64,000 bases of DNA from Comamonadaceae bacterium (GTDB lineage: Bacteria; Pseudomonadota; Gammaproteobacteria; Burkholderiales; Burkholderiaceae_C): NCBI GenBank assembly GCA_027485235.1, contig JAIXRJ010000036.1, positions 62,001 through 126,000 of the forward strand. Direction: 5' to 3'. Numbering within the stretch: the first letter of the stretch is position 1; every line of letters begins with the position of its first letter. The notes under the pieces are model-generated. The model worked only from the letters and a program-made list of their open reading frames with translations. It was not told the DNA's origin and did not search any database. The translations under genes and the position numbers were made by a program. Positions 1 to 64,000 of the stretch are shown piece by piece.

Positions 1-1
1 C

Positions 2-208
2 ATGCTCGAAGCATTGCGCAAGAAGTTGAAGGTGCCGCAAGAAAAGTTGCCCATCATGGTCGAAGACTGTGGCAATACAGTGTCTTCAACCATTCCCATT
101 GCATTGTTCGAGTTGCGTCAACAAGGACTATTGAAGCATGGTCATCAACTCATGTTGATTGGCTTCGGCGTGGGTTATTCGTGGGCTGCGTGTTTGTTGA
201 ATTATTAA
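2..208 (+). CDS. 3-oxoacyl-ACP synthase III-like protein, C-terminal fragment (5' end outside window)
   Basis: Only the last 68 residues are in the window; the reading frame is open to the left edge, so the start lies upstream. The segment reads as the C-terminal thiolase-fold half of a KASIII (FabH-like) enzyme. It has a DCGNT motif, whose Asn corresponds to the catalytic Asn of FabH, and ends with a glycine-rich GFGVGYSWA strand. The complete KASIII-like gene at 452 has the matching YGNTS and GFGVGYSWA segments, so the two are paralogues flanking one acyl carrier protein gene. By family knowledge, such enzymes condense an acyl-CoA with malonyl-ACP or transfer acyl groups. The substrate cannot be told from this fragment. 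Confidence 0.85.
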   Translation: MLEALRKKLKVPQEKLPIMVEDCGNTVSSTIPIALFELRQQGLLKHGHQLMLIGFGVGYSWAACLLNY

Positions 209-221
209 ACTGGAGAAGATG

Positions 222-452
222 ATGAGCGAATTTTTTGAAGGCATGGCCGAAATTTTTGAAGTGGACGTCAGCAAAATTTCGTCTGTATTTGAGCTGCACT
301 CTGGTGAAGCGGCTTGGGATTCTTTGGCCATTGTGTCAACCATCGCCTTGGCGGACGATTGCTTTAACGTGATGCTTGAAGGCAAGGCACTGGGTGATTG
401 TCAGACGATCGCCGACATTGAAAAGTTGATCGCACAAGCCAAGAAAGCCTGA
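222..452 (+). CDS. acyl carrier protein
   Basis: This is a 76-residue acidic protein of acyl-carrier-protein size. The segment WDSLAIVSTIALADD contains the DSL motif, with Ser34 the expected phosphopantetheine attachment site. ATG codons occur at 219 and 222. GGAG at 212-215 is six bases before the second but only three before the first, so I chose 222. The gene starts 13 bases after the upstream KASIII fragment and its stop overlaps the next KASIII start, which indicates translational coupling. It probably holds the acyl chain handled by the two neighbouring condensing enzymes and the SDR reductase, rather than serving general fatty acid synthesis. Confidence 0.88.
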   Translation: MSEFFEGMAEIFEVDVSKISSVFELHSGEAAWDSLAIVSTIALADDCFNVMLEGKALGDCQTIADIEKLIAQAKKA

Positions 453-1516
453 TGATGACAGCGCAATCCACTTCCGTTGGACGGCACATCAAGGTGACGG
501 GGGCTGGTATTGCTGGTGTCGTGTCGTGCTTGCCTGAACGGCAAGTTACCAATGCTCATTTTGAAGCCCAATTTGGTGAGTCTGTGGTCAAAGATGTTGT
601 GAAAATTATCGGGGTTGAAAACCGATATTGGACTGACGATAAGACAACGACCAGAGACCTGTGCTTGAAAGCTGGACAGCGTCTGTTGACCCAGCTGGAC
701 TGGTTGCCTGCGTCTGTGGATGCGTTGATTTTTGTATCGCAAACACCGGATTACAGACTCCCTGCCACTGCTTGTGCTTTGCAAGCGGATCTTGGCTTGT
801 CATCAGCTTGTATCGCGTTTGATGTCAACCTTGGGTGTTCTGGTTACCCATATGCCTTGTGGCTGGGCATGACCATGGTGCAAACCGGTGCGGCACGCCG
901 CGTCTTGCTGGCTGTGGGTGACACGATCAGCAAGATCGTTGATCCAACAGACCGCTCAACAGCTTTGTTGTTTGGTGACGCAGGCACTGTGACTGCCATT
1001 GAGCAAGCATCTGGACAGCGCGCAAGTTTTGTGCTGGGTACTGATGGGCGCGGCGCTTGTAATTTGATTGTGCCCAAGGGGGCGTTCAAGGATCACTCGC
1101 AGTCTGGTGATCCTCGCTTGATGGATAAAGCGTCGGATTGTCTGTACATGGATGGTGGTGAAATATTCAATTTCACGCTCAAGGCCGTGCCTGCATTGGT
1201 CAATGAAACCATTGAACTGTCCGGGGTTGCAGCTGATGGACATGATGGATTTTTATTTCATCAGGCCAATATGTTCATGCTGAAGCATCTGACAAAAAAA
1301 GCCAAGTTGCCAGCAGAGAAAGCGCCAATCAACATTGATCAATACGGCAACACCAGTTGCGCTTCTATCCCCTTGTTGATGACCACTTGCTTGCAGGACC
1401 AACTTCGCAATGGGGAGATGCAATTGGGCTTGTTTGGCTTTGGTGTTGGGTACTCATGGGCTGGCGCATCGCTTTGTGTGGGGCCATTGAAATGCGTGGA
1501 GACAATTAAGTGCTGA
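452..1516 (+). CDS. 3-oxoacyl-ACP synthase III family protein
   Basis: A full-length thiolase-fold condensing enzyme of 354 residues. The catalytic triad of the KASIII family is visible: Cys129 in VNLGCSGYP, His270 in FLFHQANM and Asn300 in YGNTS. ATG codons at 452 and 455 are both possible; the first overlaps the ACP stop. The 3' end overlaps the GTG start of the SDR gene by 7 bases. Within the operon it would extend or transfer an acyl chain on the adjacent ACP. As the operon also has a NeuD-type acetyltransferase and borders a sugar aminotransferase, the acyl group may decorate an amino sugar; that is inference. It is a specialised paralogue, since housekeeping fabH normally sits with plsX and fabD. 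Confidence 0.9.
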   Translation: MMTAQSTSVGRHIKVTGAGIAGVVSCLPERQVTNAHFEAQFGESVVKDVVKIIGVENRYWTDDKTTTRDLCLKAGQRLLTQLDWLPASVDALIFVSQTPDYRLPATACALQADLGLSSACIAFDVNLGCSGYPYALWLGMTMVQTGAARRVLLAVGDTISKIVDPTDRSTALLFGDAGTVTAIEQASGQRASFVLGTDGRGACNLIVPKGAFKDHSQSGDPRLMDKASDCLYMDGGEIFNFTLKAVPALVNETIELSGVAADGHDGFLFHQANMFMLKHLTKKAKLPAEKAPINIDQYGNTSCASIPLLMTTCLQDQLRNGEMQLGLFGFGVGYSWAGASLCVGPLKCVETIKC

Positions 1517-2277
1517 ACATTTTCAAATCAGATGCATTGCAGGGCCGAACATATCTTGTGACGGGTGCGTCTTCAGGTATTGGCAAGGCAACAGCCGTTC
1601 TTTTGTCCGAATGTGGCGCACGGGTTCTGATCAATGGGCGCGATGAAAGTCGCTTGCATGAGACGCTGGCTCAATTGTCGGGGGCGAGGCATTTGGCTTT
1701 TGCTGGACCGCTTGAAACAGCAGACCAAACAAATGATTGGATGAAGACTGTTTTGGACGCATCTGGGCCTTTGGATGGTGTATTTCATTGCGCGGGTATT
1801 GAGTTGATTCGACCGACTCGAATGATCAAACAGGCGCAGTTGAATGATGTGCTTGGCAGCAGCCTTTTTGCAGCCTTTGGTATTGCGCGGGCTTTGAGTA
1901 CGAAAAATGCCATGGGCGATGGCGGTTCGCTTGTGTTCATGTCATCTGTTGCCGGTTCAACTGGACAAGTTGGGTTGTCGGCCTACAGCGCAGCTAAGGC
2001 CGCGATTGATGGCATGGTTCGTTCATTGGCATGTGAACTGTCTGCTAAAAAAATTCGAGTGAATTCCATTGCGGCCGGTGCTGTCCACACGGCTATGCAT
2101 GATCGATTGACCAAAGGCAGCGGTGATGTTGCAACCATGGCCTATGAGCAGTCTCATTTGCTAGGCTTTGGTGAACCTCAAGATGTTGCCCAGGCAGCGC
2201 TGTACCTTTTGAGTCCAGCCAGCAGCTGGGTGACGGGTACGACGATGGTCGTTGATGGCGGATACATGGTGCGATGA
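1510..2277 (+). CDS. SDR-family oxidoreductase (FabG-like)
   Basis: A classical short-chain dehydrogenase/reductase of 255 residues. The N-terminal TGASSGIG motif (about residues 18-25) binds NAD(P). The active site is seen as Ser145/146 in FMSSVAG and Tyr159-x3-Lys163 in AYSAAK. A C-terminal VVDGGYMVR segment is typical of FabG-like proteins. The start is GTG at 1510, overlapping the KASIII stop by 7 bases; the 3' end overlaps the next ATG. A beta-ketoacyl-ACP reductase acting on the product of the neighbouring condensing enzymes is the simplest reading. A sugar or hydroxy-acid substrate is not excluded. Confidence 0.88.
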   Translation: MLNIFKSDALQGRTYLVTGASSGIGKATAVLLSECGARVLINGRDESRLHETLAQLSGARHLAFAGPLETADQTNDWMKTVLDASGPLDGVFHCAGIELIRPTRMIKQAQLNDVLGSSLFAAFGIARALSTKNAMGDGGSLVFMSSVAGSTGQVGLSAYSAAKAAIDGMVRSLACELSAKKIRVNSIAAGAVHTAMHDRLTKGSGDVATMAYEQSHLLGFGEPQDVAQAALYLLSPASSWVTGTTMVVDGGYMVR

Positions 2278-2909
2278 TGACCGAGAGATTGATACTGGTT
2301 GGCGGCGGTGATTTTGCTAGGGAGTTGATCAACTGGACAGATGATCTGGTGGATCTGGGGAAAAGCATTCCGGTAACAGGGGTTCTGGACGACAACCCTG
2401 ATGCCTTGAAAGGCTATCAATACCCCGTGGCATATCTGGGTTCTATCCAATCGTATGTTCCGCAGCCAGGTGATCGCTTGCTGATGGCGGTGGGCAATCC
2501 CAAAGTTAAAAAAACACTCTTTGCGGACATGAAATTGAGGGGGTGTCATTTTTCAACTTTGATTCATCCCTCTGCTGTCATTGCGAGGACTGCTCGATTG
2601 GGTGAAGGCGTTGTTGTGTGTCCGCAGGCATTTATTTCTGCCGATGCAACGGTTGGCGATTTGTGCGCGATCAATGGCAGCGCCAGTGTGGGTCACGACG
2701 TTAAGTTGGGTAGCTTTGCAACTTTGAGCGCACATGTGGACTTGACGGGCTGGGTTCAAGTCGATGAGTGTGTATTTTTTGGAAGCGGTGCGCGTGTTTT
2801 GCCCAAAGTCAAAATTGGTGCCGGTGCGCGCATTGGTGCTGGTGCCGTTGTGATGCGTTCTGTACCCGCCGATGCTGTGGTTTATGCGCCGCCTGCAAAG
2901 AGGCTTTGA
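2274..2909 (+). CDS. NeuD/PglD-family sugar O- or N-acyltransferase
   Basis: A 211-residue protein with the two-part architecture of the NeuD/PglD family. The N-terminal Rossmann-like part begins LILVGGGDFARELI; the C-terminal left-handed beta-helix is built of hexapeptide repeats with Val/Ile/Ala-Gly patterns (about residues 95-205). These enzymes acetylate amino-sugar nucleotides or sialic-acid-like sugars. Here the donor could be acetyl-CoA or the acyl-ACP made by the operon; the sequence does not decide. The start ATG at 2274 overlaps the SDR stop by 4 bases. Confidence 0.85.
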   Translation: MMTERLILVGGGDFARELINWTDDLVDLGKSIPVTGVLDDNPDALKGYQYPVAYLGSIQSYVPQPGDRLLMAVGNPKVKKTLFADMKLRGCHFSTLIHPSAVIARTARLGEGVVVCPQAFISADATVGDLCAINGSASVGHDVKLGSFATLSAHVDLTGWVQVDECVFFGSGARVLPKVKIGAGARIGAGAVVMRSVPADAVVYAPPAKRL

Positions 2910-2910
2910 T

Positions 2911-3918
2911 ATGGACCTTGGAACTAAGCTGTTTCAGAAGTATTGGCATTTGGTGTGCCATCGCAACGAGATACCCAACGATGGTGACTTTTTGCGGTTC
3001 AAGACGCCGATCGGTGATGTGGTGATTTTCAATGACGGCGGCGATTACGTTGCCTTTGACAACCGTTGTGCACACCGTGGAACTTTGATTTATCTGACAG
3101 ATTTTGGCAATCAGGCCAATTCCTGCAAATACCACGGCTGGACATTCAAATCAGGCAAGTTGATCATTCCAGCTGTTGAGCAGTTCAAGGGCTGTGATAT
3201 CGCCAAAGCAGATCTGAAGCGGTACAGGCTTGATTGGTGTGGTGACTTTTTGTTCTTGGGGGTTGCGCCTGAGAAAGATCTCTACGAGCAGCTGGATGGG
3301 GTTGCGCAGTACATCGAGAATATTTCATTCAATATCAGCGGCAGAGTGGATGTGAGTGCATACGAATACGAGTGTGCATGGCCCTTGGCACTTGAGAATG
3401 CGCTCGAGCCCTACCACATTGGTATGGTGCACCCAGGTACGTTGGCCAACTTGAAACTCGAAGATGGTGTGAATACTTTCCATGGCGCGAACTCCGTTTG
3501 GCAAGCGCCAGTAGGTGATGTCAGGATCAAGAAACAACTTGGAAAACTTGGCTCATTCTTCAACATCGACTATGCATATGAAGGTTACATGAGCATTTTC
3601 ATGTTCCCCTTCACAATGATTTCGTCAACCTTTGGCTATTCCTATTCTGTACAGAATTTTTTTCCGCATCAGACCAGAAACGATCGAACAAATTTCATGA
3701 GTCGTTTGCTGACATGCAATGTGAAAGATGAGCATGCGCAGAAAATTGTTCAGCCTTTCTTTGATTCAAGTGCCAAAGTGAATCGCATGGTGTTCGAAGA
3801 AGACCATTCCATTTGCAAGATCATGCCCACTGATTCGTGGAGCCCAGAACCACTTGAGTTCATCTCCGAGCAGGAAGTAAAGATTGCTCACTTTCGTGAC
3901 TTGTGTCGAGCTTGCTGA
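2911..3918 (+). CDS. Rieske [2Fe-2S] aromatic-ring-hydroxylating-type oxygenase
   Basis: A 335-residue oxygenase alpha-subunit-like protein. The Rieske cluster ligands are Cys53-x-His55 in CAHRG and Cys72-x2-His75 in CKYHGW. The mononuclear iron site pattern N-x2-E-x2-H-x4-H is seen at about residues 163-174 (LENALEPYHIGMVH). The ATG at 2911, one base after the previous stop, is preferred to an upstream in-frame start at 2872 that would overlap the acetyltransferase by 38 bases. No ferredoxin or reductase is encoded nearby, so the electron partner is unknown. It is the last gene of the AT-richer operon. The substrate may be the operon's acyl or sugar product rather than an aromatic ring. Confidence 0.87.
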   Translation: MDLGTKLFQKYWHLVCHRNEIPNDGDFLRFKTPIGDVVIFNDGGDYVAFDNRCAHRGTLIYLTDFGNQANSCKYHGWTFKSGKLIIPAVEQFKGCDIAKADLKRYRLDWCGDFLFLGVAPEKDLYEQLDGVAQYIENISFNISGRVDVSAYEYECAWPLALENALEPYHIGMVHPGTLANLKLEDGVNTFHGANSVWQAPVGDVRIKKQLGKLGSFFNIDYAYEGYMSIFMFPFTMISSTFGYSYSVQNFFPHQTRNDRTNFMSRLLTCNVKDEHAQKIVQPFFDSSAKVNRMVFEEDHSICKIMPTDSWSPEPLEFISEQEVKIAHFRDLCRAC

Positions 3919-3941
3919 AATAATTTCTGATTGGGATAGTT

Positions 3942-5204
3942 GTGCTGAATACTAAGTTTTCCCCCTGGCCCAGTTTCACCCCCGAAGAGGCCGACGCGGT
4001 GCACCGCGTGGTGATGTCCAACAAGGTGAACTATTGGACGGGCAGCGAGACCCGTGCTTTTGAAAAAGAGTTTGCCGCGTGGTCTGGCACGGCGCATGCC
4101 GTGGCGCTGGCCAATGGCACGCTGGCGCTGGATGTGGCGCTGAAAGCCTTGGGCATTGGCCCGGGGGACGAGGTGGTGGTGACGCCGCGCACCTTCATTG
4201 CCTCGATTTCGTGTGTGGTCAATGCGGGGGCGGTGCCGGTGTTTGCGGATGTAGAGGCGGACAGCGGCAATGTGTCGGCGCGCACGATCGCGGCGGTGTT
4301 ATCGCCCCGGACCAAGGCGGTGGTGTGTGTGCATTTGGCGGGTTGGCCGTGCGACATGGACCCGATCATGGCGCTGGCGGCTGAAAATGGCTTGAAGGTG
4401 ATCGAGGATTGCGCGCAAGCGCATGGGGCGCGTTACAAGGGGCGGCCGGTGGGCAGCATTGGCCATGTGGGGGCCTGGAGTTTTTGCCAGGACAAGATCA
4501 TGACCACGGGCGGCGAGGGCGGCATGGTCACCACCAACGATGAGGCGCTGTGGCGGGCCATGTGGTCTTACAAGGATCATGGCAAGAGTTACGAAGCGGT
4601 GTATGAGCGGCAGCATGCGCCAGGGTTCAGGTGGTTGCATGAGAGCTTTGGCACCAACTGGCGCATGTTGGAGATGCAGGCGGTGATTGGGCGGATTCAG
4701 CTGGGGCGCATGGCTGAGTGGACGGCTGCGCGGACGAGGCATGCTGAGGCGATCGGGGCGGCTTGTGCTGGGTTGGCGGCGTTGAGGGTGCCGGGTTTGG
4801 GGTGTGCGGGGTGTGATGGGTATGGTTCCCGGGTCAAGCCCGGGATGACAGGTGGGGGATACATGCGTTGTGTTCGGGGGAACAGTGAGGGGTGCGTGCA
4901 TGCGCATTACAAGTTTTATGCCTATGTGAAGCCTGAAGCGTTGGCGTCTGGGTGGAGTCGGGATCGGATCATTGAGGCAGTCAATGCGGAGGGGGTGCCT
5001 TGTTACCAGGGGTCTTGCTCCGAGGTGTATCTGGAAAAGGCTTTCGACGATACCGGCTGGCGGCCTGCAGAGAGATTGCCTGTGGCCAAGGCCTTGGGCG
5101 AGACGTCCATCCTATTTTTGGTGCACCCGACGTTGACGCAGGCCGAGGTGGACAAAACGTGTGAGGTGGTGCGGCGGGTGATGGGGGTGGCGGGGGGGGC
5201 GTGA
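3942..5204 (+). CDS. DegT/DnrJ/EryC1/StrS-family sugar aminotransferase with a palindromic-repeat insertion
   Basis: A PLP-dependent aminotransferase of the family that makes amino sugars from keto-sugar nucleotides. The PLP lysine is Lys185 in SFCQDKIMTTGGEGG. The start is GTG at 3942, 23 bases after the Rieske gene. GC content is clearly higher than in the upstream operon. Around residues 286-315 the protein has an odd Gly/Cys-rich stretch (GYGSRVKPGMT). It is encoded by a palindromic repeat (4827-4845) that also occurs in non-coding DNA at 6828 and 7854. The reading frame is kept, and the conserved text resumes at HAHYKFYAYVKP. The last 200 bases are nearly identical to 6558-6766. Activity is plausible but unproven because of the insert. 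Confidence 0.85.
   Translation: MLNTKFSPWPSFTPEEADAVHRVVMSNKVNYWTGSETRAFEKEFAAWSGTAHAVALANGTLALDVALKALGIGPGDEVVVTPRTFIASISCVVNAGAVPVFADVEADSGNVSARTIAAVLSPRTKAVVCVHLAGWPCDMDPIMALAAENGLKVIEDCAQAHGARYKGRPVGSIGHVGAWSFCQDKIMTTGGEGGMVTTNDEALWRAMWSYKDHGKSYEAVYERQHAPGFRWLHESFGTNWRMLEMQAVIGRIQLGRMAEWTAARTRHAEAIGAACAGLAALRVPGLGCAGCDGYGSRVKPGMTGGGYMRCVRGNSEGCVHAHYKFYAYVKPEALASGWSRDRIIEAVNAEGVPCYQGSCSEVYLEKAFDDTGWRPAERLPVAKALGETSILFLVHPTLTQAEVDKTCEVVRRVMGVAGGA
4824..4865. repeat. palindromic repeat, copy 1 (inside aminotransferase gene)
   Basis: The arms TCCCGGG (4827-4833) and CCCGGGA (4839-4845) are separated by TCAAG. The flank GATGACAGGTGGGGGAT is shared in large part with the copy at 7854, so the unit is longer than the hairpin, at about 40 bases. 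In this copy the element is translated as part of the aminotransferase. Confidence 0.8.
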
Positions 5205-5233
5205 GGCTTCTTTGCCAGAGGTCGTTATTTTCA

Positions 5234-5250
5234 ATCACACTATGTGTGAT
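5234..5250 (+). promoter_or_regulatory. palindromic operator upstream of HigB/HigA-like operon
   Basis: A perfect 7-base inverted repeat, ATCACAC and GTGTGAT around TAT, lies 29 bases before the toxin ATG. A TGTGATAAA-type extended -10 element overlaps its right arm. Binding of the XRE-type antitoxin here would give the usual autorepression. The assignment is by position and symmetry only. Confidence 0.55.
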
Positions 5251-5279
5251 AAAGTCAGTTGGATCTGGAAGTTATCGAC

Positions 5280-5654
5280 ATGCGAATTTTTAAGAATGCA
5301 TGGTTCGGGCGTTTTGCTCGGAAGGAAAAGATCACGCCAGATGTGCTGTTGGAGGCTGTGGACCGTGCGGAAAAGGGTTTGGTTGATGCCGACCTTGGTG
5401 GCGGTGTGATCAAGCAGAGAATTGCCCGACCTGGGGAAGGCAAATCCAAAGGTTACAGAAGCATCGTGCTGTATCGGAGGGGAGATAAGTCGTTTTTTGT
5501 ATATGGTTTTCCGAAAAGTGATCTTGGCAATATCCGAGACGATGAAGCAGAGCAGTTCAAGCGTGCGGCCAAGCTGGTGCTTGCCTTGTCAGACGAACAA
5601 ATTCGCTTGCTGATTGAAAACGGTCAATTTGAAGAGGTGATGAAAGATGGTTAA
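5280..5654 (+). CDS. RelE/HigB-type toxin (PF06296-like)
   Basis: A 124-residue basic protein. The centre reads RIARPGEGKSKGYRSIVLYR, followed by FFVYGFPKSDLGNI. This pattern is typical of the RelE-superfamily toxins often annotated as type II toxin of the HigB/NadS group, which cleave mRNA on the ribosome. The ATG at 5280 is preferred to the TTG at 5259 in the same frame. Its stop overlaps the antitoxin start by 8 bases, giving the toxin-first gene order known from higBA. A palindromic operator candidate lies just upstream. Family placement is from motif memory; activity is inferred. Confidence 0.8.
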   Translation: MRIFKNAWFGRFARKEKITPDVLLEAVDRAEKGLVDADLGGGVIKQRIARPGEGKSKGYRSIVLYRRGDKSFFVYGFPKSDLGNIRDDEAEQFKRAAKLVLALSDEQIRLLIENGQFEEVMKDG

Positions 5655-5964
5655 GAAATACCGCAGTGAAGCTTTTGCCGCCATCCACGAAACGGTGGAG
5701 GCCTTGCATGAGATCGGCGCGCTGGATAAGCAGACGATGCGAGATTTCGATGATGCTTGTCTGACGCCTGTTCACGTTTTTGCGCCAGAGGAGATCAAGG
5801 AGATTCGCTCAAGGGAACACATTTCTCAGCCTGTGTTTGCACGTTATTTGAATGTCTCTAAAAATTTGGTGTCCGATTGGGAGCGTGGTGTCAAGAAGCC
5901 AGGTGGTCCAGCTTTGCGATTGCTGACGGTGATCCAGAAAAAGGGCCTCTCAGCCATCGCATAG
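5647..5964 (+). CDS. XRE-type helix-turn-helix antitoxin (HigA/NadS-like)
   Basis: A 105-residue protein. The C-terminal half is a helix-turn-helix domain (about residues 48-95: EIKEIRSREHISQPVFARYL, then SKNLVSDWERGVKKPGG). The preceding helical region would wrap the toxin. It overlaps the toxin gene by 8 bases, so the two are coupled. It should neutralise the partner and repress the shared promoter through the palindrome at 5234-5250. Confidence 0.83.
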   Translation: MVKKYRSEAFAAIHETVEALHEIGALDKQTMRDFDDACLTPVHVFAPEEIKEIRSREHISQPVFARYLNVSKNLVSDWERGVKKPGGPALRLLTVIQKKGLSAIA

Positions 5965-5999
5965 TTTTAATTGGGGTCAGATCCCAGTTAATCCAATCT

Positions 6000-6474
6000 A
6001 TGACCGATTTTTTTCATCCTAAATTGCAAGGTGTTGGGGCTTTAGAGCCCGGACGTCTTCGAACATCATGGAGTACGGGCGAAGTATTGGATGTGGACGT
6101 GAGCCATGTGCTGCGCAAATCTCCCGATTTGGAGGCGTTGCTGCACACAGGTTTTCTCCAAGGTGCATGTCGCTGAATGGGGCCACTCCATTGAGTGGTT
6201 CGATGCCGAGTTGGGGCCCGACAATGTTTATGCATGGGCAAAGGAGCAAGCCGGTCTGGTGAGTCACGAGATGTTCGATGGGTGGATGTATCGCAGTGGC
6301 TTGTCACTGAGTACAGCGGCAGAGGCCTTGGGCATCAGCCGCCGGACGGCGAGAAAACCCATACCGAGAGCGATTTGGTTGGCTTGTTTGGGATGGGAGC
6401 TTACCCGTCCGTTGCCAGCCACATTGCCGCGCGTTCTTCCAACGGCGCGCGAATACGCACTTGCGCACAGGTGA
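6000..6474 (+). pseudogene. frameshifted DUF2442-domain protein
   Basis: The first frame from ATG 6000 encodes MTDFFHPKLQGVGAL up to LLHTGF at about 6150. The text continues in the next frame as SKVHVAEWGHSIEWFDAELG, then a DNA-binding-like segment GLSLSTAAEALGISRRTA and PIPRAIWLACLGWEL. Joining the frames needs one extra base near 6150-6156, so I read a single frameshift. DUF2442 proteins often pair with DUF4160 proteins in toxin-antitoxin-like modules, but no DUF4160 partner is present. The end runs into the duplicated aminotransferase tail. A sequencing error is the alternative explanation for the shift. Confidence 0.65.
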
Positions 6475-6499
6475 TGTGAAGTGCAAGCGGCAGGCCGAG

Positions 6500-6766
6500 C
6501 GCCTGGCCCCGGGTTGGTCGCGTGACCGGATCGTCGAGGCGATCAACGCCGAGGGCGTGCCTTGTTACCAGGGGTCTTGCTCCGAGGTGTATCTGGAAAA
6601 GGCTTTCGACGGTACCGGCTGGCGACCTGCAGAGAGATTGCCTGTGGCCAAGGCCTTGGGCGAGACGTCCATCCTATTTTTGGTGCACCCGACGTTGACG
6701 CAGGCCGAGGTGGACAAGACGTGTGAGATGGTGCGGCGGGTGGCGGGGGTGGCGGGGGTGCGCTGA
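6500..6766 (+). pseudogene. duplicated 3' end of the DegT-family aminotransferase
   Basis: The encoded tail (from about APGWSRDRIVEAINAEGVPC to the stop) matches the C-terminal 85 or so residues of the aminotransferase at 3942-5204. From 6558 to the stop the DNA differs from 4996-5204 at only a handful of positions. The preceding 60 bases are much more diverged, about one base in three by eye. No N-terminal part or PLP site is present, so this is a fragment. It marks a partial duplication or recombination footprint around the toxin-antitoxin insert. Confidence 0.85.
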
Positions 6767-6823
6767 AGGAAAGGGTCAGCCTCTTCATTGAGAGCGAAGC
6801 GTGCAATGCAGTGGTGACGGGGA

Positions 6824-6866
6824 CGGATCCCGGGTCGGGCCCGGGATGACCGGGCTGGATGGATCC
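6824..6866. repeat. palindromic repeat, copy 2 (intergenic)
   Basis: The arms TCCCGGG (6828-6834) and CCCGGGA (6840-6846) flank TCGGG, followed by TGACCGGG and a degenerate second GGATCCCGAG. It is the same family as the copy inside the aminotransferase and the copy at 7854. The remainder of the 219-base gap (6767-6985) holds the presumed promoter of the ParD/ParE-like pair, with a near-palindromic GGTATTACC at 6953-6961. Confidence 0.7.
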
Positions 6867-6985
6867 CGAGCCGGGCGGTAATTCTTGGTTGGCTCTTTGA
6901 TTGGTTCTGTCGGGGGTATCGCTTGCGACGGTTGTCGGGGGTGGTATCGTTAGGTATTACCCATACATACTTTTTGGAGATGCAC

Positions 6986-7276
6986 ATGTCTGTTGCAGCC
7001 GCTCGACCCATAGCGATCAAGATCGACGAAGTCACCAGGGCCCGCGTTAAGCGACTGGCAGAAGCGCGCCAGCGTACGCCTCACTGGCTGATGCGTGAGG
7101 CTATCCAACAATATGTGGACCGTGAAGAGAAGCGGGAAACGTTTCGTCAGGATGCCCTTCAGGCGTGGGAGGCCTTTCGCGCCACCGATCTCCATGTGAC
7201 GGCTGATCAAGCGGAAGCATGGTTGGTTCAGTTGGAACAGGGCAACGACGTTGATCCGCCACCATGCCGCAGCTGA
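6986..7276 (+). CDS. ribbon-helix-helix (CopG/ParD-like) antitoxin
   Basis: A 96-residue protein. The N-terminal ~50 residues (PIAIKIDEVTRARVKRLAEA, then RTPHWLMREAIQQYVDREE) fit a CopG-type ribbon-helix-helix DNA-binding domain. The rest is a charged helical toxin-binding tail. GGAG at 6976-6979 supports ATG 6986 over the ATG at 6980. The gene overlaps the ParE-like toxin gene by 13 bases, the usual coupled antitoxin-toxin order. Confidence 0.83.
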   Translation: MSVAAARPIAIKIDEVTRARVKRLAEARQRTPHWLMREAIQQYVDREEKRETFRQDALQAWEAFRATDLHVTADQAEAWLVQLEQGNDVDPPPCRS

Positions 7277-7554
7277 TCTGGTCGCCCCAGGCCTTGCTCG
7301 ATGTACAGAGGCTCTATCGATTTCTGGCCCTTAAAAATCAGGATGCGGCAAAACGGGCGGTGACGGCCATTCGTCAAGATGTGAAAGTGCTTTCTTTACA
7401 GCCTGGCATGGGCAGGCCCGTCCCGGACATGGACGATGAGTTTCGTGACTGGATCATCGATTTCGGTGACAGTGGCTACATAGCGAGATACCGTTTGGAC
7501 GCGCAGTACGTGATCATTCTGGCGGTTCGACATCAGAAAGAAGTGGGTTTTTAA
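7264..7554 (+). CDS. RelE/ParE-family toxin
   Basis: A 96-residue protein with the ParE-like pattern PQLIWSPQALLDVQRLYRFL, then GMGRPVPDMDDEFRDWIIDF and a C-terminal YVIILAVRHQKEVGF. ParE-type toxins act on DNA gyrase and RelE-type toxins on translating mRNA; the sequence alone does not settle the target. It overlaps its RHH antitoxin gene by 13 bases. The pair is complete and may be active. Confidence 0.85.
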   Translation: MPQLIWSPQALLDVQRLYRFLALKNQDAAKRAVTAIRQDVKVLSLQPGMGRPVPDMDDEFRDWIIDFGDSGYIARYRLDAQYVIILAVRHQKEVGF

Positions 7555-7576
7555 GTTCGTGCCTCGCGATGACGGC

Positions 7577-7771
7577 ATGAAGAAAGAACTGGGGTCAGAT
7601 CCTGCGCTTTACGGTGGCCTGCTGGAGCTGAACGAGCGCGCACGTCGAGGTCGTCAGAAAGCCCCCACCAATCAACCAACGACCATCCGCTTGTCTCCGG
7701 TTGTCATGGCGGCATTCAAGGCGACGGGCGCGGGCTGGCAGACGCGAATTGATAACGCGCTGAAAGATTGA
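7577..7771 (+). CDS. BrnA-like antitoxin, orphan
   Basis: A 64-residue protein whose end, TTIRLSPVVMAAFKATGAGW then QTRIDNALKD, resembles the ribbon-helix-helix part of BrnA antitoxins. No BrnT toxin gene is adjacent, so it is an orphan or remnant. The N-terminal segment ELGSDP is encoded by a GGGGTCAGATCC repeat motif (7591-7602) also seen at 5973. This suggests that the original 5' end has been replaced. GTG at 7559 is an alternative start. Confidence 0.5.
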   Translation: MKKELGSDPALYGGLLELNERARRGRQKAPTNQPTTIRLSPVVMAAFKATGAGWQTRIDNALKD

Positions 7772-7847
7772 CTTCGCACGCATTCATCAAGCTGATCTCT
7801 AAGCGCTCGCCATTGCGAGCGGAGAGGGGCAGTTCAGGTATGGCGGG

Positions 7848-7890
7848 AATGGATCCCGGGTCTGGCCCGGGATGGCAGGTGGCGGATGGA
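7848..7890. repeat. palindromic repeat, copy 3 (intergenic)
   Basis: The arms TCCCGGG (7854-7860) and CCCGGGA (7866-7872) flank TCTGG, followed by TGGCAGGTGGCGGAT. That flank matches the one next to the copy inside the aminotransferase. Nothing else is recognisable between 7772 and 7954 apart from the presumed promoter of the CapD-like gene. Confidence 0.75.
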
Positions 7891-7954
7891 TCGCCACATC
7901 GTTTCGTTCTGCACAGTATTTTTTAAACGGTGACTGAGTCGCCGAACTTCCCTA

Positions 7955-9907
7955 ATGCTCATGTTCACCCACAAAATTCCCCAATGGTTGTTGTCATGGC
8001 CGCGTACCTTAAAAAGGGGTGTGGCCGTGGGCTTGGATGTGCTTTTGTGCGTGTTCACCCTCTGGCTGAGCATGAGCTTGCGTTTGGAGCGGGTCTTGTC
8101 GCTGACCGACTTGCCGTGGCATGCGCTGGTTTTGTCGGTGGGCGTCGCCATTCCCTTGTTTGTGCATTTCGGTTTGTACCGGGCCATCTTCCGCTATGCG
8201 GGCTTGAATGCCATATTTGCCATGGGCCGTGCGGTGGGCTTGTACGGCTTGGTGTTCGGTCTTGTTTACAGCGTGATCGGTTTGCCGGGTGTGCCGCGTT
8301 CTGTGGGGGTGACGCAGCCGCTCTTGTTGTTGCTGTTGGTGGGCTTGAGCCGGTCGGCTGTGCGCTATTGGTTGGGCGGCATGTACCGCGACATGGTCTC
8401 AGGCAAAGCTGCGGCGCAGGTTTTGATTTTTGGTGCGGGTTCCGCAGGCCGGCAGTTGGCTTCGGGTTTGGCCGCCAGCCAAGAGATGAACGTGGTGGGC
8501 TATCTGGACGACGATGAGCGATTGCATGGTCAAGTGCTCAATGGGATTCGCATCCACGGTGTGGGCGATATCCCCAAGCTGATCAACACCAAGGGCGTGT
8601 CCTTGGTGCTGCTGGCCATTCCATCGGCAGGTCGCCAGCGGCGCAATGAGATTTTGGCGCTGTTGGGTGAGCTCCACCTGAATGTGCGCACTTTGCCTCG
8701 CCTGTATGACTTGGTGGAAGGGCGTGTCAAAGCGTCTGACCTCAAAGAGCTGGACTTGGAGGATTTGTTGGGCCGTGACCCCGTGGCCCCCAACCCGCTG
8801 ATGATGGGCAAAACGGTGACCGGCAAGACGGTCATGGTGACCGGGGCGGGCGGCTCGATTGGCTCGGAGCTGTGCCGGCAAATCTTGCGCTGCGCGCCCC
8901 GCAAGTTGTTGTTGGTGGAGTTCAGCGAGTATTCGCTGTATGCGATTCATCAAGAGTTGCAGAGTTTGGTGGCCGATGAGTTGGAGAGCGGGGTAGAGTT
9001 GATGCCCTTGCTGGCCAGTGTGTGCGATGCGGTGCGCATGGGCGAAATCTTGAGCACCTGGAAGCCTGAGACGGTTTACCACGCGGCGGCTTACAAGCAT
9101 GTGCCGCTGGTAGAACACAACCCGGCCGAGGGCATTCGCAACAACGTGTTTGGCACGCACACCTTGGCTTCACAGTCCACCTTGCATGGGGTGGCCGATT
9201 TTGTTCTGGTCAGCACCGACAAGGCGGTGCGGCCCACCAATGTGATGGGCGCGAGCAAGCGCCTGGCCGAGATGGTCTTGCAGGCCCATGCAGAAAACGT
9301 CAAGCACAAGCGCGGACAAACGCGATTCAGCATGGTGCGCTTTGGCAATGTGCTGGGGTCTTCGGGTTCGGTGGTGCCTTTGTTCCGTCAGCAGATCAAG
9401 TCGTGCGGTCCGATCACGCTGACACACGCCGATGTGACGCGGTATTTCATGACCATTCCGGAGGCGGCTCAGTTGGTGATCCAAGCCGGCGCCATGGCCA
9501 CCGGCGGCGATGTGTATGTGCTGGACATGGGTCAGCCGGTCAAGATCATGGATTTGGCCAGCCGCATGGTGGTGCTGTCGGGCTTGACCGTGAAGGACGA
9601 AACGCACCCCCATGGCGACATCGAGCTCCAAGTCAAAGGGTTGCGCCCCGGTGAAAAGCTGTACGAAGAGCTGTTGATCGGCGACAACCCCCTGCCCACC
9701 CACCACCCGCGCATCATGAAGGCGCACGAAGAATTTTTGCCATGGGACGCGTTGCACGACAAGCTGCAGGCCTTGAGCTTGGCGTTGGAATTGAGCGACG
9801 TGCCGTACATCCGGGGTCTTTTGAAAGAGCTGGTTCCGGGTTACCAACCCGATGGCGAGGTGGTCGATTGGGTGTGGATGGAAAACGAGAGGACGGCGAA
9901 GCTGTGA
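7955..9907 (+). CDS. membrane-bound CapD/WbpM/PglF-type nucleotide-sugar 4,6-dehydratase
   Basis: A 650-residue protein with the full two-part layout of this family. Several N-terminal membrane helices (about residues 15-125) are followed by a first Rossmann-like CoA-binding domain (VLIFGAGSAGRQLASGL). A C-terminal extended SDR domain starts with the NAD motif VTGAGGSIGSELCRQIL near residue 293. The active region VSTDKAVRPTNVMGASKR lies near residue 420. Such enzymes convert UDP-GlcNAc to the 4-keto-6-deoxy sugar that a DegT aminotransferase then aminates, which fits the aminotransferase upstream. It acts at the inner membrane in O-antigen, capsule or glycan synthesis. The start ATG at 7955 lacks a clear ribosome-binding site; ATG 7961 is an alternative. 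Confidence 0.92.
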   Translation: MLMFTHKIPQWLLSWPRTLKRGVAVGLDVLLCVFTLWLSMSLRLERVLSLTDLPWHALVLSVGVAIPLFVHFGLYRAIFRYAGLNAIFAMGRAVGLYGLVFGLVYSVIGLPGVPRSVGVTQPLLLLLLVGLSRSAVRYWLGGMYRDMVSGKAAAQVLIFGAGSAGRQLASGLAASQEMNVVGYLDDDERLHGQVLNGIRIHGVGDIPKLINTKGVSLVLLAIPSAGRQRRNEILALLGELHLNVRTLPRLYDLVEGRVKASDLKELDLEDLLGRDPVAPNPLMMGKTVTGKTVMVTGAGGSIGSELCRQILRCAPRKLLLVEFSEYSLYAIHQELQSLVADELESGVELMPLLASVCDAVRMGEILSTWKPETVYHAAAYKHVPLVEHNPAEGIRNNVFGTHTLASQSTLHGVADFVLVSTDKAVRPTNVMGASKRLAEMVLQAHAENVKHKRGQTRFSMVRFGNVLGSSGSVVPLFRQQIKSCGPITLTHADVTRYFMTIPEAAQLVIQAGAMATGGDVYVLDMGQPVKIMDLASRMVVLSGLTVKDETHPHGDIELQVKGLRPGEKLYEELLIGDNPLPTHHPRIMKAHEEFLPWDALHDKLQALSLALELSDVPYIRGLLKELVPGYQPDGEVVDWVWMENERTAKL

Positions 9908-9973
9908 CCCGCCAGCCAGCCGTCACAAACGCAACAGGGCCTGCGGGCCTGCTTGCCATGAATTGGCTTTGCC

Positions 9974-11491
9974 ATGTTTAAAAAAATTCTTTCTTTTCAT
10001 GGGATGTTGATGGCTTGGGCTGCGCATGCCCAGACGCCGGCCAGTGTGTCCTACACACCCACTTGGCAGGCGCGCCACCATTTGCAGTGGTTGGTCGATG
10101 AGAGCGGCTTGCCTTTGACGGTGTCGCACTGGCCTTTGCCTGCGGCGGCGGTGCAGCAGGCGCTGGATCAGCTGGTACTGCCCGCCAACGCGGATGCAGC
10201 GCAGACGTCCCGCCGATTTGTCCTCCAAGAGTTGGACGCGCTGCGCTCGCGTGGGCGCGTGCTGCTGCATGTGCGGGCTGCGGCCGAGGGGCTGCCGGGC
10301 TACGGCGAGCGCTACACACCGGGCAGCAGTGCGCAGTGGTCTTCGGCAGAAGCGCGTTGGGCCGAGAGCGAGGTGTCGCTGGCGGGCCGTTTGGGCTTGA
10401 GCTGGGAGGCCAATGCCCATTCCATGCCGGCACAGTTGGCCGGTGCACCGACGGAGGCGGCCTACCAGTGGCGAGCGCAGGGCAGCGAGGCGGTGCTGGC
10501 TTGGGGCGGTTGGAGTGTGCAGGCGTTTTCTCGTCAGAACTGGTGGGGCCCGGGCTGGCAGAGCAGTTTGGTCAACGGGCACAACAGCCCGCCGTGGACG
10601 GGTGTGGGTTTGCAGCGTGCGTCGGTGCAGGCGTCGGACAGCCCTTGGTTGTCATGGATGGGGCCTTGGAACTTGGATGTGTTTGTGGCGAAGGCGCAGG
10701 ACCCGATCGTGGTGCCCCAGCAAGCCCAGGGGTTCTTGTTTTCTGGCGTGCGTTTGACCATGAAGCCCAAGCCCTGGCTGGAGGTGGGCTTGAGCCGTGG
10801 CTTGCAAACCGGTGGCGCGGGACGTCCAAACGGTGTCGCAAATTTTGCCAAAGCGTTTTGGGGCCAAGAGGTCAACCAGAACCCGGGTGACCCGGAGGAC
10901 AGCAGTGGCCAGATTGCGGGCTACGACGTGCGGGTGGCTTGTCCCGCGTCGTGGGGCCACTGCGCTGCGTACACGCAGTGGATGGGTGAAGACGCGGCGG
11001 GGCGGCTTCCCTTGCCATCCAAGTTCATGAGTTTGTGGGGCGCAGAAAAGACGTATGCCAACGGCCGTTACCGGGTGTTTGCCGAGTGGACGGATGCCAA
11101 TGCCTACAGCTTGCCCTGGGAAAGCAAGCCGAGCTTTGCGGGCTTTGTGAACGGGGTTTACCGCCAGGGCTACACACAAGGGGCGCGCTGGGTGGGGCCA
11201 GCGCAGGGTTCGGGCTCGCGTGTGCTGAGCCTGGGTTGGATGGACGCCGAGCGGCAATTGCAAGTCAAGTTGCATGTGGGCACGGTCTTGACGAGCGTGG
11301 GGGCCTACAGCCCCTCGCTCAACGCCCCTCACGGTCGCCTGCTGGAACTGAGCGGGAGCCAAACCCTGCACTGGAAAGGCTTGAGCCTGACGCCCGAGCT
11401 GGCCTGTGTGCGGCTGTCCGAGGGCGCCGACCAAGGCGCCAACAAACGCCTCAACCTGCGCGCAGGCGTTTTGCTGGCCATGCCGCTGTGA
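9974..11491 (+). CDS. Wzi-like capsule assembly outer-membrane protein
   Basis: A 505-residue protein with a short signal peptide ending AAHAQ near residue 20. A beta-rich, aromatic-rich body follows (repeated W/Y/F alternation, e.g. WGGWSVQAFSRQNWWGPGWQ). This is characteristic of the Wzi family, which forms an outer-membrane barrel tethering capsular polysaccharide. Its place just after the CapD-like dehydratase supports a role in surface polysaccharide. ATG 9974 follows a weak ribosome-binding site. An assignment to another outer-membrane porin family is less likely. Confidence 0.78.
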   Translation: MFKKILSFHGMLMAWAAHAQTPASVSYTPTWQARHHLQWLVDESGLPLTVSHWPLPAAAVQQALDQLVLPANADAAQTSRRFVLQELDALRSRGRVLLHVRAAAEGLPGYGERYTPGSSAQWSSAEARWAESEVSLAGRLGLSWEANAHSMPAQLAGAPTEAAYQWRAQGSEAVLAWGGWSVQAFSRQNWWGPGWQSSLVNGHNSPPWTGVGLQRASVQASDSPWLSWMGPWNLDVFVAKAQDPIVVPQQAQGFLFSGVRLTMKPKPWLEVGLSRGLQTGGAGRPNGVANFAKAFWGQEVNQNPGDPEDSSGQIAGYDVRVACPASWGHCAAYTQWMGEDAAGRLPLPSKFMSLWGAEKTYANGRYRVFAEWTDANAYSLPWESKPSFAGFVNGVYRQGYTQGARWVGPAQGSGSRVLSLGWMDAERQLQVKLHVGTVLTSVGAYSPSLNAPHGRLLELSGSQTLHWKGLSLTPELACVRLSEGADQGANKRLNLRAGVLLAMPL

Positions 11492-11571
11492 GCCGCGCTG
11501 GCCACGGCTGGATGGGTTCATTGGGGGCAGACCCCCATGGTTGACCGGGGTGGCAAAGCAGGGCGGGGTGT

Positions 11572-11973
11572 TCAGGCGGGTGGGTTGAGCGCCACGCCGC
11601 AGCGCGCCAGGCGCTTGCGCATGCACAGCACCTGTTTGTCTTTGCTGTGCAAAGCGGCGGCATGTTGCACGGCCAGGTCGATGAATTTTTGGTCGTCCGG
11701 GTCTTTGCAGGCGTAAGGCGCTTTGGGCGCATCGGGCCGCAGTTGGGCCCAGCGGTCAAAGTGGCCGAGCACGGTGTCCGCCGGCAGTTCGCGCTGCGTC
11801 AGGCGTTGGGCGATTGGCGGGTAGGCCAGCACGCGGGCCAGCTCTTCGCGCATGGCCGCCGTGGCCAGCCAGTGTGTGTGACCGACCTCCAGGCTCAAGC
11901 GCAGGGCCTCGGCGCGGGGTTCGTGAAACACCCACAAGTCGAGCACGATGTTGGTGTCCAGCACGCACTTCAT
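11572..11973 (-). CDS. PIN-domain protein (VapC-superfamily, toxin-like)
   Basis: A 133-residue protein starting MKCVLDTNIVLDLWV, with the first PIN acidic residue in DTN. Further acidic positions are Glu in MREELARVL and DPDDQKFIDLA near residue 93. This fits the 'putative toxin component, PIN family' group of Mg-dependent ribonucleases. The start overlaps the stop of the THUMP methyltransferase gene by 4 bases (ATGA). It is therefore translated with an RNA-modifying enzyme, not an antitoxin. No antitoxin gene is present on either side. A domesticated RNase in RNA metabolism is possible. Confidence 0.8.
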   Translation of the reverse strand: MKCVLDTNIVLDLWVFHEPRAEALRLSLEVGHTHWLATAAMREELARVLAYPPIAQRLTQRELPADTVLGHFDRWAQLRPDAPKAPYACKDPDDQKFIDLAVQHAAALHSKDKQVLCMRKRLARCGVALNPPA

Positions 11974-13256
11974 GCAGCGGGGGACTCGTTGGCGCCGCGC
12001 TTCAAGCTGCCTTTGACCATGTCAAAGCGGAACAGGCGGCATTCGATGGGGCCGTTCCACATGGGCACGCGGCGCGATTCTTTCAGGCGCATCTTGCCGG
12101 GCAGTTTCAGGTCGGGCGTGAGCATCCAGGCGCTCCAGCCGCTGTAGTTTTTCTTCCAGTGGCTGGCCAGCTGGGCAAAGAAGTCGCCGCCGTCGTCAAC
12201 CTGCGCGGTTTCGCGGTGGTGGCTCTGGTCGGCAGCGCGGGCACTTGAACGCGCATCGGCCAGCGCGCCGGGCTGGAAGCTGTCACGCCCCCGCCCGGCC
12301 ACACCGGCTGCGGCAATGCGCTCGCCATAGGGCGGGTTCAGCAGCATCACGCCGGGGGTTTCACTGGGCGGCATGCGTTGCAGGGCATCGCCTCCCCGGA
12401 ACTCCACCACACCCGACACGCCTGCGCGCTCGGCATTGCGCTCGGCAAAGTCCACCATGCGGAAGGCCACATCGCTGCCAAAAACCGGCGCGGTCGGTTC
12501 GTGTTCCAGGTCGCGGGCTTCTTCGATCAGGCCTTGCCAAACGTGGTTCTGGAAAGGCAGCAATTTTTCAAAGCCAAACCGGCGTTGCAGTCCCGGCGCG
12601 ATGCCGCAAGCGATTTGCGCCGCCTCGATCGGGATGGTGCCGCTGCCGCAGCAGGGGTCGTACAAAGGCACGGTGGCGTCCCAGCCGCTGGCGGCGATCA
12701 TGGACGCGGCCAGGGTTTCCTTCAAGGGCGCGTCGCCCTTGTCGGTGCGCCAGCCGCGCTTGAACAAAGGCTCGCCCGAGGTGTCGATGTACAGGTTCAG
12801 GGTCTCCGGCGTCACATGGGCGTAGATGCGCACATCGGGCCAGGAGGTGTCCACGCTGGGGCGCTCGCCGCGCTTGGCGCGAAAGCGGTCGGCCACCGCG
12901 TCCTTGATCTTGAGCGCGGCAAAGTTCAAGCTGGTCAGCGGGCTGTGCTGCGCGGTGATCTCGATCTTGAAGGTCTGTTGGGGCGTGAACCAGATTTCCC
13001 AGGCCACGGCGCTGGCGGCTTGGTAGAGGTCGTTTTCGTTGCGGTAGGGCGTCTCGGACAGTTGCACCAGCACGCGCTGGGTCAGGCGGCTGTGCAGGTT
13101 GATGCGCTGGGCATCGCGCCACGAAGCGCGGGCCATCACACCGCCGCGGCCGGTCAGCAGGTCTTGTCCGGTCAGGCCGGTGATCTGGTGGACCTCGTCG
13201 GCCAAAAAGCCTTCAACGCCGGCGGCGCAGGGCATGAAAAGTTGGAGTGAGTTCAC
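11970..13256 (-). CDS. THUMP-domain class I SAM-dependent RNA methyltransferase (RlmL-N-terminus-like)
   Basis: A 428-residue protein. The N-terminal ~160 residues are a ferredoxin-like/THUMP RNA-binding region (MPCAAGVEGFLADEV and VRIYAHVTPETLNLYID). The methyltransferase domain has the SAM motif YDPCCGSGTIPIEA and the catalytic N6/N2-guanine-type motif LLNPPYGER. The family includes the m2G2445 23S rRNA methyltransferase part of RlmL/YcbY. It lacks the second (RlmK) methyltransferase domain, as in many proteobacterial homologues. The gene lies 13 bases downstream of rpoN and overlaps the PIN gene. Confidence 0.9.
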   Translation of the reverse strand: MNSLQLFMPCAAGVEGFLADEVHQITGLTGQDLLTGRGGVMARASWRDAQRINLHSRLTQRVLVQLSETPYRNENDLYQAASAVAWEIWFTPQQTFKIEITAQHSPLTSLNFAALKIKDAVADRFRAKRGERPSVDTSWPDVRIYAHVTPETLNLYIDTSGEPLFKRGWRTDKGDAPLKETLAASMIAASGWDATVPLYDPCCGSGTIPIEAAQIACGIAPGLQRRFGFEKLLPFQNHVWQGLIEEARDLEHEPTAPVFGSDVAFRMVDFAERNAERAGVSGVVEFRGGDALQRMPPSETPGVMLLNPPYGERIAAAGVAGRGRDSFQPGALADARSSARAADQSHHRETAQVDDGGDFFAQLASHWKKNYSGWSAWMLTPDLKLPGKMRLKESRRVPMWNGPIECRLFRFDMVKGSLKRGANESPAA

Positions 13257-13269
13257 GGCAGCAGGTTTC

Positions 13270-14808
13270 TCAAAGTGTTTTGCGCAGGTTGGCGGGCGCG
13301 ATCTTCAGGGCTTCGCGGTATTTGGCCACGGTGCGGCGGGCGCAGTCGATGCCTTGCTCTTTCAGCATCTCCGAGATCTGGTTGTCCGAGAGCGGCTTGG
13401 CGGGTTTTTCAGCCACCACAAATTGCTTGATGAGTGCCCGCACCGCGGTGCTCGACGCCGCATTGCCGCTGTCGGTGCCCAGGCCCGAGCCAAAGAAATA
13501 CTTCAGCTCAAACGTGCCCTGGGGTGTGGCCATGTATTTGGCGGTGGTCACGCGGCTGATGGTGGACTCGTGCAGGCCCAGCTCGTCGGCGATCTCGCGC
13601 AGCACCAGGGGGCGCATGGCCAGCTCGCCTTGCAGCAAAAAGTTTTTCTGCCGATCCACGATGGCCGAGGACACGCGCAAGATGGTGTCAAACCGCTGCT
13701 GGATGTTTTTGATGAACCAGCGCGCTTCTTGCAAGCGCTGCTGCAGGCCGGCGTGCGACTCGCCTTTGCCGCCGCGCAGGGCGTTGGCATAGATCTCGTG
13801 CACGCGCAGCTTGGGCATCACATCGGGGTTGAGCTGGATGCGGAATTGGGGTGCGCCGGTTTTGCGCAGGGGGGTCACGATCACGTCGGGCACGATGATG
13901 TTTTGCTCGGCCTGCACAAAGGGGCGGCCTGGCTTGGGCTCCAGCCGCGCAATCCAGGGGATGGCTGCCTTGATCAGCGCTTCGCTTTCGCCGGTCAGAC
14001 CGGCCAGGCGTTTGAAGTCGCGCTTGGCCAACAGCGCCATGGGTTGAGCGCAGACCTTGAGCGCGGCTTGCAGGGTCGCGTGGGTCGGGTCGTCTTGCAG
14101 CAAGGCCTTGAGCTGGATGCGCAGGCACTCGGCCAAATCGCGGGCCCCCACACCCACGGGTTCCAGCGATTGCAGCAAGCCCAGCGCCACCGTGAAGCGG
14201 TGCACCAGCTCCTCCAGTTGCGCCAGGTCATCGCTGCCGGCGAGACTCTCGGCCAGCTCGGGCAGACTGTCGCTCAGGTAGCCATCGTCGTTGAGCGACT
14301 CGATCAAAAAGCGCAGCGCCGCGCGGTCGATCTCGGACAGGCGCAGCGACAAAGCCTGGCGGTGCAAAAAATCGGTGAGCGAGCCCAAGCTGCGGGCCAG
14401 GTCGACCGCATCGGCGCTGTCGTCGCCCTTGTTTTGGCGCGCACCGGCATCACCCCCCCATTCGCTGTCGTCGGGGCGCATCTCGACGCTTCCGTCGCCG
14501 TCCCAGTTGTCGGCCACATCGGTCACCGCTTCTCCGCTGTCGTCGCCCGGGCCATCGTCGCCGCCCGATTCGCTGGCGCTTTCACTCACCCGGTCGCCCA
14601 GGCTCACGCGGGTGTCGGATTGGTCCAGGCCAAAGGCTTCTTGCGGCGCTTCCTCGTCGGTGCGCTCCAGGAAAGGGTTTTCGTCGAGCATCTGCTCGAC
14701 TTCTTGCGTCAGCTCCAGCGTGGACAGCTGCAGCAGGCGGATCGATTGTTGCAGCTGGGGCGTCAGCGCCAGGTGCTGCGACATGCGCAGCGACAGACCG
14801 GGTTTCAC
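13270..14808 (-). CDS. rpoN: RNA polymerase sigma-54 factor
   Basis: A 512-residue protein with all sigma-54 regions. The N-terminal activator-interacting region I is LSLRMSQHLALTPQLQQSIR. Region II is acidic (about residues 55-115, rich in D/E/G). The core-binding domain and DNA-binding part follow, with the RpoN box ARRTVAKYRE at residues 490-499. Sigma-54 directs transcription from -24/-12 promoters together with enhancer-binding ATPases. The position just after lptB (37 bases) is the widely conserved lptA-lptB-rpoN order. The long antisense reading frames across this gene are shadows of its GC-rich codons. Confidence 0.98.
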   Translation of the reverse strand: MKPGLSLRMSQHLALTPQLQQSIRLLQLSTLELTQEVEQMLDENPFLERTDEEAPQEAFGLDQSDTRVSLGDRVSESASESGGDDGPGDDSGEAVTDVADNWDGDGSVEMRPDDSEWGGDAGARQNKGDDSADAVDLARSLGSLTDFLHRQALSLRLSEIDRAALRFLIESLNDDGYLSDSLPELAESLAGSDDLAQLEELVHRFTVALGLLQSLEPVGVGARDLAECLRIQLKALLQDDPTHATLQAALKVCAQPMALLAKRDFKRLAGLTGESEALIKAAIPWIARLEPKPGRPFVQAEQNIIVPDVIVTPLRKTGAPQFRIQLNPDVMPKLRVHEIYANALRGGKGESHAGLQQRLQEARWFIKNIQQRFDTILRVSSAIVDRQKNFLLQGELAMRPLVLREIADELGLHESTISRVTTAKYMATPQGTFELKYFFGSGLGTDSGNAASSTAVRALIKQFVVAEKPAKPLSDNQISEMLKEQGIDCARRTVAKYREALKIAPANLRKTL

Positions 14809-14845
14809 GCTGCAGCTCGCAAGTCGGGTGTCAAGTCAGGGGGCA

Positions 14846-15601
14846 TCACATTCGGAAGTGTTCGCCCAGATAGACGCGCCGCACATCGGCGTTGGCCACG
14901 ATCTCTTCCGGGGTGCCTTGGGCCAGCACATGACCGTCGCTGATGATGAAGGCGTGGTCGCAAATGCCCAGGGTTTCGCGCACGTTGTGGTCGGTGATCA
15001 GCACGCCAATGCCGCGCTGCTTGAGGAAGGCGATGATGCGCTGGATCTCGATCACGGCGATCGGGTCAATGCCCGCAAAAGGCTCGTCCAGCAAGATGAA
15101 GCGCGGATCGGTGGCCAGCGCCCGGGCGATCTCCACCCGGCGGCGCTCACCGCCCGACAGGGCCAGGGCGGGCGAGTCGCGCAGGTGGTCCACGCGCAAA
15201 TCGGTGAGCAGGGCGGTCAGGCGCTTTTCAATTTCGTCGTGCCCGAGCGAGTGGCCCTGCGCATCGGTGTGCAATTCCAAAATGGCGCGCACGTTGTCGG
15301 CCACCGAGAGTTTGCGAAAGATCGAGGCTTCTTGCGGCAAATACGACAAGCCCATGCGCGCCCGCTTGTGAATCGGCATGCGCGACACGTCTTGCCCATC
15401 GATCAGGATCTGGCCACCATCGGCGCGCACCAAACCCACGATCATGTAAAACGAGGTGGTCTTGCCCGCGCCGTTGGGCCCCAGCAGGCCCACCACTTCG
15501 CCTTTGCAAACGGTCATCGACACATCGTGCACCACTTGGCGGCTGCCGTAGGATTTTTTCAGGTGCAGCGCTTGCAGACGGCTGGTGGGGCTGTCGCTCA
15601 T
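14846..15601 (-). CDS. lptB: lipopolysaccharide export ABC transporter ATP-binding protein
   Basis: A 251-residue ATPase with Walker [13 protein letters not shown] signature LSGGERRR and Walker [13 protein letters not shown], followed by the H-loop in LITDHNV. The Q-loop region [12 protein letters not shown] is characteristic of LptB. It powers LPS extraction from the inner membrane with LptFG, and its product crosses through LptC and LptA. The gene overlaps lptA by 4 bases, so both are co-translated. lptC is not in this window. Confidence 0.97.
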
Positions 15602-16236
15602 GGCTTTTGGCCTTCACCCAGACTGGGACTGACCCGCAGCATGGGAGTGCTCGTGGAAGAAGGGGGTGCAGAGGCGGCGTCCTTGCGCGGCGTCAGCACC
15701 GCGCGCACGCGCTCGCCGCGTTGGTTGCCGGGCTGACCTTTGGTTTGCCCATCAACGTTCATCACTTCGGTGGTGTTGTTGTAGACGATCTTTTGGCCGG
15801 TGATCTGGTTGCTGACCTCGGTGCCGCGCAAGATGCGCGCTTCGGCACGTTCAATCAAGGTCATCACGTCGGCTTGGTTGTTGTAGATGGCACTTTCGGC
15901 TTCGGCTTCGGTGTATTCGTTGACGCCCTCGCGCTTTTGGCGAAAGAAAATCCGTTCTTTCGGGGCGGCCCAGAAATAGGCGGTTTGCTGGCCTTGACCG
16001 TCCTCTTGCACTTCCATGCGGGCGGCCCGCATGACCATGGTGCCTTTGATGGCGACCACGTTGCCGATGAATTGGGTGGTCTTTTTGGCCTCGTCGTGGC
16101 GCATATTGTCCGCCTCGATGTTCATGGGTTTGTCCTTGTCGGCCTTCTCCGCGTGCACGGGCCCGCCCAGCAAGCCCAGGCCCAGGACTGTGCAGGCGAT
16201 GCGGGTGGAGAAGCGGAGGAAGGTTTGAAAAGGCAT
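15598..16236 (-). CDS. lptA: lipopolysaccharide transport periplasmic protein
   Basis: A 212-residue protein with a signal peptide (cleavage probably after VHA near residue 26). The OstA/LptA domain is recognisable from [20 protein letters not shown] and [19 protein letters not shown]. LptA forms the periplasmic bridge carrying LPS from LptC to LptD. ATG 16236 gives a proper signal peptide; the longer in-frame start at 16314 would run into the dsbA terminator. A Ser/Pro-rich C-terminal tail of about 30 residues is longer than in E. coli. Confidence 0.93.
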
Positions 16237-16312
16237 GAATCTTGCTGAGAATGACGCTTGAATTGTAGGGGCAAGCCTGGCCAGACCGTTGTGGGCTGGC
16301 GTGTGCTGATCC

Positions 16313-16346
16313 AAAAAAGCCCGCCGCGGGCGCTCCCGGGCGGGCT
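16313..16346 (-). terminator. Rho-independent terminator of dsbA transcription
   Basis: On the minus strand the arms AGCCCGCC and GGCGGGCT (16346-16339 and 16325-16318) form an 8-base-pair GC-rich stem. It is directly followed by a run of six T residues. It lies 25 bases after the dsbA stop and separates dsbA from lptA. Confidence 0.85.
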
Positions 16347-16371
16347 GTGGCGCCGATGGCGCACACCGTCA

Positions 16372-17013
16372 TCAGGTGCGTGTGCGGGTTTGTGCCAGCA
16401 GGAATTCGGCCACCTTGAGTGCGCGCTCCATGCTGCCGGCCAGCGAGCCGTCGGTGTAGAAACGCCCGGCGATGCCCAAGGAAGGCACACCCTCGACTTT
16501 GTAGTCGTTTTGCAGCTGCACAGCGCGCTTGAGCTTGCTGGCCACGCCAAACGATTTGTAGGTTTCGGTGAATTTGGCTTTGTCCACGCCTTGTTTGGCC
16601 ACCCAGTCGGTGATGGCCGCGTCGGTGTTGAGGCTTTGTTTTTCAACGTGGATGGCGGCGAACACCTTGGCGTGCAGGGACTCCAGCAGGTTCATCGCTT
16701 CGAGCGTGAAAAACAGGCGCTGCTGGGGCACGAAGTCTTCGCGGAAGGCCACGGGCATGCGGCGCACCACCACGTCCTTGGGGGCGTTCTTGACCCATTG
16801 GGCAAATGGCAACTCGAAGGCGTTGCAGTGGGGGCAGCTGTACCAAAAGAATTCGATCAGCTCGACCTTGCCGTTGCCCGCTTCGGTGGCCACGGGGCGC
16901 TCCAGCGGCAGGTAATCCTTGCCGGCTCTGAACAAGGCTTGCGCCCAGGCGGAGGTTTGGCTGAGCCAGGCGGAGGCGGCGATCAGGACAGCAGAAAAAT
17001 AACGGCGTTTCAT
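16372..17013 (-). CDS. dsbA: periplasmic thiol:disulfide interchange protein DsbA-like
   Basis: A 213-residue protein with a signal peptide (cleavage after SAWA near residue 24). The thioredoxin fold carries the active-site Cys60-Pro-His-Cys63. The cis-proline loop is EGVPSLGIAG with Val-Pro, as in DsbA. It introduces disulfide bonds into exported proteins and is reoxidised by DsbB. The gene lies 37 bases downstream of the SPOR gene and ends at a strong terminator, so argS-SPOR-dsbA looks like one transcription unit. Confidence 0.93.
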   Translation of the reverse strand: MKRRYFSAVLIAASAWLSQTSAWAQALFRAGKDYLPLERPVATEAGNGKVELIEFFWYSCPHCNAFELPFAQWVKNAPKDVVVRRMPVAFREDFVPQQRLFFTLEAMNLLESLHAKVFAAIHVEKQSLNTDAAITDWVAKQGVDKAKFTETYKSFGVASKLKRAVQLQNDYKVEGVPSLGIAGRFYTDGSLAGSMERALKVAEFLLAQTRTRT

Positions 17014-17050
17014 GGGAACTCCTCGTGTGGATTCGAAGGGGCCGGTGGGC

Positions 17051-17683
17051 TCAGCGTTGCACCCGGATCAAGGTGTTTTCAATGCCGTTGCCCTCCAAAC
17101 TGGTGCTTGTTTTTTCAGCCACAGTTTTGTTGTCAAAAGGCCCCAAGCGTACGCGGTAAACCGTGCGGCCGCCTTGTTCACGCTCAGAAACCTTGGCATC
17201 CAGACCCATCATGGCGAGTTTGGCTTTGAGTGCATCGGCTTCGCTGAGGCTGCGAAATGCGCCGACCTGGACGACATAGTCAAAGGGGACGGGTCCGCTG
17301 GTGCTTGGCGCGGGCATGGAGAACCCTGGTTTGGATTTGGCCAGATCGCCCAAGGGGTCGGCCGTGACGGCGGGGGCATTGTCGACTTTGGACGGTTCGG
17401 CCATGAGGTGCTCGGCCGACTTGTTCTGTCCGTCCGAGCTGTTCGTGCTGGGCATGGGCACCTCGGCCGGCGCTTTGGGCTGCAGCACGTTGTTGGGGTT
17501 CCAGTCTTTGTTCTTTTGGCTCTCGGCACTGTCCTGCTCGGAGGAGCGGGGCTGGTTTTTGTTGGAAAAAGGCGTGGGCACTTTGGTGACATACACCGCG
17601 ACAGCCAAGGACAAGCCCAAGCCGATCACCAAGCCCATCAAGAATCCAAAGAAAGTGCCGCCGCGCTGGGAATGTGTGTTCAT
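17051..17683 (-). CDS. SPOR-domain cell-envelope protein (FtsN-like)
   Basis: A 210-residue bitopic membrane protein. A short cytoplasmic start precedes a transmembrane helix at about residues 10-33 (FFGFLMGLVIGLGLSLAVAV). A Pro/Ser/Gln-rich periplasmic linker follows. The C-terminal SPOR domain (about 130-208) has YVVQVGAFRSLSEADALKAK and YRVRLGPFDNK. SPOR domains bind denuded peptidoglycan at division sites. The organisation resembles FtsN, but the essential FtsN helices cannot be verified. It starts 6 bases after argS. Confidence 0.88.
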   Translation of the reverse strand: MNTHSQRGGTFFGFLMGLVIGLGLSLAVAVYVTKVPTPFSNKNQPRSSEQDSAESQKNKDWNPNNVLQPKAPAEVPMPSTNSSDGQNKSAEHLMAEPSKVDNAPAVTADPLGDLAKSKPGFSMPAPSTSGPVPFDYVVQVGAFRSLSEADALKAKLAMMGLDAKVSEREQGGRTVYRVRLGPFDNKTVAEKTSTSLEGNGIENTLIRVQR

Positions 17684-17689
17684 CTTGGT

Positions 17690-19399
17690 TTACATCTTTT
17701 GAGGTGCGGAAACACCGAGGACCTTCAAGCCATTGCGCAGCACCTGCGCGGTGGCCGCCACCAGCGCCAAGCGCGCTTGTTTGAGCGCTGCATCGTCCAC
17801 CAAAATGCGCTCGGCGTCGTAGTAACTGTGGTACTGCGCGGCCAGGTCGCGCAAATAAAAGGTCACGTCGTGCGGCGCAAAGTCGGTGGCGGCCGATGTC
17901 AGCATCTCGGGGTACTTGGCCAGGGCCAGCATCAGCGCCTGGGCCTGCGGGCTTTGCAGGGCACTCAAGTCGGCGTGCGTCAGGCTGGCGATGTTGCCAC
18001 CGTCTTTTTCTTTCCAGGCCGCCAGCACCGAGCAGATGCGGGCGTGCGCGTACTGCACGTAGTACACCGGGTTGTCGTTGTTTTGGGCCAGCGCCAAGTC
18101 GATGTCGAAGATGTATTCGGTGTCAGGCTTGCGCGACAGCAAAAAGAAACGCACCGCGTCTTTGCTGGTCCACTCGATCAGGTCGCGCAGCGTGACGTAG
18201 CTGCCCGCACGCTTGGAGATCTTGACCTCTTCGCCACCGCGCATCACGCGCACCATGGTGTGCAGCACGTAGTCGGGATAGCCCTCGGGGATGCCCACAT
18301 GGGCTGCTTGCAGGCCCGCCCGCACACGGGCAATCGTGCCGTGGTGGTCGGTGCCCTGGATGTTCACCACCCGCGAAAAGCCGCGCTCCCATTTGGTGAT
18401 GTGGTAGGCCACATCGGGCACAAAGTAGGTGTAGGTGCCGTCGCCCTTGCGCATGACGCGGTCTTTGTCGTCGCCGTAGTCGGTCGATTTGAGCCAAAGC
18501 GCGCCGTCTTGCTCGTAGGTCTTGCCTGCATCGCGCAACTTTTGCACCGCCGCATCGACCTTGCCGCTGGTGTACAGGCTCGACTCCAAGTAGTAGTTGT
18601 CGAACTTCACCTCGAAAGCCTTCAAGTCCAGGTCCTGCTCGTGGCGCAAATAGGCCACCGCGAACTGGCGCATGCCGTCCAGGTCGTTCAGATCGCCGCT
18701 GGCGGTGAATTCGCGGTCGTCGGACTTGACGGTTTTGCCCGCCAAAAAGTCGGCGGCGATGTCCTGGATGTAGTCGCCGTTGTAGAACGCTTTGCTCTCG
18801 GGGTTGTCGGGGTCGGTGGGCCAGCCCTCGTCGCCGGGCTGTACGCCACGGGCGCGCATCTGGGTGCTCTTGGCCAGCGTGCCAATCTGCACGCCTGCAT
18901 CGTTGTAATAAAACTCGCGGTAGACCTGCTGGCCTTGTGTGGCGAGCAGATTGCAAATGGCGTCGCCCAAGGCCGCTTGGCGGCCGTGGCCCACATGCAA
19001 AGGGCCTGTCGGGTTGGCCGAGACGAACTCCACCAGCACTTTGTCCGACTGTGCAGGCTGCTGACCAAAGCCGTCTGCCGCTTGCAACACCTCGTGCACC
19101 ACGGCTTGTTTGGCGCTGTCTTTCAGGCGGATGTTGATGAAGCCCGGGCCGGCCAGCTCGATGGCCTCAACCCAACGCTCAAAGGCCGGGGTGCTGAGCA
19201 ACGCGGCGCGCAAGGTTTCGCCCAACTGCCGGGGGTTTTGTTTCAGGGCCTTGGCCAGTTGCATGGCGGCGGTGCAGGCCAAATCGCCGTGGGCCGCCAC
19301 TTTGGGCGATTCGAAGGCCGCACGCGCCCCTGCGCCGGATTGAATTTTGTCGAGCTCGGCGGCCAAGGCCGTGAGCAATTGGTGTTTGGCTGAAAGCAT
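17690..19399 (-). CDS. argS: arginyl-tRNA synthetase
   Basis: A 569-residue class I aminoacyl-tRNA synthetase with the N-terminal Add-1 domain. The HIGH-type motif HVGH is at residues 135-138 within [18 protein letters not shown] is replaced by the KISKRAGS variant. The C-terminal DALR anticodon-binding domain includes [15 protein letters not shown]. It charges tRNA-Arg. It is the first gene of the argS-SPOR-dsbA unit; 19400-19576 would hold its promoter and, divergently, that of psiF. Confidence 0.97.
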
Positions 19400-19576
19400 A
19401 GGGCGCGATTTTACGGGTCAGCGCGGGGTCTGGGGGGCCTGCAGAACTTGTGTGCGCCTATTTACATTGGATGACAAGCCGCGGTGGACAGTCTGGGGCT
19501 TGGCGTGACTTAATGCTTTTGGGGTCGGCCATGCGACTTGGCCTTTTTCTGTTTTTCACCTTCAAGGGGGCTTTTT

Positions 19577-19867
19577 ATGCGACATGCTTGGACAATGGTG
19601 GCTTTGGGCTTGGCTTTGGGCGCGGCTGGGGTGCAAGCCGCCGATCCGGTGGCCGCTGACAAAACACCTCAGCAAAGCAAAATGGCGACCTGCAACAAAG
19701 AAGCCGATGGCAAAAAGGGCGATGAGCGCAAAGCCTTCATGAAAGAGTGCTTGAGCGCCCACAAAAAAGAAACCCAGCAAAGCAAGATGACCAGCTGCAA
19801 TGCCGAAGCCACCGGCAAAAAAGGCGATGAGCGCAAGGCCTTCATGTCCGAGTGTCTGAAGAAGTGA
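19577..19867 (+). CDS. PsiF-repeat periplasmic protein
   Basis: A 96-residue protein with a signal peptide ending GVQA near residue 21. Two near-identical PsiF repeats of about 30 residues follow, each with the pattern QSKMxxCNxEAxGKKGDERK and AFMxECL. PsiF is a phosphate-starvation-inducible protein of unknown function in E. coli. The start ATG at 19577 is preceded by an AAGGGGG ribosome-binding site at 19564-19570. Two Cys per repeat suggest disulfides in the periplasm. Confidence 0.87.
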   Translation: MRHAWTMVALGLALGAAGVQAADPVAADKTPQQSKMATCNKEADGKKGDERKAFMKECLSAHKKETQQSKMTSCNAEATGKKGDERKAFMSECLKK

Positions 19868-19910
19868 GCTGGGTTTTTTGGCGGGGATGACCCCGGTCAG
19901 GCCTTGGGGT

Positions 19911-20837
19911 TCATGGTGCAGGTCGGTGCCAAAAATCGGCCTGTCCGTAGTGGTGTTTGAGGTGGTCGATCCACAAACGCACACGCAAAGGCAAATGCTT
20001 GCGCTGAGGAAACACCACATAGATGCCGTTCGGCGGGGCGGCGTAGTCTTCCAGGACCGCCAGCAACTGGCCCGCCTGGATTTCGGCCTCGACCTCCCAA
20101 GTGCTTCGCCAGGCGATGCCATAACCGGACAGGCACCAATCGTGCAGCACCTGCCCGTCCGAGCAGTCCAGCGGGCCCCCCGGGCGCAGGTGCACCACTT
20201 CCGGGTTGGCGCTGTCGGCGCTGGTGAAGGCCCAGCCCCGGGTTTGCGAGGCATCGCTGGACAGGGTCAAGCAGTCGTGTTGCAACAGGTCTGCAGGCTG
20301 CAAAGGCGTGCCGCGCCGCGCCAGGTAGTCGGGCGTGGCCACGCACAAGCGGCGGTTGTCGGCCATGCGCACGCTCACCAGCGAGGAGTCGGGCAGATCG
20401 CCCACGCGCACGGCACAGTCAAAGCCTTCACCGGCCAAGTCGACCACGCGGTCAGACAGGTTCAGGGAAATCGTCACATCGGGGTGGGCCTGGCGAAACG
20501 GTGGCACCAAGGGCGCCACATGCCTGCGCCCGAAACCGGCCGGGGCCGTGATGCGCAAATGGCCGCTGGCTTTGACGCCGCCAGCCGAAACACTGGCTTC
20601 CGCGTTGGTCACATCCGAGAGCAGGCGCTGGCAATCTTCCAGAAATGCGCTGCCTTCGTGGGTGAGTGTGATGCGCCGTGTGGTGCGCACCAGCAGCTTC
20701 ACGCCCAGGTGTTCCTCCAGGGCGTCCAAGCGCCGCCCGATGATGGCCGGGGCCACGCCCTCTGCCCGGGCGGCCGCCGTCAGGCTGCCTTTGGTGGCCA
20801 CCGAGACAAAGGTCTCGAACGCTTTGAGTTTGTCCAT
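19911..20837 (-). CDS. LysR-family transcriptional regulator
   Basis: A 308-residue regulator. The N-terminal winged helix-turn-helix (MDKLKAFETFVSVATKGSLT, then RLDALEEHLGVKLLVRTTRR) and the C-terminal substrate-binding domain are typical of the AaeR/DsdC-like LysR branch. The ATG at 20837 is preferred to TTG 20843. The gene is divergent from malate synthase G across 190 bases. It could regulate that gene or itself, but nothing in the sequence identifies the inducer. Confidence 0.9.
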   Translation of the reverse strand: MDKLKAFETFVSVATKGSLTAAARAEGVAPAIIGRRLDALEEHLGVKLLVRTTRRITLTHEGSAFLEDCQRLLSDVTNAEASVSAGGVKASGHLRITAPAGFGRRHVAPLVPPFRQAHPDVTISLNLSDRVVDLAGEGFDCAVRVGDLPDSSLVSVRMADNRRLCVATPDYLARRGTPLQPADLLQHDCLTLSSDASQTRGWAFTSADSANPEVVHLRPGGPLDCSDGQVLHDWCLSGYGIAWRSTWEVEAEIQAGQLLAVLEDYAAPPNGIYVVFPQRKHLPLRVRLWIDHLKHHYGQADFWHRPAP

Positions 20838-21027
20838 GGCCAAAGATTATGCGTAAGCAGGATGATTTGTGTGAAAAAGTCATGGGTTAATGGATTTTTC
20901 CCATGTTTATCCGCACCGAAACTTAGAATAAAGTCTGAAGGAGAAGCTGCTGGCCGCTTGGCATTGACCGCCACAGGCGGGCAGCTTGCCTGAAAAACCG
21001 TTTTTTCAACATCCGACCGAGGCTCCC

Positions 21028-23271
21028 ATGACCGAACGCACCACGATCCATACGCTGCAAGTGGCCCAGCCCTTGTTGAGTTTCATCAACGACACCCTCC
21101 TGCCCGCCACCGGTGTGGACCAGGGCCAGTTCTGGTCGGGCTTTGACAGCATCGTGGCCGACCTGGCCCCCAAAAACATCGCCTTGCTGGCCGAGCGCGA
21201 CCGCATCCAGACCGCCATGGACGCGTGGCACACCGCCAACCCCGGCCCGGTGGCCGCAGGCAAGGCCATGAAGGCCTACCGCAAATACCTGAGCCAAATC
21301 GGTTACCTGGTGCCCGAACCCAAGAACGCCCAGGCCACCACCGCCAACGTGGACGCCGAACTGGCCAAGCTCGCCGGCCCGCAATTGGTGGTGCCGATCC
21401 TGAACGCCCGTTACGCCCTGAACGCCGCCAACGCCCGTTGGGGTTCTTTGTACGACGCGCTGTACGGCACGGACGCGATCAGCGAGGCCGATGGCTGCGG
21501 TAAATCACCAGAGGGAGGCACGGGCTACAACCCCCTGCGCGGCGCCAAAGTCATAGCCTACTGCCGCCACGTGCTCGACCGCACAGCCCCTCTGAAGACC
21601 GGCTCGCATGTGGGCAGCCAGGGCTACACCGTCAAAGGCGGCAAGCTGGTCGTGACCTTGGCCAACGGCAAGAACACCACCTTGGCCGATGCCAAGCAAT
21701 TCGTGGGCTACACCGGCAACGCCAAAGCCCCTGCGTCTGTGCTGTTTGTGCACAACGGCCTGCACCTGGACCTGCAGATCAACAAGAGCACCCCCATCGG
21801 CAAGACCGACCCAGCGGGCGTATCCGACCTGATCGCTGAAAGCGCGCTGTCCACCATCCTCGACCTCGAAGACTCCGTGGCCGCGGTGGACGCCGACGAC
21901 AAAGTGCTGGCCTACCGGAACTGGCTGGGCATTTTGCAAGGCACTTTGAGCGAAGAAGTGCACAAGGGCGGCAAGACCTTCACACGCACCATGAACCCGG
22001 ACCGCGAGTACACCAAGCCCACCGGCAAGGGTTCGGTGAAACTGCACGGTCGCTCGCTCATGTTTGTGCGCAACGTCGGTCACCTGATGACCAACCCCGC
22101 CATCCTTTACCAAGGCGCGGACGGCAAAACCCATGAGATCCCCGAAGGCATTCTGGACGCCATGATCACCGTGACCTGTGCGCTGGCCGATTTGCAAAAG
22201 AGCCGATCCAGCGCCTTGCGCAACAGCCGCACCGGCAGCGTGTACATCGTCAAGCCCAAGATGCACGGCCCCGCCGAAGTGGCTTTTGCCGACGAGCTGT
22301 TTGGCCGCGTCGAGAAGGTGCTGGGCCTGAAGCCTTCCACCGTCAAGCTGGGCATCATGGACGAAGAGCGCCGCACCAGCGCCAACCTCAAAGCCTGTAT
22401 CGCCGCCGCCAAGAGCCGCGTGGCTTTCATCAACACCGGCTTTCTGGACCGCACCGGCGACGAGATGCACACCTGCATGTTGGCCGGTCCCGTCATGCGC
22501 AAGGGCGACATCAAGAACAGCACCTGGCTGGGTGCTTATGAGAAGAACAACGTCAACGTGGGCCTGGCCTGCGGCCTGCGCGGTCGCGCCCAAATCGGCA
22601 AAGGCATGTGGGCCATGCCCGACCTGATGGCCGACATGTTGAAGGCCAAGATCGGCCACCCCATGGCCGGTGCCAACACCGCCTGGGTGCCCAGCCCCAC
22701 TGCCGCCACGCTGCACGCCATGCACTACCACCAGGTGGACGTGCCTGCCCTGCAAAAGCAGATGGAAAAGGCGGTGGCCAAACAAGACGCCAAAGTTTTG
22801 CGCGACGAAACCCTCAACCAACTGCTGCAGTTCCCGGTGGTCGCTGCCGACGCCGCCAACTGGTCTGCCGAAGACAAGCAAAAAGAACTCGACAACAACG
22901 CCCAAGGCATTTTGGGCTACGTCGTGCGCTGGGTGGACCAAGGCGTGGGCTGCTCCAAGGTGCCCGACATCCACGGCGTGGGCCTGATGGAAGACCGCGC
23001 CACCTTGCGCATCAGCAGCCAGCACATGGCCAACTGGCTGCACCACGGTGTGGTGACCGAAGAGCAGGTCAAACACACCCTGGAGCGCATGGCGGCTGTG
23101 GTCGACGCGCAGAACGCGGGCGACGCGGCCTACCAGCCCATGGCCGGCAACTTCGCCACATCGGCGGCCTACCAAGCGGCTTGCGACCTGGTCTTCAAAG
23201 GCAAGGCACAACCCTCCGGCTACACCGAGCCTTTGCTGCACGCTTCGCGCTTGAAGGTCAAAGCGGCCTGA
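21028..23271 (+). CDS. glcB: malate synthase G
   Basis: A 747-residue enzyme of malate synthase G length, slightly above the ~725 of E. coli. It condenses glyoxylate with acetyl-CoA to give malate. Recognisable segments are [46 protein letters not shown] and [14 protein letters not shown] (metal and substrate binding). [19 protein letters not shown] is near the end. The ATG at 21028 fits the family N-terminus ([12 protein letters not shown]). The gene is monocistronic, closed by a terminator at 23294-23316. It allows growth on glyoxylate or glycolate and acetate. Confidence 0.96.
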
Positions 23272-23293
23272 TGGGCGTGGACGGCATGAAAAG

Positions 23294-23316
23294 CGGCTCC
23301 TTCGGGAGCCGTTTTT
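23294..23316 (+). terminator. Rho-independent terminator after glcB
   Basis: The stem CGGCTCC (23294-23300) and GGAGCCG (23305-23311) closes a TTCG tetraloop and is followed by TTTTT. It lies 22 bases after the glcB stop. Confidence 0.9.
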
Positions 23317-23355
23317 CATGGGGCCCATGGGGCGGCGGGGCGTAAACTCCAGCGC

Positions 23356-23571
23356 ATGCACAAGCCGCCAAACACCGACCCTTGCCGCTGCCCTTTGTGT
23401 GGCGCGCTCAATGGCTGCGCCATGGCCAGCGCAGATGCCACAGCCCAGGCCGAGCCTTGCTGGTGCACGCGTGAACACTTCAGTGCAGCGCTGTTGCAGC
23501 AAGTGCCCGCCGTGGCCAAAGACCGGGCTTGTATTTGCCGGGCCTGCGTCCAGGCGTCGTCATCGGCATGA
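23356..23571 (+). CDS. cysteine-rich CWC-family small protein
   Basis: A 71-residue protein with eight Cys arranged as CRCPLCG, NGCA, PCWC and ACICRACV. The central CWC and the spacing fit the cysteine-rich CWC family (PF14375), of unknown function and possibly metal binding. It overlaps the MFS gene start as ATGA, so the two are translationally coupled. Confidence 0.82.
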   Translation: MHKPPNTDPCRCPLCGALNGCAMASADATAQAEPCWCTREHFSAALLQQVPAVAKDRACICRACVQASSSA

Positions 23572-25058
23572 AGCCATCGCCAGACACCCACAGCCTGCAG
23601 GCCCTCAAGGCCCGATATGGCGATCGCCACCGCTGGCTGCTGCTCTTTTCGGTGATGTTGGGCACCATGGCCTCGGTCATGTCGTCCACCATCATGAACG
23701 TGGCCATCCCCGACATGAGCGCGCATTTCACGCTGGGCCAGACGCGGGTGCAGTGGGTCAGCTCGGGCTTCATGGTGGCGATGACCGTGTCCATGTTGAC
23801 CACGCCCTGGTTGCTCTCGCGCTTTGGGTACCGCCGCACCTACGAAATTTGCATGCTCTTGTTGCTCGGCGGTGGCATTGGCGGGGGCTTGGCCAACGAC
23901 TTCAGCGGGGTGCTGGTGGCGCGCATCGTCGAGGGCTTGGCCGCAGGCGTGGTGCAGCCGATCCCGGTGATCATCATCATGAACGCCTTCGCCCCGGAAG
24001 AGCGTGGCCGCGCCAGTGGCCTGTTTGGCACCGGCGTGGTCTTGGCCCCCGCCATTGGGCCCAGCGTGGGCGGCTTGCTGGTGGATGTGTTTGGCTGGCG
24101 CTCCATCTTCTTCATGGTGGTGCCGCTGGCGCTGGCGGCGCTCTGGCTGGCGCGGCGTTACGTGCCCACCACCGCCCCCGGCGGCGTGCAGGCCAATGCC
24201 GATTCAGGTCGCCTGGACTGGTGGGGGCTGTTGATGGCGCTGCTGGGCACGGTGCTCTTGCTCAATGGCATGGTCGTCTGGCGCGAGTCGGGTACTGCGC
24301 AGGGCCTGCCCTTGCTGTTGGGCGCGGCCTTCATGGCCGCGTGCTTTGTGGCCTGGCAAATGCGTTTGCAGCGGCGCTTTCAACACCGCGCCACCGGCGC
24401 GCAAGCGCCCTTGATGGACTTGCGCGTGTTCACCCACCGCAGTTTCCTGATGGGGTCTTTGGTGGCCGTGATTTATGGCACGGCGCTGTTTGGCTCCACC
24501 TACCTGCTGCCGGTGTTCATGCAAACTGGCCTGGGTTTGTCGGCCTCTTATGTGGGCTCGGCGCTTTTGCCTGCCGGCTTCATGCTGGCCATCACCATCA
24601 CCTTGGTGGGGCGCTGGGCCGACCGCACCGACAAACGCTATCTGGTGCTGGCGGGACTGGTTTTGTTGACCTGCTCGTTTGCACTCATGAGCACGGTCGA
24701 TCCGGACCGCGGCTTGCTGGCCCTGTGGTTGTGGACCATTGTGGGCCGCATTGGCCTGGGCTTCATCTTGCCGTCGCTCAACCTCGGGGCCATGCAAGGC
24801 ATGCCGGCGCACCTGATCCCACAGGGGGCCAGCGTGGTCAATTTCTTGCGCATGCTCGGGGGTGCAGCCGGTGTGAGCCTGTGCGCCATCGTGCTGGAGT
24901 GGCGGCTGGACGCCATGGGCGTGGCTTTGCTCGGCGCAGGCGATGCCCATGCCCGTTTGCTGGCCTTCCACCACACGTTCTGGTTTTTGGCGGTGCTCAC
25001 CGCGCTGGCCATCATTCCGGCTTGGCTCATGTCCGCGCCCGCCGTCCAGAAAGGCTGA
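23568..25058 (+). CDS. MFS transporter, DHA2 (EmrB/QacA-like, 14-helix) family
   Basis: A 496-residue integral membrane protein. The first helix region is LLLFSVMLGTMASVMSSTIM with the DHA2-type NVAIPDMS. The motif C-like segment GLFGTGVVLAPAIGPSVGG lies in helix 5. About 14 hydrophobic segments can be counted. DHA2 proteins export drugs and organic compounds using the proton gradient. It has no HlyD-type adaptor partner here, so a single-membrane exporter is likely. The start ATG 23568 overlaps the CWC gene stop. Confidence 0.88.
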   Translation: MKPSPDTHSLQALKARYGDRHRWLLLFSVMLGTMASVMSSTIMNVAIPDMSAHFTLGQTRVQWVSSGFMVAMTVSMLTTPWLLSRFGYRRTYEICMLLLLGGGIGGGLANDFSGVLVARIVEGLAAGVVQPIPVIIIMNAFAPEERGRASGLFGTGVVLAPAIGPSVGGLLVDVFGWRSIFFMVVPLALAALWLARRYVPTTAPGGVQANADSGRLDWWGLLMALLGTVLLLNGMVVWRESGTAQGLPLLLGAAFMAACFVAWQMRLQRRFQHRATGAQAPLMDLRVFTHRSFLMGSLVAVIYGTALFGSTYLLPVFMQTGLGLSASYVGSALLPAGFMLAITITLVGRWADRTDKRYLVLAGLVLLTCSFALMSTVDPDRGLLALWLWTIVGRIGLGFILPSLNLGAMQGMPAHLIPQGASVVNFLRMLGGAAGVSLCAIVLEWRLDAMGVALLGAGDAHARLLAFHHTFWFLAVLTALAIIPAWLMSAPAVQKG

Positions 25059-25061
25059 ACG

Positions 25062-25829
25062 ATGTGCCAGCTGCTCGGCATGAACTGCAACACCCCCACC
25101 GATGTCACCTTCAGCTTCAGCGGCTTCGCGCAGCGTGGGGGTGTGACCGACCACCACAGCGACGGCTGGGGCATCGCTTTTTTTGAAGGGCGCGGCGTGC
25201 GCCACCTGGTGGACCACCAAAGTGCCAGCACCTCGCCGGTGGCCGAACTGGTGCGCCGCTACCCGATCCAAAGCACCAACGTGATTGCCCACATCCGCAA
25301 AGCCACACAAGGCGAGGTGAGCCTGGAAAACTGCCACCCCTTTGTGCGCGAACTCTGGGGCCGCTACTGGGTGTTTGCGCACAACGGCAACCTGGTGGAC
25401 TTTGCGCCGCGCCTGCACGGCAACTTCAGACCCGTGGGCCAGACCGACAGCGAGCGCGCCTTTTGCTGGCTCATGCAAGAGCTGGCCAAGTCACACGCCA
25501 GCGTGCCCAGCGTGCACGAGTTGTCGCTCACGCTGCGCGAACTGGTGCCGCGCATCGCCCAGCACGGGCCTTTCAACTTTTTGCTGTCCAACGGCCAGGC
25601 CTTGTGGGCGCACGCCAGCACCCAGCTGCACCATGTGCTGCGCCGCCACCCCTTCAGCCAGGCGACCTTGAGCGACGAAGACCTGAGCGTGAACTTTGCC
25701 GAACACACCCGCGAGACCGACCGCGTGGCCGTGGTCGTCACCCAGCCGCTGACCACCAACGAGGCCTGGGTGGCTTGTGAGCCGGGGCGGGTGTACACCT
25801 TTGAAGCGGGTGAGCTGACGGGGGTGTGA
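25062..25829 (+). CDS. class II glutamine amidotransferase (YafJ-like)
   Basis: A 255-residue Ntn-hydrolase-type amidotransferase. After removal of Met1, Cys2 (MCQLLGMNCNTP) is the expected nucleophile. Further family segments are HHSDGWGIAFFEG, AHIRKATQGEVSLENCHPF and FAHNGNLVDF. Members of the YafJ/EgtC group hydrolyse glutamine or gamma-glutamyl amides. No synthase domain is attached, so the acceptor is unknown. It starts 3 bases after the MFS gene, probably in the same operon. Confidence 0.9.
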   Translation: MCQLLGMNCNTPTDVTFSFSGFAQRGGVTDHHSDGWGIAFFEGRGVRHLVDHQSASTSPVAELVRRYPIQSTNVIAHIRKATQGEVSLENCHPFVRELWGRYWVFAHNGNLVDFAPRLHGNFRPVGQTDSERAFCWLMQELAKSHASVPSVHELSLTLRELVPRIAQHGPFNFLLSNGQALWAHASTQLHHVLRRHPFSQATLSDEDLSVNFAEHTRETDRVAVVVTQPLTTNEAWVACEPGRVYTFEAGELTGV

Positions 25830-25872
25830 TGCTTTCATGGGAACGTCACGGACCTCTTTTTACAATCGCGGC

Positions 25873-26577
25873 ATGCAGATCCATTTTTTGATCCTGGTTC
25901 TTGCCGCACTGGCTGGCGCTGTGGGCACGGCCCAAGCGGCGCGCCCGTTCATGACCGACGATGCCCGTTTGACCACGGAAGGCTCTTGCCAATTGGAAAG
26001 CTGGACCCGCAGCTACGCCAACCGGTCTGAATACTGGGCCTTGCCGGCTTGCAACCCCACGGGCAACTTCGAGATCACGGCCGGTGGCGGCCAGTTCAGG
26101 GCCGATGGGCAGGCCCACACGCACGACCGCGTGCTGCAGGCCAAAACCCTGCTGCGGCCCCTCCAAAGCAACAACTGGGGCTTGGGGCTGGCGGTGGGCC
26201 GCGTCTGGCATCCCGCGGCTCAGCCGGGCCCCAACAACCTGGGCAGCACCTTTGTGTACCTGCCCATGTCGGTCTCCAGGCGCGATGACCAGCTGGTGTT
26301 TCACGCCAACCTTGGTTGGGTGCAGGACGCACAAAGCCGTTTGAATTCGACCACCTGGGGCGGCGGTGCCGAATACTGGGTCCACCCCCAAGTGATGGTG
26401 ATCGCAGAAGCCTTTGGCGACGACCGGCAAAAGCCATTTGTGCAGTCCGGGGTGCGTTTTTCGGTGATCCCTGGCGTGTTCCAGCTGGACATCACGCGTG
26501 GCACCCAGCCCGGCGGCATCGGGCGGCATACGTGGACCTCATTGGGCCTGCGCTACACGCCCGACAAGCTGTTTTGA
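25873..26577 (+). CDS. hypothetical outer-membrane beta-barrel-like protein
   Basis: A 234-residue protein with a signal peptide ending TAQA near residue 20, then ARPFMTDDARLTTEGSCQLE. The body alternates hydrophobic and polar residues (LGLAVGRVWHP, FVYLPMSVS, LVFHANLGWVQ, AEYWVHPQVMVIAEAFG) and ends in Phe, features of small outer-membrane barrels. I do not recognise a named family. It may resemble transporter-like barrels that report on organic solutes. It converges on gshB with a one-base gap. Confidence 0.65.
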   Translation: MQIHFLILVLAALAGAVGTAQAARPFMTDDARLTTEGSCQLESWTRSYANRSEYWALPACNPTGNFEITAGGGQFRADGQAHTHDRVLQAKTLLRPLQSNNWGLGLAVGRVWHPAAQPGPNNLGSTFVYLPMSVSRRDDQLVFHANLGWVQDAQSRLNSTTWGGGAEYWVHPQVMVIAEAFGDDRQKPFVQSGVRFSVIPGVFQLDITRGTQPGGIGRHTWTSLGLRYTPDKLF

Positions 26578-26578
26578 T

Positions 26579-27526
26579 TCAGCGGGCGCAAGCCGCTTCC
26601 ACCGCGTCCACAAACAGCGCCGCCACGTCGCAGCCCATTTGGTCGGTGATCTCCTGAAAGCAGGTCGGGCTGGTCACGTTGATTTCGGTGAGGCTGTCGC
26701 CGATGATGTCCAGGCCCACCAGCATCAGGCCACGCGCCACCAAGATCGGGCCCAGCGCCTCGGCAATCTCGCGGTCGCGTGCCGAGATCGGTTGCGCCAC
26801 ACCTTTGCCGCCGGCCGCCAGGTTGCCACGCACCTCGCCACCTTGGGGAATGCGGGCCAGGCAAAACGGCACCGGCTTGCCGCCAATCAAGAGCACCCGC
26901 TTGTCGCCTTGGGCGATGCCGGGCAAAAACTTTTGCACCATCACGGTCTGTGCGCCGCCTTGGTTGAGCGTCTCGGTGATCGCGCCCAGGTTCAGGCCAT
27001 CGGCCCCCACCTTGAAGATGCCCATGCCGCCCATGCCGTCCAGCGGCTTCAGGATGATGTCGCCGTGCTCGGCATGAAAGGCGCGGATGTCGGCTTCGCT
27101 GCGGGTGACCAGCGTGGGCGCGATGAACTGCGGAAACTCCAAAATGGCCAGCTTCTCGGGGTGGTTGCGCAGCGCGGCGGGGCTGTTGAAGACCTTGGCG
27201 CCTTCGCGCTCGGCTTGGCTCAGCAGGTGGGTGGCGTAAAAGTATTCGCTGTCAAAAGGCGGGTCGGTGCGCATGATCACCGCGTCAAAATCTTTCAATG
27301 CGGCGCGTGGCTTGCCGGTCTCGACAAACCAGGCCTGGGCATCCCCCGTCAGGCGAATCTCCCGCACCACGGCCGAGACCGGCTCGCCGCGTTGCCAGCG
27401 CACACCGGCCATCTCGCAAGCGCTCACCTGGTGCCCGCGCTGTTGCACCTCGCGCATCATGGCAAAGGTGGTGTCTTTGTAAATTTTGAACGATTCGAGG
27501 GGGTCGGCAACGAAGAGGATTTTCAT
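26579..27526 (-). CDS. gshB: glutathione synthetase
   Basis: A 315-residue protein, the usual GshB length. It starts MKILFVADPLESFKIYKDTT, the conserved N-terminus of the family. Later come MRTDPPFDSEYFYATHLL, GDIILKPLDGMGGMGIF (ATP-grasp glycine loop) and VGLDIIGDSLTEINVTSP. It ligates glycine to gamma-glutamylcysteine. ATG 27526 fits this N-terminus; a longer frame to 27586 is not needed. gshA is not in the window. Confidence 0.97.
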   Translation of the reverse strand: MKILFVADPLESFKIYKDTTFAMMREVQQRGHQVSACEMAGVRWQRGEPVSAVVREIRLTGDAQAWFVETGKPRAALKDFDAVIMRTDPPFDSEYFYATHLLSQAEREGAKVFNSPAALRNHPEKLAILEFPQFIAPTLVTRSEADIRAFHAEHGDIILKPLDGMGGMGIFKVGADGLNLGAITETLNQGGAQTVMVQKFLPGIAQGDKRVLLIGGKPVPFCLARIPQGGEVRGNLAAGGKGVAQPISARDREIAEALGPILVARGLMLVGLDIIGDSLTEINVTSPTCFQEITDQMGCDVAALFVDAVEAACAR

Positions 27527-27602
27527 GCCGGTCATTGTAGGTGGGACCTTCACGTCTTGGAGGGAGAATGCCGGTGCTTCGCGCACGGCCTGGAATGCAG
27601 AG

Positions 27603-27642
27603 GACCCCCGGTGTGCGGGGGTCAGACCCTGCCAACAGGGTC
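27603..27642 (-). terminator. tandem hairpins after the secretion operon
   Basis: Two adjacent perfect hairpins are present. GACCCCC (27603-27609) pairs with GGGGGTC (27617-27623), and GACCCTG (27625-27631) pairs with CAGGGTC (27636-27642). They lie 17-57 bases beyond the stop of the minus-strand glycosyltransferase gene. No T-run follows, so termination is plausible but not certain. Confidence 0.5.
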
Positions 27643-27659
27643 ATGCGAGGGCAACCGGG

Positions 27660-28625
27660 TCATGTGGTCAGGGACTGAATGGCCATGAGGAATGTCTCCC
27701 TTTCAGAAAAATACCTGGCTTTGGCATTTTGGCCAAGCGCGGCCTTTTCTTTTTCAGACAGTCCGAGCGCAGTTTCGATGGCCGATTGAAGGCCTGTCTT
27801 GGAGGCGATGAATTGCACACCTTGATTGTGCTTTTGGTAACGAACGGGTTGGACCAAGATGCCACTGTGGGCATCGATCAACTCGTTCATGGGCGGGGCG
27901 TCCAGGGCAATGATCAGTGCGCCCAGGGCGCGGGCTTCGTTGATGTAGTGACCGAAGCCTTCCATTTGTGACGTGCAAAGGTGTATGCCGGTCTGGCTGA
28001 CCACTTCTTGCAATTCTGGCGTGTTCATGAACCCCATGCGCAGCTTCAAATTCTTGAATGGAATCCATTCGGGAACATCGATGTTCTTGTCGTAAAAATG
28101 GACTTTCAGTGGGGGAAATGCTGGATTTTCCAGCCAGATGTCCATCAGTTCCTGGGTGTGACGGGTTTTTGATTTCCCGCTGAAATGCCCCCAGGATTCA
28201 AAATTGAGCGCGGAGTCCTTCAAAGCGAAAGAGGTGAATCCGATCAAATGGTGAGGTTTGCCTGGAAAGAGCTTCTTGAAAATGTCCATCCCGAATTGTG
28301 TTTTGTGCCAAAACTCCGTCACCCCATTTTGGGCATTCAATGTGACTTTGCTGGTACACCATTCGGGATTGGGGACAAAAATAACCCTTTGGTAATGCTG
28401 CAACACCGGGTGATCAAACACATTCTCAACGAAAATGGCCGACTCGCCAAAGGGCTCAAATTGACTCGGCTGGACGTTTTCGTCTGAGGACTTTTGATAA
28501 GCCTGCGCAGGCAAACAGACGATGCGTGTGCGCTTTTCCCCGATGGCTTTTTTCAAAACACGGGCATCCACCATCAAGCCATGGCTGTGGCTCGGCACAA
28601 AAATATCAAATTTGATCGGGTTCAT
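27660..28625 (-). CDS. glycosyltransferase, GT-B (group 1/GT4-like) fold
   Basis: A 321-residue protein. The C-terminal half carries the GT4-like pattern LCTSQMEGFGHYINEARALG then APPMNELI, equivalent to the EGFGxxxxEAMA signature that binds the sugar-nucleotide donor. The N-terminal half starts KFDIFVPSHSHGLMVDARVL. GC content is lower than in most neighbours. It follows the HlyD-like gene by 40 bases, so it is probably the last gene of the TolC/ABC/HlyD operon. It may glycosylate the giant secreted protein encoded divergently; that is inference from context. Confidence 0.75.
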   Translation of the reverse strand: MNPIKFDIFVPSHSHGLMVDARVLKKAIGEKRTRIVCLPAQAYQKSSDENVQPSQFEPFGESAIFVENVFDHPVLQHYQRVIFVPNPEWCTSKVTLNAQNGVTEFWHKTQFGMDIFKKLFPGKPHHLIGFTSFALKDSALNFESWGHFSGKSKTRHTQELMDIWLENPAFPPLKVHFYDKNIDVPEWIPFKNLKLRMGFMNTPELQEVVSQTGIHLCTSQMEGFGHYINEARALGALIIALDAPPMNELIDAHSGILVQPVRYQKHNQGVQFIASKTGLQSAIETALGLSEKEKAALGQNAKARYFSERETFLMAIQSLTT

Positions 28626-28665
28626 GAACCCACCGGGGGAGGCGGCTGCACCTGTTCAACACCGA

Positions 28666-29859
28666 TCAGCGCTCGCCCAGTGATTCATTGATGGTTTTGA
28701 TGACAGGCTTGATGATGTAGTTCAAGACGGTTCTTCGGCCTGTTTTGATCTCAACACTGGCCGTCATGCCCGGCGAAATCTCAATCGCGCCCTTGCCGGT
28801 GACATTGAGGTTTTTGCTGTTGGCACGGATTCGCGCCCGGTAATAGGGCTGCTCGCCTTGCTGAAGATTTTCACTCAAGGTGTCCGCGCTGATGAACACC
28901 AGTGTTCCAGGCAGCGCGCCATAAATGGTGTAGTCGTACGCATCGATTTTGATGTTGGCGGGCATGCCCAAGCGGATGAACGCAATTTGCGAGGGCGGCA
29001 CTTTGGCTTCAACCAGCAAGTCGTCTTCCAGGGGCACAATTTGCATCACCTCTTCACTGGCCCGAATGACGCCACCTTGCGTCGTGATGCGCACATTCTT
29101 GACGATCCCGCGCATGGGTGAGCGCAGCTCTGTTTGGTCCAGCAGGTTTTTGCGTTGCGCCATCATTTGAGTGACCGCGGCGAGCTCTTCTTCGGATTTG
29201 TTCAGCTCCGCCTGAGAGTCCTGGAAATACTTGTTGTTTTTGTTGGTGATTTGGGACTGTATGTCGGCCACTTGCCGTTGAAGACGCAAGATTTCTGTCC
29301 GGCTGACATCGCCCGAGGCCACCAGCGGGATGTTCATGGCCAGTTCCTCTTCGACCAGCTTCTTCATGCTTTTGAGCGCACCCAACTCTTCGTTCATGGA
29401 GCTTTGGCGTTTTTTGAACAATTCGAGTTGGTTTGCGCGAAAGTCAGGGTAATCCTCTGTCTCTTTGGTAAATGAAGGGTTGCCGCCAAAGACTTCCGCA
29501 CGGAGTCTGGCAGACGTCGCCGCCAAGCCTGCCGCTTTGGCCCGGGTCTCCAAAAAGGAGGCCTGAACGCGTGTTTGGTCGATCGTGGCGAGTATTTTCC
29601 CCATCTCGACCACGTCCCCCTCTTTGACGTACAAGGCCTCCAAGGTCCCGCCATCTTGCGACTGAATGATTTGTGTGCGGGAAGACGAAATCACGGTGCC
29701 GGGCGCGCGCGTGACTTCGTCGATCTTGGCAAAGTAAGCCCAAGTCAAAGCAACCACCAAAATCATGGCCGTGACGCTCAAGACCAGGCGGGAGCTGCGC
29801 AATTCGTGCAGAACGGAAGATTTGTCTTGAGACGTGGTGAAGAACTTGAATAATTTCAT
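28666..29859 (-). CDS. HlyD-family type I secretion membrane-fusion protein
   Basis: A 397-residue adaptor. A cytoplasmic start and one transmembrane helix (about residues 27-46, RLVLSVTAMILVVALTWAYF) are followed by a lipoyl-like half (GTVISSSRTQIIQSQDGGTL). A long coiled-coil hairpin (about 110-245) comes next, then the second lipoyl half and a beta-barrel domain with RIRANSKNLNVTGKGAIEIS, ending near PGMTASVEI. It links the inner-membrane ABC protein to the TolC-like channel. It overlaps the ABC gene stop by 4 bases. Confidence 0.93.
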   Translation of the reverse strand: MKLFKFFTTSQDKSSVLHELRSSRLVLSVTAMILVVALTWAYFAKIDEVTRAPGTVISSSRTQIIQSQDGGTLEALYVKEGDVVEMGKILATIDQTRVQASFLETRAKAAGLAATSARLRAEVFGGNPSFTKETEDYPDFRANQLELFKKRQSSMNEELGALKSMKKLVEEELAMNIPLVASGDVSRTEILRLQRQVADIQSQITNKNNKYFQDSQAELNKSEEELAAVTQMMAQRKNLLDQTELRSPMRGIVKNVRITTQGGVIRASEEVMQIVPLEDDLLVEAKVPPSQIAFIRLGMPANIKIDAYDYTIYGALPGTLVFISADTLSENLQQGEQPYYRARIRANSKNLNVTGKGAIEISPGMTASVEIKTGRRTVLNYIIKPVIKTINESLGER

Positions 29860-32045
29860 ACAGTGGCCGTGATCGCTGGGGTCGGTGCAGACGAACGATC
29901 AGAAAGTGAGGGGGGATTGCGCATCAAGGCAAGGATCTTGTCGCGGGGGCCATCGGCCACGATGCGGCCTTTGTCCAAAACGATCACCCGGTCGACATGC
30001 GTCAACAGACCGGGTTTGTGCGTCACCACCAGCAAGATCGAGTCGGGATTGATCTCCTCGAACAGGTGCTTCATGACGCTGGCCTCCAGCCTGCTGTCCA
30101 TGGACGCGGTGGGTTCGTCCAGCAGCATGATTTTGGGTTGTGCCAGCAACAAGCGTGTCAAACCCACCAGTTGGCGTTGACCGCCAGACAAACCACGCCC
30201 GCCTTCGTGGATTTCAAGTTCCAGTCCTTTGGGGTGGTTCTGAATGATTTTGTCCAAGCCCGTCAAGCGGGCCATGCGCAAAACCACACTGTCATTGGGC
30301 GTGGGCAAACCCAGCGTCAAATTTTCACGCAAGGAGCCGTGGAACAAGCGCACATCCTGGGGCAAATAACCAATCTGCTCACGGACAAATTCGGGTGCCA
30401 GGTGGTCCATGTCGACGTGATCGAGAAAGACCGAGCCCGATTTGGGTTTGTAGAGCCCGGACAACAATTTGATCAACGAGGATTTGCCGGAGCCAATGGA
30501 GCCCAGCACCGCGACACGCTCGCCGGGCCGGATGGTCAAGGAAGGCACTTCCAAAATCGGGCGATCGTTGTCGTAACCAAAAACCAAATCCTTCAGTTCC
30601 AGCTGGCCGCTGCACCCATCGGGCACCACAAGCCGTTGCTCCTGCTGCCGGTCATTGGGCATGGCCATGATGGCGTTGAGTGAGCTCAAGGCGGACTTGG
30701 CGTTGGTCCATTGCAAAATCAACTGGGGAATTTGTGCCAGCGGGGCCAAGGCTCTGCCGCTGATGATGGTGCAAGCGGTCAAAGCCCCCATGGTCAACTG
30801 ACCGGTGCTGATGCCATAAGCGCCAGCGGCCACCAGGCCAATGAAATTCAACTGTTGAATGACTTGGGCCGTGCTGGTCGAGCGTGCGGTGACTTCCTTC
30901 ATCCGCAGCTCGGTGATGGCAATCGAGGCCGTCATTTTGTTGTAGCGGTCGCGCATTTTCCATTCGCCACCGGCGGCTTTGATGGACTCAATCCCATCGA
31001 CGGCTTCGATCAGAAAACCATTTTTGCGGTTTGACAGGGCCATGTTTTCCATGGTCAATTTTTCGATCGGGCGGCGGAAATAAAGGCCCGCAAAAATGGA
31101 AACGGGCAGCATGACCAAGGGCACCAAGGCCACCGGACCGGCAATCAGCGCCATCACCCCAATGAACATCAAGGCAAAAGGGGCATCGGCCAGGACAAAA
31201 AGCGTGGTCGAGGTCATGAAGGTGCGCACAGATTCAAAGTGGCGAATCTGCGAGGCAAACGTGCCCACGGTGTTGGGCCGAGCATCCATCCGGATGTCCA
31301 TGGCTTTGCCGAAGAAGACGCCCGACAGCTCCAAATCAATGGCCTTGGAGGCGCGATCGACCATGTAAGAGCGCACCTCCTTCATGATGAAATCCAGGGC
31401 GATGCCCACCAGCACACCAATGGTCAGCACCCACAAAGTCGAAAAGCCACGGGTCGGGATGACGCGGTCGTACACCTGCATGGTGTACATCGAAATCAGC
31501 AAGCCCATGGTGCTGATGATGAAGGTCGCAAAGATGGCGTCGATGAAAATGCGGCGGTGCCTGCGGATGGCAAAAATAAACCAATCGGTGGCGGTTTGCG
31601 GACCCGTCGACTCCGCCAGTTTGACCGGGGACGCGAGCAGGGCAATCAGGGTGCCACTGGCCAGGGTCTCGAGTGGGATCTCGTGGGTTTGCGCCGAGGC
31701 ATCTTCGGCCAAGCAGTCGCCGTTGCTCAAACGCCCGCGCACCAAACGCACCGCCAAACCATCGGCGGAGACCCAGATCAAGGGAAATGCCTCCGGCTGG
31801 AGGTCTTTGACCTGGAGGAAATTCACCACGGCGCCATCAAAACGGGCGCGCCACAGTTCCACCAATTTGTCGGTGCTGGGCAGCGCCGAGATTTCCACCC
31901 CATCCGCGCTGTGTTCGACCATGCCAAAACGGTGAACGGGGACGGCGTGGCCCTGAAGCGCGGCCAGCCGCGAGAGCAAAGCGCAGATGTCGGGGTCGTT
32001 GTGAAAGCTGGTGTGATTCCCGACAGGGCTGGAGTTGGATGGCAT
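29856..32045 (-). CDS. type I secretion ABC permease/ATPase (LapB-like, with C39-like N-domain)
   Basis: A 729-residue transporter from ATG 32045; TTG 32087 would add 14 residues. An N-terminal C39-peptidase-like domain (about 15-140) lacks a catalytic Cys where a peptidase would have it, so it is a CLD-type substrate-recognition domain. The six-helix ABC membrane domain spans about 165-440. The ATPase domain has Walker A GSIGSGKSSL, signature LSGGQRQLV and Walker B IMLLDEPTASMD. Such proteins export large RTX adhesins without cleaving them. The operon neighbours TolC and HlyD complete the channel. Confidence 0.92.
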   Translation of the reverse strand: MPSNSSPVGNHTSFHNDPDICALLSRLAALQGHAVPVHRFGMVEHSADGVEISALPSTDKLVELWRARFDGAVVNFLQVKDLQPEAFPLIWVSADGLAVRLVRGRLSNGDCLAEDASAQTHEIPLETLASGTLIALLASPVKLAESTGPQTATDWFIFAIRRHRRIFIDAIFATFIISTMGLLISMYTMQVYDRVIPTRGFSTLWVLTIGVLVGIALDFIMKEVRSYMVDRASKAIDLELSGVFFGKAMDIRMDARPNTVGTFASQIRHFESVRTFMTSTTLFVLADAPFALMFIGVMALIAGPVALVPLVMLPVSIFAGLYFRRPIEKLTMENMALSNRKNGFLIEAVDGIESIKAAGGEWKMRDRYNKMTASIAITELRMKEVTARSTSTAQVIQQLNFIGLVAAGAYGISTGQLTMGALTACTIISGRALAPLAQIPQLILQWTNAKSALSSLNAIMAMPNDRQQEQRLVVPDGCSGQLELKDLVFGYDNDRPILEVPSLTIRPGERVAVLGSIGSGKSSLIKLLSGLYKPKSGSVFLDHVDMDHLAPEFVREQIGYLPQDVRLFHGSLRENLTLGLPTPNDSVVLRMARLTGLDKIIQNHPKGLELEIHEGGRGLSGGQRQLVGLTRLLLAQPKIMLLDEPTASMDSRLEASVMKHLFEEINPDSILLVVTHKPGLLTHVDRVIVLDKGRIVADGPRDKILALMRNPPSLSDRSSAPTPAITATV

Positions 32046-32083
32046 GGAAAGACCGAGTTGGGGCAAAAAGGAAAGACGAACCG

Positions 32084-33337
32084 TCAAGGCTGGGTGCGCA
32101 GACGCATGTGGGTGTCATCCCAGCGGCCCGCCAGCAGCAGCAGGCGCACCTGAGACAGCATGAGCGGGTATTCCAAGTCCGTCAAAGCATAACCGGATTG
32201 GGTTCGCTCACGCTGGGCGTTGAGCACATCGAGCCAGTTTTTCCGGCCGACTTGAAATTGACGCAGGTAAGAGTCCACGATCTCCGAGGCCGACAACAAA
32301 GTTTCACGCACGGGCGCCAGCTGCAGCTGCAGCGCCAAAATTTCGGTCCATGTGGCACGCACCGTTTGTTTGAGCTTTCTGTCGTGCGACCCGACCGCTT
32401 CTTGGGCGGCAGACTTCTTGGCCGTGGCGGCACGAACATTCGACAAGGTGGACAAGCCTGCGCCCGTCTGGGCCTGCAGGGACACATAAGCCTGGCTGCG
32501 CTGGTCTGCGTTGCCAATGTTGCCAATGCGCGTCTGCAAGCCGGCCACCAGCGTGGGCAAAAACTGCGCCTGAGCCAGTTTGATTTGGCTGTCGGCCAGT
32601 TCGATTTGCGACAACAAACGGGCACGCTCGGGTGAAAAATCCAGGGCCGCCTCGACCACTTCGGCTTCCGAGAGCCCGCTCAGGGTCGGCAAGCTCGGCA
32701 CCGGCAAGATGTCTGACACCGGCTGGCCCACCAACTCCTCCAGAGCCAAACGCGCATTCTCCATTTGGCGTTCGGTCTGGATCAGTTCGGTTTTGGCTTG
32801 TTGCCAGCGAGAAGAGGCCTGCAACTCATCGGCTTTGGGATTGATCTCGGAGGCCACGCGCCGCTGGATGATGCTCAGCAAACGCGCGAGTTCGGATTCG
32901 TTTTGGCGCGAGGTTTCCAGACGCGCTTTCAGACGCAACCATTCAAAGTAACTCGAAGCGCTGCGCTGCAACAAGTCCAGTTGGGTCGTCTGGGTGGCCG
33001 CCTCGGCCGCTTTCAGTTCGGATTCAGACAGGCTGATTTGCCCGTCGATGCGACCGCCGGCCCAAAGTGGCTGCTCCAGTCTGGCCACAGAGGGCATGGT
33101 GGAGCCCACCGACTGCCACTGGGTGGAAAAGCTGGGAAACCGAGCCCATTGCGCGGCATCGAGTCGGTCGCTGGCCGCCTGTCGCTCGCTCAAGCGCGTG
33201 CGTACGTCGGGATGCTGCGACACGGCCTCACGCATCACCGACTCCAAAGACCAGGGCGCGGTTTGCGCCCGCACCAGGCCTGTGGTGGTGAAAAACAACA
33301 CCGTGAAAAGCAGTGGGAATTGGGTTTTTTTAATCAT
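32084..33337 (-). CDS. TolC-family outer-membrane channel of the type I secretion system
   Basis: A 417-residue protein with a signal peptide ending LVRA near residue 24. Two long alpha-helical/coiled-coil TolC repeats follow, e.g. WSLESVMREAVSQHPDVRTR and the internal counterpart SEAEVVEAALDFSPERARLL. ARLEQPLWAGGRIDGQISLS is characteristic of the LapE/AggA-type subgroup. It is the first gene of the secretion operon. The 162-base AT-rich gap 33338-33499 holds the promoters for it and for the divergent giant gene. Confidence 0.92.
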   Translation of the reverse strand: MIKKTQFPLLFTVLFFTTTGLVRAQTAPWSLESVMREAVSQHPDVRTRLSERQAASDRLDAAQWARFPSFSTQWQSVGSTMPSVARLEQPLWAGGRIDGQISLSESELKAAEAATQTTQLDLLQRSASSYFEWLRLKARLETSRQNESELARLLSIIQRRVASEINPKADELQASSRWQQAKTELIQTERQMENARLALEELVGQPVSDILPVPSLPTLSGLSEAEVVEAALDFSPERARLLSQIELADSQIKLAQAQFLPTLVAGLQTRIGNIGNADQRSQAYVSLQAQTGAGLSTLSNVRAATAKKSAAQEAVGSHDRKLKQTVRATWTEILALQLQLAPVRETLLSASEIVDSYLRQFQVGRKNWLDVLNAQRERTQSGYALTDLEYPLMLSQVRLLLLAGRWDDTHMRLRTQP

Positions 33338-33499
33338 AAATATTTAAATCTGAGATTTTTAAACTAAATATCAAAACTGTGTTTTCCAGTGACAAAAGGT
33401 TCACAACTGAGAAAATAGACAAATGCAACATTGATGAGGTATTATCGCACTTTGTAACGTACGCCTCGAATAATTTTCACCCATTGGAGAACCCAGAGT
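33338..33499. promoter_or_regulatory. AT-rich divergent promoter region of the secretion operon and giant gene
   Basis: The 162 bases between the two divergent starts are much richer in A+T than the surrounding genes. They contain several candidate -10 sequences (e.g. TATTAT and TTGTAA between 33440 and 33460). GGAG at 33486-33489 precedes the giant gene. I cannot assign a single start site with confidence. Confidence 0.5.
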
Positions 33500-36400
33500 A
33501 TGGCCAAGAAGAACCGTGATTCAGCAATCACAAACGCCCAACAAGCCACCCAGTTGGCAGCGGCTGCCCCCCAGGCCAATGCGGCCGAATTGCAGCAGAT
33601 GATGGATTCGATTGAGCGTTTGAAAGCGCGCACCGCGGCCCGCAAGCTCAAGACCGATCTGCAAGACGGCCAAGACGAGCAGGCGCTGAGCGAAGGCGTT
33701 GCCGGTGAGGTGGTTTCCGATTCGGGTGCACCCCTGCAAATGGCCCAAGCCAGCATCGCTGCGCCTCTGGTGGACATGGCTTCTTCTGCGGCGGCGGGCT
33801 CTGCGGTTTCTGTGGCGGCTACTTCGAGTGTGGGGACCCTGGTCGGTGGCCTCGGTGCTGGGGCCGTTGTGGGTGGTTTGCTGGGCTTGGGCACTCTGGC
33901 CTTGGCAACCGGCAATTCGGCCCAGTCCGATGTGGACGCGCTGAGTGAAACCATCACTGCTCAAGCACTTGCGCTCAAGGCGGAAATTGACGCTTTGAAA
34001 GCGGCTGACGCGCTGACCGCTGACGATATAGCCACGCTGCGTGAAGATCTGGACGCGTTGACTGTGAAGGTCAACACCAATGACGCAGCACAAACTGCCG
34101 CACTGAATGCAGCCAAGGCTGCGCTGAGCGCAGCGACGACGGCTGTTGCCGACGCTTTGGCCGCTGAAGTGACAGCACGCGTGGCCGGCGATGCGACCAA
34201 CGCAGCCGCAGTGGCCGATGCGGCCGCTGATCTGGCGACACTGACCGCAGCAGTCGACACCAAGGACGCCGCACAAACTGCCGCACTGAATGCAGCCAAG
34301 GCCGCGCTGAGCGCAGCAACAACGGCTGTTGCCGACGCTTTGACCGCTGAAATTGCGGCCCGCACCTCGGGCGACACACTGAACGCCAACAGCATCGCCG
34401 CACTGCGCACCGACCTGAACACGCTGACCACAGCAGTCGACACCAAGGACGCCGCACAAACTGCCGCACTGAATGCAGCCAAGGCCGCGCTGAGCGCTGC
34501 GACGACGGCTGTTGCCGACGCTTTGGCCGCTGAAGTGACAGCACGTGTGGCCGGTGATGCGACCAACGCAGCCGCAGTGGCCGAAGCGGCCGCTGATCTG
34601 GCGACACTGACCGCAGCAGTCGACACCAAGGACGCAGCACAAACTGCCGCACTGAATGCAGCCAAGGCTGCGCTGAGCGCAGCGACGACGGCTGTTGCCG
34701 ACGCGTTGGCCGCTGAAGTGACAGCACGTGTGGCCGGTGATGCGACCAACGCAGCCGCAGTGGCCGAAGCGGCCGCTGATCTGGCGACACTGACCGCAGC
34801 AGTCGACACCAAGGACGCCGCACAAACTGCCGCACTGAATGCAGCCAAGGCCGCGCTGAGCGCAGCGACGACGGTTGTTGCCGACGCGTTGGCCGCTGAA
34901 ATCATTGCCCGCACAGCGGGTGACGCACTGAACGCCGCCGACATCGCCACACTGCGCACCGACCTGAACACGCTGACCACAGCAGTCGACACCAAGGACG
35001 CCGCACAAACTGCCGCACTGAATGCAGCCAAGGACGCGCTGAACGCTGCGATCACCGCCTTGTCCGACGAGTTGCATGCTGACATCGAGGCTTTGTCCAA
35101 TGACATGGACGCCGCCTTGGCGCTCAAAGCCAGTGCCGCTGATCTGACCGCACTCAAAGACCGTTTCGACACCGCCCGCGCCGAACTGACCGCCTTGCAA
35201 ACCGCTGCAGGCAACAGTGATGCCGCGTTGGACGCACTGAGCGACGCTTTGGACCAGGCCAAGCTGGACTTCCAAACGGCGCTGGACAACTTGGCCAGCG
35301 ATTTGCGTGGCGAGATCTCCGATTTGGAAGATGACATGGGCCGCGCCTTGGATGACAAAGCCGATGCCTCTGAACTCGCGACACTCAAAGGCCGTTTCGA
35401 CACCGCCCGTGGCGAGTTGGACGCATTGAAAATTTTGGCCGATGGCACACGAACCGATTTGGATGCCCTGAGCGACGCTTTGGACCAGGCGAAGCTGGAC
35501 TTCCAAACGGCGCTGGACAACTTGGCCAGCGATTTGCGCGACGAAATTGCCGCTTTGTCCGACGAGATGGACATCGCCTTGGCCGGCAAAGCCAGTGCCG
35601 CTGAATTTTTGGAACTCAAAGGCCGTTTCGACACCGCCCGTGGCGAGTTGGACGATTTGAAAACCCTGGCCGATGGCACACAAGCCGATCTGGAGACTTT
35701 GCAGGCCGCTTTTGACGAGGCCACAGAGGGCTACGACGCCGCCATCGCAGCCATTTTGGCGCGCCTGGATGCGTTGGAAGCCCAGCCCGATGTTTGGGAA
35801 GCGCCTGCCCTCGAGTTGACCACGCGTCAGATTTTTGAATCTGAAGCCGGCAACGTTGACAGCAGTGCCATCAGGGCGGGTACTTTGAGCAAGGCTGTGT
35901 CCGGTGCGAGCGCCGACGTGGACAACCTCGGTTTGGGCGAAGACAACGACGCGGTGATCGCTTCGGTCAAAGTCCCCGGCATTGCTGTGGCTTACAAATT
36001 CGATGCCGGTGAAGACGGCATGTTCGAATCGGGCGACGTCATCACCTTGTCCCTGAACTACGGTGCTGGCGAAGACAGCCTGAAAACGTTCACCTACACC
36101 TTGTCTGAAGACGTCTCCGACATGGACCGCTTGGGTGAGATGGTGCGCGATCAGATGAATTCAGAAGGATTCTTTGAAAGCAACGGCATGTTCACGGACG
36201 TCAGCTACAGCAGTGAAGACGGTGAACTGATCCTGACGGACAGTGGTCCATTGTTCACGCCCGCCATGACGGCTGAGAGGGAAGTGTCTTTGGCCGAGTT
36301 GGAAAGCGGCTTCACGGTGCCTGAGGGCATGATTTACACCTCCGTGAGTGACAAGCTGGCCTTGTTGGGTGAGCTGATGAATTTCATCAGCAGCGATGGG

Positions 36401-39400
36401 GAAGGTCCTGACGACCTTACCGAGCTTGCAGCCGAAGCCTTCTTGACGAACTGGGTCAACAACCAATTGGTGAGCGCTGGCAACCTGGTCGAGGTGCCTG
36501 ACGGCTCGGTCTTGATCGACCCCTTGGGTGAAGACGACAGCTTTATCTTGGTGGACGATGCCGGTCAAGAGGGTTTGCGCCAGTTTGTGCAGGCCATCGA
36601 ACTCACCAATGAAGCACCCCTCCCTCCTGGTGCTCTGGACGCCTTGATGGACCTCCTGAACGCAGATGGCTCCTTGACCCTGAACCTGAGCGAGTCTTTC
36701 CTTGACAGGATCGAGGGCTTTGATCCCGCCACGGTGACGGCCCATGTGAGCACTGCCATGACGGTGGCGCAGGCCACGGTCTTGGCCGAACACGGCCTGG
36801 ACATGGCCAACAACGTCGAATTCAAAATCGACGACTACTTCCAGAACATCACTTCGGGCACCAACAACCGCAATCAAGTCCAGATCTTGCAAAACGCGCA
36901 GGCGGACAAAGAAGACCGGTTCGAAGACATCCTCCCCGACAAATCTTCGCCATTCTCCTTCGTGTCCAACCCCGCCCCCGTGTTCACCTTCACGGGTGGT
37001 GCCGATGGCCTTTACGACCAGGGCGATGTGATCACCCTGTCTTGGCGTGGTCAAGACGTGTCCGGGGAGGATGCCGATGTGGTCAGCCTGAGCTTGACCG
37101 TGAGCGCCAGAGACGGCATGACCGGCGATGAGGTCGCCGAAGCCTTTGCCGACATGCTGTCGCTGGACGATGGGGACTTTACAGGCAACGTGTCGGACAA
37201 CACTTTGACGCTGTCGGGAGACTACGACATCTGGACCGATGTGAAAGCCACCGTCGAAGACGCCGCCAACATCATTGCCAATGGCACCGAAGTGGGCGAC
37301 GAAATGCAGTTTGGCGCGCCCGAATTGGGTGGTGTGCCACTGACCATTTTGGCCGGTGAGGGCGACGACGATATCGTCGCCGGTTATGGCCGTGACGTGA
37401 TCGTGGGCCAAGCTGGTGCCGACGAGATCGTGTTGACCACCCGCAGCCGTACAGGCAACTACAAAGACGAATTCGACACCATCGTCTACGAAACCGCTTT
37501 GGACGGCGCTGCTTACAAAGAAATCACTTTTGGTGGCTTCGACGCCAATGAAAGCGCCTACCGTGAAGGTGGCGTGATCTCGGTCAAAATCAACGACACC
37601 ACGGTCAGCTACACCATCACCAGCCAGGACGTGGCCACCTTCTTGACCAACGACTCCAGCGATGACATCGATGGGCGCGATCACGTCCTGCAGCAACTGG
37701 CTTACAAAATCGCCAGCGACGACAACTTGGACATTGGCGAAGACCAGGTCGACGTGATCGATGGTCAAGGCCTGCTGCGCATCCACACCCAAGGCTTTGG
37801 CGCCGATGCGCACGAGGAGTGGCTGGAGGGCCATGAAGCCGAATTGCGTGTCTCGGACCAGATCACCGTGACCTTCTCGAGCACCGACTCGGATTACTAC
37901 TCGGACGAGCATTCGGACAACTTCATCCAACTGGTGTTCACCGACAGCTACGGCACCGAGAAGACCTACACCCAGGCCATGATCGCGTCGCAAGACAAGG
38001 ACAAGGTCACGCAGTTCAACGTCAGCAACGATTCCGAAGTGACCTTCACCTTCTCGGCCGATGGTTCTGACGACACCTTTGACCGGGGCGATCAGGTCAC
38101 TTTGAGCTTCAATGTGGCCAGCCAGGACCATGTGTTCACCGTGACCTTGTCGGAAGACATGACCACCGACGAACTGGGTCAGTCTTTTGCCTACATGATC
38201 AGCTTGGACAGCGACTTGGGCGAAGACATTTCGGTCAGCTACGACGACAAGACCAACACCTTGACGGTGACGGGCGACATGCCAAGCGCTCCCATGTTTG
38301 GTATGTCTTACACCAATGGTTCCGGCGAAGATGACTATGCGTCTGCCGAATTCATAGTTGATGAAGTTACGAAAGCTGGCACTCTGCTTCTAGGAACTAT
38401 GGTTGGCCCTGATGGAGGTTCGGACACCGTCAATTTCACGTTGGACGCTGGGACCGATCCTAACTTTGACAACACCTTCTCACTGAGCTTCACCGAAGCA
38501 GGATCAGGTTTGTCTTGGGTCTATCAGGTGCCGACGAGCGGCAAGGACGTAGACGTCATTGGCAAAGACATGGTGGCCTCGGCCGATGCGGTGCTCAACG
38601 GCGCCGCGGGCTCGGACGACGACAAATACACCATCACCTACGACAGCAGCGACAACGTCTTCAGCATCGCGTCCATCAATCGTGAAGGTTCAGGCTTGTT
38701 CACCAGTGTGTCGGGTGAAGATGCCACGGGCATCGACAACGCCTACCACTTGGGTGATGCAGAAGCCACCGTGTCCGCACTGCGCGCCCAGTTGGCGGGT
38801 GCAACGGCGGGTGTACCGGGTCTGGGTGCGGACTACATTGTCAAGAGCAATGGCACGTCGATCACCATCCAGGCCACGGGCGACAAGTACGATGACGAAA
38901 CCTTTGACTTTGACGTCAATGAATACAGCATCACGGTGTATTCGGACGACGAGATCCTCGGTGTCCCGTACGCAGATGGGGTGGCGTACGACGCGTCTGC
39001 CGACGGTCTGTACTCTGAAACAACGGTCAACTTCACGGCGGACGACAGCGATTACAGCGCCGGTTCGACCATCAAGCTGACCACGGCGGGTGACGACGGC
39101 ATTGCGGGCAACTCGGACGACCTGGTCTTCTCCTACACCCTGACCAGTGCCGACATGGTGGGCGATTACTCGATCAACGCCATCACCCAACTGGTGGCGG
39201 TGATCAACAGCACCGATGACACCGGCTTTGACGCTGAAGTCAGTGGCGACGACATCGTCTTGACCCGCAACACCTTTGGCACAGAAAGCATCGATGTGAT
39301 CGAGGAAGGCACCTTTGTGCTGGGCAGCAGCCTGGACTCGCCTTACGAAGCGTCCCTGTCCTGGACAGAATCCGCCAGCACCTACGTGGTGGGCAACAAA

Positions 39401-40723
39401 ATGACCTTGTCGTTCACGGTGTTTGACCCCAGCACGGGCAGCAACGGTGAGTTCAGCTACAGCTACGACCTGACCTCTTTGGACACCAACGCAGAGCTGG
39501 CCTTGGCCAATTTTGCGACCTACTTGAACACCGAACTCAGCTCTGACGATCTGGACATCACGGTGTCGGTCGACGCGGTGGACAAGAACGTGTTGAACGT
39601 GGAAGGTGCGGCCAGCGGTCATCCAGTGCTTTGGAAATATGCCGAAAACGGTATCTTCGACCAGTCGGGCGATGAAGTGGGCGATTCTGTCTCCATCACC
39701 GACGGCAAAGGCGCCAACGCCAGTGGCCTGGCCTGGTGGGCAGAGTCTGCGGACGTGACCGAAGTTGGCGGTAAGGACGTCACCCTGCACTTCGACTACG
39801 GTTCCATCGACGTGTTTAAGGATGCCCACATCGGTGTGCAGATTGGCGACGAAGATTTCGACGTCGCCCTGAAGTTCACCGACCAGTCGTCTGAAACGGT
39901 CGATTGGAGTGCCACTTTGACCGACTTGATGAACCAGATCAACACAGCCAGCCTGGACATCACGGCGACCGTGGACACCGTGGACGGTGAAACCTTGGTG
40001 CTCAGCGGTGTTCAAAGCTTCAGCGATGCCGAGGGGTTTGCCACCAACCGCACCAGCTTCAGCAGCAGCACCGACATCGTGGTCGTGAACCGTGTGGAAC
40101 AAGACTTGGACATGGTCTCCGACGACGGGACGGACGGCGGCTTGACCTTGTTCGAGACCCGTACCGATACCGACCATGACGAGATCACCGGCTTCCAGCA
40201 GGAGATCGACGTGATCGCCTTTGACGGTGACTTGGCAGCGCGCATGGGCAACCGTGACGATGTGGACTTCGAATTTGTCACGACCGCCTACTCAGCCACA
40301 GGCAGCCTGGACATGGACCTTGACCTGGACTTGACCGGTGTGGTCTTGGTGAGCCGTACGGTGAACCGCGCCACCAGCTCCGATGTGGATGTCGATGACC
40401 TGACCTCGGCGGAAGATGTGGCCTCCTTGCTGAACGACATCTTCGACTTCGACGCGGGCTTGGACGGTGTGTTGAACACCACGGTGTTCAGCATCGTGGC
40501 GGCCGACAACAAGTACGAATCTGCGCTGTGGGTGCACACACAGGCCCACGACGAAGACGACACGGTGGAAGCCGAGGAGTTGACTTTGTTGGCGACGGTG
40601 TGCTTGGCCGAGGCCGATACCTTCGGTTCACGTGTCGATGTAAGGGACTTCTATGAGAGCGACTTTGCGATGACCCACCTGTTCCCAGCGAACGTGGTCT
40701 ATTCAGTGAACAACCCGGGTTAA
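33500..40723 (+). CDS. giant repeat-containing protein, probable type I secretion substrate (adhesin or S-layer-like)
   Basis: A 2407-residue, strongly acidic protein with very few Cys. It has no N-terminal signal peptide, as expected for type I secretion. Order: basic start; alanine-rich segment with AAAG at 97-100; Gly/Val/Leu-rich hydrophobic stretch near 110-137; predicted coiled coil with 61-residue repeats (195-515) and 77-residue repeats (about 555-775). Then come about eight related beta-rich modules of 80-100 residues (830-2170), each with Asp/Gly-rich loops. Three RTX-like nonapeptides (GEGDDDIVA, GYGRDVIVG, QAGADEIVL) lie near 1285-1311. The C-terminal ~180 residues probably hold the secretion signal. 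Divergence from a complete type I system supports export. Surface adhesin or S-layer are the likely roles. Confidence 0.82.
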   Translation: MAKKNRDSAITNAQQATQLAAAAPQANAAELQQMMDSIERLKARTAARKLKTDLQDGQDEQALSEGVAGEVVSDSGAPLQMAQASIAAPLVDMASSAAAGSAVSVAATSSVGTLVGGLGAGAVVGGLLGLGTLALATGNSAQSDVDALSETITAQALALKAEIDALKAADALTADDIATLREDLDALTVKVNTNDAAQTAALNAAKAALSAATTAVADALAAEVTARVAGDATNAAAVADAAADLATLTAAVDTKDAAQTAALNAAKAALSAATTAVADALTAEIAARTSGDTLNANSIAALRTDLNTLTTAVDTKDAAQTAALNAAKAALSAATTAVADALAAEVTARVAGDATNAAAVAEAAADLATLTAAVDTKDAAQTAALNAAKAALSAATTAVADALAAEVTARVAGDATNAAAVAEAAADLATLTAAVDTKDAAQTAALNAAKAALSAATTVVADALAAEIIARTAGDALNAADIATLRTDLNTLTTAVDTKDAAQTAALNAAKDALNAAITALSDELHADIEALSNDMDAALALKASAADLTALKDRFDTARAELTALQTAAGNSDAALDALSDALDQAKLDFQTALDNLASDLRGEISDLEDDMGRALDDKADASELATLKGRFDTARGELDALKILADGTRTDLDALSDALDQAKLDFQTALDNLASDLRDEIAALSDEMDIALAGKASAAEFLELKGRFDTARGELDDLKTLADGTQADLETLQAAFDEATEGYDAAIAAILARLDALEAQPDVWEAPALELTTRQIFESEAGNVDSSAIRAGTLSKAVSGASADVDNLGLGEDNDAVIASVKVPGIAVAYKFDAGEDGMFESGDVITLSLNYGAGEDSLKTFTYTLSEDVSDMDRLGEMVRDQMNSEGFFESNGMFTDVSYSSEDGELILTDSGPLFTPAMTAEREVSLAELESGFTVPEGMIYTSVSDKLALLGELMNFISSDGEGPDDLTELAAEAFLTNWVNNQLVSAGNLVEVPDGSVLIDPLGEDDSFILVDDAGQEGLRQFVQAIELTNEAPLPPGALDALMDLLNADGSLTLNLSESFLDRIEGFDPATVTAHVSTAMTVAQATVLAEHGLDMANNVEFKIDDYFQNITSGTNNRNQVQILQNAQADKEDRFEDILPDKSSPFSFVSNPAPVFTFTGGADGLYDQGDVITLSWRGQDVSGEDADVVSLSLTVSARDGMTGDEVAEAFADMLSLDDGDFTGNVSDNTLTLSGDYDIWTDVKATVEDAANIIANGTEVGDEMQFGAPELGGVPLTILAGEGDDDIVAGYGRDVIVGQAGADEIVLTTRSRTGNYKDEFDTIVYETALDGAAYKEITFGGFDANESAYREGGVISVKINDTTVSYTITSQDVATFLTNDSSDDIDGRDHVLQQLAYKIASDDNLDIGEDQVDVIDGQGLLRIHTQGFGADAHEEWLEGHEAELRVSDQITVTFSSTDSDYYSDEHSDNFIQLVFTDSYGTEKTYTQAMIASQDKDKVTQFNVSNDSEVTFTFSADGSDDTFDRGDQVTLSFNVASQDHVFTVTLSEDMTTDELGQSFAYMISLDSDLGEDISVSYDDKTNTLTVTGDMPSAPMFGMSYTNGSGEDDYASAEFIVDEVTKAGTLLLGTMVGPDGGSDTVNFTLDAGTDPNFDNTFSLSFTEAGSGLSWVYQVPTSGKDVDVIGKDMVASADAVLNGAAGSDDDKYTITYDSSDNVFSIASINREGSGLFTSVSGEDATGIDNAYHLGDAEATVSALRAQLAGATAGVPGLGADYIVKSNGTSITIQATGDKYDDETFDFDVNEYSITVYSDDEILGVPYADGVAYDASADGLYSETTVNFTADDSDYSAGSTIKLTTAGDDGIAGNSDDLVFSYTLTSADMVGDYSINAITQLVAVINSTDDTGFDAEVSGDDIVLTRNTFGTESIDVIEEGTFVLGSSLDSPYEASLSWTESASTYVVGNKMTLSFTVFDPSTGSNGEFSYSYDLTSLDTNAELALANFATYLNTELSSDDLDITVSVDAVDKNVLNVEGAASGHPVLWKYAENGIFDQSGDEVGDSVSITDGKGANASGLAWWAESADVTEVGGKDVTLHFDYGSIDVFKDAHIGVQIGDEDFDVALKFTDQSSETVDWSATLTDLMNQINTASLDITATVDTVDGETLVLSGVQSFSDAEGFATNRTSFSSSTDIVVVNRVEQDLDMVSDDGTDGGLTLFETRTDTDHDEITGFQQEIDVIAFDGDLAARMGNRDDVDFEFVTTAYSATGSLDMDLDLDLTGVVLVSRTVNRATSSDVDVDDLTSAEDVASLLNDIFDFDAGLDGVLNTTVFSIVAADNKYESALWVHTQAHDEDDTVEAEELTLLATVCLAEADTFGSRVDVRDFYESDFAMTHLFPANVVYSVNNPG
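34082..35045 (+). repeat. 183-bp tandem repeats inside the giant gene
   Basis: The motif GACGC(A/C)GCACAAACTGCC recurs at 34082, 34265, 34448, 34631, 34814 and 34997, exactly 183 bases (61 codons) apart. There are five full units and one partial. Units 3 and 4 are almost identical at the DNA level; the second and fifth units carry a different second half. Such repeats invite recombination and length variation. Confidence 0.95.
35161..35850 (+). repeat. 231-bp tandem repeats inside the giant gene
   Basis: CCGTTTCGACACCGCCCG occurs at 35161, 35392 and 35623, 231 bases (77 codons) apart. The unit equals eleven heptads, in agreement with a coiled-coil rod. The third unit decays towards its end. 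Confidence 0.9.
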
Positions 40724-40742
40724 TCGGGCTTGGCCTCTGATG

Positions 40743-40783
40743 CCGTCTGGGGCAGCTTCGGTTGCCCCAGACGGTTTTTTTTT
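40743..40783 (+). terminator. Rho-independent terminator after the giant gene
   Basis: A perfect 12-base-pair stem, CCGTCTGGGGCA (40743-40754) with TGCCCCAGACGG (40763-40774), closes an eight-base loop. It is followed by nine T residues. It lies 20 bases after the stop and insulates the next operon. Confidence 0.97.
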
Positions 40784-40861
40784 AGGGTGTGCAAACCCAA
40801 GCCCTTGGCGTCGCGAAGCGGCAGGGTGATGCAAAGGGGTGATTCAGGGCATGGACATACG

Positions 40862-42592
40862 ATGATGGGGCACAAGCCGCACACGGCACTGGGGGCAACA
40901 GGAGAGGGCTGGTGGGTCGAAGCCCTGCAGCACCACGCCCGCCATCAAGCCGATCGCGTGGCGCTGATTGTTCTGCAGGATGGCGTGCAGGAGTCGGATC
41001 GGCTCAGCTATGCGCAGTTGGATCTGCAGCTCAGGAGCATGGCCGCGCATTTGCAGGGTCTGGGCTTGCAGGGTCAGCGGCTCTTGGTGGCACAGCCCTC
41101 GGGGCTGGCATTTGTCACGGTGTTTTTGGCGTGTTTGTACGCGGGTGTCATCCCCGTGTGTGTGCCCGACCCGAGCAAGGGCCGTTGGTCGGAGCAGGTG
41201 CTGGCCATCGCCGCCGACTGTCAGGCCAGCGCCATCGCCGCGCCCGCCGATTGGCCGGCTTTGGCTTTGCCCCGGGTGGACACCGTGCCCAGTTCGGTGG
41301 CATTGGCCGCCCAGTGGCTTGCGCCCGCAGTGACGGGCGAAACCCTGGCTTATGTGCAGTACACCTCTGGCTCGACCTCGGCGCCCAAAGGGGTCATGGT
41401 GACGTTTGGCAACTTGCTGGCCAACCAGCGCATGATTGCTGAGGCGCAACAGTTGGGCCCCGACGAGGTGTCGCTCAACTGGCTGCCCACCTACCATGAC
41501 ATGGGGCTGGTGGGCGGTTTGTTGCAGCCTTTGTGGATCGGCGCCACCTTGGTGATGATGCCGCCCCTGCACATGCTGGCCCGCCCTGCGCGCTGGTTGC
41601 AGGCCATCCACCGTTACCGGGTGACGGCGACGGGTGGCCCCAATTTTGCCTACCAGACCTGTGTGGACCGCATCCGTGATGAGCAAATGGCGGGGCTGGA
41701 TTTGTCCTGTTGGCGCTTGGCCTTTGTGGGTGCCGAGCCGGTCAAGATGGCCACCTTGCAAGCCTTTTCAGACAAGTTTGCGAGCGCAGGCTTCAAGGCG
41801 CAGGCTTTCTACCCCTGTTACGGCATGGCGGAGCTGGTCTTGTTTGCCAGTGGCCCGGTGGCTGGAGAGGGGGCCCAAGAGCGCAGCTTGACCGTGGACG
41901 GCAAGCCCCGTGTGGCCACGTCTTGTGGCCGTGTTTGGGGGGCATCGCGTTTGCTGATCGTCGATCCCATCAGCGCTTGCCCCGTGGCAGCGGGTCAATC
42001 CGGTGAGATCTGGATTGCGGGCGAGCATGTGGCCTCAGGCTATTGGGGCCAAGCCGACTTGAGCCGTGAACGGTTTCAGGCGCGTGTGCAGGGTGGGGAT
42101 TCGACCCCCTTTTTGCGCACGCGGGATGCCGGTGTGTGGCTGGACGGTGCGCTGCATGTGCTGGGCCGTTTGGACGATGTGGTGGTGGTGCGCGGCGTGA
42201 ACCACCATGCCGAGGATCTGGAGTCGAGGGTGCAGGCGCTGGACCCGGGCATTGTCTTGGTGGTGGTGTTTTCGGTGGACCGAATAGACCCAATAGAACC
42301 AATAGACCTGATGGGCCCAATAGACCCGACGGGCCCCGGTCACTGGGTGGTGGCCCTTGAAATGCGGCATGCCCAGGAAGCCCGCCAGGATCTGAAAGTA
42401 CAGGTGTCGGCGCTGATGACCCAAGAGGCCGGCATACGACCGGATAATGTGCTGCTGTTGCGGCCGGGGACGGTTTACAAAACCTCCAGCGGTAAACCGC
42501 GTCGCCGTGTGTGTGCACAGGCGTATGCCCTGGGCCAATGGCCCGAGGCGTCTTCGCTCTGGGCTGAAAATGAGCATGAAGGGATTGCATGA
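40862..42592 (+). CDS. fatty acyl-AMP ligase (FAAL)-like adenylating enzyme
   Basis: A 576-residue ANL-superfamily enzyme. The AMP-binding core has YVQYTSGSTSAPKGVMVTFG, then LNWLPTYHDMGLVGGLLQPL and ATGGPNFAYQTCVDRI. Next come FYPCYGMAELVLF and the C-terminal YKTSSGKPRR catalytic lysine region. HDMGLVGGLLQPL and GPNFAY are typical of FAAL, which activates fatty acids as acyl-AMP and loads them on an ACP instead of CoA. A likely acceptor is the ACP at 43835. Residues 474-492 form an inserted Pro/Ile/Asp repeat encoded by six 9-base units. ATG 40862 (or 40865) was chosen as it matches the family N-terminus and lies past the terminator. Confidence 0.9.
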   Translation: MMGHKPHTALGATGEGWWVEALQHHARHQADRVALIVLQDGVQESDRLSYAQLDLQLRSMAAHLQGLGLQGQRLLVAQPSGLAFVTVFLACLYAGVIPVCVPDPSKGRWSEQVLAIAADCQASAIAAPADWPALALPRVDTVPSSVALAAQWLAPAVTGETLAYVQYTSGSTSAPKGVMVTFGNLLANQRMIAEAQQLGPDEVSLNWLPTYHDMGLVGGLLQPLWIGATLVMMPPLHMLARPARWLQAIHRYRVTATGGPNFAYQTCVDRIRDEQMAGLDLSCWRLAFVGAEPVKMATLQAFSDKFASAGFKAQAFYPCYGMAELVLFASGPVAGEGAQERSLTVDGKPRVATSCGRVWGASRLLIVDPISACPVAAGQSGEIWIAGEHVASGYWGQADLSRERFQARVQGGDSTPFLRTRDAGVWLDGALHVLGRLDDVVVVRGVNHHAEDLESRVQALDPGIVLVVVFSVDRIDPIEPIDLMGPIDPTGPGHWVVALEMRHAQEARQDLKVQVSALMTQEAGIRPDNVLLLRPGTVYKTSSGKPRRRVCAQAYALGQWPEASSLWAENEHEGIA

Positions 42593-43848
42593 TGGATAGG
42601 AACCAAAGGTCTCAGGGCTTAGACCCCGCGCCAGACAATGCCGTGGAAGACGGGCAGTTGTTTGACCCCTACGACATGCACTGGATGACCGATCCTTACC
42701 CTGTGTACGCGCAATTGCAGCGCATCGGGCCAGTGATCTGGTCGTCCCGGGCCAAAGCCTGGCTGGTCACAGGCCATGCGCAGGTGCGAGAGGCTTTGCG
42801 CGACAAATCAATATGGCCCAACGATTTGGCCGAATTTATTCAGGCCCTGTCGGACAGGGCGAACAAGCCCTTGCCCCATTTGGTCAGTGCGCTGAAGTCC
42901 ATTTTGTTTTTTCAACATGGCGCAGGCCATGCCGAGGGACGTCGCATGCTGGTGCAGGTGATCAATGGCCGTTCCCTGGATGACTTGGTGCCCGACATGC
43001 ACGCGGTGGCCCAAGACCTGTTGGGCCCTGTCCGCAACGCGGGCCGCATGGATGTGGTGCACGAGTTTTCTGACTTGATGCCGCATTTGGTGATGGGGCG
43101 GTGGTTGGGGGTCGGGGCTGAGGATGTGCGCCTGATGGCCCGCTCCATCACCGGCTTCATGGTGGTGTTCAACCGGGGTTGCCCGATGCGGGAGTTGGAG
43201 CATTACAACGAACGTTTGGGGGTTTGCCTGAAGGTTCTGGAACGGGTGATTCAAGAGCGCCGTCCAACGCTGACCGACGATGGCATCAGCCGCCTCATCC
43301 AGTTGGGCGATGCTGACGGGCTGGACGACGCCGAATTGGCCGCGCGTTGTTTGTTCCAGTTTTTGGCGGGCAGTGAAACCTCGGCCACGTTCACCGCGCA
43401 TGCCGTTCGTTTGTTGTTGTCGCATCCCGAGGAGCTGGCCAAGCTGCGCTCGGGTCAAGTGACGATGGCGCAAGCGGTGGATGAATTGCTGCGCTTTGAA
43501 AGCCCGGTCCAGCAGACGGTTCGTTATGCCAGCGAAGACCGGGTGCTGGGGGACCAGCAGATCCGGGCCGGTGATCAGATGATCTTGATGATTTCGGCGG
43601 CCAACCGGGACCCGCGGGTCTTTGCCGCGCCCGAGCGTTTGCAGTTGGACCGCGAGGCGGGCGCCCACCTGGCTTTTGCGGCGGGCACACACCATTGCAT
43701 TGGTGAGCGTCTGGCGCGCTTGGAGGCCGGCGTGGCCTTGGCCCATTTTCTCGAGTTGCCAGAGATGCAGCTGGCGGCGGATCAGCCGGGCTGCTGGTCG
43801 GCGCATGTGATGCGACGTTTGAAAGGGTTGAACATTGAGCGCGTTTGA
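42589..43848 (+). CDS. cytochrome P450
   Basis: A 419-residue bacterial P450. The I-helix oxygen-activating motif is AGSETSATF and the K-helix ExxR is ELLRFESPVQQTVR. The heme loop is FAAGTHHCIGERLARLE with Cys370 as axial ligand. No signal or membrane anchor is present, so it is a soluble class I enzyme that needs an external ferredoxin and reductase; none is encoded here. ATG 42589 overlaps the FAAL stop. Lying between an acyl ligase and an ACP, it probably hydroxylates or otherwise oxidises an ACP-bound acyl chain; that is inference. Confidence 0.93.
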   Translation: MMDRNQRSQGLDPAPDNAVEDGQLFDPYDMHWMTDPYPVYAQLQRIGPVIWSSRAKAWLVTGHAQVREALRDKSIWPNDLAEFIQALSDRANKPLPHLVSALKSILFFQHGAGHAEGRRMLVQVINGRSLDDLVPDMHAVAQDLLGPVRNAGRMDVVHEFSDLMPHLVMGRWLGVGAEDVRLMARSITGFMVVFNRGCPMRELEHYNERLGVCLKVLERVIQERRPTLTDDGISRLIQLGDADGLDDAELAARCLFQFLAGSETSATFTAHAVRLLLSHPEELAKLRSGQVTMAQAVDELLRFESPVQQTVRYASEDRVLGDQQIRAGDQMILMISAANRDPRVFAAPERLQLDREAGAHLAFAAGTHHCIGERLARLEAGVALAHFLELPEMQLAADQPGCWSAHVMRRLKGLNIERV

Positions 43849-44131
43849 ACACCGTCGGCCTGAAGGGGCCGCAAGCCTGTCGGAGGCCCAGCTTTTGAAA
43901 TGGTTCCATGACTTCTTGTGCCAACGCTTGGGCACGCCGCCCGAGGGCTATTCGCAGGAGACGCCTTTTTCATCGATGGGTCTCGACTCCATGGACGCCG
44001 TCATCATGGCGGGGCACCTGGAGGAGGCCATGGGCCGAACCGTGGACCCGGAAATCTTTTTGACACGCCGTTGCCTGGGCGAGGTGATGGACACTTTGCA
44101 GCAACGTGGTTTTCTGGTTCGGGGCGTTTGA
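43835..44131 (+). CDS. acyl carrier protein
   Basis: A 98-residue carrier protein with the modification site Ser52 in GLDSMDAV. An extra ~14-residue N-terminal extension precedes the four-helix core. It overlaps the P450 gene by 14 bases and the next gene by 1 base (TGATG), so it is part of a tightly packed operon. It is the expected acceptor of the FAAL product and the platform for the P450. Confidence 0.9.
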   Translation: MSAFEHRRPEGAASLSEAQLLKWFHDFLCQRLGTPPEGYSQETPFSSMGLDSMDAVIMAGHLEEAMGRTVDPEIFLTRRCLGEVMDTLQQRGFLVRGV

Positions 44132-45123
44132 TGGCCAAGAAGCTTGTCTTGCCGGGTTTGCGGCCAATGGAGGCTGTGGACTCGCAGTCGCCAGCCCAGC
44201 GCCTTGAACTGGGCTTGGCCTTGAGTGCGGCGGGCCTGCTCAGCGCGGCGCAAAAGGTGTTGCAGGCCCTGGTGGACCACGCTGAATGTCGCGAGGCGGC
44301 CAGACGTGAATTGCTGATCATCGATTACACCCAGAGCAGTGGTTTGCTGGAGGAGATAGCGCCCCTGTGTACGGAGCACCGGGCGCAAGAAAAATTGCTG
44401 GACAGTTTGCGCCTCGAGCCAACGCCTGACACCCGATGGTTGGCTGTGGATGCCCTGGTTTGGAAAAAGGGCGGGCATGGGCGGACCTTGTTTTTCTTCA
44501 CGGGCACGGCACGGCGCAATTTGCCCCGCATGGCCATGTTGCAACGCAGTTTCAAGGGCTTGGGGTGCAACATTGTCTATGTCCGGGACCATCAGAAGCT
44601 GTGGCACATGGCGGGCTTGTCGGGCATGCCCTCCAAAAATCCGCATGACATGAGCCGGGAGTTGTTGGCCCTGCACACAGTCTTGGGCGGTGGCGATGTG
44701 CTCACGGCGGGCTCGTCGGTGGGCGCCTATGCGGCTTTGCGTTTTGGACTGCACCTGAAAGCCAAAGGGGTGTTGGGCTTCAGTGCCTTCACCGACATTG
44801 CTTTGACCCCACAACAACTGGTGGACTACCCGGCGCTGCAGGGTTTGTACGACCATGACCCGACGCTGGCAGAGGACCTGCTGCCCTTGTATGCCCAAGC
44901 CGCACAGGCCGCACAGGCCCCCCATGTGGAACTTTGTTATGGTGCGGCCCACGAAAGGGATGCGCGGCATGCCACGCATCTGTCGGGGCTGCCCAGGGTC
45001 CGGCTGCACCCGGTGGCAGACCTGGCGGAACACGATACCGTCAAGTATTTTCAGGGCGCTGGCCAGTTGCCAGCGCTGATGTCGCAATTTGTTCAATCCG
45101 CTTGTTCATCCGTCCAGGTTTGA
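44131..45123 (+). CDS. alpha/beta-hydrolase-like protein, unassigned
   Basis: A 330-residue protein. Residues ~15-85 are helical (RLELGLALSAAGLLSAAQKV) and may be a TPR-like cap. The remainder has an alpha/beta-hydrolase layout with a nucleophile elbow GSSVGAYAALRF. A late Asp/His pair is plausible (HPVADLAEHDTVKYF). ATG 44131 overlaps the ACP stop. It could be an acyl-ACP thioesterase or acyltransferase releasing the product. I do not recognise a named family. Confidence 0.65.
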   Translation: MAKKLVLPGLRPMEAVDSQSPAQRLELGLALSAAGLLSAAQKVLQALVDHAECREAARRELLIIDYTQSSGLLEEIAPLCTEHRAQEKLLDSLRLEPTPDTRWLAVDALVWKKGGHGRTLFFFTGTARRNLPRMAMLQRSFKGLGCNIVYVRDHQKLWHMAGLSGMPSKNPHDMSRELLALHTVLGGGDVLTAGSSVGAYAALRFGLHLKAKGVLGFSAFTDIALTPQQLVDYPALQGLYDHDPTLAEDLLPLYAQAAQAAQAPHVELCYGAAHERDARHATHLSGLPRVRLHPVADLAEHDTVKYFQGAGQLPALMSQFVQSACSSVQV

Positions 45124-45148
45124 GCTGGTTTTTACCCAGGAGTTTTTT

Positions 45149-46060
45149 GTGTCCGACACCCTCACAACCCCCGCCGATGTCAGCTTCAAATCGGGGCTCA
45201 TGGCCTTGAGCCCGAGTCTGAAAATCCATGTCCGTGCCCATGAGCCGCAAGGCTTCACCAAGACGGTGCTGTGCATGCATGGCGCCATTGGCTCCAGCGC
45301 AGATTTTGATGTGTTGGCACGCTCCCTGGCCGCCAAGGGCTGTCGGGTACTGGCTTACGACCGGCCGGGCATTGGTTACACCCTGTTGACCGAGGATTAC
45401 CTCCAAAGGGGCTATGTCATCAACCTGGCCATCCTGCATGCCTTCATGAAGTCTGCCGGGGGGGTGGACACGGTGGTCTGCTCTTCGGGGGGCGCGTCTT
45501 ATTTGCATGCATACCTGACCCGAAAAGACGGCGAAGCAGGTTTGGCCCCGGCCCGCGTGGTGTATTGCGAGCCTGGTTTTGAGATGAACAGCGAGATCAA
45601 GAAATCCTTGAGCCTGCGGGTCGCGTTCGCAGGCTCGCGTTTTTCGAGTTTTGAGCAGGCCAAGACCGCATGGCTGGAAAGCGGTTGGGACCGCGTCGCG
45701 TTTGGCAGTGAAACCCAGCGCGATGAATTCCTGAAGCACTGGCTGTTCCAAATCGGTGATGAATGGATCCCAGCGGTGGACCGCCGACTGATGCAAGCCT
45801 GGCTGAAAACCGGCGAAGAGGGCCAGGGCGTGGATGCCTTGCGGATGCCCGCTTCGTTCCAGGGTCAGGTGCTGTACCTTTATTCGGCCGACCGGCTGGC
45901 CTACCACATGGACCGCATGGCCGAGTTCAAACGGTCCTACCCCCAAGTGGCGCTGTGCGAAATCGAGGGCAGCGCCCACCCGCTGTCGTTGACGACCGAG
46001 CGGGAGTTGTCGGCGGTGACGGACTTCATCGTGGGTGACGGCCCTGGGGCCCAGGGCTGA
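45149..46060 (+). CDS. alpha/beta-fold hydrolase
   Basis: A 303-residue hydrolase with the oxyanion segment CMHGAIGSSADFDVL. The nucleophile elbow VVCSSGGASYL has Cys in place of the usual first Gly. A C-terminal catalytic His occurs in IEGSAHPLSLTTERE. Start choice: AGGAG at 45138-45142 stands six bases before GTG 45149, which is better than an upstream TTG overlapping the previous gene. It may act as a thioesterase, esterase or amide-forming acyltransferase in the FAAL/ACP pathway. Confidence 0.78.
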   Translation: MSDTLTTPADVSFKSGLMALSPSLKIHVRAHEPQGFTKTVLCMHGAIGSSADFDVLARSLAAKGCRVLAYDRPGIGYTLLTEDYLQRGYVINLAILHAFMKSAGGVDTVVCSSGGASYLHAYLTRKDGEAGLAPARVVYCEPGFEMNSEIKKSLSLRVAFAGSRFSSFEQAKTAWLESGWDRVAFGSETQRDEFLKHWLFQIGDEWIPAVDRRLMQAWLKTGEEGQGVDALRMPASFQGQVLYLYSADRLAYHMDRMAEFKRSYPQVALCEIEGSAHPLSLTTERELSAVTDFIVGDGPGAQG

Positions 46061-46123
46061 CATGGAACGCCTCGGGACAACACACCCAGCAACGAGACAA
46101 CAGACAGAATTTGGAGAGTGAGA

Positions 46124-47887
46124 ATGGCGACATGGCCCAAGCCCAAAGCGCTTCAACCCAGAACGACCAAGCCGAAAGCGGGCAAGCCGGTGGCCCGGCC
46201 GTCCAAGGCCTTGCCCACCCTGTCGCCGGTGGAAGCCCATGCGGCAAACCGCGAGCGGTTTGAAGCCGAACTGAAAAAGGGCCCACCCAATGCGCGTGCC
46301 TGGTTGGCTTTGGCGCAAATGGCCCTGAACCATGGCGATTCCCCGCAAGCCCGACGGGCGGCCTTGACCGCGTTCGCGCAAAGCACGGCGCCTGACGAGT
46401 GTTTGGCCATTGGTCGGTTTTTGTCACAGGTGGGCGAGTACAAAAAAGCCATTGAGGCCTCACTCCGGGGTTATGAGCAATTGGGCCGGCCGGTCGAAAA
46501 AGCCGCTGCCGTGTTGACGGTGGCCCTGGCGGTGGCCGATTGGGCCTTGGTGGATCGCTTGATTGCCCAAATCAGCGCTGTCTATGCAACAGGGGAGATA
46601 GGCCGCGTGATCGAGGGGCCTCGCACCCATTTGTTGTGGTGTGCCGACGAGGCCATCAACATGAAGGTCATTGCCCAGCACATCCGCAGGCAGTACCCGC
46701 CGGTGGCGAACCCCAAGCCCTTTGACTTGCCCCCCTTGGCCGGCAGGCGCTTGCGTGTGGGTTATTTGTCGAGTGATTACCGAGAACATGCAACCGCTTG
46801 GCTGATCAATGGCTTGTTTCGCAACCACGACCTGACGCGTGTGGAGATGTTTGCCTACTGCTGCGGCTGGGATGACCAGTCGGAGGTGCGTCGTCAGGTG
46901 CTCAGCAGGTTTGAACATGTGTGTTCGGTCAGTCACCTGTCGGATCTGCAGGCGGCAGAAAAAATCCGCGCCGATCGGATTGACATTCTGGTGGATTTGA
47001 ATGGGCCAACCCGAGGCAATCGCTTGGGGATATTGGCGCAAAGGGCCGCGCCCGTTCAAATTTCTTATTTGGGTTTCCCTGGCACCGCAGGCGGCGGGCA
47101 TGTGGATTACATCGTGGCCGATGACTATGTGTTGCCAAGTGGCGTTGAGGCGCTTTACCCCGAAAAGGTCATACGGCTGACCAAAACTTACCAGATCAAC
47201 GATTACGCGCAACGCGAAAACGCCGTCCAATACACGCGCAGCCAGGTGGGCTTGCCTGAAGACAAGCTGGTCTTGGGGGTCTTCAATGCGGGCAACAAAA
47301 TCCGCTCTGAGGTGTGGGATGTGTGGATGCGCATTTTGAAAAAAGTGCCCAATGCGGTGATTTGGTTGCTCGACCCGGGTGATGTGGCGCGTGACAACAT
47401 TGCGAAATACACCCACCGGGCGGGCGTCGACCACAAGCGGATCATGGTGGCGCCTCGGATGAAGCAGAACACCCATTTGTCGCGTTTGTCTTGCTGCGAT
47501 TTGATGCTGGACGCCTGGCCCTATGGCGGCCACACCACCACGGCGGATGCCTTGTTCAGTGGGGTGCCTGTGGTGACGCTGGAGGGCAGCAACTTCGCCT
47601 CAAGGGTCAGCGGCGGCTTGTTGCGGGCTGCGGGCCTTGATCTGCTGGTCCAGCCAGACACCGATGCCTATGTGAACTTTGCGGTGAAGCTGTTGCAGAC
47701 GCCGGGTGAAATTGGAAAAATGAAGCAATTCATCAAAGACCATATCCGCAAGCAAAACGTGTTCAATGCGCCCATGAAGACGCGGCAGCTGGAAGACGCT
47801 TACGTGGTGGTGGCGGAACGCGCTGAGCAGCATTTGAAGCCCAAAAACATCCGTTTCGAGACCCAGCCTGCCCCCCAGGGACGCTGA
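46124..47887 (+). CDS. SPINDLY/OGT-type (GT41) glycosyltransferase
   Basis: A 587-residue protein. A basic N-terminus and short TPR-like helices (about 40-170) precede a GT-B catalytic domain. The GT41 motifs are LRVGYLSSDYREHATAWLIN, then DILVDLNGPTRGNRLGILAQ and RAAPVQISYLGFPGTAGG. VDYIVADDYVLP, DAWPYGGHTTTADALFSGVP and VVTLEGSNFASRVSGGLL follow. GT41 enzymes add GlcNAc or fucose to Ser/Thr of proteins. GGAG at 46113-46116 favours ATG 46124 over GTG 46118. The acceptor might be the giant secreted protein or an operon product; the sequence does not decide. Confidence 0.9.
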   Translation: MATWPKPKALQPRTTKPKAGKPVARPSKALPTLSPVEAHAANRERFEAELKKGPPNARAWLALAQMALNHGDSPQARRAALTAFAQSTAPDECLAIGRFLSQVGEYKKAIEASLRGYEQLGRPVEKAAAVLTVALAVADWALVDRLIAQISAVYATGEIGRVIEGPRTHLLWCADEAINMKVIAQHIRRQYPPVANPKPFDLPPLAGRRLRVGYLSSDYREHATAWLINGLFRNHDLTRVEMFAYCCGWDDQSEVRRQVLSRFEHVCSVSHLSDLQAAEKIRADRIDILVDLNGPTRGNRLGILAQRAAPVQISYLGFPGTAGGGHVDYIVADDYVLPSGVEALYPEKVIRLTKTYQINDYAQRENAVQYTRSQVGLPEDKLVLGVFNAGNKIRSEVWDVWMRILKKVPNAVIWLLDPGDVARDNIAKYTHRAGVDHKRIMVAPRMKQNTHLSRLSCCDLMLDAWPYGGHTTTADALFSGVPVVTLEGSNFASRVSGGLLRAAGLDLLVQPDTDAYVNFAVKLLQTPGEIGKMKQFIKDHIRKQNVFNAPMKTRQLEDAYVVVAERAEQHLKPKNIRFETQPAPQGR

Positions 47888-47901
47888 TGTTTCAAGGGTC
47901 C

Positions 47902-47937
47902 GGTGTGGCACCCTGTGTGGCACCCGGTGTGACACCC
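47902..47937. repeat. 12-bp triple tandem repeat between convergent genes
   Basis: Three 12-base units follow each other: GGTGTGGCACCC, TGTGTGGCACCC and GGTGTGACACCC. The units are near-palindromic, so the stretch can fold into a hairpin from either strand. It might act as a weak bidirectional terminator between the GT41 gene and the convergent ATP-grasp gene. Confidence 0.6.
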
Positions 47938-47955
47938 GGTGCCGCCAATCCCAGC

Positions 47956-49842
47956 TCAGTTTTTGGCCGCTTGTGCCCTCAAAAACGCGGTGACTGCTGG
48001 CGCCCAGGAGAAGGGGTGTGTAGCGGATGTTGCGGGCGTTAATTCATGCCGGTGACAACGGGGGTCTTCGCGGAACAAACGCAACACCTCAGGGCGGGTT
48101 TGAGGGTCTGTGATGACACAGTCCACATGATCGACCGGCAGCCCTGCGCTTGGCCAGTTCAGGTCCGGGCAGGCCACCACCACGGCTTCAACGCGGCGGT
48201 CGAGCAACAGCGCCTCGAGGGCTGCAGGGCTTGTGGGCTGACAGGCCTGTGTGCACTCGCTGCCCACAAACACGCCGTCGGGGGCCACCAGGCCGATCTG
48301 CAGATCGGCCGCTTGCAAGTGGGCCTGAATGCCCAGGCCCGACAGACCCCTCAGGCCTTCCAGCAGGACACACACGATGGGTATCCGGCCTTGCTGCAGC
48401 ACCAAGGTGTCCATCACTTGGCCTGCGCATTCGGGGCGGGTGCTGGCAAATTGGGGCTGTCCGTTGATCTCGCAAATGGCCCCGCCGACTTCACGCCATG
48501 AGCGCGTGATGTCGGGCATGATCAGGTCGACCCCAGCGATTTGCAGTTTAAAAATACGGGCGGCTTGCACGGCGAGTGCGACATTGTCGGGGTGGATGTG
48601 ATCGGTGCAGTCGGTGGGCCGACCGCCCAGAGAAATGTTGGCGGCTCGGCGCAAAGCGACAAACAGGCCCTGGGCCACCACGCGGTTCGGGTCAAGACCT
48701 TGTGCGCGCAGCAATTCGTGCGCCTCTTCGTTCAGGGTGATGGGTGACATTTGGGCCCAAGGCTGGGTGCCGCGGCGCGGGTCCAGGTTTTCTTGCGCCA
48801 CCAATTCAAGCACCGTTGAAACGCCATTGCCCCAGACGCCAGCGGGTTCTCGGCAGGTGACCCAACCCAGGCGTCCATAGAGGATGCCGATGCGATAGTC
48901 TTTGCCCTCGATGTGTTTTTCAAGGATCAAAGAACGGCTGAGCGCCGACGCCCTTGTGAAGGCTTGGCCCAAACTGGCTTCGTCCTGGAGGCCGGCACTC
49001 ACGCCTGCGCCGCCATCCATGTCGGCCGGTTTGAGCACCACCGGATAGCCGATGTCGGCCGCTGCCTGGCGTGCCGTGGCCCAGTCTGGGGCGGGTTTTT
49101 GGGCCGGCACAGGCAAACCCACACGTTGCATCAAAGCGTGGGCCATGGATTTGTTGCGGGCCAAAGCGGCCGCCATGGCGGAATCCAACTCGGTGAAGGT
49201 GCTGTTCATCCAGCGATGCCGCACGCCCCAGCCGTATTGAAAGATGGTGTGGGATATGCGGATGACGGGGATGTTGCGGTCGTAAGCGGCCTGCAGCAAC
49301 AGGCGCGTGTTGGTCCCGGTGGGCGCGGCTTGGCCGAGTCTGTGGAGCACGGTCTGAATCGGCGTTGATGGGGCTTCGCGTACCACCGAGGGGTGCCACC
49401 CGCCGAGGGTGTCCAACACCCAGGGCAAGACCTTGTCAAGCAGCCGGGGCTCGAAGGCCGCAAAAGCCAGCAGTGCCCGGCGTTGGGGCTCCGATGTGCC
49501 AGGCTCGGGGTGGTCCGTCCAAGCCACCACCACGCCCCCGCCGCTGAGCGGCCAACCGGCTGACAACTGGAGCCGAACCAACAAGGTGTTCAAGGGCTCC
49601 AGCGCCTGCAGGCAGTCGCTGCTGTCTTGCGGGTTCATGGCCGCAAAAGCAGGGCCTGGACGCAAGCGGTAACGCGCCGGCATGGGGGCCAATTGACGCG
49701 ACACTTCAGGCGGCATTTCGGGGCTGGCGTCGGTTGCCTCGCAGGGCAGCAAGGCACACACAAGTTGTATGCAAGGCTGCTTCAGGCCATGGCGGTACCC
49801 CGCCAAGACGCTTGATTTCAGAACGGCTGCGCGATGGGGCAT
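47956..49842 (-). CDS. cyanophycin-synthetase-like ATP-grasp protein with degenerate Mur domain
   Basis: A 628-residue paralogue of the next gene. A CphA-like N-terminal domain is followed by an ATP-grasp domain (about 220-480). Visible motifs are GYPVVLKPADMDGGAGVSAG, ILEKHIEGKDYRIGILYGRL, GVDLIMPDITRSWREVGGAI and CEINGQPQF. After RIPIV near residue 486 the protein still aligns by eye with a Mur-ligase N-terminal part (VAPDGVFVGSECTQ, then VEAVVVACPDLNWPSAGLP). It has lost the GTNGKST P-loop and everything after the first Mur domain. It should keep ligase or amidation activity in the ATP-grasp half, or serve as a partner of the complete enzyme. Eight bases or more separate it from the upstream gene; both are read from the minus strand. 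Confidence 0.82.
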   Translation of the reverse strand: MPHRAAVLKSSVLAGYRHGLKQPCIQLVCALLPCEATDASPEMPPEVSRQLAPMPARYRLRPGPAFAAMNPQDSSDCLQALEPLNTLLVRLQLSAGWPLSGGGVVVAWTDHPEPGTSEPQRRALLAFAAFEPRLLDKVLPWVLDTLGGWHPSVVREAPSTPIQTVLHRLGQAAPTGTNTRLLLQAAYDRNIPVIRISHTIFQYGWGVRHRWMNSTFTELDSAMAAALARNKSMAHALMQRVGLPVPAQKPAPDWATARQAAADIGYPVVLKPADMDGGAGVSAGLQDEASLGQAFTRASALSRSLILEKHIEGKDYRIGILYGRLGWVTCREPAGVWGNGVSTVLELVAQENLDPRRGTQPWAQMSPITLNEEAHELLRAQGLDPNRVVAQGLFVALRRAANISLGGRPTDCTDHIHPDNVALAVQAARIFKLQIAGVDLIMPDITRSWREVGGAICEINGQPQFASTRPECAGQVMDTLVLQQGRIPIVCVLLEGLRGLSGLGIQAHLQAADLQIGLVAPDGVFVGSECTQACQPTSPAALEALLLDRRVEAVVVACPDLNWPSAGLPVDHVDCVITDPQTRPEVLRLFREDPRCHRHELTPATSATHPFSWAPAVTAFLRAQAAKN

Positions 49843-49895
49843 GCGGGTGGCGTCGTCAAACAGGCTGCGTTGGTCGGGGCTGGTTCAGACCCGCT

Positions 49896-52577
49896 TCACG
49901 GTCCTTGCAGTTTGGGCAGGGCAAACCAGGGTTCGGCCAAGATCACCAGAAAGTCACCGGGACGCGCGGTGGACAAGGCCATTTGAAATGCTTTGTGGGG
50001 ATTTTCTTCACAAACAATGTGTTGGGCCGCGACCCCCATGGCCAGCAAGGCTTCTTGTGAAGCCCTGAGCATGGTTTGGGCAGGATGAGGGCCCGCATAG
50101 TCGGGTGCGTTGTGAACATATTTCAGATCGCACCCCATGACAAAGCGGTCAAAGGTTTGGGACAGGAGCGGCGCACTGGCGGTGAGGTGGGACCGGTGTC
50201 GGTTGCCCAACTTCAAGTTCAGCAAATGCCTTTGTCCTGTGACGACTTGCTGTTGCACCACCGCGCACAGCGCTTGCACAGCGCTGGGGTTGTGGCCGTA
50301 GTCCAGCATCACTTGGAATGGAAAGCCGGTCAGGAAGTTGTAGCGCCCGGGGTTGTTCTGAACCGAATTTTCAAACGTGCTCAAGGCACGCCGAATGACT
50401 GGGGGCGGGATGCCGTGCGCCCATGCCAATGCTGCAGCAAACAGGGCATTGGTTTCATTGAATTTCAGCAGCCCTTGCATGGTCGCAGGAATGTCTGACA
50501 GCGGCATCAGCCAGCGGGCTTGGGTGCCACTGGCCATGACGATCCCGGCGGTGCCCTCCTTGTTCATGACAAAGACGCCATCGCCGCCCGCGAGCAGGTG
50601 TTGGCTCATGGCCCGCTGTTGCGCATCACGCCCCACCAAAATGTGCCGCTTGGCGCCCGCCAGCGGCAGCACGCCCAGGCACAGGGGGTCCTCTGCATTG
50701 ACCACCACGGCGTGCTTGGCACGTTTCAAAACTTCGGCTTTGAGCACCGCCATGTGCTCGAGGGTGTTGACCCCTTCAACCCCGATGTGGTCGTCCTGGA
50801 CGTTGAGCAAAGCCGCCACATCGTAGTGATCGCAGGGGTGGCCGAAACGGATCAAACCTTTTCTGGGCAGTTCCAGCACCGCGGCTTGAACCGATGAGTC
50901 CTGCAGCAGCATGAGCGCCCCTGGCAATCCCGAGAGGTTGTCATGGTGGATCAGCTCTTGACCCACCCAGGTGCCTTGGGTGGTGCAGACCCCCGCGGTT
51001 GTGCCATGGGCCGTCCACACATGGTGGAGCATTCGGGCCACGGTGCTTTTTCCGTTGGTGCCGGTGATGGCCGTGGTCGGGATGCGTGGGGTCTTGTTCT
51101 GGAAAAGCCCATCGAGCACCTCGCCATTGAGGTCGCGATCGGGTTGGGCCAACCAGTGAACCCGAAAACCCGGTTGCGCATTGACCTCGCAGATGGCGCC
51201 ACCGACCAGTCGCCAACTTTGGGTGATGTCTGGGCAAAGAAAATCAACGCCCGCAATGTCCAGCCCCAGCATCCTTGCCGCACGGATGGCCAGGCTGCGG
51301 TTGTCCGGGTGGATGACGGAAGTCACATCATCGGCAGTGCCCCCCGTGCTGATGTTGGCCGTTCGCCTGAGCGGCACAAATTGGCCTGTCGCGGGCACGC
51401 TGTGAGGCTGCAGGCCTTGTGAAGTGAGGCGCTCTGTGGCCTCGGCGTCCAGTTCGATCCGGATCAACAGGCTGCGCTTGCCTGAGCCTCGGCGTGGGTC
51501 CGCATTGAGTTGCGCCAGCAGTTCGGTCACCGTTTGCACCCCATCGCCCCAGACGCCACCCGGCGTGCGGCGAGTAGCGGCCATCAATTGGCCCCCCACC
51601 ACCAGCAGGCGGTGGTCATTGCCCGCGATGTGCTTTTCGACGATCACGGATTGGGGGCTGAAGCCGTTGGCTTTGCGAAACGAATCGAGCAGCAGATCTT
51701 TGCTTGCAATGCCAGCGGTCACCCCGTGGCCCTGATCTTGGTTGCTGGGCTTGACGGCCACCGGCCAGCCTATTTTTTCAGCCCATTGCAAGGCTTGTGC
51801 TTCATTGGCCGCGATGCCGCCTTGGGGGACGGGCAGCAGGGCTTGCGCCAGCAGTTGTTTGGTTTGGACTTTGTTGCGAGCGATGCGTGTGGCCAGCGTG
51901 CTGGTGTGACCGGTGAAGCTGCTGTCCAGTCGCTGGGCCTGACAGCCCCATCCCAGTTGTACAAAGCTTGGCATCAAGGTGACGGGGATGTTCCGGGCCC
52001 ATGCTGCCGTGACAAAACGCAGCGTGTTGGGCGGGAAGCCGCCATTTTGGGCAGACAGCAGCCAGCGGTCCAGGTTCTGCCGCCAGGTGAGCACCTCTGG
52101 GTCTTCAGCGCCCCCGAGGTGCATGGACAGCCACTGGACAGCAAAAGCCAAGCTGTCGCGCAGGATGTGCTCGCGAACCCAGGGCAGGGCCAAGGTGAGC
52201 TTTTGCCCGCTGCATGCGATCACCCGGGCTTGGTCAACCGGCTCATAAGCCAGTTTTTGCAGCCACACCACCAGGCCAGCCAGACAATGCGCGACCGTGA
52301 GGTGTTCAGCCTTGACGGTCTTGGCGATGAAATCGTGTGCGCTGCCTGCTTTGCAGTTGGGGTCTTCGTCCAGTGGAGGCAGCCCCGCAGCGGCTGCGGT
52401 CAAGGGCGCGACGGGGATGGCTGTCCAGGTGTGCGGGCCCTCCAGTGAAAACGTGGCCCGGGCTGTTTTTTCGGAAAGATCGGCGTGGCTGCCGAGGTGG
52501 AAAATCAGATCCGTCAGCTGGATGCGGTGAACAGCCTCCGTGTGCACCTTGTCGTTTTGAGTATTTTTAGCGTCCAT
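49896..52577 (-). CDS. cyanophycin-synthetase-like ligase (ATP-grasp plus Mur ligase)
   Basis: An 893-residue protein of CphA length. The N-terminal domain (1-210) is followed by ATP-grasp (about 215-480: GWPVAVKPSNQDQGHGVTAG, VEKHIAGNDHRLLVVGGQ, GVDFLCPDITQSWRLVGGAI, EVNAQPGF). A Mur-ligase half has the P-loop TAITGTNGKSTVARML near 500 and the C-terminal LDYGHNPSAVQAL near 757. Known CphA alternates Asp and Arg addition to build cyanophycin. Here there is no cyanophycinase, and two degenerate paralogues flank it beside a FAAL/ACP operon. I read it as a peptide or amide ligase of that pathway, though a genuine cyanophycin synthetase remains possible. ATG 52577 faces a divergent paralogue. Confidence 0.85.
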   Translation of the reverse strand: MDAKNTQNDKVHTEAVHRIQLTDLIFHLGSHADLSEKTARATFSLEGPHTWTAIPVAPLTAAAAGLPPLDEDPNCKAGSAHDFIAKTVKAEHLTVAHCLAGLVVWLQKLAYEPVDQARVIACSGQKLTLALPWVREHILRDSLAFAVQWLSMHLGGAEDPEVLTWRQNLDRWLLSAQNGGFPPNTLRFVTAAWARNIPVTLMPSFVQLGWGCQAQRLDSSFTGHTSTLATRIARNKVQTKQLLAQALLPVPQGGIAANEAQALQWAEKIGWPVAVKPSNQDQGHGVTAGIASKDLLLDSFRKANGFSPQSVIVEKHIAGNDHRLLVVGGQLMAATRRTPGGVWGDGVQTVTELLAQLNADPRRGSGKRSLLIRIELDAEATERLTSQGLQPHSVPATGQFVPLRRTANISTGGTADDVTSVIHPDNRSLAIRAARMLGLDIAGVDFLCPDITQSWRLVGGAICEVNAQPGFRVHWLAQPDRDLNGEVLDGLFQNKTPRIPTTAITGTNGKSTVARMLHHVWTAHGTTAGVCTTQGTWVGQELIHHDNLSGLPGALMLLQDSSVQAAVLELPRKGLIRFGHPCDHYDVAALLNVQDDHIGVEGVNTLEHMAVLKAEVLKRAKHAVVVNAEDPLCLGVLPLAGAKRHILVGRDAQQRAMSQHLLAGGDGVFVMNKEGTAGIVMASGTQARWLMPLSDIPATMQGLLKFNETNALFAAALAWAHGIPPPVIRRALSTFENSVQNNPGRYNFLTGFPFQVMLDYGHNPSAVQALCAVVQQQVVTGQRHLLNLKLGNRHRSHLTASAPLLSQTFDRFVMGCDLKYVHNAPDYAGPHPAQTMLRASQEALLAMGVAAQHIVCEENPHKAFQMALSTARPGDFLVILAEPWFALPKLQGP

Positions 52578-52589
52578 GATGCATTTTTG

Positions 52590-52603
52590 TCAATTTTAAT
52601 TGA
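52590..52603. promoter_or_regulatory. palindrome in the divergent promoter of two CphA-like genes
   Basis: TCAATT and AATTGA form a perfect 6-base inverted repeat with a two-base spacer. It lies 12 bases upstream of the minus-strand ATG 52577 and 69 bases before the plus-strand ATG 52673. The region is AT-rich compared with the genes. It could bind a dimeric repressor, but no regulator gene is nearby. Confidence 0.4.
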
Positions 52604-52672
52604 TCATTGCGCTCGGTCAGTTCAGGCCAAAAAGACGGGGCCATCGCCCGTTTTCAGCAAGCAAGGTTCCCC

Positions 52673-54466
52673 ATGGTTGGTTTGCATCAGCGTGCGTTGT
52701 TTCACGGACCGAGTCCACTTTCACGGGAGCCGGTGTTGGTGGTCGAGTTGACGCTCGGACCGGTGCCAGAGGACCAACTGCGTGCGGCATGGGCGGTGTT
52801 GCGCTTGGAGTGCCTTGATTGGCACCCACGGGCACAGGACGGGATGGCGGTGGCCCATGCGCAAGCACTGGGCCAATGCTTGGCCCTTTGGTCACACCAG
52901 GCCCTGACTTTCGTGAGGGGGTTTTTGGCCCCAGCCACGTGTGTGGGGATGGCCGATCCAGCGCGTGCCTTCATCTGCTTGCCCTACCACGACCCCGCAC
53001 TGAGTTGGCGGGTGTTGCTGCTGGGGACCGATTGGCTCAACGCGATCATTCGGCAAGAAAACACCGAGGCGTTCCCCGATGCGCTCGCCGACTTGTGGCA
53101 ACACTGCCGGCGGCTGCATCCGGACTACCAAGCCTGCATCGTGATGGAGGCTGCAAAACATCGCGGCATTCCGGTGGCGCCGGCCTGGGGAGCGAACCGC
53201 CATTGGCGATACGGACAAGGTCAACGCAGTCGTGTCTTGTGGGAGTCGAGCTCGGGTGACGATGGCTATTTGGGGGGGCGGGTTGCCGAGTCGAAGCTCC
53301 AGACCAAACATGCGCTGCGTTCATTGGGTTTGCCGACCCCTGCGTTCCAGCACGTCATGGCGGCGGACCAGTTGCCGGAGGCCTTGGCGCAAGTGGGTTT
53401 CCCATGTGTCATCAAGCCCATCGATCAAGGCGCGGGCAGGGGGGTGAGTGCGGGCTTGAAGGACCTGGATGCGGTGCGCCGAGCCTTTGAGCTGGCCCGA
53501 AACTTCAGTGCAGGGCCCATTTTGTTGGAAGCCCATGTGCCGGGGGACGATCACCGACTGATGGTGGTTGACGGGCGTTTGGTGGCCGCGATTCGCCGTG
53601 AACCACCCAGGGTGGTGGGCGATGGCGTGAGCAGCATTGGGGCACTGGTGGCGGCTCTAAATACCCACCGCGATGAGCGCAGCCTGACCCACAGTGGCTT
53701 CAAACGCCCGATTCGGCTGGATGCCGGTGCCTTGGCGCATTTGTCTGCGCAGGGCATGACGCCCGATACCGTCCCCGTCGCCGGCCAAGTGGTTCAAGTG
53801 CGCAGCAATGCCAACCTCTCCACAGGCGGTCAGTGCACCGATGTCACAGCCCAGGTGCATCCCGAAATTCGCAGCATGGCCGAGGCCATCGCCCAAACAC
53901 TGCAGATCCAGATGTTGGGTGCAGACTACCTGAGCACCGACATCAGCAGCAGCCCCAGGCAGACGGCAGGCCAATTCATCGAGATCAACACCACCCCCGG
54001 CTTGGACGCGGTGATTGCTGCAGCTTGGTCTGTGCGCGATGCCGGTGACTTGGCCTTGGGTCCCCAGATCGGACGCATTGCGACGCGCCTGCTGATCGTG
54101 GATGACGCGCACCGAGAGCCCACGCAAGCCGTGCTCAGTGCCCAGGCTTGGCAGGCCGGTCAGGGGTGGGCCAGTTTCCATGAGGCAGGCTTGTCAGGGA
54201 TGCAACTGGGGGTCGAGCCGCAAAAGGCGTGGTCTGGGGTTCAGACTTTGTTGGGGCACCGAGGCCTGTCAAGCGCGGTGATCCTGGCCACGGTCCGTGA
54301 AATTCAAGCGCATGGTTTGCCTTTGGATGTGAGCGATGTGGCGCATGTGTCGGGCACGCTTTTGCCGGTTTGGCAGGACGTGGTCAATGCCTGTTGTCGC
54401 ACTGTGGTGCGGCATGACCCCCTTTGGCTGGATGCCAAGGGTCTGCAGGCGATGGTGACGTGTTGA
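52673..54466 (+). CDS. cyanophycin-synthetase-like ATP-grasp protein with degenerate C-terminal domain
   Basis: A 597-residue paralogue of the two minus-strand genes. ATP-grasp motifs are FPCVIKPIDQGAGRGVSAGL, LLEAHVPGDDHRLMVVDGRL, AAIRREPPRVVGDGVSSIGA, GADYLSTDI and FIEINTTPGLDAV. After about residue 460 the C-terminal part (RIATRLLIVDDAHREPTQAV) occupies the place of a Mur domain but has no P-loop. The start is uncertain: ATG 52673 was chosen; TTG 52607 in the same frame would add 22 residues. It likely performs one ATP-dependent ligation in the same pathway. Confidence 0.8.
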   Translation: MVGLHQRALFHGPSPLSREPVLVVELTLGPVPEDQLRAAWAVLRLECLDWHPRAQDGMAVAHAQALGQCLALWSHQALTFVRGFLAPATCVGMADPARAFICLPYHDPALSWRVLLLGTDWLNAIIRQENTEAFPDALADLWQHCRRLHPDYQACIVMEAAKHRGIPVAPAWGANRHWRYGQGQRSRVLWESSSGDDGYLGGRVAESKLQTKHALRSLGLPTPAFQHVMAADQLPEALAQVGFPCVIKPIDQGAGRGVSAGLKDLDAVRRAFELARNFSAGPILLEAHVPGDDHRLMVVDGRLVAAIRREPPRVVGDGVSSIGALVAALNTHRDERSLTHSGFKRPIRLDAGALAHLSAQGMTPDTVPVAGQVVQVRSNANLSTGGQCTDVTAQVHPEIRSMAEAIAQTLQIQMLGADYLSTDISSSPRQTAGQFIEINTTPGLDAVIAAAWSVRDAGDLALGPQIGRIATRLLIVDDAHREPTQAVLSAQAWQAGQGWASFHEAGLSGMQLGVEPQKAWSGVQTLLGHRGLSSAVILATVREIQAHGLPLDVSDVAHVSGTLLPVWQDVVNACCRTVVRHDPLWLDAKGLQAMVTC

Positions 54467-54503
54467 AGCGCATGCCTGCGCGGTCGGATTCAGTGGCGTC
54501 ACA

Positions 54504-56000
54504 TCATTGAAAAGCCACTTCGGCAAAGCTGCGCAGCTTGCGGCTGTGCAGCTGGGCCGGGCCTGCGGCGCGCAGCAAGGTCAGTGCCCGGATGCCGATT
54601 TGCAAATGCTGGTTCACCCGTTCGCGGTAAAAGTGGTTGGCCATGCCGGGCAGCTTGATCTCGCCGTGCAGCGGCTTGTCGCTCACGCACAGCAGCGTGC
54701 CGTAGGGCACCCGAAAGCGAAAACCATTGGCCGCGATGGTGGCGCTTTCCATGTCCAGCGCCACGGCGCGGCTTTGGCTGAAGCGGCGCTGCGGGGTGTT
54801 GTCGGGCAGCAGCTCCCAGTTGCGGTTGTCGGTGCTGGCCACGGTGCCGGTGCGCATCAGGCGTTTGAGCTCCGGCCCTTCGCAGCCCGTGATTTCAGAC
54901 ACGGCTTTTTCCAGCGCCAGCTGGATCTCGGCCAGTGCCGGAATCGGCACCCACAGGGGCAATTCTTCGTCCAGCACATGGTCTTCGCGCACATAAGCAT
55001 GGGCCAGCACATAGTCGCCCAGCTGTTGGGTGGTGCGCAGGCCCGCACAGTGGCCCAGCATCAGCCAAGCGTGCGGACGCAGCACCGCGATGTGGTCGGT
55101 GATGGTCTTGGCATTGGCCGGGCCCACCCCGATGTTGACCATGGTGATGCCGCTGTGACCCTCGCGCACCAAGTGGTAGGCGGGCATTTGTGGCAAACGC
55201 GGCGGGGCGGCGCCCAGCGCATCGTCTGCCTGTGCAGGCACCCCCACGCGCCGCGTGACCACATTGCCCGGCTCGACAAAAGCCCCATAGGGGCTGTCCG
55301 CCTTGGCCATCTCGGCACGGCCCAGCGCGATGAATTCGTCGATGTAGAACTGGTAATTGGTGAACAGCACGTAGTTCTGAAAATGCGATGGGCTGTTGCC
55401 GCAGTAGTGGCGCAGACGGTGCAGCGAATAGTCGGTGCGCGGCGCGGTGAACAGCGACAGCGGTTGGGGCTGGCCCGGCGCAGCTGCATAGGTGCCATTG
55501 GCAATGCCATCGTCCATGGCCGTCAGGTCGGGCAGGTCAAACACATCGCGCAGGCGGGCACGGCGTGCGGCGCTCATCTCGCCCTCCATGTGCTCGTTCT
55601 CTGCGAATGAAAAATGCACCGGCATCGGGTCTTTGCTGGTGCCCACTTCGAGGCGCACACCGTGGTTGCGGATCAGCAGGTCAAATTGCGCCAACAGGTA
55701 GGGTCCAAACAGGTCTGGGCGGGTGAGGCTCGAAGCATAGAGTCCGGCGCTGGCTACAAAACCGTAACTCAAGGGCTCGTGGTCCGCGTCGTGTGCAGAT
55801 GCCCAGTCGGTCGTGGTCTCGATGCGCACATAGGGGTAACAAGCACGCACCCGGTCTTGCAAGTCGCCGCCGGCGACAAAACGCTGCATGGCCTGACGCA
55901 AATGCCAAACACTTTGGTCGTAAATGGCTTGCACGCGGGCCAAAGCGGCTTGGGCGGTGTCGAAAACTTCGGGGGCGATGAAGGGGGTGGGGGTTTGCAT
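54504..56000 (-). CDS. amn: AMP nucleosidase
   Basis: A 498-residue protein close to the E. coli Amn length (484). The N-terminal Amn-specific domain (YPYVRIETTTDWASAHDADH, then LSYGFVASAGLYASSLTRPD) precedes the PNP/UDP-phosphorylase-like catalytic domain. The latter has ITMVNIGVGPANAKTITDHI, WLMLGHCAGLRTTQQLGDYV and LDMESATIAANGFRFRVPYG. It hydrolyses AMP to adenine and ribose-5-phosphate. It converges with the upstream ATP-grasp gene; a small GCGCA/TGCGC hairpin lies in the 37-base gap. Confidence 0.96.
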   Translation of the reverse strand: MQTPTPFIAPEVFDTAQAALARVQAIYDQSVWHLRQAMQRFVAGGDLQDRVRACYPYVRIETTTDWASAHDADHEPLSYGFVASAGLYASSLTRPDLFGPYLLAQFDLLIRNHGVRLEVGTSKDPMPVHFSFAENEHMEGEMSAARRARLRDVFDLPDLTAMDDGIANGTYAAAPGQPQPLSLFTAPRTDYSLHRLRHYCGNSPSHFQNYVLFTNYQFYIDEFIALGRAEMAKADSPYGAFVEPGNVVTRRVGVPAQADDALGAAPPRLPQMPAYHLVREGHSGITMVNIGVGPANAKTITDHIAVLRPHAWLMLGHCAGLRTTQQLGDYVLAHAYVREDHVLDEELPLWVPIPALAEIQLALEKAVSEITGCEGPELKRLMRTGTVASTDNRNWELLPDNTPQRRFSQSRAVALDMESATIAANGFRFRVPYGTLLCVSDKPLHGEIKLPGMANHFYRERVNQHLQIGIRALTLLRAAGPAQLHSRKLRSFAEVAFQ

Positions 56001-56138
56001 GGCCCCATTGTGCCCAAGCGGCGTCTGTCCGAGGCGGCCCCGTCCTGTCCTGGATGTGGTGGAGGTCCCTCAGGTCTCCAAGCAAGTCGCTGTCAAGCCC
56101 ATGAAGTTCGCCGATTTCACAGGGCGTGTGCCACGCCC

Positions 56139-56454
56139 ATCGCGCGCGGGGCGCAGCTCCTACAAGGGTTGGCATGGCGGAGTGGGAGCCGCACCCTGTG
56201 CGCGATGCTTCGCAAAACACCAAACAGATCGCGCGCGGGGCGCAGCGCCTACAAGAGGTGGACATGGCATCTATAGGGCTTGGTGATGGTGTTGTGGGAG
56301 CCGCACCCTGTGCGCGATGCTTCGCAAAACACCAAACAGATCGCGCGCGGGGCGCAGCTCCTACAAGAGTTGGCATGGCGGAGTGGGAGCCGCACCCTGT
56401 GCGCGATGCTTCGCTAACCACCAACACCCATCGCGCGCGGGGCGCAGCGCCTAC
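56139..56454. repeat. cluster of seven REP-like sequences
   Basis: Two complementary ~26-base forms alternate. Form A (GCGCGGGGCGCAGCNCCTAC core, preceded by TCGCGC) ends near 56163, 56252, 56363 and 56454. Form B (GTGGGAGCCGCACCCTGTGC, then GCGATG) starts at 56182, 56294 and 56382. B is a slightly diverged reverse complement of A, so B-A pairs form long imperfect hairpins, as in BIMEs. The 470-base interval 56001-56471 between amn and the ManD-like gene contains nothing else recognisable. No RAYT transposase is in the window. Confidence 0.9.
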
Positions 56455-56471
56455 GCGCTCCCTCAAAGATT

Positions 56472-57692
56472 TCACCAACTCCACAAGGTCCCATCGTGCT
56501 GCAGCCGGTTCACCGGCAAATAGGCCCGCTGGTACGGGTACTTGGCGGCCAGTTGTTCGTCGATGTCCACCCCGTGGCCGGGTGACTCGCCGCAGTGCAT
56601 CATGCCGCGCTCAAAGCGGTAGTCGTGCGGGAAGACCGAGAGCATTTCTTCGCTGTGCGGCATGAACTCTTGCACGCCAAAGTTGGGCACCCAGGTGTCA
56701 AAGTGCAGCGCCGCGCCCATGCACACGGGCGACAGGTCGGTCGCGCCGTGGCAGCCGGTGCGCACCTGGTAGAGGCTGGCCAGGTCGGCGATGCGCCGCA
56801 GGTGGGTGATGCCGCCCGCGTGGACCACGGTGGTGCGGATGAAGTCGATCAGCTGTTTTTCGATCAGGGTCTTGCAGTCCCAGATGCTGTTGAACACCTC
56901 GCCCACCGCGATCGGCGTGGTGGTGTGGTGGCGTATCCACTGGAAGGCGTCCTGGTTTTCGGCCGGGGTCGGGTCTTCCATCCAGAACAGGCGCACGGGC
57001 TCCAGCGCTTTGCCCAGTTGCCCCGCCTCGATGGGCGTCAGGCGGTGGTGCACGTCGTGCAGCAGGTGAATGTCGGGGCCCACGGCTTCGCGCACGGCTT
57101 CCAACAGGCCAGGGGTGTGGCGCAGATACTTTTCGCTGCTCCAGTCGTGTTCGCTGGGCAAGTTGCCGTCGGCGGGTTCGTACAGGCGCTTCGAACCGCT
57201 TTTGCCGCTGACGCCATAGACCTTGTTCAGGCCCGGCACGCCGCTTTGGGCGCGGATGGCCAGGTAGCCTGCTTCCTTGTGGCGCAACACTTCGTCCACG
57301 GTTTCGGCCGTGTCGCGGCCATTGGCGTGCCCGTAGACCATGACGCCGGTGCGGCTGCGCCCACCCAGCAGCTGGTACAGCGGCATGTTGGCCATCTTGG
57401 CCTTGATGTCCCACAGCGCGGTGTCCACGGCGGCAATGGCGCTCATGGTCACCGGGCCGCGCCGCCAGTAAGCGCCTTTGTAAAGGTATTGCCAGATGTC
57501 TTCGATCTGCTGCGGGTCGCGCCCGATCAGGCAGGGGATGACATGGTCTTCGAGGGTGCTGACCACGGCCAGTTCGCGGCCGTTGAGTGTGGCGTCGCCG
57601 ATGCCGTAAACGCCTTGGTCGGTCTCGATCTTGAGGGTGACGAAGTTGCGGCCGGGGCAACAAACGATGGCGCGGGCGGCGGTGATTTTCAT
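56472..57692 (-). CDS. manD: D-mannonate dehydratase family protein (ManD/RspA, enolase superfamily)
   Basis: A 406-residue enolase-superfamily enzyme. Starting from [20 protein letters not shown], the family segments are [20 protein letters not shown] and [16 protein letters not shown]. Metal ligands occur in [21 protein letters not shown] and IAVGEVFN; near the C-terminus MPHSEEM and PGHGVDIDE are typical of ManD. It removes water from D-mannonate to give 2-keto-3-deoxygluconate. ATG 57692 fits the family start. It lies 17 bases downstream of the UxuB-like gene in the hexuronate operon, where the pathway order makes sense. Some family members have low activity, so exact substrate is inferred. 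Confidence 0.9.
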
Positions 57693-57709
57693 GGCGCGGG
57701 CCTTCGTGC

Positions 57710-59128
57710 TCAGGCTTCTTCTTGCAGCAGTTGCTGGATGGCCGCGTCCACGCCGTGCTGCAGGACTTGCTGGTGCCAGTGCGTCACGCGGGCGGTCCAA
57801 GCGGCGTGGCCGGGCAGGGCGCTGCCCCACAGGTCTTCGCGGGCCAGCAGGGCTTGCACGCAGGCTGCGGGCTCGGTGCCTTGCGCGGCCCCCATGGCCA
57901 TCAGGCTGCCTGCTTGCGGGTCGTTGAGTGTGTACGCATGGCCCTGCTCGTCCACGCCCAGCGTGTAGCGCACAAACACGGCGGCAGCCAGCGCGTGGTG
58001 TTCAAACGAAGCGCCTTGTGCGATCTGGCCCAACACCGACGGCGGCCAGCGTTGCGGGATTTTTTGTGAGCTGTCGGTGGCGATCTGGTGCACGCTGTGC
58101 TTCAGATACGGGTTGCCAAAGCGTGCGATCAGCGCATCGCGGTAGTCGGCCCAGTCGCTGCGGCTGAGGTGTGGTGCGACTTCGCGGCCCATCAAGCGGT
58201 GCACAAAGCTGCGGATGTGCGGCTCACCGATGCAGCTGGCGATGAACGGCCTGCCGGTCACCGCGCCCATGAGGGCCATGGCCGAATGGCTGCCGTTGAG
58301 CATGCGCAGCTTGGCTTCTTCGTAGCTGTGCACATCGGCCGTCACGCGCACACCGGCGCTTTGCAGCAAGGCGGCGTCAGCGGGGTCGGCCAAGCGGTCT
58401 TCGATCACCCATTCCCAAAAGCCTTCGGTGCTCAGGGCGCAGTGGTCCTGCACGCCCAGCGCCTCGTGTGCGGCGGCCATCACCTCGGGCGTGGCGGCGG
58501 GCACGATGCGGTCGACCATGCTGCACGGAAAGGCGCAGTGCGCGTCCAGCCAGCGCAGCACCTCGGCGTCTTGCGGCGTGGTGTCTTTGGCTTGAATTGC
58601 GGCTTTGACCAAGGCCAGCAATTTGTGGCCGTTGCCTTGCAGGTTGTCGCACGAGGCGATGGTGATGCCCGGCAGACCCGCTTGCTGGCGCAGGCGCAAG
58701 CCGTCCAGCAGCAGTTGCGCCAAGGACGGTGTGTAGCCTTTTTCGGTGACGGTGAGTGTGACCCAGCGCGTGCTGGGTGCGGCGATGGCTTGCACGACTG
58801 CATCGCGCTCGGTGGCCGCTACATTCATGCGCCAGAGCGCACCGGGCACTTGCCACTTCACCCCGAGCCCATCGGCCACGCGCACGGCATACAGGCCGTC
58901 TTGCGCACGCAGTTGGTTCACCAAATCGGGCCGCGTCATGCCCACGCCGTGGATGCCCCAGCGCGTGTCGCCACTGGCCAGCAGCTGGTCAAACACCATG
59001 GCCTGGTGGGCCCGGTGGAAAGCGCCCAAGCCCAGGTGCACCACGCCGGGGGCGTGGGCCCTGCGGTCATACCCAGGGGTGTGGAGGGTGGCGGGCAGGT
59101 CGCGGAGGGTGGCGGCAGACAAGGTCAT
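57710..59128 (-). CDS. uxuB: mannitol dehydrogenase-family oxidoreductase (fructuronate reductase UxuB-like)
   Basis: A 472-residue long-chain NAD-dependent dehydrogenase. The N-terminal [20 protein letters not shown] motif, [19 protein letters not shown] and [12 protein letters not shown] identify the family. The conserved Lys-containing C-terminal part is [16 protein letters not shown]. Next to a mannonate dehydratase, reduction of D-fructuronate to D-mannonate is the likely reaction; other polyols are possible. ATG 59128 is preferred to an in-frame start at 59188 that would overlap the upstream gene. Confidence 0.9.
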
Positions 59129-59184
59129 GGTGTGGGGTGTGGTGACGCTGAACGCTGAACGCTGGACAGGACGCCCAACGCCGT

Positions 59185-60237
59185 TCAACGTTGTTGGAGT
59201 TTTTGCTCAGACGCCTCGATCTCGGCCCAGGTGGCGTCGTCGATCCAGATGCCGTTTTGCTCCCGCTCGGCGCGTGCGGTGCGTTCGGGCTCACCGGCCA
59301 GCTTCACGCCCTCGCTGCCGGGCGCGTCGGGGCTTTGGCGCAGCCAGTCGGCAAAGGCCAGGGCTTCTTGCTCGAACATGGCTTGTGTGCCCAGGCGCAC
59401 CGGATCGATCAGCATCGTCAGCATGCCGTTCAGCACCGCGCGTTGCTGGTCCGCTTCGCGGTGCCAGGTGCCACTGCCGGTGAGCGCACCGCCCAGCAGC
59501 TCGCAGGCCATGGCCATGCCAAAGCCTTTGTGGTCGCCAAAAGTCATGAGCGCACCAAACAAACCATTGGACTGCGGCACCACCACCACGCCGGGGTCGG
59601 TGGTGGGGTGGCCGTGTTCGTCGATCAAATAGCCGGGCGGCACTTGCTCGCCCTTGTTGTGGGCCACGCGCATCTTGCCTTGCGCCACGCGGCTGGTGGC
59701 AAAGTCGAGCACAAAGGGGGCGCGGCTGCCCATGGGCACGCCGATGCAGCAAGGGTTGGTGCCAAAGCGCCCATCGCCACCGCCAAAAGGGGCCACCACA
59801 GGGCGCGAGAGCACGTTCACAAAATGCACCGACACCAGACCTTGGGCCACGGCCATTTCGGCAAAGTGGCCAATGCGGCCCAGGTGGTGCGAGCGGCTGA
59901 GGGCCACGGTGCACACCCCGTGTTGCTGGGCGCGCTCGATGCCCATCTGCATGGCCTGCACGCCGGTGATCTGGCCGTAGCCGCGCTGGCCGTCGAGGTT
60001 CAAGAGCGGGCCGGTGTCGAGCAAGACCTTGACGCCCGTGTTGGGTGACAAGCCGCCTTCGAGCACCGCGTCCACATAACGCGGCACCATGCCCACGCCA
60101 TGCGAGTCGTGGCCACTCAAGTTGGCCATGACCAGGTTGTCGGCCACTTGGGTGGCCTCAGCAGGCTTGCTGCCCGCTTGTTCAATGATGCGGGCGACTT
60201 TGGCGCGGAGGTCGCTTGCAGAAACAGTTTGGCTCAT
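59185..60237 (-). CDS. Ldh-family malate/L-lactate/ureidoglycolate dehydrogenase-like oxidoreductase
   Basis: A 350-residue protein of the type 2 malate/lactate dehydrogenase family. Family text includes SGHDSHGVGMVPRYVDAVLE, HHLGRIGHFAEMA, FGTNPCCIGVPMGSRAPFVL and DHKGFGMAMACELLGGALTG. It binds NAD(P) without a Rossmann fold. Within this operon it may oxidise or reduce a sugar-acid intermediate such as 2-keto-3-deoxygluconate, but the exact substrate is not shown. It is flanked upstream by two hairpin repeats. Confidence 0.88.
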   Translation of the reverse strand: MSQTVSASDLRAKVARIIEQAGSKPAEATQVADNLVMANLSGHDSHGVGMVPRYVDAVLEGGLSPNTGVKVLLDTGPLLNLDGQRGYGQITGVQAMQMGIERAQQHGVCTVALSRSHHLGRIGHFAEMAVAQGLVSVHFVNVLSRPVVAPFGGGDGRFGTNPCCIGVPMGSRAPFVLDFATSRVAQGKMRVAHNKGEQVPPGYLIDEHGHPTTDPGVVVVPQSNGLFGALMTFGDHKGFGMAMACELLGGALTGSGTWHREADQQRAVLNGMLTMLIDPVRLGTQAMFEQEALAFADWLRQSPDAPGSEGVKLAGEPERTARAEREQNGIWIDDATWAEIEASEQKLQQR

Positions 60238-60252
60238 GTTTTTCCTAATTGG

Positions 60253-60319
60253 TTGGGGACAGAGCTAAAGATCTGTCCCCAAAAACATCAGATCGGGACA
60301 GAGCTAAAGATCTGTCCCG
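60253..60319. repeat. two tandem hairpin repeats upstream of the Ldh-family gene
   Basis: Hairpin 1: TTGGGGACAGA (60253-60263) pairs perfectly with TCTGTCCCCAA (60272-60282) around GCTAAAGA. Hairpin 2: CGGGACAGA (60294-60302) pairs with TCTGTCCCG (60311-60319) around the same eight-base loop. The loop and arm sequences are shared, so the two are copies of one repeat. A decayed copy lies at 61871-61895. Confidence 0.9.
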
Positions 60320-60327
60320 CAAAGTCA

Positions 60328-61857
60328 TTACATGACGGCGCCCACTTGCCACGGCACAAATTCGTTTTGGCCGTAGCCGTGGCGCTCGCTCTTGGTGGGC
60401 TCGCCAGACGCTGCAGCCAAGATCATGTCAAAAATCCGCTGGCCCATCTCGGCAATGCTCACGCCGCCGTCCACGATCTCGCCGCAGTTCAGGTCCATGT
60501 CCTCTTCCTGCTTTTTCCACAAAGCGGTGTTGGTGGAAAACTTCAGGCTGGGCGAAGGGGCGCAGCCATAGGCACTGCCGCGCCCGGTGGTGAAGCAAAT
60601 CAGGTTGGCCCCACCGGCCACCTGGCCCGTGGCACTCACCGGGTCGTAGCCCGGTGTGTCCATGTAGACAAAGCCTTTGGCCGTGACGGGCTCGGCGTAT
60701 TCGTACACCGCTTGCAGGTTGCTGGTGCCGCCCTTGGCCACCGCGCCCAGCGACTTTTCAAGGATGGTGGTCAGGCCGCCCGCCTTGTTGCCGGGCGAGG
60801 GGTTGTTGTTCATCTCGCCGCCGTTGATGGCGGTGTAGTTTTCCCACCAGCGGATGCGCTCGATCAGTTTGTTCGCCACCTCGGGCTTCACAGCGCGGCG
60901 TGTCAGCAAATGCTCGGCACCGTAAATTTCAGGCGTTTCACTCAGGATCGCGGTGCCGCCATGCTGCACCAGCAGGTCCACCGCCGCGCCTAAGGCGGGG
61001 TTGGCACTGATGCCCGAATAGCCGTCCGAGCCGCCGCATTGCAGGCCCACGGTGATGTGTTCGGCACTGCAAGGCTCGCGGGTGATGGCGTTGGCGCGGG
61101 GCAGCATTTCTTGGATCAGTTGGATGCCTTTTTCCACCGTCAGGCGCGTGCCGCCCGTGTCCTGGATGTTGAAGACCTTGAGCGTGTCGCCTTCGCGCAA
61201 GCTGCTGTGCGCCAGCCAGGTGTTGATCTGGTTGGACTCGCAGCCCAGGCCCACCACCACCACACCCCAGAAGTTGGCGTGTGTGGCGTAACCGGCCAGC
61301 GTGCGCTCGAGCAACTGCATGCCCATCCCTTCAGTGTCCATGCCGCAACCGGTGCCGTGCGTCAAAGCGACCACACCGTCCACATTCGGAAAGTTGGCCA
61401 ACGCTGCAGGGTTGTTGCGTTTGGAAAAGTGGTCGGCAATGGCGCGAGCGGCCGTGGCCGAGCAGTTCACGCTGGACAACACGCCGATGTAGTTGCGGGT
61501 GGCCACGCGACCGTCGCTGCGCTTGTAGCCCATGAAGCTCGCTTGCTGGCGCACAGGCTCGGGTTTGACGTCTTGCCCGATGGCGTAGTCGCGCTCGAAG
61601 TTGCCTTTTTCTGCGCCCATGTTCAGGTTGTGCGTGTGCACATGCTCGCCGGGCGCGATGGGCTGGTGTGCAAAACCAATGATCTGGTTGTAGCGGCGCA
61701 CCGGCTCGCCCACGGCGATGGCGCGGGTGGCGATCTTGTGACCGGGCGGGATCAGCCCGCGCACGGCCACGCCGTCCACGGTGCTGCCGCTCATGAGTTG
61801 GGCGCGGGCGATGACCACGTCGTCAGATGGGTGCAGGCGGATGAATGGAGTCGACAT
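60328..61857 (-). CDS. UxaA/GarD-family altronate (or galactarate-type) dehydratase
   Basis: A 509-residue protein. An N-terminal SAF domain (about 1-70, with LIPPGHKIATRAIAVGEPV) is followed by the large UxaA-family domain with GYKRSDGRVATRNYIGVLSS, THGTGCGMDTEGM, GLQCGGSDGYSGISANPALG and FTTGRGSAYG. Cys in VNCSATAARAI may bind iron. The family dehydrates D-altronate, D-galactarate or related sugar acids to 2-keto-3-deoxy acids. ATG 61857 was chosen over an in-frame TTG at 61866. It follows the TRAP permease gene by 46 bases. Confidence 0.9.
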   Translation of the reverse strand: MSTPFIRLHPSDDVVIARAQLMSGSTVDGVAVRGLIPPGHKIATRAIAVGEPVRRYNQIIGFAHQPIAPGEHVHTHNLNMGAEKGNFERDYAIGQDVKPEPVRQQASFMGYKRSDGRVATRNYIGVLSSVNCSATAARAIADHFSKRNNPAALANFPNVDGVVALTHGTGCGMDTEGMGMQLLERTLAGYATHANFWGVVVVGLGCESNQINTWLAHSSLREGDTLKVFNIQDTGGTRLTVEKGIQLIQEMLPRANAITREPCSAEHITVGLQCGGSDGYSGISANPALGAAVDLLVQHGGTAILSETPEIYGAEHLLTRRAVKPEVANKLIERIRWWENYTAINGGEMNNNPSPGNKAGGLTTILEKSLGAVAKGGTSNLQAVYEYAEPVTAKGFVYMDTPGYDPVSATGQVAGGANLICFTTGRGSAYGCAPSPSLKFSTNTALWKKQEEDMDLNCGEIVDGGVSIAEMGQRIFDMILAAASGEPTKSERHGYGQNEFVPWQVGAVM

Positions 61858-61870
61858 ATTTTTCAATCAG

Positions 61871-61895
61871 TTGGGGACAGCGCTGAACAGCTGTC
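61871..61895. repeat. decayed copy of the GGGGACAG hairpin repeat
   Basis: TTGGGGACAG (61871-61880) and CTGTCACT (from 61891) resemble the arms of the two hairpins at 60253-60319, but only five pairs (GACAG with CTGTC) remain perfect. It lies in the same position relative to the downstream minus-strand start codon, about 14-40 bases before it. Confidence 0.6.
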
Positions 61896-61903
61896 ACTCC
61901 AGG

Positions 61904-63298
61904 TCAATAAAACTGCTTGGGCAACCACAACACCAGGCTGGGCATGTAAGTGATGACCGCCAGGCTGCCCAGCAAGGGGAACAGCCAAGGCAAGATGGCC
62001 ATGGTGGTGCGCTCCACACTGAGCTTGGCCACCCTCGCCAGCACGAACAACACCATGCCCATGGGCGGGTGCAGCAGGCCGATCATCAGGTTGAGCACCA
62101 TGATCAGACCGAAGTGCACCAGGTCGATGCCCAGCTGCTGGCAAATCGGCACCAGGATCGGCACGAGGATGGTGATGGCGGCCGTGGGTTCGAGGAAGCA
62201 GCCCACAAACAGCATGAGCGCATTGGCCAGCAGCAAAAACACCCAGGGTTCTTGGGTAAAACCCAGCACCCATTCACTGATGGCGCTGGTCACGCCTGTG
62301 GCGGTGAGCATCCAGCCAAAAATGCTGGCGGCGGCCACAATGAACAACACCGTGGCCGTGGTTTCCACGGTGTCCAGGCTGATCTTGACGAACATCTTGA
62401 AGTTCAGTGTCCGGTACCAAAAGAAGCCCAGGACGATGGCCCAAACGCAAGCCGCGATCGCGCCTTCGGTGGGGGTGAAGACGCCGGTGGTCATGCCGCC
62501 GATCAAGATGACCGGGGTCATGATGGGCAAGACGGCCTGGAAGTTGAAGAACTTGTCGGCGGCGAACAAGACAATCAGGGCCACCAACACGGTGAGTTGA
62601 GGCGGTGTGCCCATGGCCGTGACCAGCCACCAAACCGCCACGGGCCAGCCCACCACCACAGCGGTTTCGGCCAGGGCCTTGATGACTTTGGGCCACTCGA
62701 ATTTCACATCGGCGCCCCAGCCGTTTTTGTGCGCGAAGTACGCCACCGTCAGCATCATCAGCAGGGCCATCAAGATGCCGGGCAAGATGCCCGCCAAGAA
62801 CAGCGCCCCCACCGAGACGTTGGCCATCATGCCGTAGATCACAAAGGGCAAGCTCGGCGGAATGATGGGCCCCAGCGTGGCCGAAGCGGCCGTGACGCCC
62901 ACGGCAAATTCGGTGCTGTAGCCATGGTCTTTCATGGCCTTGATCTCGATGGTGCCCAGGCCTGCCGCGTCGGCAATCGCCGTGCCGCTCATGCCCGCAA
63001 ACACGACCGAGCCCACCACGTTGACGTGACCCAAGCCGCCCTTGAGCCAGCCCACCAAGGCCAGCGCGTAGTTGTAGATGCGGTTGGTGATGCCGGCGTT
63101 GTTCATCAGGTTGCCGGCCAAAATGAAGAAAGGCACGGCCAAGAGCGGAAAGCTGTCGATGCCCGACACCATGCGGTGGATCACCACAAAGGGCGGCGAG
63201 CTTTGGACAAACAAGAGGTAAATCAGTGACGCGCCCGCCATGGCAATGGCCACCGGGATACCGCCACTCATGAGAAAGAGAAAAATGATTTTCAGCAT
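61904..63298 (-). CDS. dctM: TRAP transporter large permease (DctM-like)
   Basis: A 464-residue multi-span membrane protein. It starts IIFLFLMSGGIPVAIAMAGA, typical of DctM. Later segments are PLLAVPFFILAGNLMNNAGI, VVGSVVFAGMSGTAIADAAG, SATLGPIIPPSLPFVIYGMM and MGMVLFVLARVAKLSVERTT. It couples sodium-driven uptake of an organic acid delivered by DctP. It is about 30 residues longer than common DctM proteins. It follows dctQ by 25 bases; a hexuronate is the likely substrate from the operon. Confidence 0.95.
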   Translation of the reverse strand: MLKIIFLFLMSGGIPVAIAMAGASLIYLLFVQSSPPFVVIHRMVSGIDSFPLLAVPFFILAGNLMNNAGITNRIYNYALALVGWLKGGLGHVNVVGSVVFAGMSGTAIADAAGLGTIEIKAMKDHGYSTEFAVGVTAASATLGPIIPPSLPFVIYGMMANVSVGALFLAGILPGILMALLMMLTVAYFAHKNGWGADVKFEWPKVIKALAETAVVVGWPVAVWWLVTAMGTPPQLTVLVALIVLFAADKFFNFQAVLPIMTPVILIGGMTTGVFTPTEGAIAACVWAIVLGFFWYRTLNFKMFVKISLDTVETTATVLFIVAAASIFGWMLTATGVTSAISEWVLGFTQEPWVFLLLANALMLFVGCFLEPTAAITILVPILVPICQQLGIDLVHFGLIMVLNLMIGLLHPPMGMVLFVLARVAKLSVERTTMAILPWLFPLLGSLAVITYMPSLVLWLPKQFY

Positions 63299-63323
63299 GG
63301 GAAAACTTTCAGGAGGGGCGATT

Positions 63324-63899
63324 TCAGCGGTCGGTCATTTCGGATTCGGGGCGTTGCAGCACGCTGTAGCCGCGTTGCCAATGCACCTTGGCCACCCAAA
63401 TGGCGCGCAAGCACATGGCGGCAAAACCGGCCATCACCACGCCATACACCAGGTTCATCGGCAAATCGATGATGGTCATCTTGTAGCTCCCCAGCTTTTG
63501 CATCATCTGGCCGGTGAGGACCGTGGCGGCCCCAAAGAAGGCGATGCGCACCACATCGACCACCGTGCCCATGGCGCGGCCCATCCAGTCGGGCATGAAG
63601 CGGTAAAAGAAATCCACCTGGATGTGGTTGTTTTTGGCCACGCCGATGGTGGCGCCGGTGAACACCGCGGCGATCAGCAAATAGCGGGCGATTTCTTCGG
63701 TCCAGGAGGCCGAGTTGTTCAACACGTAGCGCGTGAAAAATTGGTAGAAAACCGTGAGCCCCAAGGCCCAGAAAAAGGCCAGGGCGACCCAGGCTTCGAT
63801 GGGCGTCCCCGACAAATCGACTTCGTCATCGGTGGCGTGAAACTGGCCATCGTCGCCCATGACTTTGGGCATGGTGTCGAGGTCGGGGAGGTTGCTCAT
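63324..63899 (-). CDS. dctQ: TRAP transporter small permease (DctQ-like)
   Basis: A 191-residue protein with about four transmembrane helices (e.g. AWVALAFFWALGLTVFYQFF and YLLIAAVFTGATIGVAKNNH). The segment ASWTEEIARYLLI is the DctQ signature. A ~45-residue acidic cytoplasmic N-terminus is longer than usual. It forms the membrane complex with DctM, whose gene follows closely. Confidence 0.92.
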   Translation of the reverse strand: MSNLPDLDTMPKVMGDDGQFHATDDEVDLSGTPIEAWVALAFFWALGLTVFYQFFTRYVLNNSASWTEEIARYLLIAAVFTGATIGVAKNNHIQVDFFYRFMPDWMGRAMGTVVDVVRIAFFGAATVLTGQMMQKLGSYKMTIIDLPMNLVYGVVMAGFAAMCLRAIWVAKVHWQRGYSVLQRPESEMTDR

Positions 63900-63926
63900 G
63901 GGGAATCCTTGAATTCGGGAAATACC

Positions 63927-63955
63927 GCAGGTCGGGCGGTGTAGGCCCGACCTGC
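63927..63955 (-). other. intercistronic hairpin between dctP and dctQ
   Basis: A perfect 11-base-pair stem, GCAGGTCGGGC (63927-63937) with GCCCGACCTGC (63945-63955), closes a seven-base loop. No T-run follows on the minus strand. In TRAP and ABC operons such hairpins often stabilise the upstream binding-protein mRNA or reduce read-through. That role is inferred. Confidence 0.75.
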
Positions 63956-63968
63956 GAAGCCGGGTGGC

Positions 63969-64000
63969 TTATTTGGCAGCCTGGATCTTGTCGAAGTCAG
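63969..64000 (-). CDS. TRAP transporter substrate-binding protein (DctP-like), C-terminal end only
   Basis: Only the last ten residues (...DFDKIQAAK) and the TAA stop (63971-63969) are in the window. The gene continues beyond the right edge. Assignment rests on its position directly upstream of dctQ and dctM and on the usual dctP-dctQ-dctM order. Confidence 0.65.
   Translation of the reverse strand, partial: DFDKIQAAK

Follow-up and report, generated by a model that had tools for sequence, protein, structure and literature searches.

The genes for a fatty acyl-AMP ligase (FAAL) unit, a GT41 glycosyltransferase, three cyanophycin-synthetase-like ligases, an exporter and a giant protein form one 26.9-kb insertion between gshB and amn in the 64,000-nucleotide stretch of DNA analyzed here (the window). 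We tentatively propose that this cassette builds an acyl-amino-acid group without an NRPS and that the group is most likely placed on the cell surface. The preliminary description had delimited a locus at positions 40862–54466; its end is correct, but the surrounding cassette begins near position 27587. The features are the following:

26579–27586, minus strand: gshB, core flank of the insertion (GSH-S_ATP, 243 bits; start codon uncertain)
27660–28625, minus strand: glycosyltransferase (Glycos_transf_1, 34.3 bits, above the cut-off)
28666–29859, minus strand: HlyD-type membrane fusion protein (HlyD_3, 68.6 bits)
29856–32087, minus strand: type I secretion permease/ATPase of the LssB type (TIGR03375, 721.6 bits)
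32084–33337, minus strand: TolC-like outer membrane protein (OEP, 122 bits)
33500–40723, plus strand: giant acidic repeat protein of 2407 aa with 61-aa tandem units
40742–40775, plus strand: terminator-like hairpin after the giant gene and ahead of the FAAL unit (stem of 15 pairs followed by a run of T)
40862 (ATG)–42592, plus strand: FAAL (AMP-binding, 219.8 bits)
42589–43848, plus strand: cytochrome P450 (PF00067, 94.4 bits; heme motif FAAGTHHCIG)
43835–44131, plus strand: ACP (PF00550, 41.5 bits; GLDSM)
44131–45123, plus strand: alpha/beta hydrolase 1, HYD1 (GSSVG; family alignment A1)
about 45149–46060, plus strand: alpha/beta hydrolase 2, HYD2 (Abhydrolase_6, 43.6 bits)
46124–47887, plus strand: GT41 glycosyltransferase, OGT type (PF13844, 242 bits)
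47956–49842, minus strand: CPHB, CphA-like ligase of 628 aa with an ATP-grasp domain and no Mur P-loop
49896–52577, minus strand: CPHA, a divergent protein of 893 aa resembling cyanophycin synthetase, with an ATP-grasp half and a Mur-ligase half
52673–54466, plus strand: CPHC, CphA-like ligase with an ATP-grasp domain and no Mur P-loop (ATG at 52673 is the likelier start; a TTG at 52607 would give 619 aa)
54504–56000, minus strand: amn (AMP nucleosidase), the other core flank (domain match)

The gshB-amn site is empty in four of the five same-genus genomes fetched. The gap between the aligned genes is about 0.1 kb in G189 and 0.97–1.0 kb in G521, G540, and G087. In these four relatives, with gaps of ~0.1–1.0 kb, gshB is 89–92% identical, and amn is 84–89% identical in all five. 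Past gshB, gene order in G521 is collinear with the cassette-bearing genome. No mobility gene was recognized among the cassette proteins scanned for domain families, and no shared 11-base word was found at the two cassette edges. The GC content is 0.566 for the exporter segment, 0.590 for the giant gene, 0.609 from the FAAL to the GT41 gene, and 0.623 for the ligases, with flanks at 0.627 and 0.635. This gradation along the cassette fits a build-up from parts, and we counted it against a single system. We counted in the same way the division of the cassette by one terminator-like hairpin and three strand switches, the FAAL unit and the ligases lying on different strands or in different units. 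Hairpin-type sites in the region number 17, compared with 15.7 (SD 3.9) in shuffles, and are not above chance.

The packed unit reported in the preliminary description stands: the FAAL, P450, ACP, and two alpha/beta hydrolase genes follow each other tightly on the plus strand, and the GT41 gene lies downstream as described. Overlaps amount to 4 bases between FAAL and P450, 14 between P450 and ACP, and 1 between ACP and HYD1. On NCBIfam, the FAAL reaches 320.5 bits with PRK05850 (fatty-acid--AMP ligase) versus 122 bits with the CoA ligase PRK06187, and stays below the cut-offs of the named FAAL models (775 for PRK05850; 600 for PRK09192, where it scores 277.3). Its top solved chain, 7r7f (388 bits), is listed as a polyketide synthase and is presumably a FAAL; the named FAALs 3pbk and 8hd4 give 214–226 bits, versus 74 for feruloyl-CoA synthetase. 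By these scores, the predicted enzyme is nearer to FAALs than to CoA ligases. A plasmid search returned distant relatives only, with at most 39.7% identity in the best 25 rows of 1203 records.

For the P450, the best solved chain is, narrowly, the biotin-pathway P450 3ejb (157.3 bits; the next two score 155.8 and 155.4), which we take to be BioI, an enzyme acting on an ACP-bound acyl chain. A cyclodipeptide-associated family model gives the protein 165 bits, far below its cut-off of 500. Among the matches listed for 90 genomes of the genus, we found no orthologue: no other full-length match exceeds 35% identity, and fragments of 97–172 residues reach 40–44%. The best match in 229 genomes of the phylum is at 31%. 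A search of genome contigs gave just two distant actinobacterial matches, and a plasmid search distant relatives only (at most 33.0% identity in the best 25 rows of 1267 records).

We propose that HYD1 is a thioesterase or acyltransferase. It has no Pfam or NCBIfam match, and relatives exist in other genomes: at 1e-3, two other genomes in a 250-genome draw of the family and three in a 274-genome draw of the class, all weak matches, the best at 5e-8. With an Azospirillum hydrolase as query, 3 of the 119 genomes of the family of G687 gave matches. The predicted structure of HYD1 alone (mean pLDDT 34.5) was discarded. HYD2 weakly matches a gamma-lactamase (28.6 bits) and, in the 83 loci scanned, was found only at loci of its own genome. 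An AMP-forming acyl ligase together with two hydrolases also characterizes the exosortase A-associated gene set. However, the FAAL scores 81.6 bits on the corresponding ligase model TIGR03098 (cut-off 592), and no NCBIfam model recognizes either hydrolase at 1e-3. Alkyne/polyyne cassettes (jamABC plus a thioesterase) likewise associate a FAAL, an ACP, and a releasing enzyme; in ten actinobacterial genomes, a P450 is reported to stand in place of the genes for thioesterase and rubredoxin (PMC8406139). In contrast to these cassettes, no desaturase family was recognized among the 14 cassette proteins scanned.

The three ligases announced in the preliminary description are present, but a Mur-ligase half exists solely in the 893-aa middle one, CPHA. 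Like the CphA1 enzymes of known structure (7lgm, 7lgn, 7wac, and 7lg5), CPHA combines ATP-grasp and Mur domains and retains most tabulated residues: Arg309, Arg323, Asn394, Ser396, Gly456, and Arg458 (TeCphA1 numbering), together with the Mur P-loop TGTNGKST. Unlike them, it falls below both curated family cut-offs (TIGR02068, 613.9 bits for 850; NF010623, 638.4 for 877) and lacks the primer-making HxxEH site of the N-domain, with HCLAGL where TeCphA1 has HVIEHV. Of the nr70 CphA1s, 83% are reported to have the Cx19HxxEH site in this domain (PMC9262961). Glu215 and His267 are changed in CPHA and also in the ordinary CphA1 of its own genome; we rejected the loss of either as the mark of a changed enzyme, since these positions also vary among ordinary CphA1s of the family.

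CPHB and CPHC each have the ATP-grasp part and a C-terminal region that lacks the P-loop. Both have lost the arginine that holds the alpha-carboxylate of the incoming amino acid, and the CPHB clade has Gln in place of Gly456. In length and layout (N-terminal part, ATP-grasp, and Mur remnant without P-loop) they resemble CphA2, represented by 8fxh, which we take to be CphA2, and probably by 7ta5, both named otherwise in the structure listing. The Mur remnant of CPHB aligns and its N-terminal part hardly does; in CPHC, the N-terminal part aligns and the remnant is barely recognizable. In the tree, they form clades separate from each other (CPHB, 100/97; CPHC, 100/99), and CphA2, reported to be a specialized cyanobacterial enzyme (PMC9262961), sits on a long branch without resolved placement. 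A predicted structure of CPHC with its two window paralogues was discarded (36.8 pLDDT). Relatives of CPHB and CPHC also occur, away from the FAAL, on contig C43 of the same genome. This contig carries a CphA well above the cut-offs (NF010623, 1228.6 bits for 877; TIGR02068, 968.6 for 850), a second CphA-type gene (898.2 bits, cut-off 877), and genes for a cyanophycin-associated ABC transporter and a DUF1854 protein, both above their cut-offs. The existence of this separate ordinary cluster indicates that the cassette triad is not simply ordinary cyanophycin machinery. No cyanophycinase was recognized among the window proteins scanned, which are part of all window proteins.

The exporter and the giant protein had been left unconnected in the preliminary description, whose gene set is otherwise borne out. 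The exporter is of the LssB type: the permease/ATPase lies above the TIGR03375 cut-off of 693.1, and HlyD and TolC-like (OEP) partners are present. From the position of its gene, the giant protein, which matched no Pfam family, is the probable substrate of this exporter. The vicinity of a GT41 enzyme and a large, probably secreted protein recalls HMW1C-type adhesin glycosylation. We rejected this type of modification for the giant protein because the GT41 is OGT-like, with XcOGT (215 bits) and human OGT (~207 bits) as best solved chains, followed by SPINDLY (158 bits), and HMW1C-type chains at 32–36 bits, and because N-glycosylation sequons are at chance level (17 vs. 16.2 expected, SD 3.5). 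The HMW1C-type N-glycosyltransferase model NF049992 gives 45.5 bits for a cut-off of 1000.

No second genome with the whole gene set was found in the genomes searched, and linkage between FAAL unit and ligases in other genomes, which the preliminary description would take as support, is partial. In Azospirillum sp. TSH100, genes for a CphA/GshB-like ATP-grasp protein, an ACP, and a HYD1 relative are consecutive; HlyD and ABC exporter genes adjoin this row, a glycosyltransferase gene is nearby, and a large RTX-repeat protein is encoded within the same stretch. In Azospirillum lipoferum 4B, genes for the ATP-grasp protein, the ACP, and the hydrolase are retained, and the 20 kb read there contain no match to the exporter. 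On the other side, CPHB/CPHC-type ligases are found in G123, G082, and G186, all without a FAAL match at E ≤ 1e-40, and in G687 an ACP gene is paired with a hydrolase gene and the 20 kb read there show no CphA-like match, so that the two halves do in part occur independently. The GT41-CPHB neighborhood of G186 and G082 is real and stems from a single genus. A FAAL link to it was rejected, as the AMP-ligase there is just 23% identical to the FAAL; that of G186 bears an acetyl-CoA synthetase N-terminus. Surface-sugar or sulfotransferase genes lie beside the HYD1-type gene at 5 of 15 outside places, a raw count without chance control: Novosphingobium, G434, G680, Tritonibacter, and Marinovum (for Tritonibacter and Marinovum, the query was the Azospirillum hydrolase). 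In G434, a GT41 gene is directly beside the HYD1 relative, and two FAAL matches are each on a different short contig. At seven of the 15 places (G665, G805, G860, three in G691, and one in G687), we found none of the ACP, GT41, FAAL, P450, or ligase relatives sought, and the FAAL matches in G805, G687, and G691 do not adjoin the HYD1-type genes read there. Genes in the fetched loci were called with a simple codon-usage script, and some are miscalled.

The surface model proposed above draws on the shared insertion site, the exporter score, the 3ejb match, the Azospirillum rows, the surface-sugar neighbors, and the residue table. The FAAL would load a fatty acid onto the ACP, and the P450 would oxidize the bound chain, possibly yielding a second carboxylate in the manner of BioI. 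HYD1, HYD2, or both might release or transfer the oxidized acyl group. The CphA-derived ATP-grasp enzymes would then activate a carboxylate as an acyl phosphate and join it to amines, and the Mur half of CPHA could also add a side-chain residue. As CPHB and CPHC miss the alpha-carboxylate arginine, they may use another amine or have a capping role. The likely destination of the acyl-amino-acid group would be the giant protein, to which the GT41 may add sugar, or a surface glycan. The most specific form of this scheme is one we regard, taken as a whole, as quite unlikely: a secretion-coupled modification in which an ACP-made oxidized acyl group, extended with amino acids by repurposed cyanophycin synthetases, becomes attached to a giant surface protein exported by type I secretion, or to the O-glycan of that protein. 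In this reading, two new ligase families, CPHB and CPHC, would retain cyanophycin-type ATP-grasp chemistry and have changed the accepted amine.

It is also a serious possibility, short of probable, that the cassette brings together separate functions at an insertion hotspot, namely a secreted adhesin, a FAAL lipid pathway with the GT41, and CphA-like ligases, with no common product. The graded GC content, the several transcription units, the ligases lacking a FAAL, the G687 pair, and the seven partnerless HYD1-type places all agree with it. The single common insertion site, the Azospirillum association of ATP-grasp, ACP, and HYD1 relative, and the G434 gene pair argue against it. The original suggestion of an oxidized acyl group joined to amino acids without an NRPS gains partial support from the shared insertion, whereas linkage in other genomes is incomplete. 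In the form of a free oxidized lipo-amino acid or a short lipopeptide that leaves the cell as a small molecule, it seems to us rather unlikely. The FAAL-ACP-P450-hydrolase order and the narrow 3ejb match are in its favor. NRPS-free peptide synthesis by ATP-grasp ligases, ACPs, and alpha/beta-hydrolase transacylases has been predicted and follows the same general logic with the same enzyme classes (PMC2922099). However, the operons described there center on methionyl-tRNA-synthetase or cupin-oxygenase genes, none of which was recognized in the cassette. In addition, the cassette exporter is a type I system of the LssB family and adjoins the giant gene, no dedicated small-molecule exporter being recognized among the 14 cassette proteins scanned, and several HYD1 relatives belong to surface-sugar clusters. 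A second cyanophycin-like storage system, made of one CphA1-like and two CphA2-like enzymes with the FAAL operon as an unrelated neighbor, would account for the residues and Mur P-loop kept by CPHA and for the layout of CPHB and CPHC. We nevertheless consider it very unlikely, given the ordinary cluster on C43, the divergence of CPHA, the missing arginine in the other two ligases, and the lack of a cyanophycinase among the proteins scanned.

If the cassette acts as one unit, it would unite the oxidation of fatty acids by a FAAL-ACP-P450 set with cyanophycin-type ligases and with a giant protein secreted by a type I system, a combination of which we found no description in the titles and abstract openings of a limited open-access literature. 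Cyanophycin synthetases would then have been redeployed for tailoring rather than storage. The two ligase clades named here, CPHB and CPHC, carry defined residue changes open to direct assay.

The position of the cassette is the strongest new result: gshB and amn, adjacent in most of the relatives compared, are separated in the source genome by a 26.9-kb stretch. This insertion encodes a glycosyltransferase, HlyD, a type I permease/ATPase, TolC, a 2407-aa protein, the FAAL unit, a GT41 glycosyltransferase, and the ligases. The flanking genes and the largest gene are:

26579-27586, gshB, flank of the stretch
33500-40723, acidic giant protein of 2407 aa with 61-aa tandem units
54504-56000, amn, flank of the stretch

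Among 12 genomes of the genus, amn was found in nine (E ≤ 1e-50), and the neighborhoods of five of these nine were fetched. In four of the five, gshB adjoins amn, with a gap of 0.97–1.0 kb in G521, G540, and G087 and of about 0.1 kb in G189; in the fifth (G535), no gshB match was found within the 20 kb read around amn. A YegS/DAGK-type gene was called between amn and gshB in the three genomes with the longer gap, and its family was tested in G521. This putative lipid kinase gene (locus L102, 6145-7062), similar to those of G540 and G087, is without a match in the window, and nothing corresponds to it between amn and gshB in G189. Past gshB, G521 keeps the gene order of the window up to about 14,940. 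The G521 genes on the far side of amn are unmatched in the window, and further rearrangement may therefore have taken place. We found no common 11-base word at the edges of the stretch, and none of the cassette proteins scanned was recognized as an integrase or transposase. The GC content is 0.566 in the exporter part and climbs to 0.623 in the ligases, the flanks being at 0.627 and 0.635; because of this gradation, the parts of the cassette may differ in age or source. Elsewhere in the window, a surface-glycan region with acyl genes (452-11491) encodes a KASIII-like protein, an SDR, a hexapeptide/PglD-like transferase, a Rieske oxygenase, a DegT aminotransferase, a polysaccharide-biosynthesis dehydratase, and Wzi.

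Every gene named in the preliminary description was recovered, each well formed, and the packed operon that it reported holds: FAAL, P450, ACP, and hydrolase 1 (HYD1) overlap at their ends on the + strand. Hydrolase 2 and GT41 follow 3′ on the same strand, after 25 and 63 bases, respectively. Three ligase genes lie 3′ of GT41: CPHB and CPHA are encoded on the − strand, and CPHC, encoded on the + strand, probably starts 95 bases away from the CPHA start. The permease/ATPase belongs to the LssB-type family (721.6 against a curated cut-off of 693.1). The giant protein, rich in Ala, Asp, Thr, Leu, and Ser with a single Cys, contains five similar 61-aa units at residues 191–495 and matches no Pfam family; the position of its gene suggests that it is the substrate of the type I exporter. 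A strong hairpin with a T run (40742-40775) lies past the end of this gene, and the FAAL unit is thus probably transcribed separately; terminator-like sites in the region are, taken together, no more numerous than in shuffled sequences.

With HYD1 as query and a threshold of 1e-3, matches came from 3 of the 250 genomes searched in the family and 4 of the 274 searched in the class; both counts include the source genome, and the other matches were weak. A five-row profile retrieved 27 of 329 phylum genomes at the same threshold, seven of them, including the source genome, at 1e-10 or better, and the Azospirillum hydrolase, used as a query, had matches in 3 of the 119 genomes searched from the G687 family. 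We read 15 HYD1-type neighborhoods outside the source genome, counted raw with no chance baseline for neighbors. Four weaker places (G239, G076, G384, and G264) were left out; no partners were found there, save an ABC-ATPase-level match in G076. In Azospirillum sp. TSH100 and A. lipoferum 4B, genes for a CphA/GshB-type ATP-grasp protein, an ACP, and a HYD1-type hydrolase are consecutive; in TSH100, HlyD and ABC exporter genes come directly past this row, and an RTX-repeat protein is also encoded. G687 combines an ACP and a HYD1-type hydrolase with a YheC-like gene. The hydrolase adjoins GT41 and a sulfotransferase in G434, and HlyD-like and ABC-like genes and GT61 are close by in G680. Pseudaminic acid genes occur at the Tritonibacter and Marinovum places, Kdo and capsule genes at that of Novosphingobium. 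In G665 (L084, 8531-11031), the hydrolase has an N-terminal extension, and the gene directly after it, with no Pfam match, resembles a radical-SAM enzyme by eye. Some P450 match was found in 76 of 90 genus genomes; among the matches listed, no other was full length above 35% identity, and a few fragments reached 40–44%. The best identity in 229 phylum genomes was 31%.

Gene content, common site, domains, and residues are observed directly; from these we infer a possible pathway. FAAL would load the ACP, the P450 would oxidize the carrier-bound chain, a hydrolase would free or transfer it, and the ATP-grasp ligases would couple amines to a carboxylate. The nearest solved chain to the P450 is, narrowly, the biotin-pathway P450 3ejb (157.3 bits; the two runners-up score 155.8 and 155.4). 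A BioI-like step gives a dicarboxylic product. Such a product would be a fitting substrate for an enzyme of the CphA type; these enzymes activate a terminal carboxylate (PMC9427784). We tentatively propose that the resulting acyl-amino-acid group is destined for the cell surface, a destination preferred because part of the HYD1 family sits with surface-sugar and exporter genes; release as a free lipopeptide ranks lower. Just as possible as the surface proposal is that the cassette genes are unrelated neighbors with no common product. Seven of the 15 HYD1-type places (G665, G805, G860, three in G691, and the second in G687) have no ACP, GT41, FAAL, P450, or ligase match. Likewise, the FAAL and the CphA-like triad, which the preliminary description had joined in one pathway, do stand together in the source genome, where FAAL has a single match (E ≤ 1e-40), but the ligases of G123, G082, and G186 occur without a FAAL match at that threshold.

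Peptide pathways that dispense with an NRPS and combine ATP-grasp ligases with ACPs and alpha/beta-hydrolase transacylases have been predicted (PMC2922099), and the general idea is in that form already known; FAAL-ACP-releasing enzyme cassettes are known from polyyne systems (PMC8406139). Titles and abstract openings in an open-access library revealed nothing like the present combination, of which the CPHB and CPHC clades are the most distinctive part. In a 43-row tree with many long branches, flagged by the program's warning, CPHB and five relatives form one clade (support 100/97) and CPHC and two relatives another (100/99). In CPHA, most of the ATP-grasp residues are conserved, as is the Mur P-loop; its N domain lacks HxxEH, the primer-making site (PMC9262961). 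The layout of CPHB and CPHC, both devoid of the P-loop, matches that of CphA2, which lacks P-loop and Mur lid (PMC9427784). According to the functional assignments in the same source, on which our residue table is built, Arg458 binds the alpha-carboxylate of the incoming Asp. It is present in CPHA and all seven CphA1 rows, and is replaced by Ala in CPHB, by Asp in CPHC, by Gly or Phe in five further CPHB-clade members, and by Asp and Gln in the two further CPHC-clade members. Since CphA2 itself has Tyr there, this loss is compatible with a free amino acid substrate. Arg309, Arg323, and Asn394 are present in all three ligases; Glu215 is absent from them and from the ordinary CphA on contig C43 of the source genome.

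With CPHC as the query, 224 of the 250 family genomes gave a match, nearly always by way of a CphA relative. Among the matches listed, a G123 protein (1.8e-92) and a C43 copy in the source genome (2.3e-77) stand out, the remainder being at 1.2e-55 or weaker. Among 210 class genomes, CPHC-type proteins were confined to the source genome, the other five passing the threshold with frames of 763–946 aa. The CPHB query passed 1e-90 in 7 of 200 family genomes. Clade members are from the source genome, G082, G186, and G123 (three copies), which thus has both types; the G083 and G195 matches cluster with CphA1-type rows, and that of G051 (1110-aa frame) was left out of the placement. The source genome (3.19 Mb, 50 contigs, the window being bases 62001-126000 of C17) also carries an ordinary cyanophycin cluster on C43 (L108, 674-8397), with CphA (1228.6 bits against 877), a second CphA-type gene (898.2 against 877), and a cyanophycin-associated ABC transporter and a DUF1854 protein, each above its own cut-off. 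The C43 CPHC-type ligase (L046, 11729-15430; 615 aa) has an integrase-core (rve) gene directly upstream and an FkbM-type methyltransferase gene downstream. In two genera (L098, 924-3664; L049, 9840-12703), a CPHB-type ligase gene is followed by an overlapping class I methyltransferase-domain gene, whose Pfam score in L049 just equals the cut-off. In two genomes of one genus (L048, 690-5824; L049, 6344-11804), a CPHB-type ligase lies near GT41, with an acetyl-CoA-synthetase-like gene between them.
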